Source: Cryptosporangium arvum DSM 44712
GTDB lineage: Bacteria > Actinomycetota > Actinomycetes > Mycobacteriales > Cryptosporangiaceae
Assembly: GCF_000585375.1 (NCBI RefSeq)
Contig: NZ_KK073874.1
Location: forward strand, 434,001-498,000
Direction of reading: 5' to 3'
Length of the DNA stretch: 64,000 nucleotides
Part shown: piece by piece, positions 1 to 64,000 of the stretch
How the letters are laid out: each line of letters opens with the position of its first letter
Position numbering within the stretch: position 1 is the stretch's first letter
Notes under the pieces: model-generated
Databases searched by the model: none
What the model saw: the letters and a program-made list of their open reading frames with translations, nothing else
What the model was told of the DNA's origin: nothing
Made by a program: the position numbers and the translations under genes

Positions 1-584
1 CGGTGCCGGCCGAGCCCGCCGATCTGCTGGCCGACGTCGAGCGGCTGACCCGGCTGGTCGACGATCTGCTGTTGCTCGCCCGGATGGACGACGCCCCGGC
101 CGGTGGACACCCGGCGGCCCGGCGTCCGGCCGAGCCGGTGGAGATGTCGGTCGTCGCGGACGTGGCCGTGGCGCGGTCGGCCGGTGCGCGTGTCCCGGTG
201 GAGCGGGTCGACCGGCCCGGCGCGGCTTCGGCGGTCGTCGAGGGCGACGAGGACGCGCTGACCCGGGTCGTCACGAACCTGGTCGAGAACGCGGCCCGCT
301 ACGCCGAGACGCGCGTCGAGGTGCGGGTGGGCGCGGCCGACGACCGCGCGTGGCTGGAGGTCGTGGACGACGGGCCGGGGATCCCGGCGGTCGACCGGGA
401 GCGGGTGTTTGCCCGCTTCACCCGCCGCGACGACGCCCGGGACCGGGGCAGCGGTGGAGCGGGGCTCGGGCTGGCGATCGCCCGCGAGATCGTGCGGCAC
501 CACGGGGGGACGATCGAGCTCTCCGACGCGTCACCGCACGGTCTGCTGGCAACGGTGCGGATTCCGCTGTCACATCCGGAGTAG
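1..584 (+). CDS. Sensor histidine kinase, C-terminal part (5' truncated by window)
   Basis: The frame is open from the first bases, so the gene starts upstream of the window. What is visible is the end of a two-component sensor kinase. Roughly residues 7-30 are a leucine-rich helix that looks like the second helix of the dimerisation/phosphoacceptor domain. An HATPase_c ATP-binding domain follows, with an N box around TNLVENAARY (about 91-100), a G1 box DDGPGI (about 122-127) and a G2 box GGAGLGLA (about 151-158). The sensor part, the phosphorylated histidine and any partner response regulator lie outside the window, so the signal is unknown. The stop codon abuts a strong inverted repeat shared with the convergent DoxX gene. 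Confidence 0.9.
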   Translation, partial: VPAEPADLLADVERLTRLVDDLLLLARMDDAPAGGHPAARRPAEPVEMSVVADVAVARSAGARVPVERVDRPGAASAVVEGDEDALTRVVTNLVENAARYAETRVEVRVGAADDRAWLEVVDDGPGIPAVDRERVFARFTRRDDARDRGSGGAGLGLAIAREIVRHHGGTIELSDASPHGLLATVRIPLSHPE

Positions 585-636
585 ATGGCGTCCCGACGTC
601 GCGGCTCGGGCCTGAGACGCGACGTCGGGACGCCAT
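585..636. terminator. Bidirectional hairpin between convergent genes
   Basis: A perfect 19-bp inverted repeat (585-603 with 618-636, 14-base loop) begins one base after the histidine-kinase stop codon and lies 20 bases from the end of the convergent DoxX gene. It has no T-tract on either side, so it would be a GC-rich bidirectional terminator of a kind common in actinomycetes. Confidence 0.7.
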
Positions 637-655
637 CCGGGAAGGTCGCTCCCGG

Positions 656-1801
656 TCAGAGCAGGTGAGCGCCGAGGCTGGTGAGCATTGCGAGCAGGGC
701 GACGCCGGCGGCCACGCACTGCACGGCGGCCCCGTTGAAGAACGGGATCCGGGAGTCGACGGAGTAGCGGCCGGGGCCGGCCAGCAGCAGGCCGAGCGCG
801 GCTCCGCTCAGGACCAGCGGCAGTTCGATTCCGTCGTGGCTGGCGAAGAACCCGTTGCCGAGGTTCACCGCCACCATCGCGTTCACGGTCACGCCGATGA
901 TGCCGCCGGCCGCGAGCGGGGTGAGCAGGCCGGCGGCCAGGAACAGGCCGCCGAACAGTTCGCCGATGATCGCGGCCAGCGCGAACATCGCCCCGGGGGT
1001 GTAGCCCAGCGCCGAGAAGCCGTCGGCGGTGGCGTCGAATCCGGCGCCGCCGAACATGCCGAACGCTTTCTGGGCCCCGTGCGCGGCCATCGTGAGGCCG
1101 ACGACGAGCCGCATGAGCAGCAGGCCGGCGTCGGAGACCGCGGCCGGGGTCTCGATCGTGAGCATGGCGCCGGCCGAACCCCAGTCGAGCGGGGCGGCGT
1201 GGCGTGGACCGGCCCAGATCGTGCGGTTGGTGGTCGGTGCGGCGGCGTAGCTCAGGTCGAACGGCCCGGTGGTGCGGGGCGGTGGTTCGCTCGGGTGCCG
1301 GGGAGTGTGTTCGGTGGTCGGCTCGTCCGCCGATCCCGGTTCGGTCGGCTTGGGGGCCGGGGGAATGATCGGGCGGCCGAGGATCGGCACGAACGGTTCG
1401 GGCGCGGGTTTGCCGGGTGCCGGCGGAGCGGACTCCTCCACCACCGGTTCGTCGACCATCTCCGGTTCCGGGGCCTCGTGTGCTCCGGCTTCGTGGGGTG
1501 TGGTCTCCGGTGCCCCGGGGGCTGCGTGCGGCGCGGCGGCTTCCGGAGTCTCCGCGGTTTCCCGGGCCTCCGGTGCTTCCGGGCCTTCCGGGACCTCCGC
1601 GGTCTCCGGAGCCTCCGGGCCCTCGATCGTTTCGGTGGTGTCGACGGCGTCCGGGGAGGCCGGGGGCATCACGCTCGTCGGCGCGGCCACGACCGCGCTC
1701 CACAGCGCGTCGAGCACCGACCGCTCCTCGAACACGGAGTGCTGGTGCTCGGGTTCGGCCGCCCGCCGGCCGTGCCTGCTCGTCGTGGCACTGCGAGCCA
1801 T
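656..1801 (-). CDS. DoxX family membrane protein with long acidic proline-rich N-terminus
   Basis: The C-terminal part (about residues 222-375) is a DoxX-type four-helix membrane domain: RLVVGLTMAAHGAQKAFG, then two further hydrophobic stretches and a last helix before the C-terminus. DoxX proteins are small inner-membrane proteins linked in some bacteria to redox or thiol stress; the reaction is not known here. The first 220 residues are unusual: low-complexity, rich in Glu, Pro and Ala (for example GPEAPETAEVPEGPEAPEA), with no predicted helix, probably a cytoplasmic disordered tail. Usual DoxX proteins are about 130-180 residues, so this is a long version. The ATG is preceded by GGAGG at good spacing and by a convincing promoter. 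It is transcribed alone and converges on the kinase. Confidence 0.85.
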   Translation of the reverse strand: MARSATTSRHGRRAAEPEHQHSVFEERSVLDALWSAVVAAPTSVMPPASPDAVDTTETIEGPEAPETAEVPEGPEAPEARETAETPEAAAPHAAPGAPETTPHEAGAHEAPEPEMVDEPVVEESAPPAPGKPAPEPFVPILGRPIIPPAPKPTEPGSADEPTTEHTPRHPSEPPPRTTGPFDLSYAAAPTTNRTIWAGPRHAAPLDWGSAGAMLTIETPAAVSDAGLLLMRLVVGLTMAAHGAQKAFGMFGGAGFDATADGFSALGYTPGAMFALAAIIGELFGGLFLAAGLLTPLAAGGIIGVTVNAMVAVNLGNGFFASHDGIELPLVLSGAALGLLLAGPGRYSVDSRIPFFNGAAVQCVAAGVALLAMLTSLGAHLL

Positions 1802-1843
1802 GCAGCCTCCTCGGACCCAGCGGGCAAAGTCACCTTCACCCCA

Positions 1844-1872
1844 TTAATAGATGAATACCCCAATTCCGGCAA
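1844..1872 (-). promoter_or_regulatory. Sigma-70 type promoter for the DoxX gene
   Basis: On the minus strand, TTGCCG (plus coordinates 1867-1872) and TATTAA (1844-1849) are separated by exactly 17 bases and lie about 45 bases before the DoxX start codon. The region is locally AT-rich compared with its surroundings. Confidence 0.6.
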
Positions 1873-1907
1873 GTGGTGTAATTCGTCCGTTGTAGTGCCG
1901 ACAAACG

Positions 1908-1936
1908 TTGACACCGTTCGCGGTCCAGTAACGGTG
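1908..1936 (+). promoter_or_regulatory. TTGACA element overlapped by a 7-11-7 inverted repeat
   Basis: A perfect TTGACA (1908-1913) lies about 110 bases before the DUF2520-panC-nad genes. An inverted repeat CACCGTT / AACGGTG (1912-1918 and 1930-1936) begins inside it and ends where a -10 element would lie; TAACGG at 1929-1934 is a weak candidate. The arrangement suggests an operator in the operon promoter. The regulator is unknown; NAD- or pantothenate-linked control is a guess. Confidence 0.4.
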
Positions 1937-2023
1937 CTGTGACACACCCGACACGGACTTCTCGCTCCATCCCACCTCCGCGCATACTTGCCGCGACCGG
2001 TACCGAAGTCCGAGGACTGGATC

Positions 2024-2953
2024 ATGGATCACGCGCACGGTTCCCCTCTCGACCCGCCGAACCCGGCCGACCGGCCCGGACGGCTCGCCGTCGGCCTCGT
2101 CGGCGTCGGCCGCGCGGGATCGGTGCTGGCCGCCGCGCTGGCCCGGGCCGGGCACCGCACCGTCGCGCTGTCCGCGGTGAGCAGCGCCTCCCGCCGGCGC
2201 GCCGCCGAGCGTCTGCCCGGAGCGCCGATCGTCCCGCCGGACGCCGTCGTGGCTGCGGCCGACCTCGCGCTGCTCGCGGTGCCGGACGACGCGCTGGAGC
2301 CGCTGGTGACCGGCCTGGCCGAGGTCGGCGCGTTCCGGCCCGGCCAGCTGGTCGTCCACATCTCCGGCGCGCACGGGCTCGACGTCCTGCAGCCGGCGAC
2401 CCGCGCCGGTGCCTTGCCGCTGGCGCTGCACCCGATCATGACGTTCACCGGCCGGGACGAGGACGAGAGCCGGCTGGCCGGCGTGCACTGGGGCGTGACG
2501 ACCGTGCCGGAACTGCGCCCGGTGGGTGAGGCGCTCGTCGTCGAGATGGGCGGCGAGCCGCTCTGGGTCGAGAACTCGCAGCGTCCGCTCTACCACGCCG
2601 CGCTCGTGGTGGCCGCGAACCACCTGGTCACGCTCATCAACGACGCGGTGGACCTGCTCCGGGCGGCCGGAGTGGAGCGGCCCGGTGCCGCGCTCGCGCC
2701 GCTGGCCGGAGCCGCGCTCGACAACGCGCTGCGCTCCGGGGACGCCGCGCTGACCGGCCCGGTGTCGCGCGGGGACGCCGGCACCGTGGCCAACCACCTC
2801 GACGCGCTGCGCGGCCGCCAGCCCAGCGCGGTCGCCGGTTACCTGGCGATGGCCCGCCGTACCGCCGACCGCGCGATCGCGGCCGGCCGCCTCGACCCCG
2901 CCTCCGCCGAGAACCTCCTGGACGTTCTGGGCGACCACTCCGCCGCGACCTAG
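2024..2953 (+). CDS. Rossmann-like/DUF2520 domain protein
   Basis: The N-terminal half is a dinucleotide-binding Rossmann fold with the glycine motif [16 protein letters not shown] near residue 25. The C-terminal half is the helical DUF2520 domain; the protein resembles predicted NADP-dependent oxidoreductases of the ketopantoate reductase type. The family sits next to panC in many actinomycetes (Rv3603c in M. tuberculosis). Context suggests a role in pantoate or coenzyme metabolism, but the substrate is not established. A TTG at 1988 is in frame, but ATG 2024 has GAGG eight bases upstream and is preferred, giving 309 residues. It is the first gene of the cofactor operon and ends 43 bases before panC. 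Confidence 0.8.
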
Positions 2954-2996
2954 GCCCCGCGCCGCGCTCGGCGTCGACATGAGCTTGGAGGAACAC

Positions 2997-3875
2997 ATGA
3001 GCGCCGTACGGGTGCCCATCGTGGTGCACGACCGCGAAGCGCTCGCGCGTGAGCGCGAGCGGGCGGACGGGCCGGTGGCGGTCGTGATGACGATGGGCGC
3101 GCTGCACGAGGGCCACGCGGCGCTGCTGCGTCAGGCCCGGGCCCGCGCCGCGACCGTGATCACGACGATCTTCGTCAACCCGCTGCAGTTCGGGCCGAAC
3201 GAGGACTTCGATCGGTACCCGCGCACGCTCGCGACCGATCTGGAACTGTGCGCCCGGGAAGACGTCGACGTGGTGTTCGCGCCGAGCGCCGCCGTGATGT
3301 ACCCGGACGGGCAGCCTCGGACGCGGGTCAACCCCGGGCCGCTGGGCGAGATCCTGGAGGGCGCCAGCCGCCCCGGGTTCTTCCACGGCGTGCTGACGGT
3401 CGTGCTGAAGCTCATCAACCTGACCCGGCCCGACGTGGTGTTCTTCGGCGAGAAGGACTACCAGCAGGTCGCGCTGGTGCGTCAGATGGTGCGTGACCTC
3501 GACCTGGACATCGAGGTCGTCGGAGTGCCGACCGTGCGTGAGCCGGACGGGTTGGCGCTCTCCAGCCGCAACCGGTACCTGTCCGGACCGGAGCGGACCA
3601 CCGCGCTCGCGCTCGCGGCGGCGCTGCGGGCCGGTGCGGCGGCCGGTGAGGGCGGCGCCGCAGCCGTCGAGGCGGCCGCGAACGCAGTGCTCGGCGACGC
3701 GTCGGGCCTGCAGCTGGACTACGCGGTCGTGACCGCACCCGATCTGGGCCCGGCGCCGGAGAGCGGCGAGGCCCGACTGATCCTCGCGGCCAAGGTCGGC
3801 ACCACCCGGCTGATCGACAACGGTCCGGTGAGGCTCGCGTCACGGACCGGGCTACCGCCGTTCACCGGCGCCTAG
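2997..3875 (+). CDS. panC: Pantoate-beta-alanine ligase
   Basis: PanC joins pantoate and beta-alanine using ATP to give pantothenate, the precursor of coenzyme A, in the cytoplasm. The family signatures are all visible: [18 protein letters not shown] with the HxGH nucleotidyl-transfer motif, [25 protein letters not shown], and the KMSKS-like SSRNRYL loop. Two in-frame ATG codons exist (2979 and 2997). Only the second has a Shine-Dalgarno sequence, GGAGGA at 2987-2992, so 2997 was chosen, giving 292 residues, a normal length. The usual partner panD (aspartate decarboxylase, source of beta-alanine) does not follow; nadB does. Confidence 0.95.
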
Positions 3876-3885
3876 GCTGCTCGAC
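3873..3885 (+). promoter_or_regulatory. Possible leaderless promoter for nadB
   Basis: TAGGCT (3873-3878) overlaps the panC stop codon and lies exactly seven bases before the nadB GTG. No Shine-Dalgarno sequence is present. The same TAGGCT-N7-GTG arrangement occurs before lysS. This suggests a transcript starting at or near the start codon. Confidence 0.4.
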
Positions 3886-5553
3886 GTGGATGTCCAACGG
3901 AGGACTGCGGGTGCTGGAAACACGATCCCGCGTCGACTGCTGACCGCATCGCCGGGCTGGACCGTCACCGCGGACGTCTGCGTGATCGGCTCCGGTGTCG
4001 CCGGGCTCTGCGCCGCGCTGCACGCCCGGGAAGCCGGCCTCTCGGTCGTCGTCGTGACGAAGGTCAACATCGACGACGGGTCGACGCGCTGGGCGCAGGG
4101 TGGCATCGCGGCGGTGCTCGACCCGCTCGACACCCCGGCGGCGCACGCCCGGGACACGCTCGTCGCCGGAGTCGGTCTGTGCGACCCGGCCGCGGTCGAC
4201 GTCCTGACCCGCGAGGGGCCCGCGCGCCTGCACGAGCTGATCGCGGCCGGTGCCGAGTTCGACCGCAACGGCGACGGATCGCTGATGCTCACCCGCGAGG
4301 GCGGGCACCACGCGAACCGGATCGTGCACGCCGGCGGCGACGCCACCGGCGCCGAGGTGCAACGGGCGCTCCACGCCGCCATCCGCCGCGACGAGGGCAT
4401 CCGGCTGATCGAGCACGCGTTGGTGCTCGACCTGCTCACCGGGGCCGACGGCCGCGCGGCCGGGGTCAGCCTGCACGTGCTCGGCGAGGGTTCGGAGGAC
4501 GGCGTCGGCGCGGTGCTCGCGCGCGCGGTCGTGCTGGCCACCGGCGGCCTCGGGCAGGTGTTCGCGTCGACGACGAACCCGGCGGTCTCCACCGGCGACG
4601 GGGTCGCGCTGGCGCTCCGGGCCGGCGCGGTCGTCACCGACCTGGAGTTCGTGCAGTTCCACCCGACCGCGCTGTACCTGGGCGCGAACGCCCCGGCCGG
4701 TCAGCAGCCGCTGGTGAGCGAAGCGATGCGCGGCGAGGGCGCCTACCTGCGCAACGCCGACGGCGAACGGTTCATGGTCGGGCGCCACGAGCTGGCCGAA
4801 CTCGCCCCCCGGGACATCGTCGCGAAGAACATCACGCGCGAGATGCTCACGGCGGGCAGCGAGCACGTATGGCTCGACGCCCGGCACCTGGGCGCTTCGT
4901 TTCTCGAGCAGCGGTTCCCGTCGATCCTCGCGCGGGCGCGTCAGGCCGGGATCGACCCGGTGACCGATCTGGTGCCGGTGGCGCCGGCCGCCCACTACGC
5001 GTCCGGCGGCGTGCGCACCGATCTGCACGGGCGCACCAGCGTGCCCGGCCTCTACGCCTGCGGCGAGGTCGCCTGCACCGGTGTGCACGGCGCGAACCGG
5101 CTGGCGTCGAACTCGCTGTTGGAAGGGTTGGTCTTCGCCGGCCGGATCGGTTCGGACCTGGCCCGCGACCTGCCACCGCAGACCGAGCCGGCCGACGTCG
5201 AGGGCAGCGGCCTGGAGCACTACGTCGTCTCGTCCACGGTCCGGGAGGATCTGCAGCACGCGATGGTGCGTGGCGCGGGCGTGCTGCGCTCGGCGTCGTC
5301 GCTGCAGTCGACATCGGAGACGCTCGTGCAGTTGGGCGGCAAGCGCTCGATGGATCCCCGCCCGGTGAACTGGGAGGTCACGAACCTCCACACGGTCGCG
5401 AGCGCGCTCGTCGCCGCCGCCTCGACCCGCGAGGAGACCCGCGGCTGCCACTGGCGAGAGGACTTCCCCGACGCCTCCGACGACTGGCGGGGGCACCTGT
5501 TGGCCGCGATCGCGCCGGACGGGGCGCTCACCGAGACGTATGAGGCGATGTGA
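3886..5553 (+). CDS. nadB: L-aspartate oxidase
   Basis: NadB oxidises L-aspartate to iminoaspartate with FAD, the first step of de novo NAD synthesis. The protein (555 residues) has the FAD-binding VIGSGVAGLCAALHA motif near residue 30, GSTRWAQGGIAAV, HANRIVHAGGDATGAEV, EFVQFHPTAL and EAMRGEGAYLRN, all typical of the succinate dehydrogenase/aspartate oxidase flavoprotein family. Its position directly before nadC, which uses the downstream product, separates it from SdhA. The start is a GTG ten bases after panC with no ribosome-binding site but a TAGGCT element, suggesting leaderless initiation. The stop overlaps the nadC start by four bases, so the two are translationally coupled. The third enzyme, quinolinate synthase NadA, is not in the window. 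Confidence 0.93.
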   Translation: MDVQRRTAGAGNTIPRRLLTASPGWTVTADVCVIGSGVAGLCAALHAREAGLSVVVVTKVNIDDGSTRWAQGGIAAVLDPLDTPAAHARDTLVAGVGLCDPAAVDVLTREGPARLHELIAAGAEFDRNGDGSLMLTREGGHHANRIVHAGGDATGAEVQRALHAAIRRDEGIRLIEHALVLDLLTGADGRAAGVSLHVLGEGSEDGVGAVLARAVVLATGGLGQVFASTTNPAVSTGDGVALALRAGAVVTDLEFVQFHPTALYLGANAPAGQQPLVSEAMRGEGAYLRNADGERFMVGRHELAELAPRDIVAKNITREMLTAGSEHVWLDARHLGASFLEQRFPSILARARQAGIDPVTDLVPVAPAAHYASGGVRTDLHGRTSVPGLYACGEVACTGVHGANRLASNSLLEGLVFAGRIGSDLARDLPPQTEPADVEGSGLEHYVVSSTVREDLQHAMVRGAGVLRSASSLQSTSETLVQLGGKRSMDPRPVNWEVTNLHTVASALVAAASTREETRGCHWREDFPDASDDWRGHLLAAIAPDGALTETYEAM

Positions 5554-6401
5554 ATCTCGATCCGGCCTGGGTGGCCGACCTGGTGGCGCGCGCACTGGCC
5601 GAGGACCTCGGCGGCCCTGACGGCGTCGACGTGACGAGCGTCGCGACGATCCCGGCGGGCCAGATCGACGTCGTGGACATGGTGGCGCGTGCCCCGGGCG
5701 TCGTGGCCGGGCTGCCGGTGGCGCTCGCGGTGTTCGACGCGGTCGGCGACGTGACCGCCGAGGCGCTCGTCGCCGACGGTACGGCCGTGCGGCGCGGTGA
5801 CGTGCTCGCCACGATCACCGGGCCGACGCGTGCGCTGCTCACCGCCGAACGCACGGCGTTGAACCTGATCTCGCGGGCCTCCGGGGTGGCGACGCACACC
5901 CGCCGCTGGGTTTCCGCGATCGAGGGAACCGGCGCGAAAGTGCTCGACACCCGGAAGACGACGCCCGGGCTGCGTCCGCTGGAGAAGTACGCGGTGCGTG
6001 CCGGTGGCGGCACGAACAAGCGGATGGGCCTCTACGACGTCGCGATGATCAAGGACAACCACAAGCTCGCGGCCGGTTCGATCACGGCCGCGTACGACGC
6101 CGTCCGGGGTACGTTCCCGGAGGTCCCGGTGCAGGTGGAGGTCACGACCGTCGCCGAGGCCGTCGAGGCGGTGGCCGTCGGGGCCACGTTCCTGCTCCTC
6201 GACAACATGGGGCCGGCGCTGCTGCGCGAGGTGGTGGCCGCGGTCGGCGGCAAGGCGGAACTGGAAGCCACCGGCAACCTGACGCTCGACCGCGCGCGCG
6301 AGTTCGCCGAGACCGGCGTGGACTATTTGTCGGTCGGCGGTCTCACGCACTCCTCGCCGATCCTCGACATCGCGTTGGACCTTCGACCCCGAGAGGCGTG
6401 A
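5550..6401 (+). CDS. nadC: Nicotinate-nucleotide pyrophosphorylase (quinolinate phosphoribosyltransferase)
   Basis: NadC converts quinolinate and PRPP to nicotinate mononucleotide, releasing CO2, in NAD synthesis. The 283-residue protein shows the family signatures: TERTALNLISRASGVATHTR, the LDTRKTTPGLRPLEKYAV stretch that binds the substrate carboxylates and phosphates, GGGTNKRMGLYDVAMIKDNH, and the late TGVDYLSVGGLTHS loop. It starts at a GTG inside the nadB stop (GTGA, 5550-5553), implying translational coupling. coaX starts six bases after its stop, so NAD and CoA precursor genes share a transcription unit. Confidence 0.95.
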   Translation: MNLDPAWVADLVARALAEDLGGPDGVDVTSVATIPAGQIDVVDMVARAPGVVAGLPVALAVFDAVGDVTAEALVADGTAVRRGDVLATITGPTRALLTAERTALNLISRASGVATHTRRWVSAIEGTGAKVLDTRKTTPGLRPLEKYAVRAGGGTNKRMGLYDVAMIKDNHKLAAGSITAAYDAVRGTFPEVPVQVEVTTVAEAVEAVAVGATFLLLDNMGPALLREVVAAVGGKAELEATGNLTLDRAREFAETGVDYLSVGGLTHSSPILDIALDLRPREA

Positions 6402-6407
6402 AAGACG

Positions 6408-7169
6408 GTGCTGCTGACCATCGACGTCGGTAACACGAACATCGTGCTCGCCACCTTCTCGGGCGAGAAGCTCGTGCACTCGTGGCGGGTCCGGACCGAC
6501 AGCCGGATGACCGCCGACGAACTCGCGCTGCTGTTCCGGGGCCTGCTGGAGTCCGAGGCCGTCCAGATCACGGGTGTCTCGGCGTGCTCGACCGTCCCGG
6601 CGACGCTGCGTGAACTGCGGGCGATGCTCGACCGCTACTACGGCGACATCCCGACGATGATCATCGAGCCGGGGGTGCGGACCGGGGTGTCGATCGTGAT
6701 GGACAACCCGAAGGAAGTCGGCTCCGACCGGATCATGAACACGCTGGCCACCTACCACCTGTTCGGTGGGCCGGCGGTGGTCGTCGACTTCGGTACGTCG
6801 ACGAACTTCGACGTCGTGGGGCCGGACGGCGCGTTCATGGGGGGCGCGCTGGCGCCGGGCATCGACATCTCGGTCGACGCGTTGGCCGCCCGCGCGGCGC
6901 AGCTGCGCAAGGTCGAGCTGGTGCGGCCGCGGTCGGTGATCGGGAAGAACACGGTCGAGGCGCTGCAGTCGGGGATCATCTACGGCTTCGCCGGGCAGGT
7001 CGACGGCATCGCGCGCCGGATGGTCGAGGAACTCGGTGGTGCGTCCGCGGTGGTGGCGACCGGCGGCCTCGCCCCGCTGGTGATCGGCGAGTCCCGCGAG
7101 ATCACCCACCACGAACCGAACCTCACGCTGATCGGCCTGCGGCTGGCGTTCGACCGGGCGGCCCGCTGA
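6408..7169 (+). CDS. coaX: Type III pantothenate kinase
   Basis: CoaX phosphorylates pantothenate in the first committed step of CoA synthesis. The ASKHA-fold signatures are present: TIDVGNTNIVLATF at the N-terminus (phosphate 1 loop), EPGVRTGVSI, DFGTSTNFDVV (phosphate 2 loop) and GGALAPGIDIS. The second aspartate-glycine loop reads GTSTN where many homologues have GTATT, a mild variation. At 253 residues it is the usual length. It begins with GTG six bases after nadC. With panC upstream it makes this a pantothenate/CoA and NAD precursor operon. Type III kinases, unlike CoaA, are generally insensitive to CoA feedback. Confidence 0.93.
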   Translation: MLLTIDVGNTNIVLATFSGEKLVHSWRVRTDSRMTADELALLFRGLLESEAVQITGVSACSTVPATLRELRAMLDRYYGDIPTMIIEPGVRTGVSIVMDNPKEVGSDRIMNTLATYHLFGGPAVVVDFGTSTNFDVVGPDGAFMGGALAPGIDISVDALAARAAQLRKVELVRPRSVIGKNTVEALQSGIIYGFAGQVDGIARRMVEELGGASAVVATGGLAPLVIGESREITHHEPNLTLIGLRLAFDRAAR

Positions 7170-7172
7170 GCC

Positions 7173-7811
7173 ATGGCGGAGGACACCCGGCGGCGGCTGA
7201 TCGACGGCGCGATCGAGACGGTCCGCCGCAACGGCATCGCCGGGACGTCGGCCCGGACGGTCGCGGCGACCGCCGGGGTCAACCAGGCGCTCGTCTTCTA
7301 CCACTTCGGTAGCGTCGCCGACCTGCTCAGCGAGGCCTGCCGGGTGGCCACCGCGGAGAACGTCGAGCGTTACCACGAGCAGTTCGCGGCCGTCCGCACG
7401 CTGCGCGAACTGCTCGTGCTCGGCCGCGAACTGCACACCGACCAGCGTGACCGCGGCAACGTCACGCTGCTCGCCCAGATGCTGGCCGGCGCGCAGGCCG
7501 ACGAGCGGCTCGCGGCGGCCACCCGCGACGCGATCGGGCTCTGGGTGCGCGAGATCGAGGCGGTTCTGCGTCGCGTCGTGACCGGTTCGCCGATCGAACC
7601 GGTCGTCGACGTCACCGGGCTCGCGCACGCGGTCTCCGCCGCCTTCGTCGGCATGGAGTTGTTCGAGGCCGTCGACCCGGCCGGGTCCTCGGCGGCGCTG
7701 GACGCCCTGGATCGCCTCGGGATTCTGCTCGAGGTGGCCGACGAGCTCGGGCCGGTCGCGAGTTCCGCGCTCCGCCGCCGGATCCGCAGCGCGACCGCCG
7801 GTCAAAACTGA
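7173..7811 (+). CDS. TetR family transcriptional regulator
   Basis: A 212-residue TetR-type regulator. The N-terminal helix-turn-helix (about residues 5-50) shows the pattern RRRLIDGAIETVRRNGI ... TSARTVAATAGVNQALVFYH, and the YHFGSVADLLSEA that normally closes the DNA-binding domain. The rest is a helical ligand-binding domain with no recognisable specificity. It starts three bases after coaX, so it is probably cotranscribed with the NAD/CoA precursor genes. It may regulate them, but no proof is visible. The inverted repeat near 1912-1936 in front of the operon is a possible target. Confidence 0.85.
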   Translation: MAEDTRRRLIDGAIETVRRNGIAGTSARTVAATAGVNQALVFYHFGSVADLLSEACRVATAENVERYHEQFAAVRTLRELLVLGRELHTDQRDRGNVTLLAQMLAGAQADERLAAATRDAIGLWVREIEAVLRRVVTGSPIEPVVDVTGLAHAVSAAFVGMELFEAVDPAGSSAALDALDRLGILLEVADELGPVASSALRRRIRSATAGQN

Positions 7812-7825
7812 TCGTCACGGGTCGA

Positions 7826-7838
7826 TAGGCTCTGGCCC
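7826..7838 (+). promoter_or_regulatory. Possible leaderless promoter for lysS
   Basis: TAGGCT (7826-7831) lies exactly seven bases before the lysS GTG. There is no Shine-Dalgarno sequence. This mirrors the arrangement before nadB. Confidence 0.45.
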
Positions 7839-9359
7839 GTGACCGAGAACTCCACTGCTCCCGACGCTGACGGCGACGCTTTCGACAACGACCTGCCGGA
7901 GCAGGTACGGGTGCGGTTGGAGAAGCGGGCCCGGATGCTCGCCGAGGGCACCGAGCCGTACCCGGTGGGATTCCCACGCACCTCCACGCTCGCCGCTATC
8001 CGCGGCCGCTACGTCGATCTGGGGCCCGACGAGCACACCGGTGAGCGGGTATCGGTCACCGGCCGGGTCATATTCATTCGCAACACCGGAAAGCTCTGCT
8101 TCGCGACTCTGCGTGAGGGCGACGGCACCGAGTTGCAGGCGATGCTCAGCCTCGCCCAGGTCGGCGCGGAATCGCTGGAACAGTGGAAGGCCCTGGTCGA
8201 TCTCGGTGACCACGTCGGTATCGAGGGTGAAGTCATCACCTCGCGGCGGGGTGAGCTGAGCGTGTTCGCCGATCGGTGGATTCTCACCACTAAGGCGCTG
8301 CGCCCGTTGCCGGTCGCGCACAAGCCGATGGGCGAGGAAACTCGCATCCGCCAGCGTTATGCCGATCTGATCGTGCGGCCCGAAGCGCGCCGGATGGTGG
8401 AAGTGCGTACCGAGACGGTACGTGCATTGCGGGATTCCCTGAACCGTCGGCAGTTCCTCGAGGTCGAGACGCCGATGTTGCAGTCCGTACAGGGCGGCGC
8501 CGCGGCGCGACCGTTCATCACCCATTTCAACGCGTTCGATCTCGACGTGTACCTGCGCATCGCTCCTGAGCTGTTCCTGAAGCGTTGTGTGGTCGGTGGT
8601 ATCGAGAAGGTTTACGAGATCAATAGAAACTTCCGCAACGAAGGGGCGGATTCAACGCACTCGCCGGAATTCACCATGCTCGAGGTGTACGAAGCGTACG
8701 GCGACTACGACACGATGGCCCGGCTGACCCGCGAGCTGTATCAGGAAGCCGCGACCACGGTGTTCGGCTCGACGGTGGTGGAGCGCTTCGACGGCACCGA
8801 GATCGACCTCGGCGGCGAATGGCAGACCGCGTCGCTGTTCGAGCTCGTCTCCGGGGCGGTCGGCGAGGACGTCACGCCGGAGACGCCGATCGAGACGCTG
8901 CGCGGGTACGCCGAGAAGCACGGGATCGCTGTGAATCCACTGTGGGTTCACGGCAAGCTGGTGGAGGAGTTGTTCGAGGCGCTCTGTGAGGAGCAGCTCG
9001 CCGGCCCGATCTTCGTGCGTGACTATCCGCTCGACACCAGCCCGCTCACCCGCCCGCACCGGTCGCGGCCCGGCGTCGCCGAGAAGTGGGACCTTTACAT
9101 CGACGGCGTGGAGCGCGGCACCGCGTACTCCGAACTGGTCGATCCGGTGATCCAGCGGGAAAAGCTGGTGGCCCAAGCGGCGCTCGGCGCCAAGGGTGAC
9201 GTCGAAGCGATGCAGTTGGACGAGGACTTCCTGCGCGCGCTCGAATACGGCATGCCACCATCCGGTGGAATGGGTATGGGTGTGGACCGTATGCTCCAGG
9301 TGTTCACCGGTCGGGGCATCCGGGACACGATTCTCTTCCCGTTCGTGCGGCCGGTATAA
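7839..9359 (+). CDS. lysS: Lysyl-tRNA synthetase, class II
   Basis: LysS charges tRNA-Lys with lysine in the cytoplasm. The 506-residue protein has an N-terminal OB-fold anticodon-binding domain (about residues 65-170, with [19 protein letters not shown]) and a class II catalytic core. Motif 1 surrounds [20 protein letters not shown], motif 2 is [20 protein letters not shown], and motif 3 is [15 protein letters not shown] near the C-terminus. Length and order are normal. It lies between the cofactor operon and lsr2, as in many actinomycetes (lysS-lsr2-clpC). The start is a GTG with no ribosome-binding site but a TAGGCT seven bases upstream. Codon use is slightly less GC-extreme than its neighbours. 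Confidence 0.95.
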
Positions 9360-9391
9360 GGCGCGGTACGGTTACCGAGCGTTTCCGCGAT

Positions 9392-9448
9392 ACTGGGTAT
9401 TGGCATTGCGGTCTCCGCCGTGATTGTATTTAGTCGTACCCAGTTTTT
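9392..9448 (+). terminator. Nested hairpin with T5 tract in the lysS-lsr2 gap
   Basis: Arms ACTGGGTA (9392-9399) and TACCCAGT (9437-9444) pair perfectly and run into TTTTT (9444-9448). Inside the loop, GCGG and CCGC (9408-9418) form a smaller hairpin. It ends 11 bases before the lsr2 ribosome-binding site. It could be the lysS terminator or an attenuator in the lsr2 leader. The 37-base loop makes a simple intrinsic terminator less certain. Confidence 0.45.
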
Positions 9449-9469
9449 CTGGTGATCCGGGAGGAATTC

Positions 9470-9820
9470 GTGGCGCAGAAGGTGCAGGTGCTTCTCGTCG
9501 ATGACATCGACGGAGGCGACGCAGAAGAGACGGTCTCGTTCTCGCTCGACGGCGTGTCTTACGAAATCGACTTGTCTGCGAAGAACGCCGCGACGCTGCG
9601 CGACGCGGTTGCGCCTTACGTCGGCGTCGCCCGCAAGGCCGGCCGTGCGCAGGCCACGAAGGCCGCCGCCGCCACCCGAGTCCGTTCGTCCGGTTCCACC
9701 GCGACCGCTGATCGCGAGCAGAACCAGGCCATCCGGGAATGGGCGAAGAAGCGCGGATTCAAGGTTTCCGATCGCGGCCGCATCCCGAGCGACATCGTGA
9801 AGCAGTTCCACGCGGGCTGA
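9470..9820 (+). CDS. lsr2: Lsr2 family nucleoid-associated protein
   Basis: Lsr2 is a small H-NS-like protein that bridges DNA and silences AT-rich, often horizontally acquired genes in actinomycetes. The N-terminal dimerisation domain begins [18 protein letters not shown], followed by a beta-strand region and a linker. The C-terminal DNA-binding domain contains [20 protein letters not shown], with the RGR that inserts into the minor groove. An in-frame GTG at 9452 exists, but GTG 9470 has GGGAGGA (9459-9465) in front and gives the classical MAQKV start, so the protein is 116 residues. The 110-base leader is relatively AT-rich and carries a nested hairpin. Confidence 0.95.
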
Positions 9821-9925
9821 CTTTCGCCCGCGCGCTCCCCACGGGCCACCGTCCCTCGGCCCGGCACCCCGCGCACGTCCGCCGACCTCGACGTCCGTAA
9901 TCTGCAGGTAGCGGCAGATACGGCT

Positions 9926-9942
9926 GTTCGCTCTCAGCGGAC
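9926..9942 (+). promoter_or_regulatory. Candidate ClgR operator upstream of clpC
   Basis: GTTCGCTCTCAGCGGAC is a near-perfect inverted repeat (GTTCGCT / AGCGGAC). It exactly fits the GTTCGC-N5-GCG pattern known for ClgR, the activator of clp and lon genes in Streptomyces and relatives. It lies about 170 bases before the clpC start codon. A possible -10 element, TACAGT, is at about 10037-10042. Confidence 0.65.
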
Positions 9943-10112
9943 AGCTGGTCGGAAGTGAGACTTCGGCTTCACCGTTGTAGGAACTGTGGTCGTACTGATC
10001 CGGTCCCCATGGCGGGTGGCCGGAGGTCACCACCCGACTACAGTGGTGGGACGAGCGCCATCAGGTGTTCGCGACCACACGGTGCTCACCGGCACGTGAG
10101 GAGCAACGAGGG

Positions 10113-12644
<2,532 letters not shown>

Positions 12645-12658
12645 CGCGTGCAGTTCCG

Positions 12659-12689
12659 AAAGGGCGGGCCCCAGTGGGGTCCGCCCTTT
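12659..12689 (+). terminator. Rho-independent type hairpin after clpC
   Basis: A 14-bp stem (12659-12672 with 12676-12689, one G-U pair, loop AGT) starts 14 bases after the clpC stop. The descending arm ends in TTT. On the opposite strand it may also serve mutY, which converges from the right and ends at 12737. Confidence 0.8.
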
Positions 12690-12736
12690 CGCGTGCGCGG
12701 CCGGGTTTTCGGGGCTACGACGGGTTGCCGGGCGTC

Positions 12737-13618
12737 TCAGCGGGCGCCGGGGAGGGCGTAGCGGCCGTCCGGTAGCGGGTCCACCAGGCCGTCGGTCACC
12801 AGCCCGTCCAGGGCGCGTGCTCGCTGCACCGGCTCGTGCCACACCACGTCCAACGCGGCCTGCGGCACGGGGCCCTCAGCGTCGCGCAGGACGGCCAGGA
12901 GACGCCCTCGTACCTGGCGGTCGGTCCCGGCGTACCCCTGCGGGCGCTTCACCGGGCCGTCGTAGGCGGGCTTCCCGGCCCGGAACCAGGCGCAGTCGTC
13001 CACGACCGGGCAGTCGGCACAGCGCGGCGCCCGGGCCGTGCACACGAGCGCGCCCAGCTCCATCACGGCCACCGCGTACCGCGCCGCGACCGCGGCGTCC
13101 GTGGGCACCAGCGGCTCGGCCAGTGCCAGATCGCGCGCCGCGGAGCCGGGCGGGGAGTCGGCGACGCCGGTGACGACCCGGCTCAGCACGCGCCGCACGT
13201 TCGTGTCGACGACCGCGTGCCGCTGGCGGTACGCGAACGACGCCACGGCCCGCGCGGTGTACGCCCCGACGCCGGGCAGCGCCAGCAGCGCGTCGAGGTC
13301 GGTGGGCAACTCGCCGCCGTGCCGCGTCGTGATCGCCACCGCGCACTCGTGCAGGCGCAGGGCCCGGCGCGGATAACCGAGCCGCCCCCACATGCGGACG
13401 GCCTCACCCGGCTCGTCCGCGGCCATCGCGGCGGGGGTGGGCCAGCGCTTCATCCACTCCACCCAGGCCGGAAGGACCCGGGAGACCGGCGTCTGCTGGA
13501 GCATGATCTCGCTGACCAGGACGCCCCAGGGAGTGGCGTCGTCGGTGCGCCAGGGAAGGTCGCGGGCGTTCTCGTCGTACCAGTCGAGGACGAGGGCGGC
13601 GAAGCGTGTCTCGGACAT
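12737..13618 (-). CDS. mutY: A/G-specific adenine DNA glycosylase
   Basis: MutY removes adenine mispaired with 8-oxoguanine. The helix-hairpin-helix with glycine loop is LLALPGVGAYTARAV, followed by the catalytic aspartate region VVDTNVRRVLSRV. SEIMLQQTPVSRVLP is the adenine-specific motif that separates MutY from endonuclease III. The 4Fe-4S cluster ligands follow the C-x6-C-x2-C-x5-C rule (CTARAPRCADCPVVDDC). The C-terminal NUDIX-like 8-oxoG recognition domain is very short, as in other actinobacterial MutY (293 residues). The longest frame starts at 13753, but MSETRFAALVLDWYDENA at 13618 is the natural start; TACGAT eight bases upstream may be its -10 element. Confidence 0.92.
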   Translation of the reverse strand: MSETRFAALVLDWYDENARDLPWRTDDATPWGVLVSEIMLQQTPVSRVLPAWVEWMKRWPTPAAMAADEPGEAVRMWGRLGYPRRALRLHECAVAITTRHGGELPTDLDALLALPGVGAYTARAVASFAYRQRHAVVDTNVRRVLSRVVTGVADSPPGSAARDLALAEPLVPTDAAVAARYAVAVMELGALVCTARAPRCADCPVVDDCAWFRAGKPAYDGPVKRPQGYAGTDRQVRGRLLAVLRDAEGPVPQAALDVVWHEPVQRARALDGLVTDGLVDPLPDGRYALPGAR

Positions 13619-13729
13619 CGGAAGTGATCGTATTGGACGCCCTGAGCTTGTGATTGTCTCCACGTCAGGTTGAGACCTGCGGCGTGCCGTCACACGCGAC
13701 GAGCCGCGGGGCGATACGGTTCGGACACC

Positions 13730-14443
13730 ATGAACTGGACGGTCGGACCCCACCCATCCAGCGTCTACTGGCGTCGGCGCCTGCTTCTCCTCGTGCCGTT
13801 GCTGCTGGTCCTGCTCGTTGCCGCGTCGTGCCTGATCACGAGCGGATCGAGTGGCGACAAGGCGCAGATCGCCGGCGTGCCCAAAAGCAGTGCCGCCTCT
13901 CCGGCCGGCGGTGCCAGCCCCACCGACCCCGGTGAATCGGGCGTCGGCTCGGCTGGCGCGTCCCCGAGCCAGGAGTCGCCGGACTCGGCCACCGCGGCCC
14001 CGGAGGCCCCCGAGCAGCCGGCCGGCGGTTCGACGTCGGCGGCGGCCGCGTGCCCGGACTCGGCGCTGACGGTCACCGCGGTCCCGTCCGACGGAGCCGT
14101 GCGCATCGGTGAGTTCGCGTCGATGAAGCTGACCGTCAAGAACACTTCGAACGCGGCCTGCCGCCGCGACGTGGGCTCCAACGAGCAGGAGCTGAAGATC
14201 CTGTCCGGCCCGACGAAGGTGTGGTCCTCGGACGACTGCAGCTCCCGCGCGGACGCCTCCGCGGCCAAGGTCGACCGCAAGATCGTGCCCGGTGAGACGC
14301 TCAACTACTTCATCAAGTGGGGCGGCACGTCGTCGTCGAAGAACTGCGTGACCGGGGCGCCGGTGAAGCCCGGCAAGTACCAGCTGGTGGCCCGGCTGGG
14401 AACGCTGGAGAGCAAGCCGGCAGCGTTCACCGTCAGCCCCTAG
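13730..14443 (+). CDS. Membrane-anchored extracytoplasmic protein of unknown function (Rv3587c position)
   Basis: A 237-residue protein with a short basic N-terminus and one strong hydrophobic segment ([15 protein letters not shown], about residues 18-35), so the rest is probably outside the cell. A Ser/Ala/Pro/Gly-rich linker (about 36-105) follows. The C-terminal domain has beta-rich character and paired cysteines ([37 protein letters not shown]). Similar proteins lie beside disA in actinomycetes, for example Rv3587c in M. tuberculosis. No enzymatic motif is seen. The domain could be a ligand- or polymer-binding fold. ATG 13730 is chosen because it gives a proper signal anchor; a TACGGT box lies ten bases upstream. 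Its stop codon overlaps the disA stop on the other strand. Confidence 0.75.
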
Positions 14444-15537
14444 ACGTAGCGCTCCAGGATCGAGGATTCGGCCAGGCGGGAGAGGCCTTCGCGCACCGAG
14501 CGGGCCCTGGCGTCGCCGACGCCCTCCACCGCGCGCAGGTCGTCGACGGTGGCGCCGAGCAGCTTCTGCAGGCCGCCGAAGTGCTCGACGAGCCGGTCGA
14601 TGACCGCGCCGGGCAGCCGGGGCACCTTGGCCAGCAGCCGGTAACCACGCGGGCTGACGGCGCCCTCGAGCGCGTCGGCGGTGGCCGGGTACCCGACGCC
14701 CCGCGCGACGAGCGTGAGGTCGAGCAGCTCGGTGGCCGACAGCCGGTCGAGATCGTCGAGGACCTCCTCGACCGACCGGTTGCGGCGCCCCGAGGGCAGG
14801 TAGTCGCGGATGACCAGCTCGCGGTCGGCGTCGACGCCGGCCATGAGTTCGTCGAGCTGGAGCTTGAGCAGGCGGCCGTCGGTGCCGAGCTCGATGACGT
14901 ACCCCGCGATCTCGTCAGAGATGCGCCGGACCATCTCCAGCCGCTGGGTGACCGACATCGCGTCGCGCACCGTGACCAGGTCTTCGATCTCCAGCGCCGA
15001 GAGCGTGCCGGCGACCTCGTCCAGGCGGAGCTTGTAGCGTTCCAGCGTGGCCAGTGCCTGGTTGGCCTTGGAGAGGATCGACGACGTCTCGTCGAGGACG
15101 TAGCGCAGGCCGCCGACGTAGAGGCCGATGATGCGCATCGACTGGCTGACCGAGATGACCGGGAACCCGGTCTGCCGGGACACCCGCTCGGCGGTGCGGT
15201 GGCGGGTGCCGGACTCGATCGCCGGGATCGACGCGTCGGGCATCAGGTGGACCGCCGCCCGGACGATGCGCGAACCGTCGTTGGACAGCACCAGCGCACC
15301 GTCCATTTTCGCCAGCTCGCGCAGGCCGGTCGGCGTGAACTCCACGTCCAGCGGGAAACCGCCGGTGGAGATGGCGTCGACGGTCTTGTCGTGTCCGAAG
15401 ACGATGAGCGCGCCGGTGCTGCCGCGCAGGATCCGGTCGAGCCCGTCCCGCAGGGAGGTACCCGGTGCGATCCGGGCGAGCGTCTGCCGGAGCTGCTCCT
15501 CGCGCTCCGTCCCCACCACGGCTGTACCTCCAGGCAT
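14440..15537 (-). CDS. disA: DNA integrity scanning protein DisA (diadenylate cyclase)
   Basis: DisA makes cyclic di-AMP from two ATP and scans DNA for branched or damaged structures. The N-terminal DAC domain (about residues 10-145) has the DGA and RHR signatures, seen as [10 protein letters not shown] and [21 protein letters not shown] helical linker follows, and the C-terminal HhH domain ends [20 protein letters not shown]. The longer frame to 15705 is not needed: ATG 15537 ([13 protein letters not shown]) has GGAGA in front and gives 365 residues, close to the usual 357-360. It sits downstream of radA, whose product is known to restrain DisA in other species. The stop codon shares CTAG with the converging gene. 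Confidence 0.96.
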
Positions 15538-15646
15538 TTTGGTTCTCCGGCAGTCTACGGCGACCACACCCCCGCACGCGGTGTGGGCTCGTGCGGGCCG
15601 CCATGTCGGGTTTCCGACTATCCAGGGTGCCTCCACGAGGCAAGGC

Positions 15647-17059
15647 TCACTCCGGCGGTGCCGAAGCCGCTGCGGACAGGCTACGCACCTTGTCCGCGAA
15701 CGCATGCCCCAACGCGGCCCGCAGGTCGTCGACCTCGGTGACCGCGATGCCCTTCGGCTTCCGCTCGATCGAGCCGGTGGGCACCAGCGCGCGGCGGAAA
15801 CCCAGCCGCGCCGCTTCGGCCAGGCGCCGCTCGACCGCGCCGACCCGCCGCACGTCGCCGGAGAGGCCGAGCTCGCCGATCGCCACCAGATCGGGCGGCA
15901 GCGCGTAATCGCGCGCCGCGGACGCCACGGCCAGGGCGACCGCGAGATCGCCGGCCGGCTCGGTGACCCTCGCTCCGCCCACGGTGGCGGTGTAGACGTC
16001 GCGTTCCGACAGCCGCACCCGCCCCCGCCGCTCGGTGACCGCGAGCACCATCGCGACCCGGGCGGAATCCAGGCCGCTGACCGCGCGGCGGGGATTGTTC
16101 AGGTTGCTCGGCGCGACCAGCGCCTGCACCTCCGCGAGCAGTGGCCGGACGCCCTCGAGCAGCACCGCGACGCACGTGCCGGGGACGGCCTCGGTGTGCC
16201 GGGTGAGGAACAGGCCGGACGGGTCGGCCAGGCCCCGGATGCCGCCGTCGAACATCTCGAAGCAGCCGACCTCGTCGGACGGGCCGTAGCGGTTCTTGAC
16301 CGCGCGTACCAGCCGCAGCGTGGAGTGCCGCTCGCCTTCGAAGTGCAACACCACGTCGACCAGGTGCTCGAGGACGCGCGGCCCGGCCACGTTGCCGTCC
16401 TTGGTGACGTGGCCGACGAGGATCGTGGCCATGTTGCGTGCCTTGGCCGACGCGATGAGCGCCGCGGTGACGGCGCGGACCTGGGTGACGCTGCCCGGCG
16501 CGCTGTCGAGCGCCGGGGACGAAATCGTCTGCACCGAATCGACGACCAACAGACCGGGGGAGACCGCTTCGACGTGGCTCAGGAGCGCGGACAGGTCGGT
16601 TTCGGCGGCCAGGTAGAGCGCGGGGTGCACCCGGTCGGTGCGGTCGGCACGCAGCCGCACCTGGGCCGCGGACTCCTCACCGGTGACGACGAGCGCGGGC
16701 GCCCCGCCACCGGCGGCGTAGCGGTGGGCGACCTCCAGCAGCAACGTGGACTTGCCGACGCCGGGCTCGCCGGCCAGCAGCAGCACCGCGCCGGGCACCA
16801 GGCCACCGCCGAGCACCCGGTCGAGCTCGTCGACCCCGGTGGGGCGGGCCTTGGCCGCGCGGATGTCGATCTCGCCGATCGGGCGTGCGGGAGTGGTGAC
16901 CGGGCCGGGGCCGACCTGCTGCAGCGCGACCGGGCCTGCGCCGACCTCGTCGATCGTTCCCCAGGCCTGGCACTCGGGGCAGCGGCCGACCCACTTGGGG
17001 ACGGTGAGGCCGCACTCGGTGCATCGGTAGGCGGGCCGATCACGGTTGCGGGGTGGCAT
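15647..17059 (-). CDS. radA: DNA repair protein RadA
   Basis: RadA (Sms) is a RecA-like helicase/ATPase that promotes branch migration in recombinational repair. It has an N-terminal four-cysteine zinc finger ([18 protein letters not shown]), Walker [10 protein letters not shown], the family-specific [11 protein letters not shown] motif (KNRFG in most homologues; here Tyr replaces Phe), and a Lon-like C-terminal domain with [19 protein letters not shown]. Length from ATG 17059 is 470 residues, which is normal; a start ten codons earlier lacks support. TAGGGT lies seven bases before ATG 17059, suggesting a leaderless transcript. disA follows 109 bases downstream on the same strand. Confidence 0.94.
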
Positions 17060-17072
17060 GCGCGCAACCCTA
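17060..17072 (-). promoter_or_regulatory. Possible leaderless promoter for radA
   Basis: On the minus strand TAGGGT (plus 17067-17072) is followed by seven bases and the radA ATG. No ribosome-binding site is visible. It lies just after the upstream gene's terminator, so an independent promoter is expected here. Confidence 0.45.
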
Positions 17073-17090
17073 CGAGGGGCGTGTGACAAA

Positions 17091-17119
17091 AACGGCGGGT
17101 GCCGGAGGCACCCGCCGTT
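17091..17119 (-). terminator. Rho-independent terminator of the LpqE-like gene
   Basis: A perfect 13-bp stem (17091-17103 with 17107-17119, loop of three) is followed on the minus strand by a run of five T (complement of the A tract at 17088-17092). It starts 15 bases after the stop of the lipoprotein gene and separates it from radA. Confidence 0.85.
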
Positions 17120-17134
17120 CTCGATCAGGCCGGA

Positions 17135-17941
17135 CTACTCGTGGCCGCCCTCGGCGTCCTCACCGGCGTGGCTCACCGACTCGCGCGGCAGCGGCGTGCC
17201 CGGGGGCGCGAACGGCACCCGCAGCGTGACGTCGCCGGCGCGCTCGAACGTCAGCGTCACCGCGACCACGGTGGCCGGGTCGATCTTCTCGGAGATCGCG
17301 GTGAGCACCAGCTGCGGGCCACCGACCTCGAGGTCGACGAGCTTGCGGGCGGGCAGGTCGAGCGGGAGCGCGGCGCCGGGCGAGGCGGTGGGGATCGGCG
17401 AATCCACGACCGGGGACGGCGTGCCGCGGGACGGAGCCGGGCTGGGCTGCCCGTTGCTCAGCGTCGGCTCCGGCGTACCGGTGACGACGGGGCCGGACGG
17501 CGTCGCCTCACCGCCGGTGGTGGCGCCGGCCGACGGCGACACGGTCTCGGAGACCGCGGCGCTCGGCGACTCGGACGGCGCGGTGGTGGCCTGACCGCCC
17601 TCGGGGACGACCTGCAGCACGACCGAGCTCGACAGGTCACTGGAGGCGGAGATCAGCCGGTCGGCGGTGTTGCCGTTGTTGATCAGGCGCACGGACAGCG
17701 GAACGCTGCTGCCGGAAGCCCAGTCGTAGCCCTCGGACGGGAACGCGATGAGCGCGTTGCGGATCGCGATGTCACCGACCTTGGCGTCGACGCCCGGGAT
17801 CGCCGGGACCTTGATCGCCGTCTCGGCGACCTGTCCGGCGCTGCAGCCGGTAAGCGCGAACGCCCCGGCGAGACCTAGCGTGATCAGGGTGCCGGCGCGA
17901 CGGCCGGTGCCCCCGGCTGACCGAGTGGTCCAGCGGCTCAC
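17135..17941 (-). CDS. lpqE: LpqE-like lipoprotein
   Basis: A 268-residue secreted lipoprotein. The N-terminus has twin arginines, a hydrophobic stretch and the lipobox LTGC (cysteine near residue 33). The mature part has a beta-rich region (VGDIAIRNALIAFPSEGYDW, VPLSVRLINNGNTADRLISA). A long Ser/Thr/Pro/Glu-rich insert follows (about residues 115-190), then a second beta-rich block ending in VTLTFERAGDVTLRVPF. This split resembles the PCu(A)C/LpqE fold known for copper-binding chaperones, but the H/M copper ligands are not obvious. Gene position next to radA matches lpqE (Rv3584) of M. tuberculosis. The start is a GTG with AGGAAGGA upstream. A role at the envelope is inferred. Confidence 0.7.
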   Translation of the reverse strand: MSRWTTRSAGGTGRRAGTLITLGLAGAFALTGCSAGQVAETAIKVPAIPGVDAKVGDIAIRNALIAFPSEGYDWASGSSVPLSVRLINNGNTADRLISASSDLSSSVVLQVVPEGGQATTAPSESPSAAVSETVSPSAGATTGGEATPSGPVVTGTPEPTLSNGQPSPAPSRGTPSPVVDSPIPTASPGAALPLDLPARKLVDLEVGGPQLVLTAISEKIDPATVVAVTLTFERAGDVTLRVPFAPPGTPLPRESVSHAGEDAEGGHE

Positions 17942-18067
17942 GGCTGCGTCCTTCCTCAGGTGAGACCTAGGTATCTACGTTGCGTAGACCGGTATAGCGT
18001 AGTGTCTGGCCGGTTCAGGCCCGCGCATCGGGTCGGCGTGCCACGCCGACAACACCGGATCAGCAGC

Positions 18068-18904
18068 TCAGAGCGCCGAGCCGCTCAGCAGGAGCAGCAC
18101 CACGTCGCCGAGCGCGGTGATCAGCACCGCGCGGAAGAGCGTCCGCGAGCCGCGGCGCCTCCCCAGTGCCGCGCCCGCTCCGAGCACCACGGCGGTCGTG
18201 CCCAGGATGCTCCAGGCGAGCGGCGTCGGCGGGCCGGGTGGCCCGACCGTGAGCAGCACCGCCACCAGCGCCATCAGCCCGGCCGCGATGGCCTCGGCGG
18301 CGGGGCGGCCCAGCCGGTGCGGCACCCCCCGGATCCCGGTCGCCGCGTCGTCGTCGAGGTCGCTCAGGACGTTGGCGAAATGCGCGCCGGCGCCCAGGGC
18401 GGCGCCCGCCACCAGCAGCCAGGCCGGCGGCCACGGGTGTCCGGGCCGGGCCAGCGTCACGAAGGCCGGTGCCGCCGCGAACGCGAGCGCGTACGGCAGC
18501 GCGGAGAACGGGGTGGCCTTCAACCTGGCGTTGTAGGCCAGCGCGCACGCCACCGCGACCAGGTGCACCAGGCCGGCGCGCCAGCCGGAGAGCAGCGAGA
18601 GCGGAACGCACGCCAGGCCGGCGACGACCGCGGCCGTGCCCACCAGGGACCGGGACACCTCGCCGGTGGCCACCGGCTTGTCGGTGCGGCCCACCGCCGC
18701 GTCGCGCTCGGCGTCGAGCCAATCGTTGCTCCACCCGGTGGCCAGTTGGCCGGAGAGCACGGCGAGCGCCACCGCGACCAGCCCGGCGGCCGGTCGGCCC
18801 GCGGCCGCGGCGAGCGCGGTCACGCCGGCCGTCACGGCCGCGGCCGGTTCCGGATGGCAGGCTCGGAGCAGAGCCCAGGCGCGGCGAAGGTTCAGCGGAG
18901 TCAG
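18068..18904 (-). CDS. UbiA family prenyltransferase, likely CTG start
   Basis: An integral-membrane protein with about eight hydrophobic segments and the prenyl-diphosphate binding motif NDWLDAERD (the NDxxDxxxD signature) followed later by NVLSDLDDDAATGIRGVPHR. These are features of the UbiA superfamily, which transfers a polyprenyl chain to an aromatic or other acceptor. The acceptor is not known here. The first ATG or GTG in frame is at 18835, but the 23 codons before it read like a native N-terminus (LNLRRAWALLRACHPEPAA). A CTG at 18904 overlaps the upstream stop as CTGA. I therefore extend the gene to 18904 (278 residues); the start is uncertain. It is coupled to the thioredoxin-like gene. 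Confidence 0.75.
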   Translation of the reverse strand: MTPLNLRRAWALLRACHPEPAAAVTAGVTALAAAAGRPAAGLVAVALAVLSGQLATGWSNDWLDAERDAAVGRTDKPVATGEVSRSLVGTAAVVAGLACVPLSLLSGWRAGLVHLVAVACALAYNARLKATPFSALPYALAFAAAPAFVTLARPGHPWPPAWLLVAGAALGAGAHFANVLSDLDDDAATGIRGVPHRLGRPAAEAIAAGLMALVAVLLTVGPPGPPTPLAWSILGTTAVVLGAGAALGRRRGSRTLFRAVLITALGDVVLLLLSGSAL

Positions 18905-19623
18905 CGGTTCGCCAGTGCGGCCAGTTCGGGCCGGAGCTGGAACGGGTCGCCGAGGTTCGCCTCGATGCGTCTGATGCGCCCGTCGGTGCGGATGAGTACC
19001 GCGCTGGGCCCGGTGGCCGAGACGCCGGCGATCGACGCTCTGGCGGTGCCGGCGGGGTCGGCGAGCGAGATCAACCGACCGGTCGGGAGCCCGGGAATGA
19101 GTGTGATCGCCTGCTTACTCTCGGTCACCCACACCACGGTGAGCTGGGTTTCGTCGGTGGCCGTCACCAGCTGATTCCGTACCGCGGCGCAGGTGGTGCA
19201 CCCGGCCGGCGAGATCAGCAGCACCGCGGGGCGGAACTCGCGCAGCGACGCGTTGCGCCCACCGTCGCCGCTGAGCGACAGCGCGGGCACCAGCCCGCCG
19301 GCCACCCCCACCGCGACGCTCGGGCTCGCGAGCGGTTCCCGCCGCGGCGGGCGGCTGGGCTTGGGCAGGACGATCACCATCAGGCTGCCGATCGCGGCGA
19401 CCAGGAAGAGGATCAGCGCGCAGAGCGGGCCGGACAGCCCGGGGCGCCCCAACCAGCGGCTACGTCGTCTGCGGGGTCGGTGGGTGGCGAGTTCGGCCTG
19501 GATGGTGGCGACCTCGTTGGAAAGGTCGCGCAGGTCGTCGGGAACAACGATGGTGCCCCACTCGGGAGGCAGGCCGCGGATCTCCCCGTCGGCCGGATCG
19601 TCACTGCCAGGTCGGCGGCTCAT
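18901..19623 (-). CDS. Membrane-anchored thioredoxin-like protein
   Basis: A 240-residue protein with a cytoplasmic N-terminus (about 1-55, arginine-rich RPRRRRSRW), one transmembrane helix (about 60-85, LCALILFLVAAIGSLMVIVL) and an outside domain with a CxxC active-site-like motif, SPAGCTTCAAVRNQL, in a thioredoxin-like context (later GPSAVLIRTDGRIRR). It probably handles thiol redox outside the membrane. Homologues with this layout occur in methylamine-utilisation or cytochrome maturation settings, but no such genes are here. GTG 19638 is possible, but ATG 19623 with GGAGG five bases upstream is preferred. The stop overlaps the putative CTG start of the prenyltransferase gene. Confidence 0.7.
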   Translation of the reverse strand: MSRRPGSDDPADGEIRGLPPEWGTIVVPDDLRDLSNEVATIQAELATHRPRRRRSRWLGRPGLSGPLCALILFLVAAIGSLMVIVLPKPSRPPRREPLASPSVAVGVAGGLVPALSLSGDGGRNASLREFRPAVLLISPAGCTTCAAVRNQLVTATDETQLTVVWVTESKQAITLIPGLPTGRLISLADPAGTARASIAGVSATGPSAVLIRTDGRIRRIEANLGDPFQLRPELAALANR

Positions 19624-20079
19624 CGGCGCCTCCACCACGCTCGACCTCTACTGTGACCGACGGGTCGACAGTGCGCCACCTCACTCCCAAAACGGGGTGG
19701 AAAAGTTGCGTCGGGCTCCCACCTCGGCCGTTCGCGTCGGTACTCGTGGGCCGTTCGGCTGGACCTGTGAACCGGCACCTACGGATTCCGTAGTCAGGGG
19801 TGAACGGTGTTGCCGATCAGGGTCTTCAACCAGGGGTTTCGTGGCTGCTCTCAGGGTTGCGGCCCATCTCACACGGCCGGCTCGCCGGAACCCGGTTCCG
19901 TCCTTTGTGCGGGGCCCGGCAACCGACGATGACCAGCACGTGAATCAGGGACGGGCCGTGCGTGTCAAGCTTCCAAGAGTTTTGTCACGTCCCCTGACCT
20001 GCGGTTTCAGTGGGCTAGACCATGCCCGATCGCGGTGACGCCGTGTTATCCTTGACACAGCGAAAGGGGTTTCCGACTC
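19624..20079. other. Intergenic region between the divergent thioredoxin-like gene and carD
   Basis: This 456-base stretch holds no convincing gene. It contains a 15-bp perfect palindrome at 19885-19899. A weak promoter-like pair for carD is CTGACC (19994-19999), 16 bases, TAGACC (20016-20021). The carD ribosome-binding site is AAAGGGG at about 20063-20069. Confidence 0.6.
19885..19899. promoter_or_regulatory. 15-bp perfect palindrome upstream of carD
   Basis: CGGAACC-C-GGTTCCG is a perfect palindrome about 180 bases before carD and 260 bases before the divergent gene. Symmetric repeats of this size in a gene-free stretch are typical operators. It also includes a GGAAC core like that of ECF -35 elements, but no matching -10 is clear. 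The bound protein is unknown. Confidence 0.35.
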
Positions 20080-20562
20080 ATGACTTTCACCGTCGGCGAG
20101 ACCGTTGTGTACCCCCACCACGGGGCCGCTCTCATCGAGGCCATCGAAACCCGAACGATCAAGGGTGTCGAAAAGCAGTATCTCGTGTTGAAGGTCGCGC
20201 AGGGCGACCTCACTGTTCGCGTCCCTGCTGAGAACGCTGAAATCGTCGGTGTGCGTGAGGTGGTGGGCGAGGAGGGTCTGGACCGGGTCTTCCAGGTTCT
20301 CCGCGCTCCCCACACCGAGGAGCCGACCAACTGGTCGCGTCGCTACAAGGCCAACCTCGAGAAGCTCGCCTCCGGCGACGTGAACAAGGTTGCCGAGGTT
20401 GTCCGCGACCTGTGGCGTCGGGACCGGGAGCGCGGCCTCTCCGCCGGAGAGAAGCGCATGCTCGCCAAGGCTCGGGACATCCTCGTCGGCGAACTCGCCC
20501 TCGCCGAGGGAACCGGTAAGGACGACGCCGAGCTGCTGCTCGACAAGGTCCTTGCGTCTTAA
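20080..20562 (+). CDS. carD: CarD family RNA polymerase-binding transcription regulator
   Basis: CarD binds the RNA polymerase beta subunit and stabilises the open promoter complex, especially at rRNA promoters. The N-terminal Tudor-like RNAP-interaction domain starts [17 protein letters not shown] and runs to about residue 55. The C-terminal helical DNA-binding domain contains [16 protein letters not shown], with the tryptophan (W85) that wedges into the promoter minor groove. At 160 residues the protein is nearly the length of mycobacterial CarD and collinear with it. ATG 20080 has AAAGGGG upstream. ispD starts eight bases after the stop, so carD, ispD and ispF are likely cotranscribed. Confidence 0.96.
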
Positions 20563-20570
20563 GTCCTAAT

Positions 20571-21284
20571 TTGGACATACAGCAGGACACCGTTGCGCTC
20601 GTCCCGGCTGCCGGCCGGGGCGAGCGTCTTGGTCCCGGGGCCCCCAAATCTCTTCGGCACCTCGGCGGGGAACCGCTCGTGGTGCACGCCGTGCGGCGGC
20701 TGGCCGCGGCGAACAGCGTGGCGGCCGTGGTCGTCGCCGCTCCGCCCGGCGCCGCCGAGACCGTGCGCGAACTGCTCGCTCCGGTGGTGCTCACCGCGGA
20801 GCTGGTGGTCGTCGAAGGCGGTGGCACCCGGCAGGCCTCGGTGGCGGCCGCGCTGGCGGCCGCGCCGGCCCACTGCGACGTCGTCCTGGTGCACGACGCG
20901 GCGCGGGCACTGGCACCGCCGGAGCTCGCCGACGCCGTCGCCGCGGCGGTTCGCGCCGGGCACCCGGCCGTCGTCCCGGTGCTACCGGTCGTCGACACCG
21001 TCCGCCAGCTCGGCGAGGACGGCGGCGCATCGTCCACGATCGACCGTGAACGACTCCGGTTGGTACAGACGCCGCAGGGCTTCGCGCGGTCGGTGCTGGC
21101 CGAGGCGCACGCCTCCTGCGAGGACTCCTTGACCGACGACGCCGGGCTGGTCGAGCGGCTCGGTCTGCCGGTGCACACCGTCCCCGGGCACGCGTCGGCG
21201 TTGAAGGTGACGCGCCCGTTCGATCTCGTCATCGCTGATGCGGTACTGGCGGCCGAGCGGAGCGTGGCAGGCTCGCAGGCGTGA
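20571..21284 (+). CDS. ispD: 2-C-methyl-D-erythritol 4-phosphate cytidylyltransferase
   Basis: IspD attaches CMP to methylerythritol phosphate in the non-mevalonate isoprenoid pathway. Family features: the nucleotide-binding [19 protein letters not shown] loop at the N-terminus, [13 protein letters not shown] in the middle and [16 protein letters not shown], then [15 protein letters not shown] near the C-terminus. The protein is 237 residues with a TTG start eight bases after carD. Its stop overlaps the ispF GTG by four bases. Together with ispF it supplies isopentenyl diphosphate. Confidence 0.94.
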
Positions 21285-21901
21285 CGATCACACCTGAGCC
21301 GCCGCCCGCCGTTCCCACCGTGCCCGATCTCGGGGGAGTCCAGCTGGGGTCCGAGCTCCCGGCCCCGGTCAGCCCGGCGCCGATCAGCCCCGCTCCGGCC
21401 GGCGCCCCGCTTCTCGTCGACGAGCCCGCGCCGCGGCTGCCCCGCGTCGGGATCGGGAACGACGTCCACGCGTACGACGAGGGGCGCGAGTGCTGGGTGG
21501 CCGGTGTGCAGTGGCCGGGCCAACCCGGCCTGGCCGGCCACTCGGACGGCGACGTCGCCGCGCACGCCGCGTGCGACGCGTTGCTCTCCGCGGCCGGGCT
21601 CGGTGACCTCGGGAGCAACTACGGCACCGACCGGCCCGAGTGGGCGAACGCGGCGGGCGTCGCGCTGCTCACCGAGACCGCCAAGCGGGTGCGTGCCGCC
21701 GGATTTCTGATCGGGAACGTCGCGATCCAGCTGATCGGGGGGGCACCGCGGATCGGTACGCGCCGGGCCGAGGCCGAGCAGGCGCTCGCGATGGCGATCG
21801 GCGCTCCGGTCTCGATCTCCGCGACGACCACCGACGGTCTGGGCTTCACCGGCCGCGGGGAGGGCCTGGCCGCAACGGCGGTCGCGCTCGTTCTCATGTG
21901 A
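21281..21901 (+). CDS. ispF: 2-C-methyl-D-erythritol 2,4-cyclodiphosphate synthase
   Basis: IspF cyclises CDP-methylerythritol 2-phosphate. The metal ligands are visible in [12 protein letters not shown] (D-x-H) and [12 protein letters not shown], and the C-terminal [18 protein letters not shown] is typical. The first ~50 residues are an extra proline-rich stretch ([15 protein letters not shown] ...) not found in most IspF, which are about 155-165 residues; this one is 206. If translation starts at the GTG overlapping the ispD stop, the extension is real. No better internal start with a ribosome-binding site is seen. The substrate-binding loop reads [20 protein letters not shown], an actinobacterial variant. 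Confidence 0.92.
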
Positions 21902-21970
21902 GCATCAACTGTTCGGGTGGAACTGATGTGAGCTATGCGGCGTCACGGGGCGGCGCTCAGGCCGGGCCGA

Positions 21971-21982
21971 TACTCTTCGCGC
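21971..21982 (+). promoter_or_regulatory. Possible leaderless promoter for the AAA gene
   Basis: TACTCT (21971-21976) is followed by six bases and ATG 21983. There is no Shine-Dalgarno sequence before this ATG. Confidence 0.4.
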
Positions 21983-24658
<2,676 letters not shown>

Positions 24659-24736
24659 TCACGCGAGTTAGAGGCGTTGTTTGGGTAGGAATGAGGTAGG
24701 AATGGATGTTCGAGTCGAGAGAAAGGAGTGATCTAC

Positions 24737-24952
24737 ATGTCGCTTGCAGTGGCGGCTGAGGCATTGTTCGTCAGTCCGCTGCAGCCCTCCGAGCGCCCGA
24801 CGCCCGCCGAGGTGGAAGCAGCGATCGACGACAGTCTGCGGAGCTTCGGCGGCCCGACCGGCTGCGCCTGCTGGCTCGCGGCCGAATACGGCGAGCACCC
24901 CGAGGTGGCGGCGGAGCGAATGCGCTGGGCGTTGGAGCTCACCACCCACTGA
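24737..24952 (+). CDS. Small conserved actinobacterial protein of unknown function
   Basis: A 71-residue protein divergent from the glycosidase gene, with a strong ribosome-binding site GAAAGGAG (24721-24728) eight bases before ATG 24737. The sequence reads VSPLQPSERPTPAEVEAA, then GCACWLAAEYGEHPEVAAE and MRWALELT. Short actinobacterial proteins with the pattern LQPS...PT...V, GCA...EYGxHPE and RMRWA are common and uncharacterised. The two cysteines in GCACW might bind a metal or be redox-active. The upstream sequence has two GTAGGAATG repeats that may be promoter elements. Confidence 0.7.
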   Translation: MSLAVAAEALFVSPLQPSERPTPAEVEAAIDDSLRSFGGPTGCACWLAAEYGEHPEVAAERMRWALELTTH

Positions 24953-24964
24953 CCACGGCACAGT

Positions 24965-25002
24965 AATAAAACGGCGGGACGACCCATCTGGGCCGCCCCG
25001 CC
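24965..25002 (-). terminator. Rho-independent terminator of the sugar ABC operon
   Basis: A 14-bp stem with two G-U pairs on the minus strand (24973-24986 with 24989-25002) is followed, reading the minus strand, by GTTTTATT. It begins 12 bases beyond the solute-binding protein stop at 25015. The divergence on the other strand means it may also end transcription of the small gene at 24737. Confidence 0.75.
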
Positions 25003-25014
25003 TTGTTGTTCGCG

Positions 25015-26289
25015 TCAGTTGGACTTGTAGGCCTCGTCCATCCGGGTCAGGACCTCGTCCGGGGTCGCTTTGCCGGAGAACATGTCCTGGATCGCCGCGA
25101 AGTGCACGTTCTGCACCTTCGGGTTCGGCCAGAGCTGGTCCATGAACGGCACCGTCTTACCGGCCTTCTGCGCGTCGACGAGCGGCTGCAGCGCCGGGTC
25201 GGCCTGGAACTGGTCGTTCGGGATGCCCGGCAGGTTGCCGGTCTCCTTCGCGTAGATGTTGATCGCCGCGGGCGTACCCAGGAAGTCGATGAACTTGAGC
25301 GCGAGGTCCTTGTTCTTGGCCTTCGCGTTCACCGAGTAGGAACCGCCCGCCGCGCCCGGCATCTGGGTGTCGGCCGCGTTGTCGGTCGCCGGCACCGCGA
25401 ACATGCCGAACTCGGTGCCGCTCGGGGCCTCGGACTGCAGCTGGTTGAGCCCCGAGGTCACATGGATCATGCCGACCGACTTGCCCGACGCGACCTGCGA
25501 GATCGCGTTCTCGATCGAGGTGCCGAGCGGGTTGGCCGAGAAGCAGCCCTTCTTGTTCATCTCCAGATACTGATCGAGCGCGGTCTTCCAGGCCGAGCCC
25601 GCGAACGTGGCCTTGCCGTCGGTCATCTGCTGGGCGAAGTCCGGCGTCTTGCCGTAGACGAGCGTCGCGGCCAGCGCGTAGTCGGCCAGCTGAGTGACCC
25701 AGTTCGTCTGGTTGCCCAGCGCGAACAGGGCCTTGCCCTTGGACTTGGCGGTGGCGCAGAGCGTCAGCATCTCCGTCCAGGTCTTCGGCTCGGTGCCGCC
25801 GACGTCGGCAAGCGCCTTCTTGTTGTAGAGGGCGCCGATGCCGGCGAAGGTCAGCGGGACGACGTAGGTCTTGTCCTTGACCACGGTGACCGGCTTGATG
25901 CCGTCCGGGATGTCCTTGACCCACGGGCGGTCGGACAGGTCCTCGATGTAGCCGGTCGGGGCCAGCACCTCGATCGAGCCCGGGTTGCCGTTGCCCGGCC
26001 AGGCGAAGAACACGTCCGGTGCGGTGCCGCTGGCCAGCTGGGTACGCAGCGTGCCCTGGTACTGGTCGGTGTCGGCGAACGACGTGGTGATCTCGACGTC
26101 CGGATTGCTCTTCTTGAACTCGGCGATCAAGGCTTCGACGCCGACGCGGTCGGTCGCGACGGACGCGATCCGCAACGCGTCGCCGCCGCCGCTGCTCTCG
26201 TTGGCGGCGTTCGTTCCGCCGGAGCACGCTGCGGTAAGCGCGAGGCTCGCCGCGACCACAGCGGTGGCGAGGGTCCGCTTTCTGGACAT
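25015..26289 (-). CDS. Extracellular sugar-binding lipoprotein (ABC transporter)
   Basis: A 424-residue family 1 type solute-binding protein. It has a signal peptide with lipobox LTAAC (Cys 22), then a linker (SGGTNAANESSGGG) and a two-lobed binding domain (EALIAEFKKSNPDVEITTSF, APDVFFAWPGNGNP, TYVVPLTFAGIGALYNKKAL, GGSYSVNAKAKNKDLALKF). These features match the sugar-binding proteins of the CUT1 class. It lies downstream of the two permeases and the alpha-rhamnosidase, so a rhamnose-containing oligosaccharide is the probable substrate. ATG 26289 has GGGAGG seven bases upstream. It ends the operon. Confidence 0.92.
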   Translation of the reverse strand: MSRKRTLATAVVAASLALTAACSGGTNAANESSGGGDALRIASVATDRVGVEALIAEFKKSNPDVEITTSFADTDQYQGTLRTQLASGTAPDVFFAWPGNGNPGSIEVLAPTGYIEDLSDRPWVKDIPDGIKPVTVVKDKTYVVPLTFAGIGALYNKKALADVGGTEPKTWTEMLTLCATAKSKGKALFALGNQTNWVTQLADYALAATLVYGKTPDFAQQMTDGKATFAGSAWKTALDQYLEMNKKGCFSANPLGTSIENAISQVASGKSVGMIHVTSGLNQLQSEAPSGTEFGMFAVPATDNAADTQMPGAAGGSYSVNAKAKNKDLALKFIDFLGTPAAINIYAKETGNLPGIPNDQFQADPALQPLVDAQKAGKTVPFMDQLWPNPKVQNVHFAAIQDMFSGKATPDEVLTRMDEAYKSN

Positions 26290-26318
26290 CGATGTCCTCC
26301 CGTATGGGGGTTTGGGGG

Positions 26319-28943
26319 TTATCGGGTGGCGGTGAATCGGTACCGGCCGGAGCTGAGCCGGAGCTGGTCGGCCACGGGCGAACCGGACCGGTCGCGGACG
26401 GACGAGGGGTCAGAGGTGGGCACGTGCAGGTTCGCGGTCGAGCCCGGCGGAATTTCCACGTCGACGACGACCTGGTCGCCGTCGAGCCGCCAGCTCGACG
26501 CCACCCGGCCGCGGATCGTCTCCTGGCTCGCTCCGGCCCGGGTCAGCCGTCCACCGACGGCCGGGCGTAGCTCGAGTTCCCGGTAGCCGACCGAGCCCGG
26601 GGCCTGCTCGATCCCGGCGACGCCGCCGAAGAGCCAGTCGCCGATCGAGCCCAGGCTGTAGTGGTTGAACGAGTTCATCTCGGCCGCCTGGAAACCACGC
26701 TCGGTGGTCCAGCCGTCCCAGCGCTCCCAGATCGTGGTGGCGCCGTGCGCGATCGAGTACCCCCAGGACGGGTAGGTGTCCTGGTGCAGCAGCGCGTAGG
26801 CCAGGTCGGCCCGGCCGTGCTTCGTGAGCACCGGGCAGAGCAGCGCGACCCCGACGAAACCGGTGGTCAGATGGTTGTCGCGCTTCTCGACGTCGGCGGC
26901 GAGCCGGTGGAACGCCCTGTCGACGAGCGCCGGCGGCAGCAGGTCGAACGCGAGCGCGAGCAGGTAGCCGGTCTGGGTGTCGCCTTCGACCCGGCCGTCG
27001 TCCTCGACGAACTCGTTCTGGAAGGCGGCCCGGATGCGGCCGTGCAGGTCCTCGTACGGCTGCGCGTCCACGCCGAGGGCGCGGGCCGCGGCGCCGACGA
27101 GCGCGACGCTCTGCGCGAAGTACGCCGTGGCCAGCAGATCACGCGGGGTCTCCGCGTCGACCTGGAGCCAGTCGCCGTAGTTGTTGCCCGTGCGGTGACG
27201 CCAGATCAGGTCCGGGTTGTGCCGGTGGACGTGTTCGATCCAGGCCACCATCGAGCCGAACGAGCGCTCGAGCGTCCGCACGTCGCCGTAGATCCGGTAG
27301 AGCAGCCAGGGGATGATGACGCCGCCGTCGCCCCAGGCCGGCGCGCCCTCGGTGAGCATGGCGACCTTCGGCGCGATGTCCGGGAACGCGCCCTCCGGCG
27401 TGGCGGCCGCGCGCACGTCGGCCAGCCAGCGGGCGAAGAACGCCTGCACGTCGGCGTTGCGAGTCGCGGTCGGCGCGAAGATCTGGGCGTCGGCGAGCCA
27501 GCCCAGCCGCTCGTCGCGCTGCGGGCAGTCGGTCGGCACCGACACCCAGTTGCCGCGCTGGCCCCAGCGGATGTTGCGGTAGAGCTGGTTGACCGTCTCG
27601 TCGTCGCACTCGAAGTGCCCGGTGAACGGGGTGTCGCTGTGCAGCACCCGGCCGACGACGTCCTTGCCGGCCAGCACGCCGGGATAGCCGGTGACCTCGA
27701 CGTACCGGAAGCCGTGGAAGGTGAACCGGGGTTCGAACACCTCGGTGGCACCGCCCGCGGTCAGGTAGACGTCGGTCGCCTCGGCCGTACGAAGGTTCTC
27801 CCGGTAGAGCTCGCCGTCGGCGAGCACCTCGGCGTGGCGCAGCACGATCCGCCGGCCGGGTTCGGCGCCCCGGACCGTCAGCCGCACCCGGCCGACCATG
27901 TTCTGACCGAAGTCCACCAGGTGGCGGTCGGCGCCGATCGCGGTCACCGAGACGGCGGTGAGCTCCTCGGTGACGCGTACCGGCTCGTCCGGCTCGGCGA
28001 CCAGGGTGCCGGGGGCGGTGTCGGCGATCACCACCGGCGTCCAGTCGCTCGCGTCGTAGCCCGGGGCGTCCCAGCCGGTCAGCTCCCGGGACCCGTCCTC
28101 GTACTGACCCATCAGCTGGTCGGCGTAGCGGATCGCGCCCGGCCGCTCGACCCAGTCGGCGTCGGTGGCGATCGTGCGCGTGGAGCCGTCGGCGAACTCC
28201 ACGTGCAGCTGCGCGAGGAACTGCGGAGCGTCGCCGTAGTGCTGGGCCTGGTGCCTGCTGTCGAACCCGATGAAGCCGGCGTACCAGCCGTCGACGAGGA
28301 CCGCGCCCAGCACGTTCTCGCCCGCGGTGAGCGCGTCGGTGACGTCGTAGGTCTGGTACAGCACCCGGGTGCGGTACTCGGTCCAGCCGGGGGCGAGCTC
28401 CCGGTCGCCGACCTTCGCGCCGTTCAGGCGGGGCTCGTAGACGCCGCGCGCGGTGGCGTGGAGCCGGGCGCGCACCGGCTTCGCGGGGAGCGTGAACGAC
28501 CGGCGCAGGTGCGGCGGTGCCGGCAGGTGACGCACCCGGTCGGTCAGATCGTCGACGACCGGGGGGTCGAACGGCGGGTGGACGTTCGGGTCGCGGGCGA
28601 TCCAGGTGCCGACCCACTCGTCGGCGTGCAGGATCGCGGTCTCGAACCACGACTCCGCGGCGCCGGCCTCCTCCCCGGAACCGTCCCAGACCGTGACCCG
28701 CCAGTCGTAGCGGGTGCGTGACCGCAGCGTCGGGCCGTCGTAGGCGATCGCGCTGTTCTCCGCGCTCTCGACCCGGCCGGTGTCCCACGCGGTGACACCG
28801 CCGGTGGTGACCTCGATGCGGTAGGCGGTCTGCGCGTCGGCGTCGCGGTCGGACCGCAGGCGCCAGGACAGCAACGGGGTTCGCTCGTCGACGCCCAGCG
28901 GCGTGGTGCGGCCGTCAGTACTCAGTGCGTACGGGGTCAGCAT
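26319..28943 (-). CDS. Alpha-L-rhamnosidase, GH78
   Basis: An 874-residue GH78 alpha-L-rhamnosidase. The N-terminal beta-sandwich domains (LLSWRLRSDRDADAQTAYRI, DWRVTVWDGSGE) are followed by a rhamnosidase N-terminal module (RLHATARGVYEPRLNG), a beta-sandwich, and the (alpha/alpha)6 barrel. The catalytic region has VPTDCPQRDERLGWLADAQ, where most relatives read GWTGDAQ, and AHGATTIWERWDGWT near the C-terminus with the second acidic residue. The enzyme releases terminal rhamnose from glycosides such as plant flavonoids or pectin fragments. No signal peptide is seen, so it works inside the cell on material brought in by the linked transporter. The start ATG 28943 lies two bases after the upstream permease stop. 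An apparent upstream extension to 29057 overlaps that permease and is rejected. Confidence 0.93.
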   Translation of the reverse strand: MLTPYALSTDGRTTPLGVDERTPLLSWRLRSDRDADAQTAYRIEVTTGGVTAWDTGRVESAENSAIAYDGPTLRSRTRYDWRVTVWDGSGEEAGAAESWFETAILHADEWVGTWIARDPNVHPPFDPPVVDDLTDRVRHLPAPPHLRRSFTLPAKPVRARLHATARGVYEPRLNGAKVGDRELAPGWTEYRTRVLYQTYDVTDALTAGENVLGAVLVDGWYAGFIGFDSRHQAQHYGDAPQFLAQLHVEFADGSTRTIATDADWVERPGAIRYADQLMGQYEDGSRELTGWDAPGYDASDWTPVVIADTAPGTLVAEPDEPVRVTEELTAVSVTAIGADRHLVDFGQNMVGRVRLTVRGAEPGRRIVLRHAEVLADGELYRENLRTAEATDVYLTAGGATEVFEPRFTFHGFRYVEVTGYPGVLAGKDVVGRVLHSDTPFTGHFECDDETVNQLYRNIRWGQRGNWVSVPTDCPQRDERLGWLADAQIFAPTATRNADVQAFFARWLADVRAAATPEGAFPDIAPKVAMLTEGAPAWGDGGVIIPWLLYRIYGDVRTLERSFGSMVAWIEHVHRHNPDLIWRHRTGNNYGDWLQVDAETPRDLLATAYFAQSVALVGAAARALGVDAQPYEDLHGRIRAAFQNEFVEDDGRVEGDTQTGYLLALAFDLLPPALVDRAFHRLAADVEKRDNHLTTGFVGVALLCPVLTKHGRADLAYALLHQDTYPSWGYSIAHGATTIWERWDGWTTERGFQAAEMNSFNHYSLGSIGDWLFGGVAGIEQAPGSVGYRELELRPAVGGRLTRAGASQETIRGRVASSWRLDGDQVVVDVEIPPGSTANLHVPTSDPSSVRDRSGSPVADQLRLSSGRYRFTATR

Positions 28944-28945
28944 GA

Positions 28946-29767
28946 TCAACCCTTCAGCCCTCCGGCGAAGCCCTTGATGATGTGGCGTTGCATGGCGAAA
29001 TAGACGATGAGGATCGGGATCGAGCCGACGACCAGGCCCGCGAAGACCAGCTCCCACTGCGAGCTGTACTGGCCGAGGAAGCCGAAGATCGCGACCGGGA
29101 TCGTCTGCTGGGTGCTGCCGCTCAGGTAGAGCAGCGGGGTGAGGAAGTCGTTCCAGACCAGCACCGCGTTGAGGATCACGACGGTGCCGGTGATCGGGCG
29201 CAGCAGCGGGAACACGACGCTGCGGAACGCCTGGAACGGCGAGCAGCCGTCGAGCAGCGCGGCCTCCTCGTAGTCGCGGGGGAGCGCCCGCAGGAACCCG
29301 ACGTACAGGAACGTCGCGAACGGCACCTGGAGGCCGCTGTAGAACAGCACCAGCGCCCAGGGCGTCCCGAGCAGGTGCAGGTCGCGGATCGTCTGGTACA
29401 GCGGCAGCAGCGCGAGCTGGAACGGCAGCAGCAGACCGAGCATGACCAGCAGGAACGTGGCGCGGGACCAGGCGGCGGTCGAGCGCGCGAGCGGGTAGGC
29501 GGCCAGCGCGGAGACAAGCACGATGATCACCACGCTGGCGATCGTCACCAGTGCGCTGTTCGCGATCGCCCCGCCGAGGCCGGCCTGCGACCAGGCGTCG
29601 GCGTAGTTCCGGCCGGTGGGTGACGTGGTGAGGCTGGCCGCGGACGCGGTGTCCCGCGGGTCGCGCAGCGACAGGTTGACCAGCACGTAGAGCGGGAACG
29701 CGAACGCGACCGTGACGGCGAGCATCACGAACTCCAGCGCGAACGTCCGCCAGCCGTAGGACCTCAT
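28946..29767 (-). CDS. Sugar ABC transporter permease, MalG type
   Basis: A 273-residue CUT1 inner-membrane permease with six predicted helices. The EAA loop that contacts the ATPase is ALPRDYEEAALLDGCSPFQA near residue 165. It forms the channel with the MalF-type partner encoded just before it. ATG 29767 overlaps the partner stop by four bases (ATGA). The ATPase is not in this operon; CUT1 systems in actinomycetes often share an MsiK-type ATPase, which would be encoded elsewhere. Its C-terminus is followed directly by the rhamnosidase start. Confidence 0.92.
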   Translation of the reverse strand: MRSYGWRTFALEFVMLAVTVAFAFPLYVLVNLSLRDPRDTASAASLTTSPTGRNYADAWSQAGLGGAIANSALVTIASVVIIVLVSALAAYPLARSTAAWSRATFLLVMLGLLLPFQLALLPLYQTIRDLHLLGTPWALVLFYSGLQVPFATFLYVGFLRALPRDYEEAALLDGCSPFQAFRSVVFPLLRPITGTVVILNAVLVWNDFLTPLLYLSGSTQQTIPVAIFGFLGQYSSQWELVFAGLVVGSIPILIVYFAMQRHIIKGFAGGLKG

Positions 29768-30708
29768 CGGGTCGACTCCTCTTGGCGGCGGAGCAGCCAG
29801 TACTGGCCGCTGGAGATGATCGCGACGAAGATCGTGAGGATGACCGCGAGCGCGATGCTGTAGGCGAACTCGCCGAACTGGAACGCGTCCTTGTAGATGA
29901 GCGTCGAGAGCGTCTCGCTGGAGTGGCCGGGGCCGCCGCCGGTCATCACCCAGACCTGGTCGAACAGCTTGAGGCCGCCGATGATCGACAGCATCAGGTT
30001 GATCGTCGTGGCCGGTGCGAGCAGCGGGAAGATCACGTGGCGGAAGCGGCGGACCGGGCCGGCGCCGTCGACCTCGGCGGCCTCGTGGATGTCCTGCGGG
30101 ATGCCCTGCAGTCCGGCCAGGAAGATCACCATCGAGTAGCCGGCGAACTGCCAGACGACCACGCCGACGACCGACCAGATCGCGACGTTCGGGTCGCCGA
30201 GCCAGTCCTGCTTCAGGCCGCTCAGACCGACCGTGTCGAGGGCCCAGTTCACCGCGCCGTCCGGGGCCAGCAGGTTCTTCCAGAGCGCGCCGACCACGAC
30301 CGGCGTCATGACGGCCGGCGCGAACAGGAAGACGCGCAGGACGTTGCGGCTCTTGATCCGCGAGTTGACGCCGAGCGCCAGGAGCAGGCCGACCGCGTTC
30401 TGGATGATCGTGATCGCGACCGCCACCAGCAGCGTCTGGCCGACGGCGGCGCGGGCGTCGGCGTCGTCGAGGATCGCGGTGAAGTTGTCGAAGCCGATCC
30501 AGGCGCGCTCGGGGCTCAGCCCGTCCCAGTCGGTGAACGCGAGCAGCGCGCCGCGTCCGCTCGGGATCAGGACGACGAACGCGTAGAGCGCGATCGCCGG
30601 GACGAGGAAGAACCAGAGTTGGTTCCGGCGGGGCTTCTTCGGGGCTCGGGGCGGCGGATCGGCGGCGGGCGCCTGCACTGGGGGCCGGGTACGCGTGTGC
30701 GCGGGCAT
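29764..30708 (-). CDS. Sugar ABC transporter permease, MalF type
   Basis: The first gene of the operon. A 314-residue CUT1 permease with a basic, proline-rich cytoplasmic N-terminus (about 1-30), six or so transmembrane helices (LWFFLVPAIALYAFVVLIP is the first) and the EAA loop GIPQDIHEAAEVDGAGPVRR. The start ATG 30708 has GGAGGTGAG directly upstream; an upstream frame to 30783 would run into the promoter region and is not used. It is transcribed away from the AraC regulator. A palindromic TGAAACGGTTCA about 40 bases upstream is a probable operator. Confidence 0.92.
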   Translation of the reverse strand: MPAHTRTRPPVQAPAADPPPRAPKKPRRNQLWFFLVPAIALYAFVVLIPSGRGALLAFTDWDGLSPERAWIGFDNFTAILDDADARAAVGQTLLVAVAITIIQNAVGLLLALGVNSRIKSRNVLRVFLFAPAVMTPVVVGALWKNLLAPDGAVNWALDTVGLSGLKQDWLGDPNVAIWSVVGVVVWQFAGYSMVIFLAGLQGIPQDIHEAAEVDGAGPVRRFRHVIFPLLAPATTINLMLSIIGGLKLFDQVWVMTGGGPGHSSETLSTLIYKDAFQFGEFAYSIALAVILTIFVAIISSGQYWLLRRQEESTR

Positions 30709-30746
30709 GGCCTCACCTCCGGAACGACGTTGGCGGAGTGACGAAT

Positions 30747-30758
30747 TGAAACGGTTCA
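30747..30758 (-). promoter_or_regulatory. Operator-like palindrome in the rhamnosidase operon promoter
   Basis: TGAAACGGTTCA (near-perfect; TGAA and TTCA arms) lies 39 bases before the first permease start. It resembles LacI-family sugar-repressor operators, which have a central CG with GAAA/TTTC-type arms. No LacI gene is in the neighbourhood, so the AraC protein encoded next door may bind here instead. Confidence 0.45.
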
Positions 30759-30832
30759 TTGACCGGTCTTGGCCAGGAAGCATGCGCTACGGCGCAGGGC
30801 CGTCGATAGCCTTCGATGCGCCCGGGGTAGCA

Positions 30833-30872
30833 CGAAATTAACTTTCGCGCCGCCTCGCGGTAGCGTTCCGCC
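30833..30872 (+). promoter_or_regulatory. Promoter and palindrome of the AraC regulator gene
   Basis: TTAACT (30838-30843), 17 bases, TAGCGT (30861-30866), then six bases and ATG 30873: a plausible leaderless promoter. The palindrome CGAAATTAACTTTCG (30833-30847, CGAAA / TTTCG arms) covers the -35 element, a good position for autorepression. Confidence 0.5.
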
Positions 30873-31790
30873 ATGCGTGTCGACCCGGTGGGCGAGAGCA
30901 AAGGCGGGCTCCTCTACCTGCGCGAGGGCGCCCAGGCGCGGGCCCTGCGATACCTCCACACCACGGTGCAGAAGACGCACACGCATAGTTTTTTCGAGCT
31001 CGCGTTCGTCCTGAACGGCGAGGGTGTGCACGTGACCCCGGCCGGCCGCGATCCGCTGCGCCGCGGTGACGTCGTGGTGTTACGGCCGGGCGTGTGGCAC
31101 AGCTACGAGGAGTGCCGCGACTTGCGGCTCTACAACCTGTGCTTCGGGCCGGAGATCCTCAACCGCGAGCTGGCCTGGTGCCGGGAGGACCCGGGGTTGG
31201 GCTACCTGCTCTGGACCGGGCCGATGGCGATGCAGCGCCGCGGGGTGCTCAACGCGCTGCTGACCGACCCCCGGCTCACCGAGTGCGTCGATCATCTGGA
31301 CGCGTTGGCCGAGCTCGGTTCGGAGTCGTCGCTGACCCACCGCGGCGACATGCTCGCGCGCCTCACGCTGGCGCTCAGCGTCGTGGCGCGGGCGGCACGC
31401 GAGGGCGAGCCGGCCGGCCCCACGCACAGCGCGGTGCTCAACGCCATGCGGCTGCTCGAGGAACGCCCCGCGCATCCGTGGACGCTGGCCGAGCTGGCCG
31501 ACGAACTGCACCTGACCTCCGGTTACCTGGTTCGGCTGTTCAAATCGGCCACCGGCCTGCCGCCGATGGCCTACCTGGCCCGGCACCGGGTGGAGAAGGC
31601 CGCCGAGTTGCTGCTCGACACCGACGAGCCGGTGACGCAGATCGGCCGCTCGGTGGGGTGGCCCGACCAGAACTACTTCGCGCGGCGGTTCAAGGCGCAT
31701 TTCGGCGTGACCGCGACCGACTACCGGGGACAGTTCGCCACCAACCGTGCGCAGCTGCGGACCAAGTCGGCGTCCGACGACCAGGGCTAG
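30873..31790 (+). CDS. AraC family transcriptional regulator of the rhamnosidase operon
   Basis: A 305-residue AraC/XylS regulator. The N-terminal cupin-like sugar-sensing domain holds HTHSFFELAFVLNGEGVHV and RGDVVVLRPGVWHSYEEC. The C-terminal domain (about 190-295) has two helix-turn-helix units (WTLAELADELHLTSGYLVRL and TQIGRSVGWPDQNYFARRFK) with GVTATDYRGQF closing it. It diverges from the sugar ABC/rhamnosidase operon with 164 bases between starts, the classical layout for a regulator of the adjacent operon, and is therefore the likely rhamnoside-responsive activator. It begins with ATG six bases after TAGCGT and lacks a ribosome-binding site. Confidence 0.92.
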   Translation: MRVDPVGESKGGLLYLREGAQARALRYLHTTVQKTHTHSFFELAFVLNGEGVHVTPAGRDPLRRGDVVVLRPGVWHSYEECRDLRLYNLCFGPEILNRELAWCREDPGLGYLLWTGPMAMQRRGVLNALLTDPRLTECVDHLDALAELGSESSLTHRGDMLARLTLALSVVARAAREGEPAGPTHSAVLNAMRLLEERPAHPWTLAELADELHLTSGYLVRLFKSATGLPPMAYLARHRVEKAAELLLDTDEPVTQIGRSVGWPDQNYFARRFKAHFGVTATDYRGQFATNRAQLRTKSASDDQG

Positions 31791-31803
31791 CCCGACGTTC
31801 GGC

Positions 31804-31840
31804 CCGACAGAATGTCGGAGGCGCGAAGTAACCTCCGAAT
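31804..31840 (+). promoter_or_regulatory. Palindrome and -10 element before the ABC exporter
   Basis: CCGACA-GAA-TGTCGG (31804-31818) is a perfect 6-bp palindrome with a three-base centre. TAACCT (31829-31834) is six bases before the GTG start, fitting a leaderless promoter. CGGAGG (31816-31821) and CCTCCG (31832-31837) can also pair, which would hide the only GGAGG if a longer message exists. Confidence 0.4.
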
Positions 31841-34800
31841 GTGTCGACCGCTCCCTCTCCCGGCTGGATCCGCCGTCTCTTCGCCATCTCCTGGAGCCGT
31901 CACCCGGTTCTCGTCGTCTCGGTCATCGCCGCGTCGCTGGGTGCCACCCTCGTCGAGGGGGTCGTACCCCTCCTGACCAGGGAAGCCATCGACGACGCGA
32001 TCGCCGGCCGAGTCGACAGGGTCACGCTGATCACGGTGATCCTGGCCGGGCTCGGCGTGGTGCGCTTCGCGGCGATCTTCCTGCGCCGCTACACCGCCGG
32101 AAGGTTGTCGCTCGACGTCCAGCACGATCTGCGAAACGCGGTGTTCACGACCCTGCAACGGTTCGACGGGCCGCGGCAGGACGCGTTGCGCACCGGCCAG
32201 GTCGTCTCGCGCGCGATCTCCGACCTCCAGCTCGTCCAGGGCATCCTGGCGTTCGTCCCGTTCTCGCTCGGCATGGTGCTGCTGTTCGTGATCGCGGTCG
32301 TCGCGATGTTCTCGCTCTCGGTGCCGCTGACGCTGGTCTCGCTCGCCGTGACGCCGGCCGTCGCCTGGGCCGCCGGGCGTAGCCGCCGGACGCTGTTCCC
32401 GGCCACCTGGTCGGCGCAGCAGCGCGCCGGAGAGGTCGCCGAGCGGGTCGAGGAAGCGGTCACCGGCGTCCGCGTCGTCAAGGGCTTCGCCCAGGAGGCC
32501 CGCGAGGTCGCCGAGCTCGAGACGTCGGCGCGGCGGCTGTTCGCCGACCGGATGCGCGCCGCGCGCATCAACGCGGTGCTCACCCCCACGCTGGCCGCCC
32601 TGCCGCAGCTCGGGCAGGTCGCGGTGCTCGCGCTCGGTGGCTGGCTCGCGCTCACCGACCGCATCACGATCGGCACGTTCGTCGCGTTCGCGGCCTACCT
32701 GGCCACCCTGGCCGGCGCCACCAGGGTGCTGTCCGGCCTGCTCACCCAGGGGCAACTGGCCCGGGCGGGCGTCGAGCGCGTCTACGACGTCATCGAGAGC
32801 GAGCCGGGCGTCGTCGACCCCGCCGAGCCCGAGTCGCTCCCCGAGGGGCCGCTGTCGATCGGGCTCGACCGGGTGGTCTTCGGCTACTCCGCCGACGACA
32901 CCGCGATCGACGACCTGACGCTGGAGGTGCGGCCGGGCGAGACGCTCGCGCTCGTCGGCCCGCCCGGCTCGGGCAAGAGCACGGTCGCCCAGTTGATCGG
33001 GCGCTACTACGACACCCGCTCCGGCGCGGTGACGCTCGGCGGCGTCGACGTCCGGCGGTTGCGGCTGGCCGAGCTGCGCGGTGCGCTCGGCGTCGTCTTC
33101 GAGGAAGCTTTCCTGTTCTCCGACACGGTCCGGGCGAACATCGCCTACGGCCGGCCCGACGCCACCGACGCGGAGGTGGAGGCGGTCGCCCGCGCGGTCG
33201 AGGCGCACGGGTTCATCAGCGCGCTGCCCGGCGGGTACGGCACTCTCGTCGGCGAACGCGGCCTCACGCTCTCCGGTGGCCAGCGCCAGCGCATCGCACT
33301 CGCCCGCGCACTGCTCACTGACCCGCGCGTGCTGCTGCTCGACGACGCGACGTCCGCGGTCGACAACGTCACCGAGGCCGCGATCCACGCGACGCTGCGC
33401 GAGGTCACCGCCGACCGCACGACGATCCTCATCGCCCACCGCCGCTCGACGCTCGCGCTGGCCGACCGGGTCGCGGTGCTCGACGGGGGCCGGCTCGTCG
33501 ACGTCGGCACCCAGGCGGAGCTCACCGAGCGCAGCCCGCTGTTCCGGGCGCTGCTCGCCGGCCCGGAGGACGGCGTCGCGGCCGATCCCGTCGGTGAACA
33601 GGGCACCACCCCGGATCGGGGCGCCGAGGGCATCACCCCGGAGCTCTGGCCGGCGGTCGAGGACGTCACCGACCCGCTCGTCACGGCCCGCGAACCCGCG
33701 AGCGGCGGCCGGGCCGCGATCGGGCTGCACGGCGACCAGGGCGGAATGCCTGCCACGCCGGAGCTGCTCGCGCAGGTGCGGGCGCTGCCCCCGGCCGACG
33801 AGGTGCCGGAGCTGCCGGGCGTCGATCCGCGCGCGGCCGACCCGCGGTTCCGCCTCGGCCGGCTGCTGCGGCCGGTGCGCTGGCTGCTCTGGGCCACGGT
33901 CGGCCTGATCGCCGTGGACGCGCTGGCCACGGTCGCGTTCCCGCTGCTGGCCCAGCACGCGATCGACGCCGGTGTGGTCGGGAACTCGCGCGTGCAGCTC
34001 GCGGTCGCCGGTGCGCTCGGCGTCGTCGTGGTCGTGGTCGACTGGCTGGCCGTGCGCACCCAGACCGTCACCGCGTCGAAGGCCGGCGAGCAGGTGCTCT
34101 ACCTGCTGCGTATCCGCAGCTTCGCGCACCTGCAGCGGCTCGGGCTCGACTACTACGAGCGGGAGCTGGCCGGGCGCATCATGACCCGGATGACCACGGA
34201 CGTCGACGCGCTCTCGACGTTCCTGCAGACCGGCCTGGCCACCGCCGTGGTCAGCGTGCTCACGATCCTCGGCGTCACGGCGGCACTGCTGATCACCGAC
34301 GCCGGGCTGGCGCTCGTCGCGCTCGCGGTGCTGCCGATCGTGATGATCTCTACGCTGTTCTTCCGCCGGCTCTCGGCGAAGGCCTACGAACAGGCTCGGG
34401 AACGCGTCAGCATCGTGAACGCCGACTTCCAGGAGAACGTCGCCGGGCTGCGCGTCTCGCAGGCCTACGTGCGCGAGACGCGGTCGGCCGCCGACTTCGC
34501 CCGTCGCAGCGACGCCTACCGGCAGTCCCGGATGCGGGCCCAGACGCTCATCGCCACGTTCTTCCCGTTCATCGGCCTGCTGTCCGACCTGGCGCAGGCG
34601 GCCGTGCTCGCGGTCGGCGCGCACCGCATCGCCGACGGTGCTGTCACGCCCGGCATCCTCACCGCGTTCCTGCTCTACCTCGGGCTGTTCTTCCAGCCGA
34701 TCCAGCAGCTCTCCCAGGTCTTCGACGGCTACCAGCAGGCGCGCATCGGTCTGGGGCGCATCGGCGACCTGCTGCGCACCCCGACGTCGGTGAGCGACAC

Positions 34801-35593
34801 CGACGCACCGGCGCCGGTGCCGGCCCACCTGTCCGGGCGCATCGAGCTGCGCGACGCCCGGTTCCGGTACACCGGGGCCGACGGCGAGGCGCTGCGCGGC
34901 GTCTCGATGACGATCGAGCCGGGAGAGACCGTCGCACTGGTCGGGGAGACCGGCGCCGGCAAATCGACGGTGCTGAAGCTTCTCGCGCGCTTCTACGACG
35001 TCACCGACGGGGCAGTACTCGTGGACGACGTCGACGTGCGCCGGTTCCGGCTGGCCGACTACCGCAGCCGGCTGGGCGTCGTCCCGCAGGAAGCGCACCT
35101 GTTCACGGGCGATGTGGCGTCGAACATCGGGTACGGGCGCCCCAGCCGCTCGCCGGCGTCGATCGAGCAGGCCGCCAGGGCGGTCGGCGCGATCGGGATG
35201 GTCGGTGCGATCCGCGACGGGTTCCGGCACTCGGTCTCCGAGCGGGGCGGTGGGCTCTCCGCCGGGCAGCGGCAGCTGGTCTCACTGGCCCGCGCGGAGC
35301 TCGTCGACCCCGACATCCTGCTGCTCGACGAAGCCACGGCGGCGCTCGACCCGGCGAGCGAGGCCGTGGTGCTGGCCGCCGGCGACGCACTGTCGCGACG
35401 CCGAACGACGGTCGTGATCGCCCACCGGCTGGCGACCGCCGCTCGGGCCGACCGTATCGTCGTGCTCGTCGACGGCCAGATCGCCGAGCAGGGCACGCAC
35501 GCCGAGTTGATCGCCGTCGACGGGGTGTACGCGAAGCTCTGGGCCCGGGACGGCGCCGCGGCGACCGCCGAGGAGCTCGATGCGGTGAGCTAG
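31841..35593 (+). CDS. Fused ABC exporter with two half-transporters (TMD-NBD-TMD-NBD)
   Basis: A 1250-residue exporter made of two complete type IV ABC halves. Half 1: transmembrane domain about 15-310, Walker A GPPGSGKST (373-381), signature LSGGQRQR (about 477), Walker B VLLLDDATSA with Asp 502 where the catalytic glutamate should be, and a Q-loop reading VFEEAF (Glu in place of Gln). Half 2: Walker A GETGAGKST (1035-1043), Q-loop VPQEAHLF, signature LSAGQRQL, Walker B ILLLDEATAALD with intact Glu 1164. So one ATP site is degenerate, as in heterodimeric exporters. Resemblance to the fused Rv0194 of M. tuberculosis suggests drug or lipid export, but the substrate is unknown. The start is GTG 31841. 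Confidence 0.92.
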   Translation: MSTAPSPGWIRRLFAISWSRHPVLVVSVIAASLGATLVEGVVPLLTREAIDDAIAGRVDRVTLITVILAGLGVVRFAAIFLRRYTAGRLSLDVQHDLRNAVFTTLQRFDGPRQDALRTGQVVSRAISDLQLVQGILAFVPFSLGMVLLFVIAVVAMFSLSVPLTLVSLAVTPAVAWAAGRSRRTLFPATWSAQQRAGEVAERVEEAVTGVRVVKGFAQEAREVAELETSARRLFADRMRAARINAVLTPTLAALPQLGQVAVLALGGWLALTDRITIGTFVAFAAYLATLAGATRVLSGLLTQGQLARAGVERVYDVIESEPGVVDPAEPESLPEGPLSIGLDRVVFGYSADDTAIDDLTLEVRPGETLALVGPPGSGKSTVAQLIGRYYDTRSGAVTLGGVDVRRLRLAELRGALGVVFEEAFLFSDTVRANIAYGRPDATDAEVEAVARAVEAHGFISALPGGYGTLVGERGLTLSGGQRQRIALARALLTDPRVLLLDDATSAVDNVTEAAIHATLREVTADRTTILIAHRRSTLALADRVAVLDGGRLVDVGTQAELTERSPLFRALLAGPEDGVAADPVGEQGTTPDRGAEGITPELWPAVEDVTDPLVTAREPASGGRAAIGLHGDQGGMPATPELLAQVRALPPADEVPELPGVDPRAADPRFRLGRLLRPVRWLLWATVGLIAVDALATVAFPLLAQHAIDAGVVGNSRVQLAVAGALGVVVVVVDWLAVRTQTVTASKAGEQVLYLLRIRSFAHLQRLGLDYYERELAGRIMTRMTTDVDALSTFLQTGLATAVVSVLTILGVTAALLITDAGLALVALAVLPIVMISTLFFRRLSAKAYEQARERVSIVNADFQENVAGLRVSQAYVRETRSAADFARRSDAYRQSRMRAQTLIATFFPFIGLLSDLAQAAVLAVGAHRIADGAVTPGILTAFLLYLGLFFQPIQQLSQVFDGYQQARIGLGRIGDLLRTPTSVSDTDAPAPVPAHLSGRIELRDARFRYTGADGEALRGVSMTIEPGETVALVGETGAGKSTVLKLLARFYDVTDGAVLVDDVDVRRFRLADYRSRLGVVPQEAHLFTGDVASNIGYGRPSRSPASIEQAARAVGAIGMVGAIRDGFRHSVSERGGGLSAGQRQLVSLARAELVDPDILLLDEATAALDPASEAVVLAAGDALSRRRTTVVIAHRLATAARADRIVVLVDGQIAEQGTHAELIAVDGVYAKLWARDGAAATAEELDAVS

Positions 35594-35607
35594 GGGAGGA
35601 TTGGGTT

Positions 35608-36732
35608 TTGTTTGAGCGGGACGAGCTCGGGGCCGATCCAGGTGCGGTGAAGCCATTGCTGGCGATCCTGGAACGTCTGGTGGAGCTGCCCACCGTGTCC
35701 GGGAACCTGGCCGCGTGCGAGGAGGGCCTCGACTTCATCGGGGAGTTCCTCGCCGAACGGGGTCTGGTGGTCCGCCGGTTCGACCAGGACGGCTTCGGGG
35801 CGCTGGTGGCCACCGTGCGCCCGACGTTGTCGCCCGCGGTCATGCTCACCGCACACCTGGACGTCGTCCCGGGCCCCGAGCACCTGTTCACGTTGAAGCG
35901 CGACGGCGCCCGGGCCATCGGGCGCGGGGTGTTCGACATGAAGGGCGCGATCGCCGCGTACCTGACGCTCGTCGACGAGCTCGGACCCGACCTGGGGCAG
36001 TACGACTTCGGCGTGATGATCACGACCGACGAGGAGACCCGCGACCTCGGCGTGAAGCTGCTGCTCCAGGAAGAGCTGTACCGGCCACGGGTGGCGGTGC
36101 TGCCGGACGGGGGTGACAACTGGCAGCTGGAGGAGGTGGCCAAGGGCGCCTGGCGCGTGCGCGTGAGCACGTACGGCGTCCCGGTGCACGGATCCCGGCC
36201 GTGGACCGGGGAGAGCGCGTCGTTCAAGCTCCTCGACCTGCTCGGCGACATCCGCCGCCGGTTCCCGATCGAGGACCCCCACGTCGACACGCTCAACATC
36301 AGCTTCCTGCGGGCGGGCACGGCCCCGAACCAGCTGCCCGACCAGGCCGAAGCGGTGCTCGACATCCGGGTGATGGGGCCGGCCGAGCTGGCCGCGGTGG
36401 AGCGTGACGTCGCCGAGATCTGCCGGCGGCACGGCGCGGATCTCGAGCTGCTTGTGCTGTTCCCCCCGGTCAAGCACGACCTCGCCGATCCGCTGCTGGC
36501 GGAGTTCGCGCGCAGCGTCGAGCGGGTGACGGGGGTGACCTGCGGGAGCTGCCTGTCGTTCGGGTCGAGCGACGCGGCGCAGTTCGCCACGGTCGGCGTA
36601 CCGTGCGCGGTCACCCGCCCGATCGGCGGTGGCCACCACGGGGACGAGGAATGGGTCGACGTGGCGTCGCTGTCCCAGCTCGTCCCCGTGCTCCGGGACT
36701 ACCTCACGCGAGTAGCTCACTCGCCGCGCTGA
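35608..36732 (+). CDS. M20 family metallopeptidase / deacylase (ArgE/DapE type)
   Basis: A 374-residue two-zinc amidohydrolase of the M20 family. The metal ligands are in MLTAHLDVVPG (His, and the Asp next to it), GVFDMKGAIAAY (Asp bridging), ITTDEETRD (catalytic and binding Glu), VLPDGGDN (Asp) and GGGHHGDEEWVD (C-terminal His). A dimerisation domain lies between about 170 and 285. Members deacylate amino acids (acetylornithine, succinyl-diaminopimelate) or cut small peptides; the substrate cannot be told. Translation starts at TTG 35608 with GGGGAGGA at 35593-35600, 14 bases after the ABC exporter, so they may share a message. Its last 29 bases overlap the convergent hisC-type gene. Confidence 0.88.
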   Translation: MFERDELGADPGAVKPLLAILERLVELPTVSGNLAACEEGLDFIGEFLAERGLVVRRFDQDGFGALVATVRPTLSPAVMLTAHLDVVPGPEHLFTLKRDGARAIGRGVFDMKGAIAAYLTLVDELGPDLGQYDFGVMITTDEETRDLGVKLLLQEELYRPRVAVLPDGGDNWQLEEVAKGAWRVRVSTYGVPVHGSRPWTGESASFKLLDLLGDIRRRFPIEDPHVDTLNISFLRAGTAPNQLPDQAEAVLDIRVMGPAELAAVERDVAEICRRHGADLELLVLFPPVKHDLADPLLAEFARSVERVTGVTCGSCLSFGSSDAAQFATVGVPCAVTRPIGGGHHGDEEWVDVASLSQLVPVLRDYLTRVAHSPR

Positions 36733-37780
36733 GGAACATGTCGTTCTCGGCCGGGGTGCCGATCGTCACGCGCACCCCGTCACCGGCGAACGGCCGCACG
36801 ATGACGCCCCGCTTCTCGCAGCTGCGGGCGAAGTCGGCCGCGTCGTCACCGAGCGGCAGCCAGACGAAGTTCGCCTGGGTGTCGGGAACGTCGGGCCGCA
36901 GTTGCTTGATCGCCGCGTGCACGCGGGTCCGCTCGGCCACCACGATGTCCACCCGGCGCCGCATCTCGTCCTCGGCGTCCAGCGCGGCCAGCGCCGCCGC
37001 CTGGGCGACGTGGTTCACCGAGAACGGCGTGACGACCTTGCGCACGGCCTCGGCCACCTGCGGATCGGCGGCCAGCCAGCCGACCCGGATGCCGGCCAGG
37101 CCCCACGCCTTCGACATCGTCCGCAGCACCACGACGTTCGGGCGGTTGCGGGCCACGTCGAGCCCGTCGGGAACCGCCGGGTCGCGGACGAACTCCCGGT
37201 ACGCCTCGTCGATGACCACCAGGACGTCCGGCCCGACCTGGTCGAGGAACCGCTCCAGGTCCTCCCGGGGCACGGCCGGACCGGTGGGGTTGTTCGGCGT
37301 GCACACGATCGCCACCCGGGTGCGATCGGTGACCGCTGCGGCCATCGCGTCCAGGTCGTGGGCGTGGTCGTGGGTGTTGGCCACCCGCACGCTGGTGCCG
37401 CCGCACGACGTCGTGATGATCGGGTAGGCCTCGAACGAGCGCCACGAGTAGAGCACCTCGTCGCCGGGCAGCACCGCGGCGCGCACGATGTGCTCGGCCA
37501 GCGCCACCGAGCCGCAGCCGGACACCAGGCGGTCGGGGGCGACGCCGTAGCGCTCCCCGAGCCGGTTGCGTAGCGCGACGACGCCCGGGTCGGGATAGCG
37601 GTGGGTCTGGGCCATCGCCTCCGCGACCGCCTCGACGACACCCGGCAGCGGCCCGAACGGCACCTCGTTGCTGGCCAGCTTCACCGCTTCGGGGATGCCG
37701 ACCTCACGCGCGACGTCGCTCGGGTTCCGGCCGGCCACGTAACGCGGAATCGTGTCCAGGTCGGCGCGGGTCAGCGGCAT
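36704..37780 (-). CDS. hisC: Histidinol-phosphate aminotransferase family protein
   Basis: A 358-residue PLP enzyme of fold type I, class II aminotransferases. Motifs: ASNEVPFGPLPGV in the N-terminal arm, CTPNNPTGPAVPREDLERFL, VIDEAYREFV (Asp binding the pyridine nitrogen) and the lysine region RTMSKAWGLAGIRVGW that forms the Schiff base. HisC converts histidinol phosphate to imidazole acetol phosphate, but members also act on phenylalanine or tyrosine, and this one lies away from other his genes behind two RDD genes. A second, his-operon copy may exist, so specificity is uncertain. ATG 37780 has GGAG seven bases upstream. Its 3' end overlaps the M20 gene. Confidence 0.85.
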   Translation of the reverse strand: MPLTRADLDTIPRYVAGRNPSDVAREVGIPEAVKLASNEVPFGPLPGVVEAVAEAMAQTHRYPDPGVVALRNRLGERYGVAPDRLVSGCGSVALAEHIVRAAVLPGDEVLYSWRSFEAYPIITTSCGGTSVRVANTHDHAHDLDAMAAAVTDRTRVAIVCTPNNPTGPAVPREDLERFLDQVGPDVLVVIDEAYREFVRDPAVPDGLDVARNRPNVVVLRTMSKAWGLAGIRVGWLAADPQVAEAVRKVVTPFSVNHVAQAAALAALDAEDEMRRRVDIVVAERTRVHAAIKQLRPDVPDTQANFVWLPLGDDAADFARSCEKRGVIVRPFAGDGVRVTIGTPAENDMFLSAASELLA

Positions 37781-37790
37781 TGCGGGCTCC

Positions 37791-38858
37791 TCATTTCTCG
37801 ACCTTGACCTTCTCGGGTGCCGGCACCGCTGCTGACCGGACCACGATCGAGGTCACGGCCTTGTCGTGCAGGCACTGGCGGCCCGGGCGGTCCCAGAGAC
37901 ACCACAGCAGGTCGGCGATCTGCAGCGGAAGGCCGCACAGGAAGCTCACCGCCGGGCTCGGCAGCATCAGGATCAGCCAGCGGCGGATCGACTGGCCGAA
38001 CGTCAGCGACTTGTCGTCCACGACCCGGACGACGCGGATGCCGACGATGCGCTTGCCGAGCGTCTGGCCGCTGTTCGCGGTGGCGGGCACCTCGTAGGCG
38101 AACCAGAGGCCGATCGTCAGCACGAAGATGATCCAGTTCAGGCGGCTGGCCTCGGCCGAGAGCGTCTCCTGCCCGAGCAGGATGTCGTTGATGTTCGGCC
38201 CGACCTGGTCGGCGAACTGCAGGTAGAAGTAGCCGTTGACGACGAGGCAGAGCAGGAACACCGCGACGATGTCGATGAGCCTGGCCACCACGCGCAGGCC
38301 GAGCGGCGCCAGTTTGGCGGTGTCGATCGGCATCGTCGTGGTGGTGCCGGGCAGGCGGATGTGGCCCGGGGGGACGGGTGGGAGCGGAGGTTGGCCCCAC
38401 CGCGGTTTGCCCGGCGCGCCCGGCTGACCGGGTGCGTTCGGAGGGCCGCCCCAGCGTGGTGCTCCCGGGGCGTTCGGTGCTCCCGGGGCGTTCGGTGCGC
38501 CGGGGTTGTTCGGTGCGCCCGGGGTTCCAGAGCCGCCTGGTGCGCTGCCGGGTGCGGCCCAGCTCGGGGCGCTGGGGGCACCGGAATCGGAAGCGCCGGA
38601 CGCGCCGGTGTCCGAGGTGCCGGACAAGCCGGGAGTACCCGATCCGCCCGAGGCCGGCGGGGTCCAGCTGGGCGTCCAGCCGGCCTGCGACGTCGGCGCG
38701 GACGGAGCCTCGGCGGGAGCGGGCGGCTCGACGGGTGGCGGGCCGGGCGGCGGCGTGGCACCCACGGGCAACGGGGCACCGAGCCACTGCTCGCCGTCCC
38801 AGTACCGCTGCGTGTCCGGATCCGCCGGGTCGGGATACCAACCGGGGATCGGGGTCAC
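37791..38858 (-). CDS. RDD family membrane protein with DUF2510 and collagen-like region
   Basis: A 355-residue protein. The first ~25 residues form a DUF2510 unit (GWYPDPADPDTQRYWDGEQW). About 30-165 is proline/glycine-rich and low-complexity, with collagen-like triplets (GAPNAPGAPNAPGAP). The C-terminal RDD domain (about 180-340) has three hydrophobic segments and the usual RDD features: AKLAPLGLRVVARLIDIVAV, then ANSGQTLGKRIVGIRVV, and CLHDKAVTSIVV at the end. RDD proteins are of unknown function, some linked to ion or lipid transport. It starts at GTG 38858 and ends ten bases before the hisC-type start; with the neighbouring second RDD gene it forms an operon. Confidence 0.85.
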   Translation of the reverse strand: MTPIPGWYPDPADPDTQRYWDGEQWLGAPLPVGATPPPGPPPVEPPAPAEAPSAPTSQAGWTPSWTPPASGGSGTPGLSGTSDTGASGASDSGAPSAPSWAAPGSAPGGSGTPGAPNNPGAPNAPGAPNAPGAPRWGGPPNAPGQPGAPGKPRWGQPPLPPVPPGHIRLPGTTTTMPIDTAKLAPLGLRVVARLIDIVAVFLLCLVVNGYFYLQFADQVGPNINDILLGQETLSAEASRLNWIIFVLTIGLWFAYEVPATANSGQTLGKRIVGIRVVRVVDDKSLTFGQSIRRWLILMLPSPAVSFLCGLPLQIADLLWCLWDRPGRQCLHDKAVTSIVVRSAAVPAPEKVKVEK

Positions 38859-38867
38859 CGAATCACC

Positions 38868-39449
38868 TCACCCATCTGCTGCTTTCACCACGATCGTCTT
38901 CGCGAACTTGTCGTGCACACACTGCCGGTGGGGCTTGTCCCAGAGCAGCCACAGGTTGTCCAAGAGTACGTAGACGCCGAGCAGCGCTCCCAGGAAGGGG
39001 ATGCTCCCCAACGCCGACACCCCGTCCGACGCCAACCAGCGCTTGCGTGCCTGCGAGGCGGTCACCGCCGCCCCGTCGACGCTCACCACCCGGATCCGGC
39101 GCCAGCGCTTGCCGAGCGTCTGCCCGGCGTTCCTGAACTGGTATTTCACCGCGTACCAGTAGGTCAGGAGCCCGGTCGCGGCGGTGGCCACCGCGTACCC
39201 GAGGACGGCCACGAGCATCCAGAGCAGGACGCCCTCCTCGGAGGCGCCGTTGCCTTCGCTGCTGGCCAGCGACAGGAACAGCGGGATACCGAAGAGCACG
39301 ACGAACAACAGGACGATCGGGACGAAAAGGATTGTTCCGTCGATGACCCGAGCCAGCCAGCGATCGACGGGTCTGGACGGGGCCGGCAGGGCGGCCGGCC
39401 CGGACGGCGCATGGCTCGGGTAGCCGACCTGCGGGTTCATGCCCGTCAT
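38868..39449 (-). CDS. RDD family membrane protein
   Basis: A 193-residue RDD protein without the DUF2510 head. The N-terminal 30 residues are proline-rich (GYPSHAPSGPAALPAPSRP), followed by RDD features WLARVIDGTILFVPIVLLFV, a second helix pair, RNAGQTLGKRWRRIRVV and QCVHDKFAKTIVV near the end. It shares the QTLGKR and HDK motifs with the downstream RDD gene, so the pair may be a duplication or a heteromer. The start could be ATG 39449 or ATG 39440; neither has a perfect ribosome-binding site. It is the first gene of an operon with the second RDD gene and hisC. Confidence 0.82.
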   Translation of the reverse strand: MTGMNPQVGYPSHAPSGPAALPAPSRPVDRWLARVIDGTILFVPIVLLFVVLFGIPLFLSLASSEGNGASEEGVLLWMLVAVLGYAVATAATGLLTYWYAVKYQFRNAGQTLGKRWRRIRVVSVDGAAVTASQARKRWLASDGVSALGSIPFLGALLGVYVLLDNLWLLWDKPHRQCVHDKFAKTIVVKAADG

Positions 39450-39805
39450 CCTGCCGTACCCCGTCGGCGGGCCGAGCGGCGGAAGGGGCGTGATCGACCT
39501 GCACGAACGGTTAACGCAGAGCCGCCGCTCTGCGTGCCGGGGGCGGTGGCACTCAGAGCGGCGGCGTGCGCGGTTCGTGGGGCGGCGGGGGGTTGCCGTG
39601 GCGAACCGGACCGGCCGGACCGCGGGGGGTGGTCCGAGCCGGTGTACAGGTGCGAGGGTCGCCGTGGGGTCCGAACTCCGGCGGCTGCGGGGGGTGCTGC
39701 AGGAGGGGCAGCGACCCTCGCAACCGAGTCATCGACGCCGGTCACGGGCACCGCAGGGAATCCGCCCCGTGCAACCCACCCGCTCCGCGACGACAACGAA
39801 TCCGT
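39450..39805. other. Gene-free stretch between the DUF1116 gene end and the RDD operon start
   Basis: No convincing coding frame is seen here; the antisense frame across it has biased composition (Ala/Pro/Arg/Ser) without family features. It contains an 8-bp stem with a six-base loop (39514-39521 with 39528-39535), with no T-tract, that may end transcription of the DUF1116 operon. It should also hold the RDD operon promoter, but no clear element is visible. Confidence 0.6.
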
Positions 39806-41272
39806 TCACGCCACCGGCGGTGCGGCTTCGCCCAACGCGTCGAGCGCCGCGGTGAAGCACTCCATCGGAGGCGTCACGAGCCCCGCGCCCACCTGGCCCA
39901 CCCCCGCGACCCGCCCGGCCATGCCGGTGTTGATCTGGGGAAGCACGCCGGACCGGACCACCTTCGTCACGTCGATGCCGGTGGCCGCGCCGCGGAAGTC
40001 GAGGATCGGCAGCGCGTACGCGGGGTTCTCCCCGGTCGTGATCCCGTACATCTCCCGGCTGGTCCGCAGCGCGTCCGGCACCGTGCCGCCGACGAAGCGC
40101 ACGATCGCCGGTGCGCTCGCCATCGCGAACCCGCCGATGCCCGCGGTCTCGGTGATCGCCGAGTCGCCGATGTCGGGGTTGGCGTCGTCCGGCCCGTACG
40201 AACCCAGGAACAGGCCCTGCGGGGTGTTCGCCGGGCCGGTGAACCACGTGTCACCGGTGCCCGACACCTGGATCCCGAAGTCCGTGCCGTTGCGCGCCAT
40301 CGTCGTGACGACCGTCGACCCGGGGATCCCGGACGCCGCCGCGGTCTGCAGCTTGCACGCCGGCATCACCAGGTTCAGGAAGAAGTGGTCGTTGCCGCCC
40401 ACGAACCGGGCCACGTCCGCCACGTCCGACGAGGCGACCCCGGCGTCGATCATCGCGGGCATCAGGTCCCGGAGCAGCATGAGCGTGCCGGCCCGGTTCC
40501 GGTTGTGGCCCTCGTCGCCCATCTGGACCATCTGCGCGATGATCCCCTTGACGTCGACCGGTCCGTGTTCACGCACCGCGGCCCGCAGCGCGGGCCCGAG
40601 CACCGACGACATCCAGCGCAGCCGGTCGATCACCTCCGGGCCGTAGGCGCCGTACCGCAGCACCTTGCCCAGCCCCTCGTTCAGCGAGCACCACGACGTC
40701 CGGTCGTGCGCCTCGTCACGCAGCACGAACACCCACATCGACGGGGACACGACACCGGCCATCGGGCCCACTCCGCCGTCGGAGTGGCACGGTGCCCACT
40801 CCACCGAGCCACCCGACAGGAGATTGGTGGCGTCCTCGGCGGTGGTGGCCAGCCCTTCGAACAGCGTGGCGCCGATCAGCGCTCCACGCATCGGCCCGGA
40901 CGCGCGCTCCCACGTGATCGGCGGTCCGGCGTGCCGGAACTGCCCCGCGGTCAGCCCGACGACCTCCGACGCCGGCCGGACGTCGACGAGCGAAGCCCCC
41001 GCCGCGAGCATGCGTTCCAGCGCGGTCCGGTTCGCCGACAAGCGCCGCCGGTCCGCCATCACCCGCGCCAACGCGTCCTCGGCTCCGACCGGCGGCTGCC
41101 ACGCCACCGGGGTCACGGCGGCGGCCTGCGCGGTCAGCGCATCGGCGAACAGGTCGACGCCCGCGGTGACAACCGTCGGTTCGCCGGACAGGAGCGTCAA
41201 TGAACTCTTTTCAACCTCATTTGCCCCCAGAACGGTGCTTGATTTCGGCGGGGTCGGTCGAAAAGAACTCAT
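39806..41272 (-). CDS. DUF1116 protein (YlbE/AllG-like subunit)
   Basis: A 488-residue protein of the DUF1116 family, the type of E. coli YlbE. The YlbE-type protein has been reported, with FdrA and YlbF, as part of an oxamate carbamoyltransferase in allantoin catabolism. It has no named catalytic motif. Conserved-looking stretches are GVDLFADALTAQAAAVTPVA, EDATNLLSGGSVEWAPCHSD, QMGDEGHNRNRAGTLMLLRD and NGTDFGIQVSGTGDTWFTGP. The ATG overlaps the fdrA stop as ATGA (41269-41272), so it is the last of three coupled genes. A longer upstream frame to 41539 overlaps fdrA and is rejected. Its role here in nitrogen-compound breakdown is inferred from the PucR neighbour. Confidence 0.85.
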   Translation of the reverse strand: MSSFRPTPPKSSTVLGANEVEKSSLTLLSGEPTVVTAGVDLFADALTAQAAAVTPVAWQPPVGAEDALARVMADRRRLSANRTALERMLAAGASLVDVRPASEVVGLTAGQFRHAGPPITWERASGPMRGALIGATLFEGLATTAEDATNLLSGGSVEWAPCHSDGGVGPMAGVVSPSMWVFVLRDEAHDRTSWCSLNEGLGKVLRYGAYGPEVIDRLRWMSSVLGPALRAAVREHGPVDVKGIIAQMVQMGDEGHNRNRAGTLMLLRDLMPAMIDAGVASSDVADVARFVGGNDHFFLNLVMPACKLQTAAASGIPGSTVVTTMARNGTDFGIQVSGTGDTWFTGPANTPQGLFLGSYGPDDANPDIGDSAITETAGIGGFAMASAPAIVRFVGGTVPDALRTSREMYGITTGENPAYALPILDFRGAATGIDVTKVVRSGVLPQINTGMAGRVAGVGQVGAGLVTPPMECFTAALDALGEAAPPVA

Positions 41273-42774
41273 TCGGTCACCTCGGAGGGCTTCAGGATCG
41301 CGACGGCCTCGCGAGCGGCTTCGGCGTTGGACAGGTAGACCCGGGCTCCGACGCCACGCAGCGCGTCGGCCTGGCGCTGGAGGCCCTGCGGATCGCCCGA
41401 GGTACCGACGAGCGCGATCACGACGTCGAACGGCCGATCGGCGACGCCGAGCGCGGACGCGATCGCCGGGGCGAGCTCGCTCGCCGGGTCGGGGTGGGCC
41501 CCGTGCCCGAGTACGACGTCGAGCAGCACCACCCGGCACGACGGATCCGCCGCCTCGACGGCCAGCCGGTCGAGCCGCAGCGTCCCGTCGATCATCGGGT
41601 GCGGACGCCCGGCGGTCAGCGCGTCGTCGCCGAAGTCGATCGTCGCGTGACCGTCGGTCTTCAGATCACTGCCCAGCGCCCAGGCGGGGTCGAGCGGGAT
41701 GTTCGACGCGATCGGGCCGAGCGCGGCGGACGCGATCACCATCGCCTCGTCGGCGAGCGTCCCGCCGCTGAACAGGCCGCGGAGCGCCCCCGAGCCGGTG
41801 CTGAACGGCGCGACCAGGTCACGCGGCTCGTCCGTGGGCAGCCACTTCGGCCAGGACGCCGGCGCGTCGGCCCCGAGTACCTCGGTGACGACCGCGGTCA
41901 GATCGGGGCGGTCGCGGCCCAGCAGTCCGAACACGACGGGCTTCGAGAGCGTCGCCGCGTGCGCACGCACCGCGTCGGCCACCGCGGGAGCGGGGGGTTT
42001 GGAGATCACCAGGATCGTCTCGGTCGCCGGGTCGGCGTCGAGCGCGTCCAGTGCGGCCAGCGTCGAGCGTCCGGCGACCTCGGCGGAGAGGTCACGCCCG
42101 CCGACCCCCAGGCAGTGCGAGACCCCGACGCCGGCGGCGTCCAGCAGCGCCAGCGCCTGCTGCGCACCGGTTCCCGACGCCGCGACCAGACCGATCGGTC
42201 CGGGGCGCACCACGTTGGCGAAGCCGAGCCCCACACCGCCGACGACCGCGGTGCCGCAGTCCGGCCCCATCACGAGCAGCCCACGCTCCGCGGCCAGGTC
42301 CTTGAGCGCGATCTCCTGCTCGACCGGGACGTTGTCGCTGAACACCAGCACCGAGGCGCCGGCGTCGAGCGCGTCCACCGCGTCGGCGAACGCGTAGCGG
42401 CCGGGGGTGGAGATCAGCACCAGGTCGGCTCCGGCGGTGACCACCGCCGCGCCGACGGTACGGGGAGGAGGCACGGTCGCGTCCGTGCTCACCGCTGGGG
42501 TCTTGGCCGCCAGCGCCGACTCGAGGGCGGCGAGCGCCGAGTCCCGCGTCGTCTCGTCGGTGGCGGCGATGGCCACGATCATGTCGCCGGCCGAGGCGTC
42601 GTCCGGCAGCGCGAAGCCCATCCCGGCGATCAGCTCGAGGTTGAGTTCGGTTCCCATCGCGACCATCGCGCCGGTCACGCCGTCGAGACCGGAGACGGCC
42701 TGACTGACCTGGAGCAGCTGGACCGAGTCGCGATACGTGCCGCGCCGCAGCTCGATGTGGTGCAAAGCAGTCAC
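41269..42774 (-). CDS. fdrA: FdrA family protein (succinyl-CoA synthetase-like; AllF-type subunit)
   Basis: A 501-residue protein with the succinyl-CoA synthetase-like fold of the FdrA family: a CoA/nucleotide-binding Rossmann region (LISTPGRYAFADAVDALDAG, LVMGPDCGTAVVGGVGLGFA), the SGTGAQQALALL loop, then a flavodoxin-like ligase domain (LGPIASNIPLDPAWALGSDL, VVLLDVVLGHGAHPDPASE). FdrA is reported as a subunit of oxamate carbamoyltransferase in E. coli, together with the DUF1116 and DUF2877 proteins; all three are here. GTG 42774 overlaps the upstream stop by four bases, and the stop overlaps the DUF1116 start. A much longer frame to 43392 would overlap DUF2877 and is not used. Confidence 0.87.
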   Translation of the reverse strand: MTALHHIELRRGTYRDSVQLLQVSQAVSGLDGVTGAMVAMGTELNLELIAGMGFALPDDASAGDMIVAIAATDETTRDSALAALESALAAKTPAVSTDATVPPPRTVGAAVVTAGADLVLISTPGRYAFADAVDALDAGASVLVFSDNVPVEQEIALKDLAAERGLLVMGPDCGTAVVGGVGLGFANVVRPGPIGLVAASGTGAQQALALLDAAGVGVSHCLGVGGRDLSAEVAGRSTLAALDALDADPATETILVISKPPAPAVADAVRAHAATLSKPVVFGLLGRDRPDLTAVVTEVLGADAPASWPKWLPTDEPRDLVAPFSTGSGALRGLFSGGTLADEAMVIASAALGPIASNIPLDPAWALGSDLKTDGHATIDFGDDALTAGRPHPMIDGTLRLDRLAVEAADPSCRVVLLDVVLGHGAHPDPASELAPAIASALGVADRPFDVVIALVGTSGDPQGLQRQADALRGVGARVYLSNAEAAREAVAILKPSEVTE

Positions 42775-43523
42775 TTCACCATCCTTACTGTCGGAGCGGG
42801 TCCGGTAAGAACTTCCAGGCCCGTGCGGACGCCCTGCAACAGGCCGCCGCCCGAGGAGTGACCCACCCGCAGCAGGGCCTCGACGGCCGAGTCGAGCCGT
42901 TCGAGCGGGTCGGTGAGCACGGCGGCGAGCTCCGGGATGCACTCGCCGCGCATGGCGTGCGTGAGTAAGGCGGCCGAGACCGCGGTCGTGGCTCCAGGTC
43001 TGGTCGCCAGTTCGTGCGCCACCATCGAGGCGATGACCTGTCCGGCGTGATGTCCCCCGGCGATCAGGGTGACGAGGGCCCCCGACAAAATGTCGTCGCC
43101 GTACGGGGTTAGGCCCTCGCCGCGGCCCAGGAGTTCGCGTACCGAGGTGCCCGACAGTGCGCTGACATCGGCATCCGTGCGGAGGGCTCGCTGCCTGGCG
43201 TGAAGATCGGAAAGCTGCACCCGTGGGCGGGACGGACGCCACCAGCGGGTGACGGCGACGGCGCGGTCGCCGACCGCGAGCCGGCCGTCGCCGACGTACG
43301 CGGTCGAACCGACCACGGCGGTCGGAACCGGGACGCCAGGACCGAGTCGGATCGCGCACGGAACGCGTACCGCGTCGGCGGCGATGACGCACAACGCGGG
43401 CACGTGCGGATCGCCGGTGGCGAGGTAGAGCGCGCGCGGCAGGGCGGCGGTGACCGTGACGCTCCGGGTCGGTCCGCTCAGAACGGGCGCCAGCGCCATG
43501 GATGCGGCCCCGGGAAGAGTCAT
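42771..43523 (-). CDS. DUF2877 protein (YlbF/AllH-like subunit)
   Basis: A 250-residue DUF2877 protein, the family of E. coli YlbF, the third subunit of the reported oxamate carbamoyltransferase. The family motif is GRGEGLTPYGDDILSGAL (about residues 133-150), with further conserved HHAGQVIASMVAHELATRPG. It is the first gene of the operon DUF2877 - fdrA - DUF1116. ATG 43523 has a purine-rich GAGAGGGGGTG upstream and lies only 51 bases from the divergent pucR start, so a shared regulatory region is likely. A frame continuing to 44513 is the antisense of pucR and is rejected. Confidence 0.83.
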   Translation of the reverse strand: MTLPGAASMALAPVLSGPTRSVTVTAALPRALYLATGDPHVPALCVIAADAVRVPCAIRLGPGVPVPTAVVGSTAYVGDGRLAVGDRAVAVTRWWRPSRPRVQLSDLHARQRALRTDADVSALSGTSVRELLGRGEGLTPYGDDILSGALVTLIAGGHHAGQVIASMVAHELATRPGATTAVSAALLTHAMRGECIPELAAVLTDPLERLDSAVEALLRVGHSSGGGLLQGVRTGLEVLTGPAPTVRMVK

Positions 43524-43561
43524 GTCACCCCCTCTCACCTGGCTGACGGTAAGACCGCGTC

Positions 43562-43574
43562 TACGGTGGTCGGC
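43562..43574 (+). promoter_or_regulatory. Possible leaderless promoter for pucR
   Basis: TACGGT (43562-43567) is seven bases before the pucR ATG. The 51-base gap to the divergent DUF2877 gene must hold both promoters and any PucR operator. Confidence 0.4.
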
Positions 43575-45248
43575 ATGGGAAGAATTGCCAAGGATGGCCG
43601 GGGTCCTTCGGCCAATTTGACGGCATCTCCGGTTGGGTTGCCACTGCGTGACGTGCTCGAGGCGAGCACGTTGACCGGCGCCCGGGTGCTGGCCGGCGAG
43701 GGTGGGCTGGACCGCGTCGTCCAGCGGCTCAACGTGATGGAAGTACCCGACATCCTGCCCTGGGTGAAGCCGCACGAGTTGCTGCTCACCACCGGCTACC
43801 CACTGCAGCACAGCACGATCGCGCTTCTCGACCTGGTCCGTGAACTCGACGAGCGCGGGCTGGCCGCGCTCGCCGTCAAGCTGCACCGCTACCTGGACGA
43901 ACTCCCGGCCGAGGTGCTGGCCGAGGCCGACCGGCGGAACTTCCCGATCATCGAGGTCGCCGAGTCGGTGGGCTTCGACGACATCCTCAACGAGGTGCTC
44001 AGCGCGCTGCTTCACCGGCAGGCGTCGGTGCTGGCCCGGTCGGACGAGGTGCACCGCGCGCTGGTGAGCGTCGTGCTCGAAGGGGGTGGCCTCGACGACC
44101 TCGCGGCCGAACTGACCCGCATCCTCGGCGGCCCGGTGATCGTCACGACGCCCGACGGGCGGGTGAACGCCCGCGCCGGTGACGTCGAGGACCTGCAGAA
44201 GACCGGCTGCTTCGACCCGACCGGCCGCTTCCGCGTCGACGACGAACCGACCGGCGTCCGCCCGCACGACGGCGGTTTCCACACCACCGTGCCGATAGTG
44301 GCCGGACGCATCGACCACGGCCGGATCGTCGCGTTCTCCGACACCCCGCTGGACGCCGCCGACGTCTACTCGCTGGAACGAGCGGCCACGGTGGCCGCGC
44401 TCGCGGTGACCAAGCAGCTGGCCATCGACGCGGTCGAGGGCAAATACCGGGCGGACTTCCTCCGTGACCTGCTCACCGGCCGGGTCGAGGACGTACCGGC
44501 CGCGGTCGCCCACGCGCGCACGCTGGGCTGGGACGTCGAGCGGCCGCTGGTAGCGGTCGTCGCCGAGCTGGACCCGGTGACGACGCCGGTCGGCGCCGCC
44601 CCGGAGCTCCGGCCCGTGCAGGAGCGCTTCGCCACCGCCTGGCAGTCGGTGGTGCGCTGGCGTGATCCCCGCGCGCCGGTCGTGAACTTCAACCAGGAGG
44701 TCGTGGTCCTGCTCGGGCTGCCCTCCGGCGGAGGCGGCGCGGACGCGGTCGAGCGGGCCGTGGGGGAGCTGGTACGCCAGGTCGTCGGCGACGGCGGTGG
44801 AGGCCGACGCTCGTTCTCACTGGGCATCTCCCGGCCGGCGTCCGCGCCCCACGAGTTGCCGCGCGCGTACGAGCAGGCCCGGAAGGCCGTGCGGATCGGT
44901 CGCCGGCTGCACGGTGACGGCGCGCGGGCGAGCTTCGACCGGCTGGGTGTGCACCGGCTGCTGTCGTTGATCCCCGACACGTCGGAGCTGCGCGGGTTCG
45001 TCGAGGAGGTGCTGGGGGAGCTGGCGGCGGACACACCGGAGAACGCGGACCTGCGCCGGACGCTGGCCGTGCTGCTGGAGACCAACTGCACGGTGGCCGA
45101 GGCCGCCCGGCGGTTGCACTTCCACTACAACACCCTGCGGTACCGGATCACGAAGCTGGAGAAGCTGGTCGGCCCGTTCACCGACGACGCCGCTCTGCGC
45201 CTCGACCTGGCGCTGGCCCTGCGTGTCCTCGAGATCCGCGGGCTGTGA
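43575..45248 (+). CDS. pucR: PucR family transcriptional regulator
   Basis: A 557-residue PucR-type regulator. The N-terminal PucR domain (about residues 15-140) contains LLTTGYPLQHSTIALLDLVR and AVKLHRYLDELPAEVLAEAD. A GGDEF-like/CdaR central region follows, and a C-terminal helix-turn-helix near VAEAARRLHFHYNTLRYRIT. In Bacillus, PucR controls purine catabolism; in actinomycetes, relatives control various nitrogen genes. The ATG at 43575 is chosen because it follows a TACGGT box and gives a normal length; upstream frame extension into the divergent gene is rejected. Its position between the FdrA operon and, four genes further on, the permease/molybdenum hydroxylase genes makes it the natural regulator of both. 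Confidence 0.88.
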   Translation: MGRIAKDGRGPSANLTASPVGLPLRDVLEASTLTGARVLAGEGGLDRVVQRLNVMEVPDILPWVKPHELLLTTGYPLQHSTIALLDLVRELDERGLAALAVKLHRYLDELPAEVLAEADRRNFPIIEVAESVGFDDILNEVLSALLHRQASVLARSDEVHRALVSVVLEGGGLDDLAAELTRILGGPVIVTTPDGRVNARAGDVEDLQKTGCFDPTGRFRVDDEPTGVRPHDGGFHTTVPIVAGRIDHGRIVAFSDTPLDAADVYSLERAATVAALAVTKQLAIDAVEGKYRADFLRDLLTGRVEDVPAAVAHARTLGWDVERPLVAVVAELDPVTTPVGAAPELRPVQERFATAWQSVVRWRDPRAPVVNFNQEVVVLLGLPSGGGGADAVERAVGELVRQVVGDGGGGRRSFSLGISRPASAPHELPRAYEQARKAVRIGRRLHGDGARASFDRLGVHRLLSLIPDTSELRGFVEEVLGELAADTPENADLRRTLAVLLETNCTVAEAARRLHFHYNTLRYRITKLEKLVGPFTDDAALRLDLALALRVLEIRGL

Positions 45249-45300
45249 CCCGGCCGTCCCATCCCACGCACGTCCCACCTGGTCAGAGCGGGGAGAGTCC

Positions 45301-45312
45301 GGGACGCGTCCC
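45301..45312. promoter_or_regulatory. 12-bp perfect palindrome upstream of the secreted protein gene
   Basis: GGGACGCGTCCC is a perfect palindrome 52 bases after the pucR stop and about 100 bases before the small secreted protein gene. It could be an operator or simply GC-rich sequence; no partner gene is indicated. Confidence 0.25.
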
Positions 45313-45411
45313 GTCCCGGGCTGAATGCATTGCGGCCGTCCCCGCGGAACGGTGAACCTGAGCCCGGCTCGCCGCCGTACGCGCCGAGCAGCTCCAGCGA
45401 GAGGAATCGGG

Positions 45412-45798
45412 ATGGCCTTGAAGGGCTTCACGCAGCGGGTTCTCGTGTCGGCCGCCGTGATCGGCGCGACGATCGCCGGATCGTTCGCGATGGCCGCGCC
45501 GGCCCAGGCGGATTCCGCCAACGGCTGCGCGTACCCCCGGGTGTGCTTCTACAAGACCGGAAACGACTGGTCGACCGACCACCCGACCGCGGCGTACCAG
45601 GACTTCACGTCGGGCTACCAGACGCTCGGGTCGCAGAGCCGGGGGTCGTACGGCGTCTACAACACCCGGAACAACGACGGAGCGCTGCTGCACTTCACCA
45701 ACGGGCAGACGCGATGCCTCGCGCCGAACCGGTTCCTCTGGGCCCAGGACGTCGGCACCGTCGACAAGATCCGGATCATGGACTCGGCCTCCTGCTGA
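45412..45798 (+). CDS. Small secreted cysteine-containing protein (peptidase-inhibitor I36-like)
   Basis: A 128-residue secreted protein. The signal peptide runs MALKGFTQRVLVSAAVIGAT ... AAPAQADS, with cleavage probably after AQA (about residue 33). The mature ~95 residues contain four cysteines: NGCAYPRVCFYKTGNDW, GQTRCLAPN and the C-terminal ASC. The CxxxxxCxYK start and the SRGSYGVYNTRNNDGALLHF core resemble actinobacterial secreted proteins annotated as I36-type inhibitors or of unknown function. ATG 45412 has GAGAGGA upstream; frames that start earlier add arginine-rich leader with no sense. Located next to a membrane HTH/peptidoglycan-binding protein, it may act at the cell surface. Confidence 0.75.
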   Translation: MALKGFTQRVLVSAAVIGATIAGSFAMAAPAQADSANGCAYPRVCFYKTGNDWSTDHPTAAYQDFTSGYQTLGSQSRGSYGVYNTRNNDGALLHFTNGQTRCLAPNRFLWAQDVGTVDKIRIMDSASC

Positions 45799-45882
45799 AG
45801 GGTTGATCCACAGATCCCGCTGTCCTAGGGGCCAGCGTGCCCACATAGGAAAGAATCTCCTTGCCCGAGGCAGGGAGTGCGC

Positions 45883-47085
45883 ATGGGGTCAGTCGCCGAA
45901 ACCGCCGACGTCGCGGTCTACCTCCGTGGCTTGAAGGCGCGGTCGAACCAGAGCTATAAGGCGCTCGCCCGCCAAGTGAAGGTCGGTAGCTCGACGCTGC
46001 ACCGGTACTGCAGCGGGGAGCAGTTCCCGGCGGACTTCCGGGTGGTCCGGTCGTTCGCCGCAGCCTGCGGCGCGAGCACGAGCGAGCTCCAGCTGCTCGA
46101 ACAGCTGTGGTCCGCCGATCCACGAAACCCGGCGATCGCGGCCGGACTTCCCCCCTCTCCGGCCGCGACCGCCGCCTCCGACCCCGGATCCGCCCAGTGG
46201 GCCGGGCCGACCAAGGCCGAGGAAGAAGAGAGGGCCGGGGAAGAAGAGACGGCCAGGGAAGAAGAGACGGCCGGGGAAGAGAAGACGGCCGAAGCGGCAG
46301 CATCGACGGTCACGGGGGCCGCCGATGCTGTCGCGGAGGTTTCCGCGCGGGCCACCCCGGTTCCGCGCCGGTGGTCGGCCCGCCGCGCCTGGTTGGTCGC
46401 GGCGGGTTTCGCTGTGGTGGCGGCCGTCATGGTGGCCGCCACGGTGTTCGTGACGCGCTCCGGCGGGGGAGCGGAGCCGCGCGAGTCCGAGCTGCTGTTC
46501 TCGTCGGCCTGCCAGGGTCCGGTGAGCATGGGGCAGCACGACACCTGCGTCGAGGAGGTGCAGCGCCTCCTCGCGTCGACCGGCGTGAAGATCGGGGTCG
46601 ACGGGGACTTCGGGCCGGAGACGTTGCGCCGGGTCACCGCGTTCCAGGTGCTGGCCGGGTTACCGGTGCGCGGTGTCGTCGACGACGCCACCAAGCGGGC
46701 GCTCTACGCCGGCCAGGTCTCGATGCGCAGCTGGCCACCGGCCCGAGTGGAGCAACGAATCCGGGAGGTGTTTCCCGAGGAGCCGGATCGCGCCGTCGCG
46801 ATCGCGAAGTGCCAGTCGCTGCTCGACCCGTTCTGGGTGCTGCCGAACGTCGACACGAGCCGGAACTGGGGTGTCTTCCAGATCTCCGACCGGCGCCTGC
46901 GTGAGCTCGACGGCACGCCCCGCCGAGCGTTCGACCCCGAGTGGAACATCTGGGCCGCGCGGGAGCTCTGGCGGACCCGCGGTGGGTTCGCCGGGAACTG
47001 GCCGTACTGCGACGAGGCCTACCCGCGCAGCCGGGCGCCTAGCTCTCCACCACCACCGTCGGCTCGTGGTGGACCGGGAAATTGA
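45883..47085 (+). CDS. HTH-TM-peptidoglycan binding protein with lysozyme-like domain lacking the usual Glu
   Basis: A 400-residue single-pass membrane protein. An XRE-like helix-turn-helix is in the cytoplasm (about 10-70; SNQSYKALARQVKVGSSTLH). A Glu/Ala repeat linker follows (112-137), then a transmembrane helix (about 170-191), a PG-binding-1 domain (about 218-275; CVEEVQRLLASTGVKIGVDG) and a C-terminal lysozyme/transglycosylase-like domain. That domain has AIAKCQSLLDP where active enzymes read a CES motif with catalytic glutamate: Gln 311 here. The later NWGVFQISD fits the fold. The protein could sense wall and act on DNA through the HTH. Start ATG 45883 has AGGGAG; GTG 45877 is an alternative. 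The 3' end overlaps OsmC by 47 bases. Confidence 0.8.
   Translation: MGSVAETADVAVYLRGLKARSNQSYKALARQVKVGSSTLHRYCSGEQFPADFRVVRSFAAACGASTSELQLLEQLWSADPRNPAIAAGLPPSPAATAASDPGSAQWAGPTKAEEEERAGEEETAREEETAGEEKTAEAAASTVTGAADAVAEVSARATPVPRRWSARRAWLVAAGFAVVAAVMVAATVFVTRSGGGAEPRESELLFSSACQGPVSMGQHDTCVEEVQRLLASTGVKIGVDGDFGPETLRRVTAFQVLAGLPVRGVVDDATKRALYAGQVSMRSWPPARVEQRIREVFPEEPDRAVAIAKCQSLLDPFWVLPNVDTSRNWGVFQISDRRLRELDGTPRRAFDPEWNIWAARELWRTRGGFAGNWPYCDEAYPRSRAPSSPPPPSARGGPGN
46215..46286 (+). repeat. 18-bp tandem repeat, 4 copies, inside the HTH-TM gene
   Basis: Four in-frame 18-bp units (46215-46232, 46233-46250, 46251-46268, 46269-46286) of the form GGCC(g/a)GGGAAGAAGAGAC encode an acidic linker of six-residue units (GEEETA-like). 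Copies differ by a few bases. The unit number may vary between strains. Confidence 0.85.
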
Positions 47086-47518
47086 CCGAGCTGGCGATGA
47101 AACAGCGGGCGCTCGCGTCGCGGTGCAGGCGGGTGGCCAGCTCGAGCTTGCTCGCGCTGGCGCTGGCCAGCGTCACCTGGGGGCGGAGCGTCACCTCGGT
47201 GAAGCGTCCGCCGCCACCGGGTGTCTGGGTCATCGAACCGGTCGGTGCGTCGGTGTAGTCGACGACGACCACGCCGGACTCGACGCACACGTGCAGGTAC
47301 GACATGAGATGGCAGGCGGAGAGTGCCGCCACGAGCAGTAGTTCGGGGTTCCAGCGGTCGGTTTCACCGCGGAAGGCCGGGTCGGACGATCCGTACAGCG
47401 GCGGGCGTCCGTCCGCCACGATCTCGTGTGATCGGTTGTACGCCCGGTAGGTGCTGGTGCCGGTGCCCTGGTTACCCGTCCAGGTCAGTGCCAGCTCGTA
47501 GTCGTGAACCGCTACCAC
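47039..47518 (-). CDS. OsmC family protein
   Basis: A 159-residue OsmC/Ohr type protein (166 if ATG 47539 is used). The two redox cysteines are in VAALSACHLMSYLH and RDASARCFIASSVNFPV, in the spacing used by organic hydroperoxide reductases; the N-terminal tail includes an Arg/Glu pair. Such proteins detoxify organic peroxides or respond to osmotic stress. GTG 47518 with AGGAG about ten bases upstream is the preferred start; ATG 47539 has no such site. Its start overlaps the upstream EamA transporter gene by 47 bases (47472-47518), and its end overlaps the HTH-TM gene by 47 bases. Confidence 0.85.
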   Translation of the reverse strand: MVAVHDYELALTWTGNQGTGTSTYRAYNRSHEIVADGRPPLYGSSDPAFRGETDRWNPELLLVAALSACHLMSYLHVCVESGVVVVDYTDAPTGSMTQTPGGGGRFTEVTLRPQVTLASASASKLELATRLHRDASARCFIASSVNFPVHHEPTVVVES

Positions 47519-48425
47519 CTGCTGCTCTCTCCTCTGCATTCGATTGCGGCGTCCTGGTGAGTGCCACTCCGGCCAACACGATCGCAGTACCGACGACCGT
47601 CAGCGGAGTGATTTTTTCGCCGAGCACCAGCCAGCCGAGCACCGCGGCGACAACTGGCAGCAGGTACAGCACCACCGACGCGGCCGGTCCGACGTCCGCT
47701 ACCTGGCGAATGTTGAGCACGGTCGCGAGGCCAGTGCAGAACGCGCCGAGCGCGATCGTCGCGACGATGACGTCCGGCCCGAGGTGGACGGCGTCGAGCG
47801 AGTGGGGGCCGGTCACCGGCAGCGCGATCAGCGCGAGCCCGGTACCGGCCACGAGCTGGCCGGCGGCGAGTGCGATCGGCGGCCGGTCGAGGCGCGACAT
47901 GTAACGGTCGATGTAGACGTAACTGGCGCCGTAGCTGGCCGCGGCCATCAGGCCGAGCATCGTCGGCACCACGGGCAGCCCTTCGCCCGGCGGCCAGGTG
48001 CCGATCACCAGCAGCGTCCCGACCAGCCCGGCGAGCAGGCCGCCGAGATAACGCCCGCGGACGGGCCCGAGCCCACCGAGGCAGACGCCGATCGCGAGCG
48101 TCCAGAGCGGCGTCGTCGCGTTCAGCATCCCGCCGACGTGGGAGTCGATGGACCGGACCGCGTACGCGAAGAGCAGGAGCGGGACCACGTTGCCGATCGC
48201 CGCGACCACGGCCAGGTGCAACCACACCCGCGGCTCGGTCGGGAGGCGGATGCCACGCAGCCGGCAGACGGCCAGCAGGAGGGCCGAGCCGAGTGCGAGC
48301 CGGACCACGGTGAGTACGCCCGGCGGGAGGCCGCGCAACGCGATGGCGGCCCAGAGAAAGCTCGACCCCCACAGCACTGCCAGCACTGCCAGCCGGACGA
48401 GCGCAGCGCGTCCGGTAATCCCCAT
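47472..48425 (-). CDS. EamA/DMT family transporter
   Basis: A 317-residue protein with ten predicted helices in two EamA repeats (about residues 10-140 and 150-290): LAVLAVLWGSSFLWAAIALR at the start of the first and GLMAAASYGASYVYIDRYMS in the second. These are drug/metabolite exporters; the substrate is not known. ATG 48425 is used; TAGCGT lies ten bases upstream. The last 47 bases overlap the OsmC reading frame, so the two are linked but not simply arranged. Confidence 0.85.
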   Translation of the reverse strand: MGITGRAALVRLAVLAVLWGSSFLWAAIALRGLPPGVLTVVRLALGSALLLAVCRLRGIRLPTEPRVWLHLAVVAAIGNVVPLLLFAYAVRSIDSHVGGMLNATTPLWTLAIGVCLGGLGPVRGRYLGGLLAGLVGTLLVIGTWPPGEGLPVVPTMLGLMAAASYGASYVYIDRYMSRLDRPPIALAAGQLVAGTGLALIALPVTGPHSLDAVHLGPDVIVATIALGAFCTGLATVLNIRQVADVGPAASVVLYLLPVVAAVLGWLVLGEKITPLTVVGTAIVLAGVALTRTPQSNAEERAAGGSGSRLRAGTDLDG

Positions 48426-48687
48426 AGTGGTACTGACGCTAGGTGTCGCTGGAAGTTCAGTTGATACGGCTGTGACTAGGCACGAACCCCCCGAGCGTCG
48501 CTCAGACCGGTGTCGTTCACGTTGCCGTCACATCACGCGGGCGACATTTACTGACGAATCGAGCGACCCCTCGGCAGGTTCCGCCAACGGGCCCCTACGT
48601 AGTCAGTGGTGTCTTGACCATGAGACCCAGGTCACCCGACCCGGATATTCGTCGCTATTACCGGGGCGGTTGAAAAGGGGTTCGGAC

Positions 48688-50163
48688 ATGGCATTCAGGT
48701 GGAGTGTCGTTCACGGAGGCAAAGCACCGCCGCCGGGCGAGGTGGTCCGGCCGGACGAACGTCTGTCCTGGCCGCGGACGATCGGGCTGGGCGCTCAGCA
48801 CGTCGTCGCGATGTTCGGGGCGACGTTCGTCTTCCCGCTGATCATGGGGCTGAACCCGCAGCTCGCGATCATGATGAGCGGTATCGCCACGATCATCTTC
48901 CTGCTGATCGTGAGCGGGAAGGTACCGAGCTACCTGGGAACCTCGGCGTCGTTCGTCGGTGGCGTCGCGGCGATCCGCGCCCAGGGCGGCGACTCGGCCG
49001 AGGTGACCGGCGCGATCCTCGTCGCCGGTGTGGTGCTCGCGCTGGTCGGCGTCCTGATCCACTTCGTCGGTTCCCGGGCGATCTACAGCGTGCTGCCGCC
49101 GGTCGTCACCGGCGCGGTCGTGATGCTCATCGGGTTCAACCTGGCGCCGGTCGTGGCCGGGACGTACTGGCCGCAGGACCAGTGGATCGCGCTGATCACG
49201 ATGCTGTTCGTGATCGTCGTCGCGGTCGGCGTGCGGGGCTTCCTCGGCCGCATCGCGATCTTCCTCGCGCTGCTGTTCGGCTACGCGCTGTCCTGGGTCT
49301 TCGACCGGATCTTCGGCCAGATCACGTCCTACGACGCGGCCGCGGCCAAGGAGACGACGCACTGGCGCGTGAACTGGGACGGCGTGCAGTCCGCGGACTG
49401 GATCGGCTTCCCGCCGCACACCTCGGGTGACGTCGTCGGCTGGCACACCCCGACGTTCTCGATCACCGCGATCCTGCTCGTCCTGCCGGCCGTCATCGCG
49501 CTGATCGCGGAGAACGCGGGGCACGTCAAGGCCGTCGCCGAGATGACCGGTGACGACCTCGACCCGGTGATGGGCCGCGCGATCGCCGGTGACGGTGTCG
49601 GAACGGTTCTCGCGTCCGCGGTCGGTGGCTCGCCCACCACCACCTACGCGGAGAACATCGGCGTCATGGCCGCCACCCGCGTGTACTCGACCGCCGCCTA
49701 CTACGTGGCCGCGATCGTCGCGATCCTGTTCGGGTTCTCGCCCAAGTTCGGTGCGGTCGTCTCGGCGACGCCGGGTGGTGTGCTCGGCGGCATCACGGTC
49801 GTGCTCTACGGCATGATCGGCCTGCTCGGCGCGAAGATCTGGAAGGAGAACCGGGTCGACTTCGCCAATCCGATCAACCTGGTGCCGGCCGCGGCGGGCA
49901 TCATCATCGGTATCGGCGGCGTCAGCCTGGTGTTCACCGACGACTTCTCGCTCTCGGGCATCGCGCTCGGCACGATCGTGACCGTGGCGGGCTTCCACCT
50001 CGCGAAGGCCATCGCTCCGCCGCACCTGAAGGAGCTCTGGCTCGCCGAGCAGCGGCCGTCGCGCACCCCGGACGACGAGGGCGCCACCGAGACCGCGGCC
50101 GGGAAGGACGCCGGCGGCGCGGTGCTGGTCGTCGACGAGCCCGGCGCGTACAAGGAGCCGTAG
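48688..50163 (+). CDS. NCS2 family uracil/xanthine permease
   Basis: A 491-residue nucleobase:cation symporter of the NCS2 type, with about 12-14 transmembrane helices. Signatures: LGAQHVVAMFGATFVFPLIM at the first helices, ENAGHVKAVAEMTGDD, and GGSPTTTYAENIGVMAATRV with the conserved Ser/Thr-rich half-helix and glutamate used in base binding. The substrate could be uracil, xanthine or uric acid. ATG 48688 has GAAAAGGGG seven bases upstream; a longer frame from 48148 is antisense to the neighbour. An intrinsic-looking hairpin follows. Its place just before the molybdenum hydroxylase genes suggests it brings in their substrate. Confidence 0.92.
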   Translation: MAFRWSVVHGGKAPPPGEVVRPDERLSWPRTIGLGAQHVVAMFGATFVFPLIMGLNPQLAIMMSGIATIIFLLIVSGKVPSYLGTSASFVGGVAAIRAQGGDSAEVTGAILVAGVVLALVGVLIHFVGSRAIYSVLPPVVTGAVVMLIGFNLAPVVAGTYWPQDQWIALITMLFVIVVAVGVRGFLGRIAIFLALLFGYALSWVFDRIFGQITSYDAAAAKETTHWRVNWDGVQSADWIGFPPHTSGDVVGWHTPTFSITAILLVLPAVIALIAENAGHVKAVAEMTGDDLDPVMGRAIAGDGVGTVLASAVGGSPTTTYAENIGVMAATRVYSTAAYYVAAIVAILFGFSPKFGAVVSATPGGVLGGITVVLYGMIGLLGAKIWKENRVDFANPINLVPAAAGIIIGIGGVSLVFTDDFSLSGIALGTIVTVAGFHLAKAIAPPHLKELWLAEQRPSRTPDDEGATETAAGKDAGGAVLVVDEPGAYKEP

Positions 50164-50172
50164 AAACACCGA

Positions 50173-50205
50173 TCTCCCGGCGGTCGCGCACCGGCCGCCG
50201 GGAGA
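50173..50205 (+). terminator. Hairpin between the permease and the molybdenum hydroxylase genes
   Basis: A perfect 11-bp stem (50173-50183 with 50195-50205, 11-base loop) follows the permease stop by nine bases and is followed by CTTAT. It may end or attenuate transcription before the downstream genes, 23 bases from the next start. Confidence 0.6.
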
Positions 50206-50227
50206 CTTATCGAGGGACTATCGCGGT

Positions 50228-51112
50228 ATGAAACCATCGGCGTTCGAGTACCACCGTCCCGAGACGCTCGACGAAGCCCTCGGCGTCCTGGCCGAGCTGG
50301 GGGCGGACGGAAAGGTGCTGGCCGGCGGCCAGAGTCTGGTTCCGATGCTCAACATGCGGCTGGCGGCGCCGCACCACCTGGTGGACATCAACCGCCTCAC
50401 CGACCTCGCCCGGATCGACGTGACGACCGACGCGGTCACGGTCGGAGCGATCGCCCGGCACGCCGACGTCGAGCGGGACCCCGAGGCCGAACGCGCCTTG
50501 CCGCTGCTCCGTCAGGCGCTGACCCACGTGGCGCACCCGACCATCCGCAACCGCGGCACGACGGTCGGCAGCATCGTCCACGCCGACCCGGCCGGCGAGA
50601 TGCCGTCGGTGCTCGCGCTGCTCGGCGGTTCGGTGCAGCTCGCTTCGGCGTCCGGGAACCGGGTGGTTCCGGTCGACGATTTCTTCCTCGCGCCGCTCGA
50701 GTCGGCCACGCAGCCGGGTGAGCTCGCGACGAGCGTGACGTTCCCGATCCCGGCCCGCCACACCGGCAGCGCCTGGCTGGAGGTCTCGCGCCGGCACGGT
50801 GATTACGCGGTGTGCGGCCTGGGCGCGCTGGTGACCCTCGACGAGGACCTGCGGATCGCGTCGGCCCGCGGCACCTACGTGTCGATGGGGCCGACGCCGG
50901 TGACGGTCGACTTCACCGAACTTGTCGTAGGCCGTTCCTACGATGCCGCTGACTGGTCCGCCGCCGGGAAGTACGTGAGCTCGGTCGTCGAACCCGAGGA
51001 AGACATCCACGCCACGGCCGAGTACCGGCGTCACCTCGCCGGCGTGCTCACCGGCCGGGCGTTGAAAGCCGCCGCCGCGCACGCGGTGGCCAGAACGGAG
51101 GTAGCCGCATGA
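50228..51112 (+). CDS. Xanthine dehydrogenase/CO dehydrogenase family FAD subunit
   Basis: A 294-residue flavin subunit (CoxM/XdhB type) of a molybdenum hydroxylase. The FAD-binding signatures are AGGQSLVPMLNMRLAAP (about 35-51) and HPTIRNRGTTVGSIVHAD (about 102-120). It passes electrons from the 2Fe-2S subunit to an acceptor. The gene starts at ATG 50228; the stop codon region overlaps the next start by four bases (ATGA, 51109-51112). It leads the operon of three hydroxylase subunits, in the order M-S-L. Confidence 0.92.
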   Translation: MKPSAFEYHRPETLDEALGVLAELGADGKVLAGGQSLVPMLNMRLAAPHHLVDINRLTDLARIDVTTDAVTVGAIARHADVERDPEAERALPLLRQALTHVAHPTIRNRGTTVGSIVHADPAGEMPSVLALLGGSVQLASASGNRVVPVDDFFLAPLESATQPGELATSVTFPIPARHTGSAWLEVSRRHGDYAVCGLGALVTLDEDLRIASARGTYVSMGPTPVTVDFTELVVGRSYDAADWSAAGKYVSSVVEPEEDIHATAEYRRHLAGVLTGRALKAAAAHAVARTEVAA

Positions 51113-51591
51113 CGGAGCACGACGTCACGTTCACGGTGAACGGGGTGCCGCGCACCGCCTCCGTGCCCGCTCGTCGGTTGCTCGCCGACACCCTCCGCCA
51201 CGACCTCGGCCTCACCGGCACCCACCTCGGGTGCGAGCACGGCGTCTGCGGCTCCTGCACGGTGCTCGTCGACGGGCGTCCGATGCGCTCCTGTCTGCTG
51301 TTCGCGGTGAGCGTCGACGGCGCCGAGATCACCACGGTCGAGGGCTGCCGCACCCCCGAGGGCGGCCTCGGCCCGGTGCAGCAGGCGTTCGTCGACTGCC
51401 ACGGCCTGCAGTGCGGGTTCTGCACCCCGGGCTTCGTCACGACGATCACGGCCTACCTCGAAGAGAACCCCGACCCCACCGAGGACGAGGCGCGGGAAGC
51501 GATCGGCGGCAACCTCTGCCGGTGCACGGGCTACCAGAACATCGTGAAATCGGTGCTCCGGGCGGCCGAGCTGAAGAAGGAGACCGCCTGA
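51109..51591 (+). CDS. 2Fe-2S subunit of molybdenum hydroxylase
   Basis: A 160-residue iron-sulfur subunit (CoxS/XdhC-type small subunit). The plant-ferredoxin-like N-terminal domain has GCEHGVCGSCTVLVDG, and the C-terminal helical domain has QCGFCTPGFVTT and NLCRCTGYQN, giving both [2Fe-2S] clusters. All eight cysteines appear present. ATG 51109 overlaps the FAD subunit, and the TGA overlaps the large subunit ATG by one base, so the three are strictly coupled. Confidence 0.94.
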   Translation: MTEHDVTFTVNGVPRTASVPARRLLADTLRHDLGLTGTHLGCEHGVCGSCTVLVDGRPMRSCLLFAVSVDGAEITTVEGCRTPEGGLGPVQQAFVDCHGLQCGFCTPGFVTTITAYLEENPDPTEDEAREAIGGNLCRCTGYQNIVKSVLRAAELKKETA

Positions 51592-53996
51592 TGGTCACCC
51601 GTGCCTTCGGCGTCCCGATGACCCGCCGGGAAGACCCCCGGCTGGTGTCCGGCAACGGCCGCTACCTCGACGACCTGGGTGAGAACGCGCTCGCGGTGGC
51701 GTTCGTCCGCTCACCGCACGCCCACGCCCGCATCCTCGACGTCGACGTCACCGAGGCGCTCGAAGTCGAGGGCCTGATCGCGATCTACACCTACGAAGAC
51801 CTCGCCGAAGACCCCAACCCGCGGGTGTCCGAGCCGCTCCCGCTGCTGATCCCGCACCCCGCCCTGCACGCGCCCCGGGTGAACACGCCGCTGGCCGAGG
51901 GTGTCGCCAGGCACGTCGGCGAGGCCGTCGTCATGGTCGTGGCCACCGACCGGTACGTCGCCGAGGACGCGTGCGAGCGCATCGTCGTGGAGTACGACGT
52001 GCTGCCCCCGGTCGTCGGGATCCCGGCCGCGATCGAGGCGTCCCACCGCGTGCACGCGGACGTCGCCGACAACGTCTCGGCCCACCTCGTGCAGGAGGTC
52101 GGGGACGCCCCGGCGGCGATCGCGTCGGCTCCGCACACCCTGAGCCTCGACCTCGACATCGAGCGCTCGGCGTCGATGCCGATGGAGGGCAAGGGCGTCT
52201 ACGCGCGCTGGGACGCCCACGACCGGTCCCTGCTGGTGTACACGTCGACGCAGGCCTCGACGTCGGTGCGGTTCGCGCTGGCCGCGAAGCTCGACCTGCC
52301 GGTCGACCGCGTCGAGGTGATCGCGCCCGACGTCGGCGGCGGCTTCGGCGTGAAGATCGTGCACCCCTGGCCGGAAGAGGTCCTGATCCCCTGGGCGGCG
52401 ATCAAGCTCGGCCGCGAGGTGAAGTGGGTCGAGGATCGGCGTGAGCACTTCATCAGCTCCACGCACGAACGGGGCCAACTGCAGAAAGTCACCGTCGGTT
52501 TCGACGACGAAGGCCACGTCCTCGGCCTGGACGTCGAGTTCTGGCACGACAACGGTGCCTACACGCCGTACGGAATCATCGTTCCGATCGTCACGTCGAC
52601 GCAGCTGCTCGGCCCGTACAAGCCGGGCGCGTACCGGGTCGAGTTCCGGTCGATGTACACGAACACGGTCACCGTGACGCCGTACCGCGGCGCCGGGCGT
52701 CCGCAGGGTGTGTTCGCGATGGAACGCACGATGGACGCGATCGCCGACGCGCTGGGGCTCGACCGGGCGATCGTCCGGGAACGCAACTTCATCCAGCCCG
52801 AAGACATGCCGTACGACCACCACCTGACGTTCCAGGACGGCCGGCCGCTGATCTACGACTCGGGCGACTACCCGACGTCGATGGAGAAGATCAAGGCGCT
52901 CGTCGGCTGGGACGAGTTCGAGGCGATCCGGGAAGCGGCCCGCGCCGAGGGGCGGCGGGTCGGCATCGGGCTGGCCTGTTACGTCGAGGGCACCGGGCCC
53001 GGTCCGTACGAGGGTGCGTTCGTGCGGGTCGAGACCACCGGCAAGGTCGTCGTCGCGACCGGCCTCACCACCCAGGGGCAGGGGCACGAGACCGTCTTCG
53101 CGCAGATCGCCGCCGAGGAGCTCGGCGTGCCGATCGACGACGTCTCGGTCACCACCGGCGACACCAGGCGCTTCAAGTACGCGGTCGGCACATTCGCGTC
53201 CCGCGCCGCGGTGATGAGCGGCAACGCGGTGGCGCTGACGGCCCGGAAAGTGCGGGCCAAGGCGCTCCGCATCGCCGGGGAGGCGCTCGAGGCCGACCCG
53301 AAGGACCTGGAGATCGTCGACGGGGTCGTGCGGGTGCGGGGAGTCCCGGGTGACGGCATTCCGCTGCGTACCGTCGCCGTCCTCTCGAACCCGCTGCGGT
53401 ACGCGTTCGACGAGGAGGCCAAGCGGGCCACCCAGTTCGCCGGTACCTCCGACATGAGCAAACCGCCGATCGACGAGGACGACGAGCCGGGGCTGGAGGC
53501 CACCGACTACTACTCGCCGATCCGGTCGACGTTCGCCAGCGGTATGCACGCGGCGGTCGTGGAGACCGATCCGGAGACCGCCGAGATCAAGATCCTGCGG
53601 TACTGCGTCGTGCACGATTGCGGCACGCTCATCAACCCCCGGATCGTCGAGGGCCAGATCCACGGCGGGGTGGCGCAGGGCGTCGGGGGCGCGCTCTACG
53701 AGCGGATCGTCTACGACGAGAACGGTCAGCCGCTCAACGCGTCGTACATGGACTTCTTGATTCCGTACGCGTCCGAGGTGCCGAAGGTCGAGACCGACCA
53801 CCTCGAGACACCCTCACCGCTCAACCCGCTCGGGGTGAAGGGCGCCGGCGAGGCCGGTGTCATCCCCTCCGCGGCGCTGTTCGCATCGGCGATCTCGGAC
53901 GCGGAGGGCTTCTTCGTGAACCGGATGCCGATCTCGCCCTCGGAACTCTGGGCGCTCCGCGAGCAGCACGCACTTGCGTCGGAAGGAACCAAATAG
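51591..53996 (+). CDS. Molybdopterin-binding large subunit of a xanthine dehydrogenase-family hydroxylase
   Basis: An 801-residue catalytic subunit that holds the molybdenum cofactor. It has the N-terminal ED-rich domain (REDPRLVSGNGRYLDDL), a central region with GGGFGVKIVHPWPEEVLIPW, and the active-site loop PYRGAGRPQGVFAMERTMD. PYRGAGR matches the form II/xanthine-type loop (AYRGAGR) rather than the AYxCSFR of true form I CO dehydrogenases, so it is probably a purine or other N-heterocycle hydroxylase. The last motif is the GVKGAGEAGVIPSAALFASA segment with the essential Glu. It starts at ATG 51591, overlapping the 2Fe-2S subunit stop. No XdhC-type maturation protein is seen in the window. 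Confidence 0.9.
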   Translation: MVTRAFGVPMTRREDPRLVSGNGRYLDDLGENALAVAFVRSPHAHARILDVDVTEALEVEGLIAIYTYEDLAEDPNPRVSEPLPLLIPHPALHAPRVNTPLAEGVARHVGEAVVMVVATDRYVAEDACERIVVEYDVLPPVVGIPAAIEASHRVHADVADNVSAHLVQEVGDAPAAIASAPHTLSLDLDIERSASMPMEGKGVYARWDAHDRSLLVYTSTQASTSVRFALAAKLDLPVDRVEVIAPDVGGGFGVKIVHPWPEEVLIPWAAIKLGREVKWVEDRREHFISSTHERGQLQKVTVGFDDEGHVLGLDVEFWHDNGAYTPYGIIVPIVTSTQLLGPYKPGAYRVEFRSMYTNTVTVTPYRGAGRPQGVFAMERTMDAIADALGLDRAIVRERNFIQPEDMPYDHHLTFQDGRPLIYDSGDYPTSMEKIKALVGWDEFEAIREAARAEGRRVGIGLACYVEGTGPGPYEGAFVRVETTGKVVVATGLTTQGQGHETVFAQIAAEELGVPIDDVSVTTGDTRRFKYAVGTFASRAAVMSGNAVALTARKVRAKALRIAGEALEADPKDLEIVDGVVRVRGVPGDGIPLRTVAVLSNPLRYAFDEEAKRATQFAGTSDMSKPPIDEDDEPGLEATDYYSPIRSTFASGMHAAVVETDPETAEIKILRYCVVHDCGTLINPRIVEGQIHGGVAQGVGGALYERIVYDENGQPLNASYMDFLIPYASEVPKVETDHLETPSPLNPLGVKGAGEAGVIPSAALFASAISDAEGFFVNRMPISPSELWALREQHALASEGTK

Positions 53997-54689
53997 ATGA
54001 AGGTCAACGGCAAGGCCACGCTGAACGCCCCCGTCGAGCGGGTGTACGCGGCGCTGAACGACCCGGCGGTGCTGGTCCGGACGATTCCCGGCTGCCAGCA
54101 ACTCGAGCAGGTCGGCGACGACGCGTACCGGATGACCGTGACCGCGGGGGTGGCGTCGATCAAGGGCTCGTACGTCGGTGACGTGCGGCTGACCGACCAG
54201 CAGGAGCCGTCGTCGTTCGTGCTGCGGGCGAAGGGGGCCGGGGCGCCGGGCACGGTCTCGGCCGACGTCCTCGTGACGCTGGAGCACGGCGCCGAGGGCA
54301 CCACGCTGCTCTCGTACGCCGCGGACGCGGTGGTCGGCGGGGCGGTCGGGGGAGTGGGGCAGCGGGTGCTGTCCGGGGTCGCGAAGAAGACCGCGGGCGA
54401 GTTCTTCGCCGCGGTCGATTCGCTGCTGAACGCTCCGGCCGAGGTCCTCGCGGCCGCGCCGGCGTCGAGCGCGGCCACCGAGGCACCGGCGAAGGGCGCG
54501 CTGGTGGGTGGCGCGGCGGTGGCTCCGGCCGCTGGTGAACCGCGGGTGTTCACCGCCCCGGCGAAGGCGCCCGGCGGGGGCGGCGCCGATCTGCTCGCGG
54601 GTGGGTTCCTGCCGGGCGCGATCTTCGGCGCGGGTATCGCGCTGCTCGGCGTCGTCGTCGGCGGGCTGATCGGCCGCCGCCGCTCCTGA
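53997..54689 (+). CDS. CoxG-like SRPBCC protein with C-terminal membrane anchor
   Basis: A 230-residue protein of the carbon monoxide dehydrogenase subunit G type. Residues about 1-145 are an SRPBCC/START-like fold (MKVNGKATLNAPVERVYAAL). A linker rich in Ala/Pro follows (about 146-195), then a last hydrophobic helix with a basic tail (GAIFGAGIALLGVVVGGLIG). CoxG anchors the CO dehydrogenase in some bacteria; here it may tether the hydroxylase to the membrane. ATG 53997 is immediately after the large subunit stop. The final residues and stop are part of a 20-bp tandem repeat. Confidence 0.87.
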   Translation: MKVNGKATLNAPVERVYAALNDPAVLVRTIPGCQQLEQVGDDAYRMTVTAGVASIKGSYVGDVRLTDQQEPSSFVLRAKGAGAPGTVSADVLVTLEHGAEGTTLLSYAADAVVGGAVGGVGQRVLSGVAKKTAGEFFAAVDSLLNAPAEVLAAAPASSAATEAPAKGALVGGAAVAPAAGEPRVFTAPAKAPGGGGADLLAGGFLPGAIFGAGIALLGVVVGGLIGRRRS

Positions 54690-54770
54690 CCGGCCGCGGC
54701 CGTCCCTGATCGGCTGCCGCCGCTCCTGGTCGGCTTCGGCCGCTCCTGATCGGGCGCGGCCGCTCCTGAC
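54666..54770 (+). repeat. 20-bp tandem repeat array spanning the coxG-like stop codon
   Basis: Five 20-bp units, CTGAtCGGccGcgGCCGcTC-like (54666-54685, 54686-54705, 54706-54725, 54726-54745, 54746-54765), and a partial sixth run from inside the end of the CoxG-like gene into the gap before the amidohydrolase. The stop codon of the gene (54687-54689) lies at the start of unit 2. Confidence 0.85.
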
Positions 54771-54829
54771 CGACGGTCCGGGTGTGGTGATCGAGCGGTC
54801 GCCACGCCCGGCGGCCCGGAGGAGGCATC

Positions 54830-56053
54830 GTGGAGCTGCTCGTCACCTACGCGCGTCTGCGCGACGGGCGCGTCGTGGACCTGGCGGTCGAGGGCGCCCG
54901 CCTGCGCGTCCTGCCCCGCGGCACGACCCCGACCGTCCCGCCGCGGGTGGTCCGGGCGGACGGGCGGCTGGTCACCGAGTCGGCGGTGGACAACCACTTG
55001 CACCTGGACAAGGTGCACACGCTCGACCGGGTCGGCGACTCGGCGCTCTCCGCCTACACCGACGACGCGATGGCCGGCGCGATGACGTCGATCGAGCTGG
55101 CCAGCGCCGTGAAGGCCGGCTACCGCAGTGCCGACGCGCTGCCGCACGTCCGGCGCGCGCTCACCGACGCCGTCCGGCACGGCACCCTGCACGTCCAGGC
55201 GTTCGTGGACGTCGACACCGCGGCCGGCCTGGAAGGGTTCCGCGCCGTCGTCGAGGCCCGGCGTGAGTTCGCCGGTGTGCTCGACGTCAGAATCGTGGCT
55301 TTTCCGCAGGACGGGATCGTGCGTGACCCGGGCGCGGCCGAGCTCTGCGAGGAGGCGATCCGGCTGGGCGCCGACGTGGTCGGCGGCATCCCCTGGATCG
55401 AGCACACCGACGTCGACGCCCGCGCGCACGTCGAGTGGGCGTGCGCCCTCGCTGCTCGCACCGGCAAGCGCGTCGCGATGCTCACCGACGACGCCGGCGA
55501 CCCCACCCTGCGCACCACCGAGATGCTGGCGGCCGCGATGCTCGAGCACGGCCTGGTCGGCCGGGGGGTGGCCTGTCACGCGCGTGCGCTCGCGCTCTAC
55601 CCGCAGCCGTCCCTGCTCCGGTTGGCCGGGCTGGCGAAGAAGGCCGGGCTCGGGTTCGTCAGCGACCCGCAGACCGGCCCGCTGCACCTGCCGGTGGCAC
55701 TCTTCCGCGACCTGGAAGTCCCGGTGGCGCTCGGCCAGGACGACATCGAGGACGCCTATTACCCGTTCGGCCGCGCCAACCTCTGGGAGGTCGCGTTCCT
55801 GGCCGCTCACCTGCTCGATTTCCGCACCGCCGCCGCCCAGCAGGCCCTGCTCGACCTGGTCACCACCGACGCCGCCCGGGTGTTCGGGCTCGCGCACCAT
55901 CACCTCGCCGACGGGGCCCCGGCGAACTTCGTCGTGCACGACGCGGAGCGGGTGGTCGACGTGCTGCGTCGTCACGCGGCACCGCGCTGGGTGGTTTCGC
56001 GCGGCCGAGTGGTCGCCGAGACGACGATCGTGACTGATATCGTTACCCGGTAA
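54830..56053 (+). CDS. Cytosine deaminase-like amidohydrolase with altered metal site
   Basis: A 407-residue amidohydrolase-superfamily protein. The HxH motif is in VDNHLHLDKVHTLDR (His 56, His 58), and the late catalytic aspartate is in ALGQDDIEDAYYPFG (Asp 304/305). His 250 (ACHARALALY) is present too. But the region that is HCDE in cytosine deaminase reads LTDD (residues 218-221) in VAMLTDDAGDPT: the metal-binding His is Leu and the catalytic Glu is Asp. It may hydrolyse a heterocyclic ring with altered metal use, or be a non-catalytic relative. Start GTG 54830 has GGAGGAGG upstream. It follows the coxG-like gene after the repeat array, so it likely acts on the hydroxylase product. Confidence 0.83.
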   Translation: MELLVTYARLRDGRVVDLAVEGARLRVLPRGTTPTVPPRVVRADGRLVTESAVDNHLHLDKVHTLDRVGDSALSAYTDDAMAGAMTSIELASAVKAGYRSADALPHVRRALTDAVRHGTLHVQAFVDVDTAAGLEGFRAVVEARREFAGVLDVRIVAFPQDGIVRDPGAAELCEEAIRLGADVVGGIPWIEHTDVDARAHVEWACALAARTGKRVAMLTDDAGDPTLRTTEMLAAAMLEHGLVGRGVACHARALALYPQPSLLRLAGLAKKAGLGFVSDPQTGPLHLPVALFRDLEVPVALGQDDIEDAYYPFGRANLWEVAFLAAHLLDFRTAAAQQALLDLVTTDAARVFGLAHHHLADGAPANFVVHDAERVVDVLRRHAAPRWVVSRGRVVAETTIVTDIVTR

Positions 56054-56065
56054 CAAAATTTACCG
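56042..56065. promoter_or_regulatory. Overlapping palindromes before the NmrA-like gene
   Basis: GTTACC-C-GGTAAC (56042-56054) is a perfect 13-bp palindrome that overlaps the stop codon of the amidohydrolase gene. CGGTAA (56048-56053) and TTACCG (56060-56065) make a second symmetric pair. Three GGTAA-type half-sites lie just before the NmrA-like gene. This looks like an operator of a HxlR- or MarR-type regulator, not found in the window. Confidence 0.5.
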
Positions 56066-56081
56066 AGGAACGAGAGTCGCG

Positions 56082-56951
56082 ATGACAGTGTTGGTTACCG
56101 GGGCCACCGGCCGGGTCGGAAGCCTCGTGGTCGAAAACCTGACCCGGGCCGGGGTACCGGTCCGCGCTCTGACCCATCGGTCCGAAGCGGTGGCGACGAT
56201 GCCGTCCGACATCGAGGTCGTCACCGGCGATCTCACCGTGCCCGATTCGCTCGAGGCCGCGCTGCGTGACGTCAGCGCCGTCTTTCTGGTCTGGACCGCA
56301 CCGCCGGAGACCGTCCCGGCCGTGATCGAGCGTCTCGCCGCGCAGTCCTGTCGCATCGTGTTCCTCTCCTCGCCGCACCGGACCCCGCACCCGTTCTTCC
56401 AGCAGCCCAACCCGATGGCGGCGCTGCACGACCGGATCGAGCGGCTGATCGCGGAGTCGGGGGCGGAGTCGACGACCATCCGGCCGGGCATGTTCGCGTC
56501 GAACGCGTTCGCCTGGTGGGCGCCCGCGATCCGGGCCGGACGGTCGGTCCGGTGGCCCTACGGCAGCGCCGAAACCGCACCCGTCGACGATCGGGACGTG
56601 GCCGCCGTCGCGGCCCGGACGCTGTACCGGGACGGGCACGCCGGCGGCGACTACGTCGTGACGGGGCCGGAGTCGCTGAGCCAGGCCGAGCAGGTGGCGG
56701 TCATCGGCGACGTCCTGGGGCGGCCGATCGAATTCGAGGAACTCTCGCCCGAGGAGTTCCGCCGGGAGACGGCGGGCACCTGGCCGCCGTCGGTCGTCGA
56801 GATGCTGCTCGCCGCCTGGGGCGCGACGATCGGCCGCCCGGCGTTCGTCACCTCGACGGTGCTCGACGTCGGAGGTTCGGCGCCGCGGACCTTCCGGCAG
56901 TCCGTGGCCGATCACGCCGCTGAGTTCACGAGTTCCCCGGCAAACGGCTAG
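56082..56951 (+). CDS. NmrA/NAD(P)H-binding atypical SDR protein
   Basis: A 289-residue atypical short-chain dehydrogenase. The nucleotide-binding loop is VLVTGATGRVGSLVVENLT at the N-terminus, and the ~115-residue point has an altered active-site region with no clear YxxxK; NmrA-like proteins often sense NAD(P) or reduce quinones. It starts at ATG 56082 with GAGGAACGAGAG upstream. The palindromes just before it suggest single-gene regulation. It is not obviously part of the hydroxylase operon. Confidence 0.83.
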   Translation: MTVLVTGATGRVGSLVVENLTRAGVPVRALTHRSEAVATMPSDIEVVTGDLTVPDSLEAALRDVSAVFLVWTAPPETVPAVIERLAAQSCRIVFLSSPHRTPHPFFQQPNPMAALHDRIERLIAESGAESTTIRPGMFASNAFAWWAPAIRAGRSVRWPYGSAETAPVDDRDVAAVAARTLYRDGHAGGDYVVTGPESLSQAEQVAVIGDVLGRPIEFEELSPEEFRRETAGTWPPSVVEMLLAAWGATIGRPAFVTSTVLDVGGSAPRTFRQSVADHAAEFTSSPANG

Positions 56952-57051
56952 GGGGTCGCCCGTGAGGGTTAGAGTGCTGAAAGTGAGCACTGGTTGCTCT
57001 TGGTTACCGCTGCGCGCTCCGGCAGCACGGTGATATCGGGTCGCGGCGTGG

Positions 57052-58674
57052 GTGGTTCGGGTGAATCGGATCGTGGAGGCGTCGGCGACCCTTCCGGCTG
57101 ATCGTTTCGCCGCACGCGTCGAGGCCCACGCGCTGATCGAGCAGGTGCAGATCTCGCCCTGCCCCGAGGTGGTGGACCGGTTCGCCGACCAGGCCGTCGC
57201 CGCGGGCTGGAGTGAGGTCGAGGTTCTCCTCCGGCACGCCCAGGTGCTCCACTCGAGCCTGCAGGGCCACCCGGCCGACGAGGTCCGCGCGAACTGCGAC
57301 GCGATGCGGCGAGCCGCCGAGGAGTTCGGCGACGAGATCCTGATCGCGCTGGCGCTGGCGTCGCGTGCGCTGTTCCTCGACGACGGGGGTGGCGCCACCG
57401 GCGAGGACCTCGGTGGAGGACTCGCGCGAGCCGTCGCGATCCTGGAGCAGATCGCCGACAGCGAGCCGGACGAGCTCGGGCTCCGCGCGCTGGAGCTGCC
57501 GAACGCGTTCGTCGAGTGCGGCAACGTGTACCACCAGTACGGGCTCTGGGAGCTCGAGGACGAGATGTACCAGCGGGCGTGCGACGCGCTCACCCGGCCG
57601 CTGCCGGCGTCGGCGCGGCACGTCGGTGACCACTCCCGGCGGGTGCTCGTCGTCAACCGGCTGGAGGGCGTGACCGCGCTGGTCAGCGCGTTGATCGAGG
57701 TGGGGCGGCGGGAACGGGCCCGCGCGGTGGCCCGGGACGCGACGCGGCCCAGCCCGGCCGAGCGCGCCGAGCTGCCGCCGGCCTGGGCGATCGAGGTGCG
57801 CGCGCTGGAGTACTTCCTCGACGCGGTCGTCGACTCGACGTCCGGCGCCGACGAGGGCACCGAGCTGTGGGACGCGCTCGCCGAGAGCACCTGGCACGGG
57901 TATCGCGCCTGCGTCCTGCTCGCCGACGCGCTGCGTGCCGCCGACGCGGGCGAGGCGATCCGCTCGGGCGAGCTGGCGACGCGCGCCGCCGACCTGCTCG
58001 ACGAGCACCGGTCACCGATCACGACGCTGGCCTGGTACCTCGCCGCGCGGACGGCCTCCGACGACGGCGCCGCGGCCGGGTACGCGCGCCGGCTGGCCTC
58101 CCTGCGCTGGCAGGACCGGCTCGGACGGCTGGGAGCGGCCCGGGCCCGGTTGATGGCCGAGCGGGTACTGCGCGAGAGCGAGCAGCTGAGCCGGCAGGCA
58201 CTGGCGGACGGCCTGACCGGGCTCGCGAATCGGCACGCCGAGACCCGCTTCGTGGCGCGGCTGCGTGGGCGTGGTGGGCAGAACCGGCTCGCGGTCGTGC
58301 TCGTCGACGTCGACCACTTCAAGGCGGTGAACGACACGTTCGGTCACGCGGTCGGGGACAAGGTCCTCCAGGTGATCGGCACGGTGCTGCAGGCGGCGGT
58401 CCGTACCTCGTCCGACCTCGCGGTCCGGCGCGGCGGCGACGAGTTCATGCTGCTCGTCGACCTGTCGGGCCGCCCGGAGTTCAGCTTCCGGGTCGACGAC
58501 ATCGTGCGTGCCGTCGCGGACCACGAGTGGGACGCGGTCGCACCCGGCCTGCGGGTGAGCGTCAGCGCCGGGCACGCGTCCGGCGCGGCGAACCGGGTCG
58601 ACGAGCTGACCGAGACCGCGGACGAGCAGCTCTACCGGGCCAAGGCGGCCGGCCGCGGTCGCGCACTGGGCTGA
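57052..58674 (+). CDS. GGDEF-domain diguanylate cyclase with helical N-terminal domain
   Basis: A 540-residue cytoplasmic protein. About residues 1-360 are helical and repeat-like (tetratricopeptide-like pairs such as VFAD...GWSEVEVLLRHAQ and LWELEDEMYQRACDALTR), with no transmembrane helix. A GGDEF domain follows: QALADGLTGLANRHAETRF begins it and RRGGDEFMLLVD has the intact GGDEF (461-465). The inhibitory RxxD I-site is not seen (TSSD instead of RxxD). It should make cyclic di-GMP, and the N-terminus probably binds a protein partner. The start is GTG 57052 or GTG 57061; neither has a strong ribosome-binding site. Confidence 0.88.
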   Translation: MVRVNRIVEASATLPADRFAARVEAHALIEQVQISPCPEVVDRFADQAVAAGWSEVEVLLRHAQVLHSSLQGHPADEVRANCDAMRRAAEEFGDEILIALALASRALFLDDGGGATGEDLGGGLARAVAILEQIADSEPDELGLRALELPNAFVECGNVYHQYGLWELEDEMYQRACDALTRPLPASARHVGDHSRRVLVVNRLEGVTALVSALIEVGRRERARAVARDATRPSPAERAELPPAWAIEVRALEYFLDAVVDSTSGADEGTELWDALAESTWHGYRACVLLADALRAADAGEAIRSGELATRAADLLDEHRSPITTLAWYLAARTASDDGAAAGYARRLASLRWQDRLGRLGAARARLMAERVLRESEQLSRQALADGLTGLANRHAETRFVARLRGRGGQNRLAVVLVDVDHFKAVNDTFGHAVGDKVLQVIGTVLQAAVRTSSDLAVRRGGDEFMLLVDLSGRPEFSFRVDDIVRAVADHEWDAVAPGLRVSVSAGHASGAANRVDELTETADEQLYRAKAAGRGRALG

Positions 58675-58682
58675 GCCCCGGG

Positions 58683-58694
58683 TACGTTCCCGAG
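58683..58694 (+). promoter_or_regulatory. Possible leaderless promoter for the second TetR gene
   Basis: TACGTT (58683-58688) is followed by six bases and ATG 58695. There is no ribosome-binding site. Confidence 0.4.
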
Positions 58695-59291
58695 ATGGCC
58701 GGGCTCCGGGAGCGCAAGCGTCAGCGCACGCACGACACGATCTCCGCGACCGCGATCGGCCTCTTCCTGGAGCGCGGGTTCGACGCGGTGTCGGTGGCCG
58801 ACGTCGCGGACGCGGCCGACGTGTCGAAGCCGACGCTGTTCCGCTACTTCCCGACCAAGGAAGACCTGGTGCTGCACCGGATCGGTGACCACATGGGGGA
58901 GGCGGCGCGGGTGGTGCGGGGGAGCGCCGACCCGATCGGCGCACTGCACCGGCACTTCGTCGACGGGTTGACGCGGCGCGATCCGGTGACCGGGCTCAAC
59001 GACGTACCGGAGGTGCTGGCGTACCACCGGCTGGTGTTCGAGACACCGGCGCTGGCGGCGCGGCGGGCCGCGTTCACCGACGAGGACGAACGCGCGCTGG
59101 CCGCGGCGCTCGTCGCGGCGCCCGGGAACGCGGGCGAGCTGGCCGCGGAACTCCGGGCCGCGCAGGTGCTCGCGGTGCAGCGGGTGCTCGCGCGCGACAA
59201 CTGGCGGCAGCTCATCGACGGCCGCTCGGCCGACGACCTCTACCCGGACGCGGTCGCCGCGGCCGACTACGCGTTCGGCACCCTGCGCTGA
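58695..59291 (+). CDS. TetR family transcriptional regulator
   Basis: A 198-residue TetR regulator. The helix-turn-helix spans about residues 10-55 (RTHDTISATAIGLFLERGFD, VSVADVADAADVSKPTLFRY, FPTKEDLVLHRI). The ligand-binding domain is helical with no clear ligand. ATG 58695 is preferred since it is preceded by a TACGTT box. It ends before a strong hairpin; the adjacent convergent Ddn-like gene is a possible target but not proven. Confidence 0.88.
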   Translation: MAGLRERKRQRTHDTISATAIGLFLERGFDAVSVADVADAADVSKPTLFRYFPTKEDLVLHRIGDHMGEAARVVRGSADPIGALHRHFVDGLTRRDPVTGLNDVPEVLAYHRLVFETPALAARRAAFTDEDERALAAALVAAPGNAGELAAELRAAQVLAVQRVLARDNWRQLIDGRSADDLYPDAVAAADYAFGTLR

Positions 59292-59295
59292 GCAC

Positions 59296-59332
59296 GGCTG
59301 CGGCCCGGCGCGTCACGCACCGGGCCGCAGCC
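59296..59332. terminator. Hairpin between convergent TetR and Ddn-like genes
   Basis: A perfect 13-bp stem (59296-59308 with 59320-59332; 11-base loop) sits between the TetR stop (59291) and the Ddn-like stop (59338). No T-tract; probably a bidirectional terminator. Confidence 0.7.
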
Positions 59333-59337
59333 AAGGA

Positions 59338-59778
59338 TCAGGCCCCGATCGGGGTCAGCACGAACAGCGGGATCTTCCGGTCGGTCTTCTTCTGGTACTC
59401 CGCGTAGTCGGGCCACACCGCGACCGAGCGCTCCCACCAGGTGTCGTACTCGGCGCCGTGCACCTCACGCGCCTCGTAGTCCTTGACCACGGCGCCGTCA
59501 CGCAGCTCGACGTGGGGGTTCTTGACCACGTTGTAGTACCAGACGGGGTTCTTCGGCGCTCCGCCGAGCGACGCCACGACCGCGTACTCGCCCCCGTGCT
59601 CGACCCGCATCAGCGGCGCCTTGCGCAGCTTGCCGCTCTTCGCGCCGACCGACGTCAGCAAAATGATCGGCACCCCGCGCATCGTGTTCGCTTCGGCGCC
59701 GTCGCTGGCTTCGAACTTCTCGGCCTGCTCACGCGACCATTCGGACGGGCTCGGCTCGTATTCACCGGTAAGTGGCAT
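59338..59778 (-). CDS. Nitroreductase/deazaflavin (F420)-dependent oxidoreductase, Ddn-like
   Basis: A 146-residue protein of the Ddn-like, F420-dependent quinone or nitroreductase family. It has the compact split-barrel core: [40 protein letters not shown], and [20 protein letters not shown] at the C-terminus. Such enzymes use reduced F420 and are common in actinomycetes. ATG 59778 has GGGAG upstream. It may be regulated by the convergent TetR. Confidence 0.88.
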
Positions 59779-59852
59779 GCTTCTCCCAACTCGTCACCGG
59801 ACAACAGCTATTCCGACCGTCGGAGTTCCCGCCTTCCGAACGATGAACACGT

Positions 59853-60353
59853 GTGAGCACTGAACCGGAGTACGCCGATCGCAGCGCCGCGCTGCTGGCG
59901 CTGTACGACCGCGTGCTCCCGGAGGTGTACGGATACCTGCGGGCCCGGTGCGTTAGTACCGCCGTGGCCGAGGACCTCACCGGAGAGACGTTTCTCGCGG
60001 CGGTCACCGCGGTGCGCCAGGGCACCAGCCCCACCGCGGCCTGGCTGATCACGGTGGCCCGGAACAAGCTCGTCGACCACTGGCGCAGAGAAGCGCGGGA
60101 ACAGCGCACGCTGCACGTGGTCGAACGGCCCGACGATCCCTGGGACGCGCGGCTCGACGTGCTGCGTGCCCGCGAGGTCCTGCGACGACTCGGGCCGGCC
60201 AACCGGGCCGCGCTCACCTTGCGCTACGTCGACGACCTGCCGGTTCCCGAGGTCGCGCGCCTGCTGGGACGGACCAGGCACGCCACCGAGGCGTTGATCG
60301 TCCGCGCGAGAGCCGCGTTCCGCGTCGCCTACGAGGAGGGGGAGCAGCCATGA
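59853..60353 (+). CDS. ECF-type RNA polymerase sigma factor
   Basis: A 166-residue sigma-70 family factor of the ECF class. Region 2 is about 20-85 (RVLPEVYGYLRARCVSTAVA, DLTGETFLAAVTAV, AWLITVARNKLVDHWRREA) and region 4 about 110-160 (LGPANRAALTLRYVDDLPVP, EVARLLGRTRHATEALIVRA). GTG 59853 is the start; its upstream region lacks a clear ribosome-binding site. No anti-sigma factor with a transmembrane helix follows; instead a VOC-domain protein overlaps by four bases. Confidence 0.9.
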   Translation: MSTEPEYADRSAALLALYDRVLPEVYGYLRARCVSTAVAEDLTGETFLAAVTAVRQGTSPTAAWLITVARNKLVDHWRREAREQRTLHVVERPDDPWDARLDVLRAREVLRRLGPANRAALTLRYVDDLPVPEVARLLGRTRHATEALIVRARAAFRVAYEEGEQP

Positions 60354-60970
60354 CCGATCCGCTGGACGCCCTTCGCGACCCGGGCGCGCCGCAGTCTCCG
60401 GACCCGGAGTTCGCCGACGCGCTGCGACGCCGGTTGCGTGAGGCGCTGGACCGCCCGATCGCCCGCCGTCAAGGCCGGCCGGTTCCGATCGAGGACGACC
60501 GACTCGACGAGCTCCTGGAATTCGCCGTCGAACAGTTCGAGGAGGATCTGATGACGCTACCGATCACGATCAAGCAGTTCAGCCCGTACTTGGCGGTCGT
60601 CGACGGGCGGCGGGCGATCGACTTCTACGTCGCGGCGTTCGGCGCCGAGGTCGTGGACGAGCCGACGATCATGCCCGACGGGAAGATCGGCCACGTGACG
60701 CTGCAGATCGGCCCGCTCCGGCTGTTCCTCGCCGAGGAGTTCCCCGAGATGGGCCTGCAGGCGCCGCCGAGCCTGGGGGGCGTCAGCGTGACGTTGCACC
60801 TCTCGCTCGGGTCCGCCGGCGACGTCGACACGGTCGCGCAGCGCGCCGTCGCCGCCGGTGCCACGCTGGACCGCCCGGTCGCCGACGGCCCGTACGGCCG
60901 CGCCGGTGTGATCGTGGACCCGTCCGGCCACCGCTGGTTCCTTCTCCACGAGCCGGAGGGCCGACCCTGA
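60350..60970 (+). CDS. VOC-domain protein fused to a sigma-factor-linked N-terminal segment
   Basis: A 206-residue protein. The N-terminal ~65 residues (PDPEFADALRRRLREALDRP) look like the head of small proteins cotranscribed with ECF sigma factors. The rest (about 72-200) is a VOC/glyoxalase domain: PYLAVVDGRRAIDFYVAAFG, GKIGHVTLQIGPLRLFLAEE, then DPSGHRWFLLHEP. Metal ligands are unclear. ATG 60350 overlaps the sigma stop (ATGA), implying coexpression and perhaps direct control of the sigma factor by a ligand that binds VOC. Confidence 0.82.
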   Translation: MTDPLDALRDPGAPQSPDPEFADALRRRLREALDRPIARRQGRPVPIEDDRLDELLEFAVEQFEEDLMTLPITIKQFSPYLAVVDGRRAIDFYVAAFGAEVVDEPTIMPDGKIGHVTLQIGPLRLFLAEEFPEMGLQAPPSLGGVSVTLHLSLGSAGDVDTVAQRAVAAGATLDRPVADGPYGRAGVIVDPSGHRWFLLHEPEGRP

Positions 60971-60976
60971 GGCACC

Positions 60977-61822
60977 ATGGGAACCGTGACGCTCACGGTC
61001 CCCGACACCGACCTGATCACGCTCGTCCGTGATGGCGACGTCGTCGTTCTCAGCGGCGCCGGTCTCTCCACCGAGTCCGGCATCCCCGACTACCGGGGCC
61101 CGTCCGGCGCCTTCAAGCGCAACCACACCCCGATGACCTACCAGGCGTTCACCCGCGACGTCGTCGCGCGGCGTCGCTACTGGGCGCGCAGCTTCCTCGG
61201 GTGGCGCATGATCTCGCGCGCCGAACCCAACGACGGCCACCGCGCGGTCGCGGCCCTGCAGCGCAACGGCCTGGTCGGGTCGATCATCACCCAGAACGTC
61301 GACGGGCTCCACCAGGCCGGTGGGGCCGATCGCGTCATCGAGCTGCACGGTTCGCTCGACCACGTGATCTGCCTCGACTGCGGGGAACACACGCCCCGGC
61401 TCGAGCTCGACGACCGTCTCCGCGCCGCGAACGACGGGTTCGGGCACGACTTCGACCCCGACACCGTCAACCCCGACGGCGACGTCGACCTGCCCGAGGA
61501 GCACCTCGACCGGTTCACGGTCGTCGACTGCACCGGCTGCGGCGGCGTCCTCAAGCCCGACGTGGTGTTCTTCGGCGAGAGCGTGCCCAAGGAACGGGTC
61601 GCGCGCTGCCAGCAGGCGGTCGCCGAGGCGGGCCTGCTGCTCGTGCTCGGCTCCTCGTTGACGGTGTACTCCGGCCGCCGGTTCGTCGTGCAGGCGAAAC
61701 AAGCCGGTGTCCCGGTGGCGATCATCAACTCGGGCCCGACCCGGGGCGACGAGCACGCGCTGGTCCGCATCGACGCGCCACTCGGTTCGACGCTCACCGC
61801 GCTGGCAGCCGCCACCACGTAA
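60977..61822 (+). CDS. Sirtuin family NAD-dependent protein deacylase
   Basis: A 281-residue sirtuin. NAD-binding elements: GAGLSTESGIPDYRGPSGAF at the N-terminus, IITQNVDGLHQAGG with the catalytic His in ELHGSLDHVICL, and VLGSSLTVYSGRRFVVQA. The zinc-binding cysteines are CLDCG and CTGCGG, 57 residues apart, with an insert rich in Asp/Pro between the pairs. It removes acyl groups from lysine using NAD. Start ATG 60977 has no strong ribosome-binding site; the gene lies six bases after the VOC gene, so it may be cotranscribed. Confidence 0.93.
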   Translation: MGTVTLTVPDTDLITLVRDGDVVVLSGAGLSTESGIPDYRGPSGAFKRNHTPMTYQAFTRDVVARRRYWARSFLGWRMISRAEPNDGHRAVAALQRNGLVGSIITQNVDGLHQAGGADRVIELHGSLDHVICLDCGEHTPRLELDDRLRAANDGFGHDFDPDTVNPDGDVDLPEEHLDRFTVVDCTGCGGVLKPDVVFFGESVPKERVARCQQAVAEAGLLLVLGSSLTVYSGRRFVVQAKQAGVPVAIINSGPTRGDEHALVRIDAPLGSTLTALAAATT

Positions 61823-61913
61823 CGACCTGCCGCCTTAGCAGAACTTGACGACGAACCTGGCGGATCTTGCCCGTTGAATTCGGGTGAAGAGCTCCAGTCA
61901 GGGGAGGCGGCGC

Positions 61914-63944
61914 ATGGCGCGACGGCTGCGCATCGGCATCGACACGGGCGGCACGTTCACCGACGTGGTCGCGATCGACGAGGAGAGCGGTCGTCTCGTC
62001 ACGACGAAGACGCCGTCGACCCCGAGCGACCCCGCCGAAGGCTTCTTGGACGGCGTCCGGAAAGTGCTCTCCCTCATCGGGGACGAGAGCGAGGTGACCG
62101 CGTTCGTGCACGGCACCACCGTCGCCACGAACCAGTTGCTCGAGGGCAAGGTCGGCCGCCTCGGCTTCATCACCACCGAGGGTTTCGGGTTCATGCTCGA
62201 GATCGCCCGGCAGAGCGTCCCCGACGGCTACGGCAACTCGTACTTCTGGGTGAAGCCGCCCCGCATCGTTCCCGCCGACCTGGTCAAGACCGTCGGCGGC
62301 CGGCTCGACCACACCGGCGCCGAGCTCCGCCCGTTCGACGAGGCCCAGGCCCGCGAGGTCGCGCGGTGGTTCCGCGCGCAGGGCGTCGACACGCTCGGGG
62401 TCTGTTTTCTCCACGCCTACGCCGACGCCCGGCACGAACTGAAGATGCGTGAGGTGCTGGCCGAGGAGCACCCGGACGCGGTGGTCTCGCTCTCGAGCGA
62501 CGTCCTGCGTGAGTACCGCGAGTACGAGCGCGCGATGACCACGCTCGTCGACGCGGCGGTGAAGCCCAGGGTCGGCGCGTACGTGCGCGGTATCTCGGCG
62601 CGGCTGCCGGAGGGCGTCCCCTTCTACGTCATGAAGTCCAACGGTGGCGTGCTGTCGGCCGAGGAGGTCGTGCACCAGCCGATCACCACCGTGCTGTCCG
62701 GCCCGGCCGCCGGTGCGCTCGGCGCGGCGCTCGTGGCCGGGGCGGCCGGCTTCGAGCGCGTGCTCACCTGTGACGGCGGCGGCACGTCCACCGACGTCAG
62801 CGTGGTTCTGGGCGGCGAACCGACGCTGACCACCGAGGGAACCGTCGGCGCGTACCCGTCGAAGATCCCGATGATCGACGTCGTGACCGTCGGCGCCGGC
62901 GGCGGCTCGGTCGCCTGGCTGTCCCGCGAGGGCACGCTGAAGGTCGGCCCGCGTTCGGCCGGCGCGGACCCCGGCCCGCTCTGCTACGGGCGCGGCGGCA
63001 CCGAACCGACGGTGACCGACGCGCACGTCGTCCTCGGCCGGATCCCCCCGCACCTGCTCGGCGGCGAGGTTCCGCTCGACGTCCCGGCCGCTCGCGACGG
63101 TCTGGAGAAGCTCGGCGACTCGCTCGGGCTCGACCTGCCCTCGGTCGCCGCAGGCGTGCTGGAGATCTCGGCCTGGAACCAGGCCAACGCGCTGCGCCAG
63201 GTCACGGTCAAGCGTGGGCTGGACGTCCGCGACTTCACGCTCGTGACGTTCGGCGGCTCCGGGTCGCTGCTGCTGTGCCGGCTCGTCGACATCCTCGGGT
63301 GCGCGTCGGTGCTGGTGCCCCGCGATCCGGGCAACCTGTCGGCGTTCGGCCTGCTCACCGTCGACGTGAAGAACGACTACGTGCAGACGCTGGTGGCGCG
63401 GCACTCGGCTCTGGAGCCGTCCCGGGTCGCGTCGGCGTTCGAGGCACTCGAAACGCAGGCCGCGGCCGCGCTCGACGGCGAAGGGTTCCCGCGCTCGGAG
63501 CAGCAGTACGTGCGCACGGCTGACCTGCGCTACTACGGCCAGGCGTTCGAGGTGCGGGTGCCGGTCGAAGGGCTCGACCTGGACGCCGCCCGGGAGGCGT
63601 TCCACGACGCGCACGAGCAGACCTACGGCTACAGCTTCCGGGACAAGCCGGAGCAGCAGGTCGAGTGGGTGAACCTGCGGGTCACCGGCGTCGGCCCGAT
63701 CCGTAGGCCGGAGCTGGTCACGCTGTCACCCGGGGAGCTTCCCGCCCCGACCGGCACCCGCCCGGTGTGCTTCGACGCCGCCGAGGGCTACCAGGAGACG
63801 CCGATCTACTGGCGCCCCGACCTCAGCCCCGGCAACACGATAAGCGGCCCGGCGATCATCGAGGAGTACGGCTCGACCGTGCCGCTGCACCCGGGCTTCA
63901 CCGTTGTTGTCGACTCTTACGGGAACCTGGTGATCAGCAAATGA
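61914..63944 (+). CDS. hyuA: Hydantoinase/oxoprolinase family protein, HyuA-type
   Basis: A 676-residue ASKHA-fold subunit of a hydantoinase/5-oxoprolinase. The N-terminal ATP site is RIGIDTGGTFTDVVAIDE and there is DGGGTSTDVSVVLGG in the middle; the C-terminus contains GYSFRDKPEQQVEWVNLRV. HyuA-type subunits work with HyuB on N-methylhydantoin, hydantoin or 5-oxoproline. ATG 61914 has GGGGAGG six bases upstream, so the in-frame GTG 61884 is less likely. The stop overlaps the hyuB start (ATGA, 63941-63944). Given the purine/ureide genes nearby, a hydantoin-type substrate fits. Confidence 0.92.
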   Translation: MARRLRIGIDTGGTFTDVVAIDEESGRLVTTKTPSTPSDPAEGFLDGVRKVLSLIGDESEVTAFVHGTTVATNQLLEGKVGRLGFITTEGFGFMLEIARQSVPDGYGNSYFWVKPPRIVPADLVKTVGGRLDHTGAELRPFDEAQAREVARWFRAQGVDTLGVCFLHAYADARHELKMREVLAEEHPDAVVSLSSDVLREYREYERAMTTLVDAAVKPRVGAYVRGISARLPEGVPFYVMKSNGGVLSAEEVVHQPITTVLSGPAAGALGAALVAGAAGFERVLTCDGGGTSTDVSVVLGGEPTLTTEGTVGAYPSKIPMIDVVTVGAGGGSVAWLSREGTLKVGPRSAGADPGPLCYGRGGTEPTVTDAHVVLGRIPPHLLGGEVPLDVPAARDGLEKLGDSLGLDLPSVAAGVLEISAWNQANALRQVTVKRGLDVRDFTLVTFGGSGSLLLCRLVDILGCASVLVPRDPGNLSAFGLLTVDVKNDYVQTLVARHSALEPSRVASAFEALETQAAAALDGEGFPRSEQQYVRTADLRYYGQAFEVRVPVEGLDLDAAREAFHDAHEQTYGYSFRDKPEQQVEWVNLRVTGVGPIRRPELVTLSPGELPAPTGTRPVCFDAAEGYQETPIYWRPDLSPGNTISGPAIIEEYGSTVPLHPGFTVVVDSYGNLVISK

Positions 63945-64000
63945 GCGTCGACCCGATCGTCCTGGAAATCGTCGAAGGCACGCTCGCGGCGATCGAGCTC
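63941..64000 (+). CDS. hyuB: Hydantoinase B family protein, N-terminus (cut by window end)
   Basis: Only the first 20 codons are present; the frame continues past the window. They translate to MSVDPIVLEIVEGTLAAIEL, which matches the usual start of hydantoinase B/oxoprolinase subunits (DPI..EI..G.L). It overlaps hyuA by four bases, as in other hyuAB operons. Confidence 0.8.
   Translation, partial: MSVDPIVLEIVEGTLAAIEL

Follow-up and report, generated by a model that had tools for sequence, protein, structure and literature searches.

A putative oxidative pyrimidine degradation locus in Cryptosporangium arvum and related Actinomycetes

Background

Primary papers on Rhodococcus reportedly describe an oxidative route of pyrimidine degradation that proceeds through uracil/thymine dehydrogenase, barbiturase and ureidomalonase. 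Passages of PMC3758960 cover this route with the enzymes involved and place the first description of the uracil-oxidising activity in the 1950s, and pyrimidines are given as a carbon source of R. erythropolis JCM3132 in a passage of PMC3961730; no gene assignment for the uracil-oxidising step was found in the literature searched. The locus analysed here, from C. arvum DSM 44712, includes a barbiturase of the same class as that of the Rhodococcus pathway (PMC3758960, PMC3961730, in the passages cited), but in that route ureidomalonate is cleaved hydrolytically, giving urea and malonate, whereas most of the cluster-bearing genomes analysed here carry AllFGH and a carbamate kinase instead.

In E. 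coli, allFGH encode oxamic transcarbamylase and act with allK, the carbamate kinase gene, in allantoin fermentation, according to sections of PMC11326118. The actinobacterial set likewise combines the AllF, AllG and AllH families with a nearby gene for carbamate kinase, but is coupled instead to barbiturase and a molybdenum hydroxylase and is predicted to act on ureidomalonate rather than on oxalurate, the substrate in E. coli. The hydroxylase belongs with a third described group, the PYRGAGR subgroup of form II (type II) CoxL, whose motif PMC4053681 (2014) records, in the passages cited, for Saccharomonospora viridis and Streptosporangium roseum; according to the same source there had until then been no report of a working type II enzyme. 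The activity of these form II "CO dehydrogenases" is termed hypothetical or unresolved in such passages, the latter in PMC13240472 (2026). The enzyme studied here has the same motif, and can now be given a pathway and a proposed substrate other than CO. Quinoline 2-oxidoreductase, which hydroxylates beside the ring nitrogen, provides the nearest solved large subunit, but its substrate differs and presumably its gene neighbourhood does too.

Organization of the locus

The window (the whole stretch of DNA analysed, 64,000 nucleotides) contains all of the genes named in an earlier note on this DNA, with the expected families. They are one segment, the central part, of a conserved locus that reaches beyond 48688-56053:

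39806-41257, minus strand: AllG (DUF1116), transcarbamylase subunit (PF06545, 319.5 bits; start approximate)
41269-42768, minus strand: AllF (FdrA), transcarbamylase subunit (PF00549, 108 bits; start approximate)
42771-43649, minus strand: AllH (DUF2877), transcarbamylase subunit (PF11392, 70 bits in ORF 42771-44513; start approximate)
43650-45248, plus strand: PucR-type regulator (PF07905, PF17853, PF13556; ORF extends to 43200, start approximate)
45325-48425, no strand assigned: four intervening ORFs, a local insertion outside the pathway: 45325-45798 (no Pfam match), 45877-47085 (HTH_31 and PG_binding), 47039-47539 (OsmC) and 47472-48425 (EamA)
48688-50163, plus strand: NCS2 permease, UraA/RutG-like, uracil-type (PF00860, 247 bits, well above the Pfam cut-off)
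50228-51112, plus strand: FAD subunit of Mo-hydroxylase (PF00941, PF03450)
51109-51591, plus strand: [2Fe-2S] subunit of Mo-hydroxylase (PF01799, PF00111)
51591-53996, plus strand: Mo-pterin large subunit, proposed uracil (C6) hydroxylase (NF040766; PYRGAGR loop)
53997-54689, plus strand: CoxG-like protein with C-terminal hydrophobic helix (PF06240, 82 bits; hydropathy)
54830-56053, plus strand: CodA-like amidohydrolase, accessory (PRK05985, 215 bits, below the cut-off of 408)
61884-63944, plus strand: HyuA subunit of a hydantoinase/oxoprolinase-type pair (PF01968, 302 bits; HyuB next, past the window end)
C1:518959-520092, outside the window, 31 kb downstream of the Mo gene: barbiturase

The tight overlaps ascribed to the hydroxylase genes are borne out: the FAD and [2Fe-2S] genes overlap by 4 bp, the [2Fe-2S] and Mo subunit genes by 1 bp (TGATG), and the CoxG gene follows the latter with zero intergenic gap. 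Four genes do lie between PucR and the permease, as had been said, but they are a local insertion: of the 43 mapped loci with both PucR and NCS2, 32 have less than 600 bp between the two. The PucR protein is the likely regulator of the locus. Past the window end, the locus extends through HyuB, a CoA-transferase, a carboxyltransferase, a carbamate kinase and, directly behind the last, barbiturase; with barbiturase so far off and other genes between, the cluster is not one operon here. The lack of an XdhC-type gene in the window, reported previously, was reproduced with one XdhC protein as query (no match at E 1e-4), and neither one CN-hydrolase query nor one amidase query found a counterpart in the window.

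Taken together, the family assignments, the gene order, the co-occurrence across genomes and the comparison of residues indicate, with a probability of roughly three in four, that this segment forms the centre of a locus for oxidative pyrimidine degradation, in which uracil would be degraded via barbituric acid.

The hydroxylase, permease and CoxG

The Mo subunit passes NF040766 (CODH_aero_grp5; 1499 bits, cut-off 950). Identity as a xanthine dehydrogenase was rejected, every such NCBIfam model scoring far under its cut-off (394/780, 376/916, 256/784, 251/850 and 207/830 bits, score/cut-off). Among solved large subunits it is closest to quinoline 2-oxidoreductase (PDB 1t3q, 472 bits), and xanthine dehydrogenases reach at most 144 bits. 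The PYRGAGR loop is invariant in 12 of 12 aligned sequences (the window and 11 orthologues), none of which has the AYXCSFR loop of form I CO dehydrogenase, so the copper cysteine is absent. Thus, of the former description as "PYRGAGR loop, xanthine/form II type", the loop stands and the xanthine type does not. The hydroxylase appears to be of the azaheterocycle type, and is a candidate for the oxidation of uracil to barbiturate, identified as such by linkage only.

The best solved relative of the permease is UraA (193 bits, versus 58 bits for uric acid/xanthine permease). Residues E241 and E290 of UraA, which we take to be its substrate glutamates, are both aligned (IAEN.GH and TTYAENIGVM in the permease, IAEHVGH and TTYGENIGVM in UraA). 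NCBIfam scores fall under their cut-offs for RutG (360 versus 759), UraA (257 versus 477) and PbuX (155), and just short for the NCS2 superfamily (TIGR00801, 282 versus 292). The permease is apparently UraA-like and uracil-type. The earlier note had named firm grouping of the hydroxylase with non-purine substrates as what would speak against its reading; the scores of permease and hydroxylase lean in that direction, and the substrate of the system is probably a pyrimidine. The genes suggest that an enzyme group now labelled as carbon-monoxide dehydrogenases may work on a pyrimidine.

The CoxG-like protein has a C-terminal hydrophobic helix at approximately residues 203-226 (hydropathy 2.28 around 207-226). 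By analogy with a passage of PMC13240472, it may link the hydroxylase to the quinone pool.

Barbiturase, AllFGH and the proposed pathway

The gene directly behind carbamate kinase is linked to the locus and is strongly assigned to the barbiturase family, matching PDB 5hwe ("Barbiturase") with 675 bits versus 321 for cyanuric acid hydrolase; it also passes the NCBIfam cyanuric acid hydrolase model (477, cut-off 360). Barbiturase is most likely the ring-opening enzyme.

All three transcarbamylase subunit families are present and adjacent: AllG (PF06545), AllF (PF00549; 399 bits to the NCBIfam FdrA model PRK06091, under the cut-off of 433) and AllH (PF11392). Since the E. coli counterpart of AllFGH is oxamic transcarbamylase, the use of the carbamoyl group proposed before can be made specific, as phosphorolysis to carbamoyl phosphate; the sequence itself gives no means to tell ureidomalonate from oxalurate as the AllFGH substrate. 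The carbamate kinase passes PRK12352 (288, cut-off 266), scores 326 bits with TIGR00746, below the cut-off of 358, and in 54 of 62 genomes of the class its gene shares a strand with that of barbiturase at a distance of less than 400 bp. Against the pathway reading, G204 and G213 have AllG without carbamate kinase, and the Catenulispora metagenome-assembled genome G308 has carbamate kinase and barbiturase without AllG.

The pathway would begin with import of uracil by the NCS2 permease, followed by oxidation at C6 to barbiturate by the Mo/FAD/Fe-S enzyme, with electrons passing via CoxG to menaquinone. Barbiturase would then open the ring to ureidomalonate, an N-acylurea like oxalurate, from which AllFGH would release malonamate and carbamoyl phosphate by phosphorolysis, and carbamate kinase would convert the latter to ATP, CO2 and NH3. 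Malonamate may be hydrolysed to malonate by a CN-hydrolase/amidase encoded beside the Mo genes in many relatives, and malonate may be converted to acetyl-CoA by the type III CoA-transferase and AccDA-like protein. The earlier outline (import, hydroxylation, ring opening, use of the carbamoyl group) is retained, with the base now probably a pyrimidine and the ring opener most likely barbiturase. The sequence gives no means to tell uracil from thymine as the first substrate.

Among 62 genomes with the Mo subunit, dihydropyrimidinase is depleted (TIGR02033 over the cut-off of 393 in 3, versus 17.4 expected), and RutA is over its cut-off in none. The exclusion depends on the cut-off, as three further genomes score 342-350 bits and counting from 340 bits gives 6 versus 18.2 expected, and it is weak within single families (p = 0.02 in f19, 0.28 in f29, 0.8 in f31, none in f11). 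We consider the odds somewhat better than even that this is a complete energy-conserving uracil pathway, in which a quinone-linked PYRGAGR Mo enzyme and AllFGH, as a new type of catabolic transcarbamylase whose acyl urea substrate is not oxalurate, would lead to carbamoyl phosphate and ATP. It would take the place of the reductive pathway across a large part of the Actinomycetes, with a hydrolytic variant of the locus in Rhodococcus.

This reading predicts a new route to ATP from uracil. It offers testable genes as candidates for steps that for decades have been known as enzyme activities alone, and a concrete candidate function for the PYRGAGR form II "CO dehydrogenases", and automatic annotation may be counting pyrimidine degraders as CO oxidisers.

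Conservation and alternative interpretations

Of 296 sampled genomes of the class (Actinomycetes), 62 have the Mo subunit, 72 AllG and 67 the barbiturase family PF09663; all three occur together in 59, and Mo and PF09663 in 61, related genomes in these counts not being independent. Per genus, Mo occurs with PF09663 in 30, Mo only in 1, PF09663 only in 6 and neither in 78. The co-occurrence in related genomes that the earlier note had proposed to look for is strongly present, linkage of hydroxylase, AllG and barbiturase is far above chance, also when counted per genus, and the pathway looks to be widespread in actinobacteria.

The cluster, with two amidases, is also found in Rhodococcus sp. 1168, where barbiturase is 85% identical to that of C. 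arvum and the Mo-hydroxylase, permease, CoxG and HyuAB genes lie less than 20 kb from it. Neither AllG nor carbamate kinase was found in this genome, a gene set fitting the hydrolytic route via ureidomalonase. Among 37 genomes of the Rhodococcus-type genus, Mo and barbiturase occur together in 7 (in each case on one contig and one strand, at a distance of 10.9-11.1 kb), Mo only in 3 and barbiturase only in 1 (p = 9e-5).

The three genomes with Mo genes and no barbiturase, one of which (G270, coordinates equal to those of G325) has HyuAB beside the Mo genes, count against the uracil reading. They would fit degradation of another ring, by a barbiturase-type step or with HyuAB as ring opener (for example thymine via 5-methylbarbiturate, or a hydantoin-type compound), uracil not being the main substrate. 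HyuAB stands outside the proposed steps and counts against the uracil reading, as 24 of the 56 mapped loci have a HyuA-family gene close to the Mo-hydroxylase and HyuAB is linked to Mo genes even in a marine alphaproteobacterium (L155, Mo subunit 53% identical). We nonetheless regard another ring as unlikely, given the two UraA glutamates of the permease and the presence of PF09663 in 61 of the 62 Mo genomes; in the 60 of these that were mapped it is the barbiturase of C. arvum itself or a protein 72-88% identical, the remaining one (G027) being a fragment. Of the six PF09663 genomes lacking a Mo match, four carry a divergent type (37-39% identical to the C. arvum protein, versus 72-88% elsewhere).

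It is improbable that the AllFGH and hydroxylase genes are separate neighbours, AllFGH acting on oxalurate from allantoin and the hydroxylase on a purine, as could be argued from the proven E. coli enzyme (PMC11326118, in the sections cited), the four genes between the halves and the name of PucR (purine catabolism). The halves are on one contig in 51 of 58 genomes, AllG and the Mo subunit being divergent in all 51 and within 15 kb in 44; AllG is 37-51% identical to that of C. arvum in six mapped loci that lack the Mo gene, versus 59-93% in mapped cluster loci, and neither hydroxylase nor permease is purine-like. An aerobic CO dehydrogenase with CoxG and incidental neighbours is the least credible reading, for although NF040766 is named for that enzyme's large subunit, CoxG is adjacent and a passage of PMC10773090 cites an experiment confirming that a form II enzyme of Aeropyrum pernix oxidises CO, the copper cysteine is absent, form II function is called never reported or unresolved in the passages of PMC4053681 (2014) and PMC13240472 (2026), and linkage to permease, barbiturase and AllFGH is left unexplained.

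The uracil reading also accords with gene order: in every one of 38 cases the Mo subunit and barbiturase share a strand, the core genes adjoin one another in a span of about 20 kb in Nocardioides loci L149 and L152, and a metagenomic contig (L154) has a compact one-strand run of BARB-NCS2-CK-AllH-AllF-AllG-FAD-FeS-Mo.

The amidohydrolase

The amidohydrolase is accessory, present in only 5 of 56 mapped loci, and barbiturase is the more likely ring opener. It has no Pfam match at E 0.001 (best at E 0.21), its NCBIfam matches (PRK05985, cytosine deaminases) are all under cut-off, and its nearest solved relatives are cytosine deaminases (138 bits). Cytosine deaminase (CodA) identity was rejected: the VHCDE motif, whose His and Glu we take to be the metal ligand and catalytic residue of CodA, is replaced by MLTDD or MLVDD in the window protein and those of L071 and L133, which lack both residues. 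Both are retained in two alphaproteobacterial relatives.

Gene content and predicted pathway

The pathway type proposed here is already known biochemically, and the cluster would encode a variant of it whose steps are predicted: uracil would be oxidised to barbiturate by a molybdenum enzyme, barbiturate converted to ureidomalonate by barbiturase, and the carbamoyl group of ureidomalonate released by AllF, AllG and AllH for ATP formation by carbamate kinase. Genes were called by codon-position GC content and by Pfam and NCBIfam matches in the window (C1:434001-498000 of a single-contig, 9.2-Mb actinomycete genome), and both lines bear out the gene list of the earlier note. The genes concerned are:

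Minus strand: AllG, AllF, AllH (DUF1116, FdrA, DUF2877)
Divergent from AllG/AllF/AllH: PucR regulator
After PucR, in order: four other ORFs, NCS2 permease, FAD subunit, 2Fe-2S subunit, molybdopterin (Mo) subunit, CoxG, CodA-like amidohydrolase
61884-63944: HyuA, followed by HyuB, which extends past the window end
513-520 kb of the same genome: type III CoA-transferase, AccDA-like protein, carbamate kinase and PF09663 protein, the last two adjoining

Successive hydroxylase subunit genes share 4 and 1 bp, and no base separates the Mo stop codon from the start of CoxG. An ORF between the PucR and permease halves (45325-45798, 157 aa) has no Pfam match, and DNA alignment of two intergenic stretches revealed nothing.

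The PF09663 protein matches the solved structure named barbiturase (PDB 5hwe, from Rhodococcus) with 675 bits and, next, cyanuric acid hydrolase with 321 bits; cyanuric acid degradation was rejected on this twofold difference among solved structures, although the NCBIfam cyanuric acid model is also passed (477 bits, cut-off 360). The carbamate kinase scores 326 bits with TIGR00746 (cut-off 358) and 288 with PRK12352 (cut-off 266).

The permease is nearest to UraA (193 bits, with 58 for the uric acid/xanthine permease) and retains the two glutamates that correspond to UraA E241 and E290, residues with a role in uracil binding. The closest match of the Mo subunit is quinoline 2-oxidoreductase (472 bits); 6-hydroxypseudooxynicotine dehydrogenase (424) and CoxL (406) follow, and xanthine dehydrogenases reach 144 bits at most. 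A purine pathway in which the amidohydrolase opens the ring was rejected because the permease is UraA-like and the hydroxylase far from xanthine dehydrogenases, because the amidohydrolase lacks two conserved residues, and because its gene was seen in few of the mapped loci (5 of 56, a lower bound).

AllF, AllG and AllH of E. coli together form oxamic transcarbamylase and share an operon with carbamate kinase, according to PMC11326118. Ureidomalonate, which barbiturase forms, belongs with oxalurate to the N-acylureas, so AllFGH may carry out a parallel reaction, from ureidomalonate to malonamate and carbamoyl phosphate. CoxG has been proposed to bind menaquinone and pass electrons of CO dehydrogenase to the quinone pool (work cited in PMC13240472), and by analogy the hydroxylase would feed the respiratory chain through CoxG. 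Searches of openly licensed papers turned up neither genes for the uracil-oxidising first step nor the branch through AllFGH and carbamate kinase; part may be published elsewhere (e.g. Seffernick 2012, Soong 2001/2002).

Co-occurrence in the class

Conserved co-occurrence, set as a check by the earlier note, was seen across 296 evenly sampled genomes of the class, our own among them. AllG (PF06545) is present in 72, the Mo family NF040766 over cut-off in 62 and PF09663 (the barbiturase/cyanuric acid hydrolase family) in 67; AllG and Mo coincide in 59, Mo and PF09663 in 61, AllG and PF09663 in 61, and all three in 59 (Fisher p < 1e-43 for each overlap, with genomes that are not independent). 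Counted by genus (n = 115), Mo and PF09663 occur together in 30, Mo only in 1, PF09663 only in 6 and neither in 78 (p 1e-20). One searched set of 23 genomes has PF09663 in 20 and AllG in 15.

Four of the six PF09663 genomes without Mo over cut-off carry a protein only 37-39% identical to our own; in another (G123) the Mo gene is split over two contigs (881 and 532 bits), and G024 combines AllG with a barbiturase sharing 83% identity with ours, its Mo matches reaching 524 bits at most. The 37-39% identical proteins are a second PF09663 type; the four class genomes that carry it lack the cluster, and its genes lie at L118:9855, L119:9900, L117:6119 and 12963, and L116:9452. AllG genomes lacking a Mo match over cut-off number 13, and six of them were mapped. 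Three of the mapped contigs (L099, L100, L102) have AllF/AllG near carbamate kinase, with an AllG 49-51% identical to that of the window; the stretch fetched matches neither Mo-hydroxylase nor barbiturase, and these are perhaps the classical oxalurate route. Three others (L101, L103, L104) have divergent AllG-like proteins (37-38% identical), and their fetched sequence does not match FdrA.

As markers of alternative pathways, RutA is uninformative (over cut-off in 4 of 296 genomes, none with Mo), and dihydropyrimidinase/D-hydantoinase (TIGR02033) is over cut-off in 83 of 296. The latter is present in 2 of 63 genomes with a cluster-type barbiturase and in 3 of 62 Mo genomes (17.4 expected, p 4e-7), a depletion that depends on the cut-off (at 340 bits or more, 6 of 62 vs 18.2 expected, p 4e-5) and is weak inside single families (f19, p 0.02; f29, p 0.28; f31, p 0.8; f11, none). 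Phylogeny accounts for part of it.

Organisation of the loci

AllG and Mo lie on one contig in 51 of 58 genomes, a count that excludes G055 (whose sole AllG is of a lower-scoring type, 202 bits); they are divergent in all 51 and at most 15 kb apart in 44, the remaining distances (six of 91-115 kb, one of 1.7 Mb) all coming from one genus. Of 60 genomes, 38 have Mo and barbiturase on one contig, always on the same strand and, in 37, no more than 45 kb apart. In 54 of the 62 class genomes examined, a carbamate kinase gene stands within 400 bp of the barbiturase and on its strand (G027, whose barbiturase is a 25-residue fragment, is excluded from these barbiturase distance and neighbour counts), and one Rhodococcus locus examined alongside has no adjoining carbamate kinase. 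Among the eight exceptions (G210, G018, G011, G245, G135, G225, G204, G213), G210 and G018 are without AllG, and G018 and G011 are at a contig end; carbamate kinase is elsewhere in the genome in G245, G135, G225, G011 and G210, and genome searches did not find it in G204 and G213, both with AllG, or in the incomplete G018.

Of 64 mapped loci, 8 without a cluster-type Mo gene were dropped. All 56 others have the FAD and FeS subunits; loci cut by contig ends or 20-kb limits were retained, so that the further counts are lower bounds: CoxG in at least 50, NCS2 in at least 49, AllF 47, PucR 46, AllG 45, AllH 41, a CN-hydrolase or amidase 33, HyuA 24, XdhC 14 and a CodA-like protein 5 (each at least). 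PucR and NCS2 are at most 600 bp apart in 32 of the 43 mapped loci holding both, and therefore the genes that separate them in the window are a local insertion.

A contig scan matched at least 80 loci; among the matches listed, orthologues 65-76% identical are in Embleya, Terrabacter, Phycicoccus, Intrasporangium, Planotetraspora, Nonomuraea, Microbispora, Geodermatophilus, Modestobacter, Nocardioides, Catenulispora, Aeromicrobium and Rhodococcus. The core set falls within about 20 kb in Nocardioides albidus (L149) and N. daejeonensis (L152), as AllG-AllF-AllH divergent from PucR-NCS2-FAD-FeS-Mo-CoxG-amidase-HyuA-HyuB-carbamate kinase-barbiturase, and a metagenome-assembled contig (L154) has barbiturase-NCS2-carbamate kinase-AllH-AllF-AllG-FAD-FeS-Mo on a single strand.

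The Rhodococcus variant

The oxidative route as described in PMC3758960 ends with barbiturase and ureidomalonase, yielding malonate and urea. The described enzymes are from R. erythropolis; the Mo genes discussed here are those of Rhodococcus sp. 1168. On one strand the latter has CoA-transferase, carboxyltransferase, barbiturase (85% identical to ours), amidase, PucR, amidase, XdhC, PucR, NCS2, FAD, FeS, Mo, CoxG, HyuA and HyuB. Its genome has no AllG match and, with the carbamate kinase model, only weak kinase matches (at most 34.5 bits); the search for AllF and AllH covered the 36 kb of fetched sequence. That AllG and carbamate kinase are both absent, and that amidases stand next to the barbiturase, is what a model of phosphorolysis by AllFGH predicts.

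Among 37 genomes of the Rhodococcus-type genus, 10 have Mo and 8 barbiturase, and the 7 shared cases (p 9e-5) always have both on one contig and the same strand, about 11 kb apart. Mo occurs without barbiturase in three genomes, one of which (G325) shares the coordinates of G270, the sole Mo genome without PF09663 in the class sample; either another ring-opener must exist in these or the pathway is incomplete there. HyuAB is perhaps the alternative ring-opener in such genomes. The Mo genes without barbiturase are those of L097, L220, L221 (G270), G322 and G324, and in G270 HyuAB and an amidase adjoin them.

The carbon monoxide dehydrogenase label

The family name of NF040766, "aerobic carbon-monoxide dehydrogenase large subunit", takes in PYRGAGR proteins such as that at 51591-53996. 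That the enzyme of the window oxidises CO is highly improbable in view of this loop motif; a slight chance is left to it because PMC10773090 cites a form II enzyme of the archaeon Aeropyrum pernix that oxidises CO, a case that speaks against a general statement on form II, yet concerns another organism. The name is likely to mislead and to inflate counts of CO oxidisers. In PMC4053681 the PYRGAGR motif of Saccharomonospora viridis and Streptosporangium roseum is assigned to an atypical type II CoxL whose function is unproven; the hydroxylase family of the window probably answers what such proteins do.

The CodA-like protein

The CodA-like protein aligns with cytosine deaminases (138 bits) and reads MLTDD where CodA reads VHCDE, so that two CodA residues are missing, a histidine that binds the metal and the glutamate that acts in catalysis. 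Two relatives, in L071 and L133, lack the same residues. An ordinary cytosine deaminase was rejected on this ground, and the protein is unlikely to open the ring in the core pathway. Both residues are kept in two CodA-like proteins beside a barbiturase in L223, an alphaproteobacterial metagenome-assembled contig, where the two genes, the barbiturase (63% identical) and an amidase stand in a row (L223:7638-12692); upstream of this row are more genes for amidohydrolases and one of the creatininase family.
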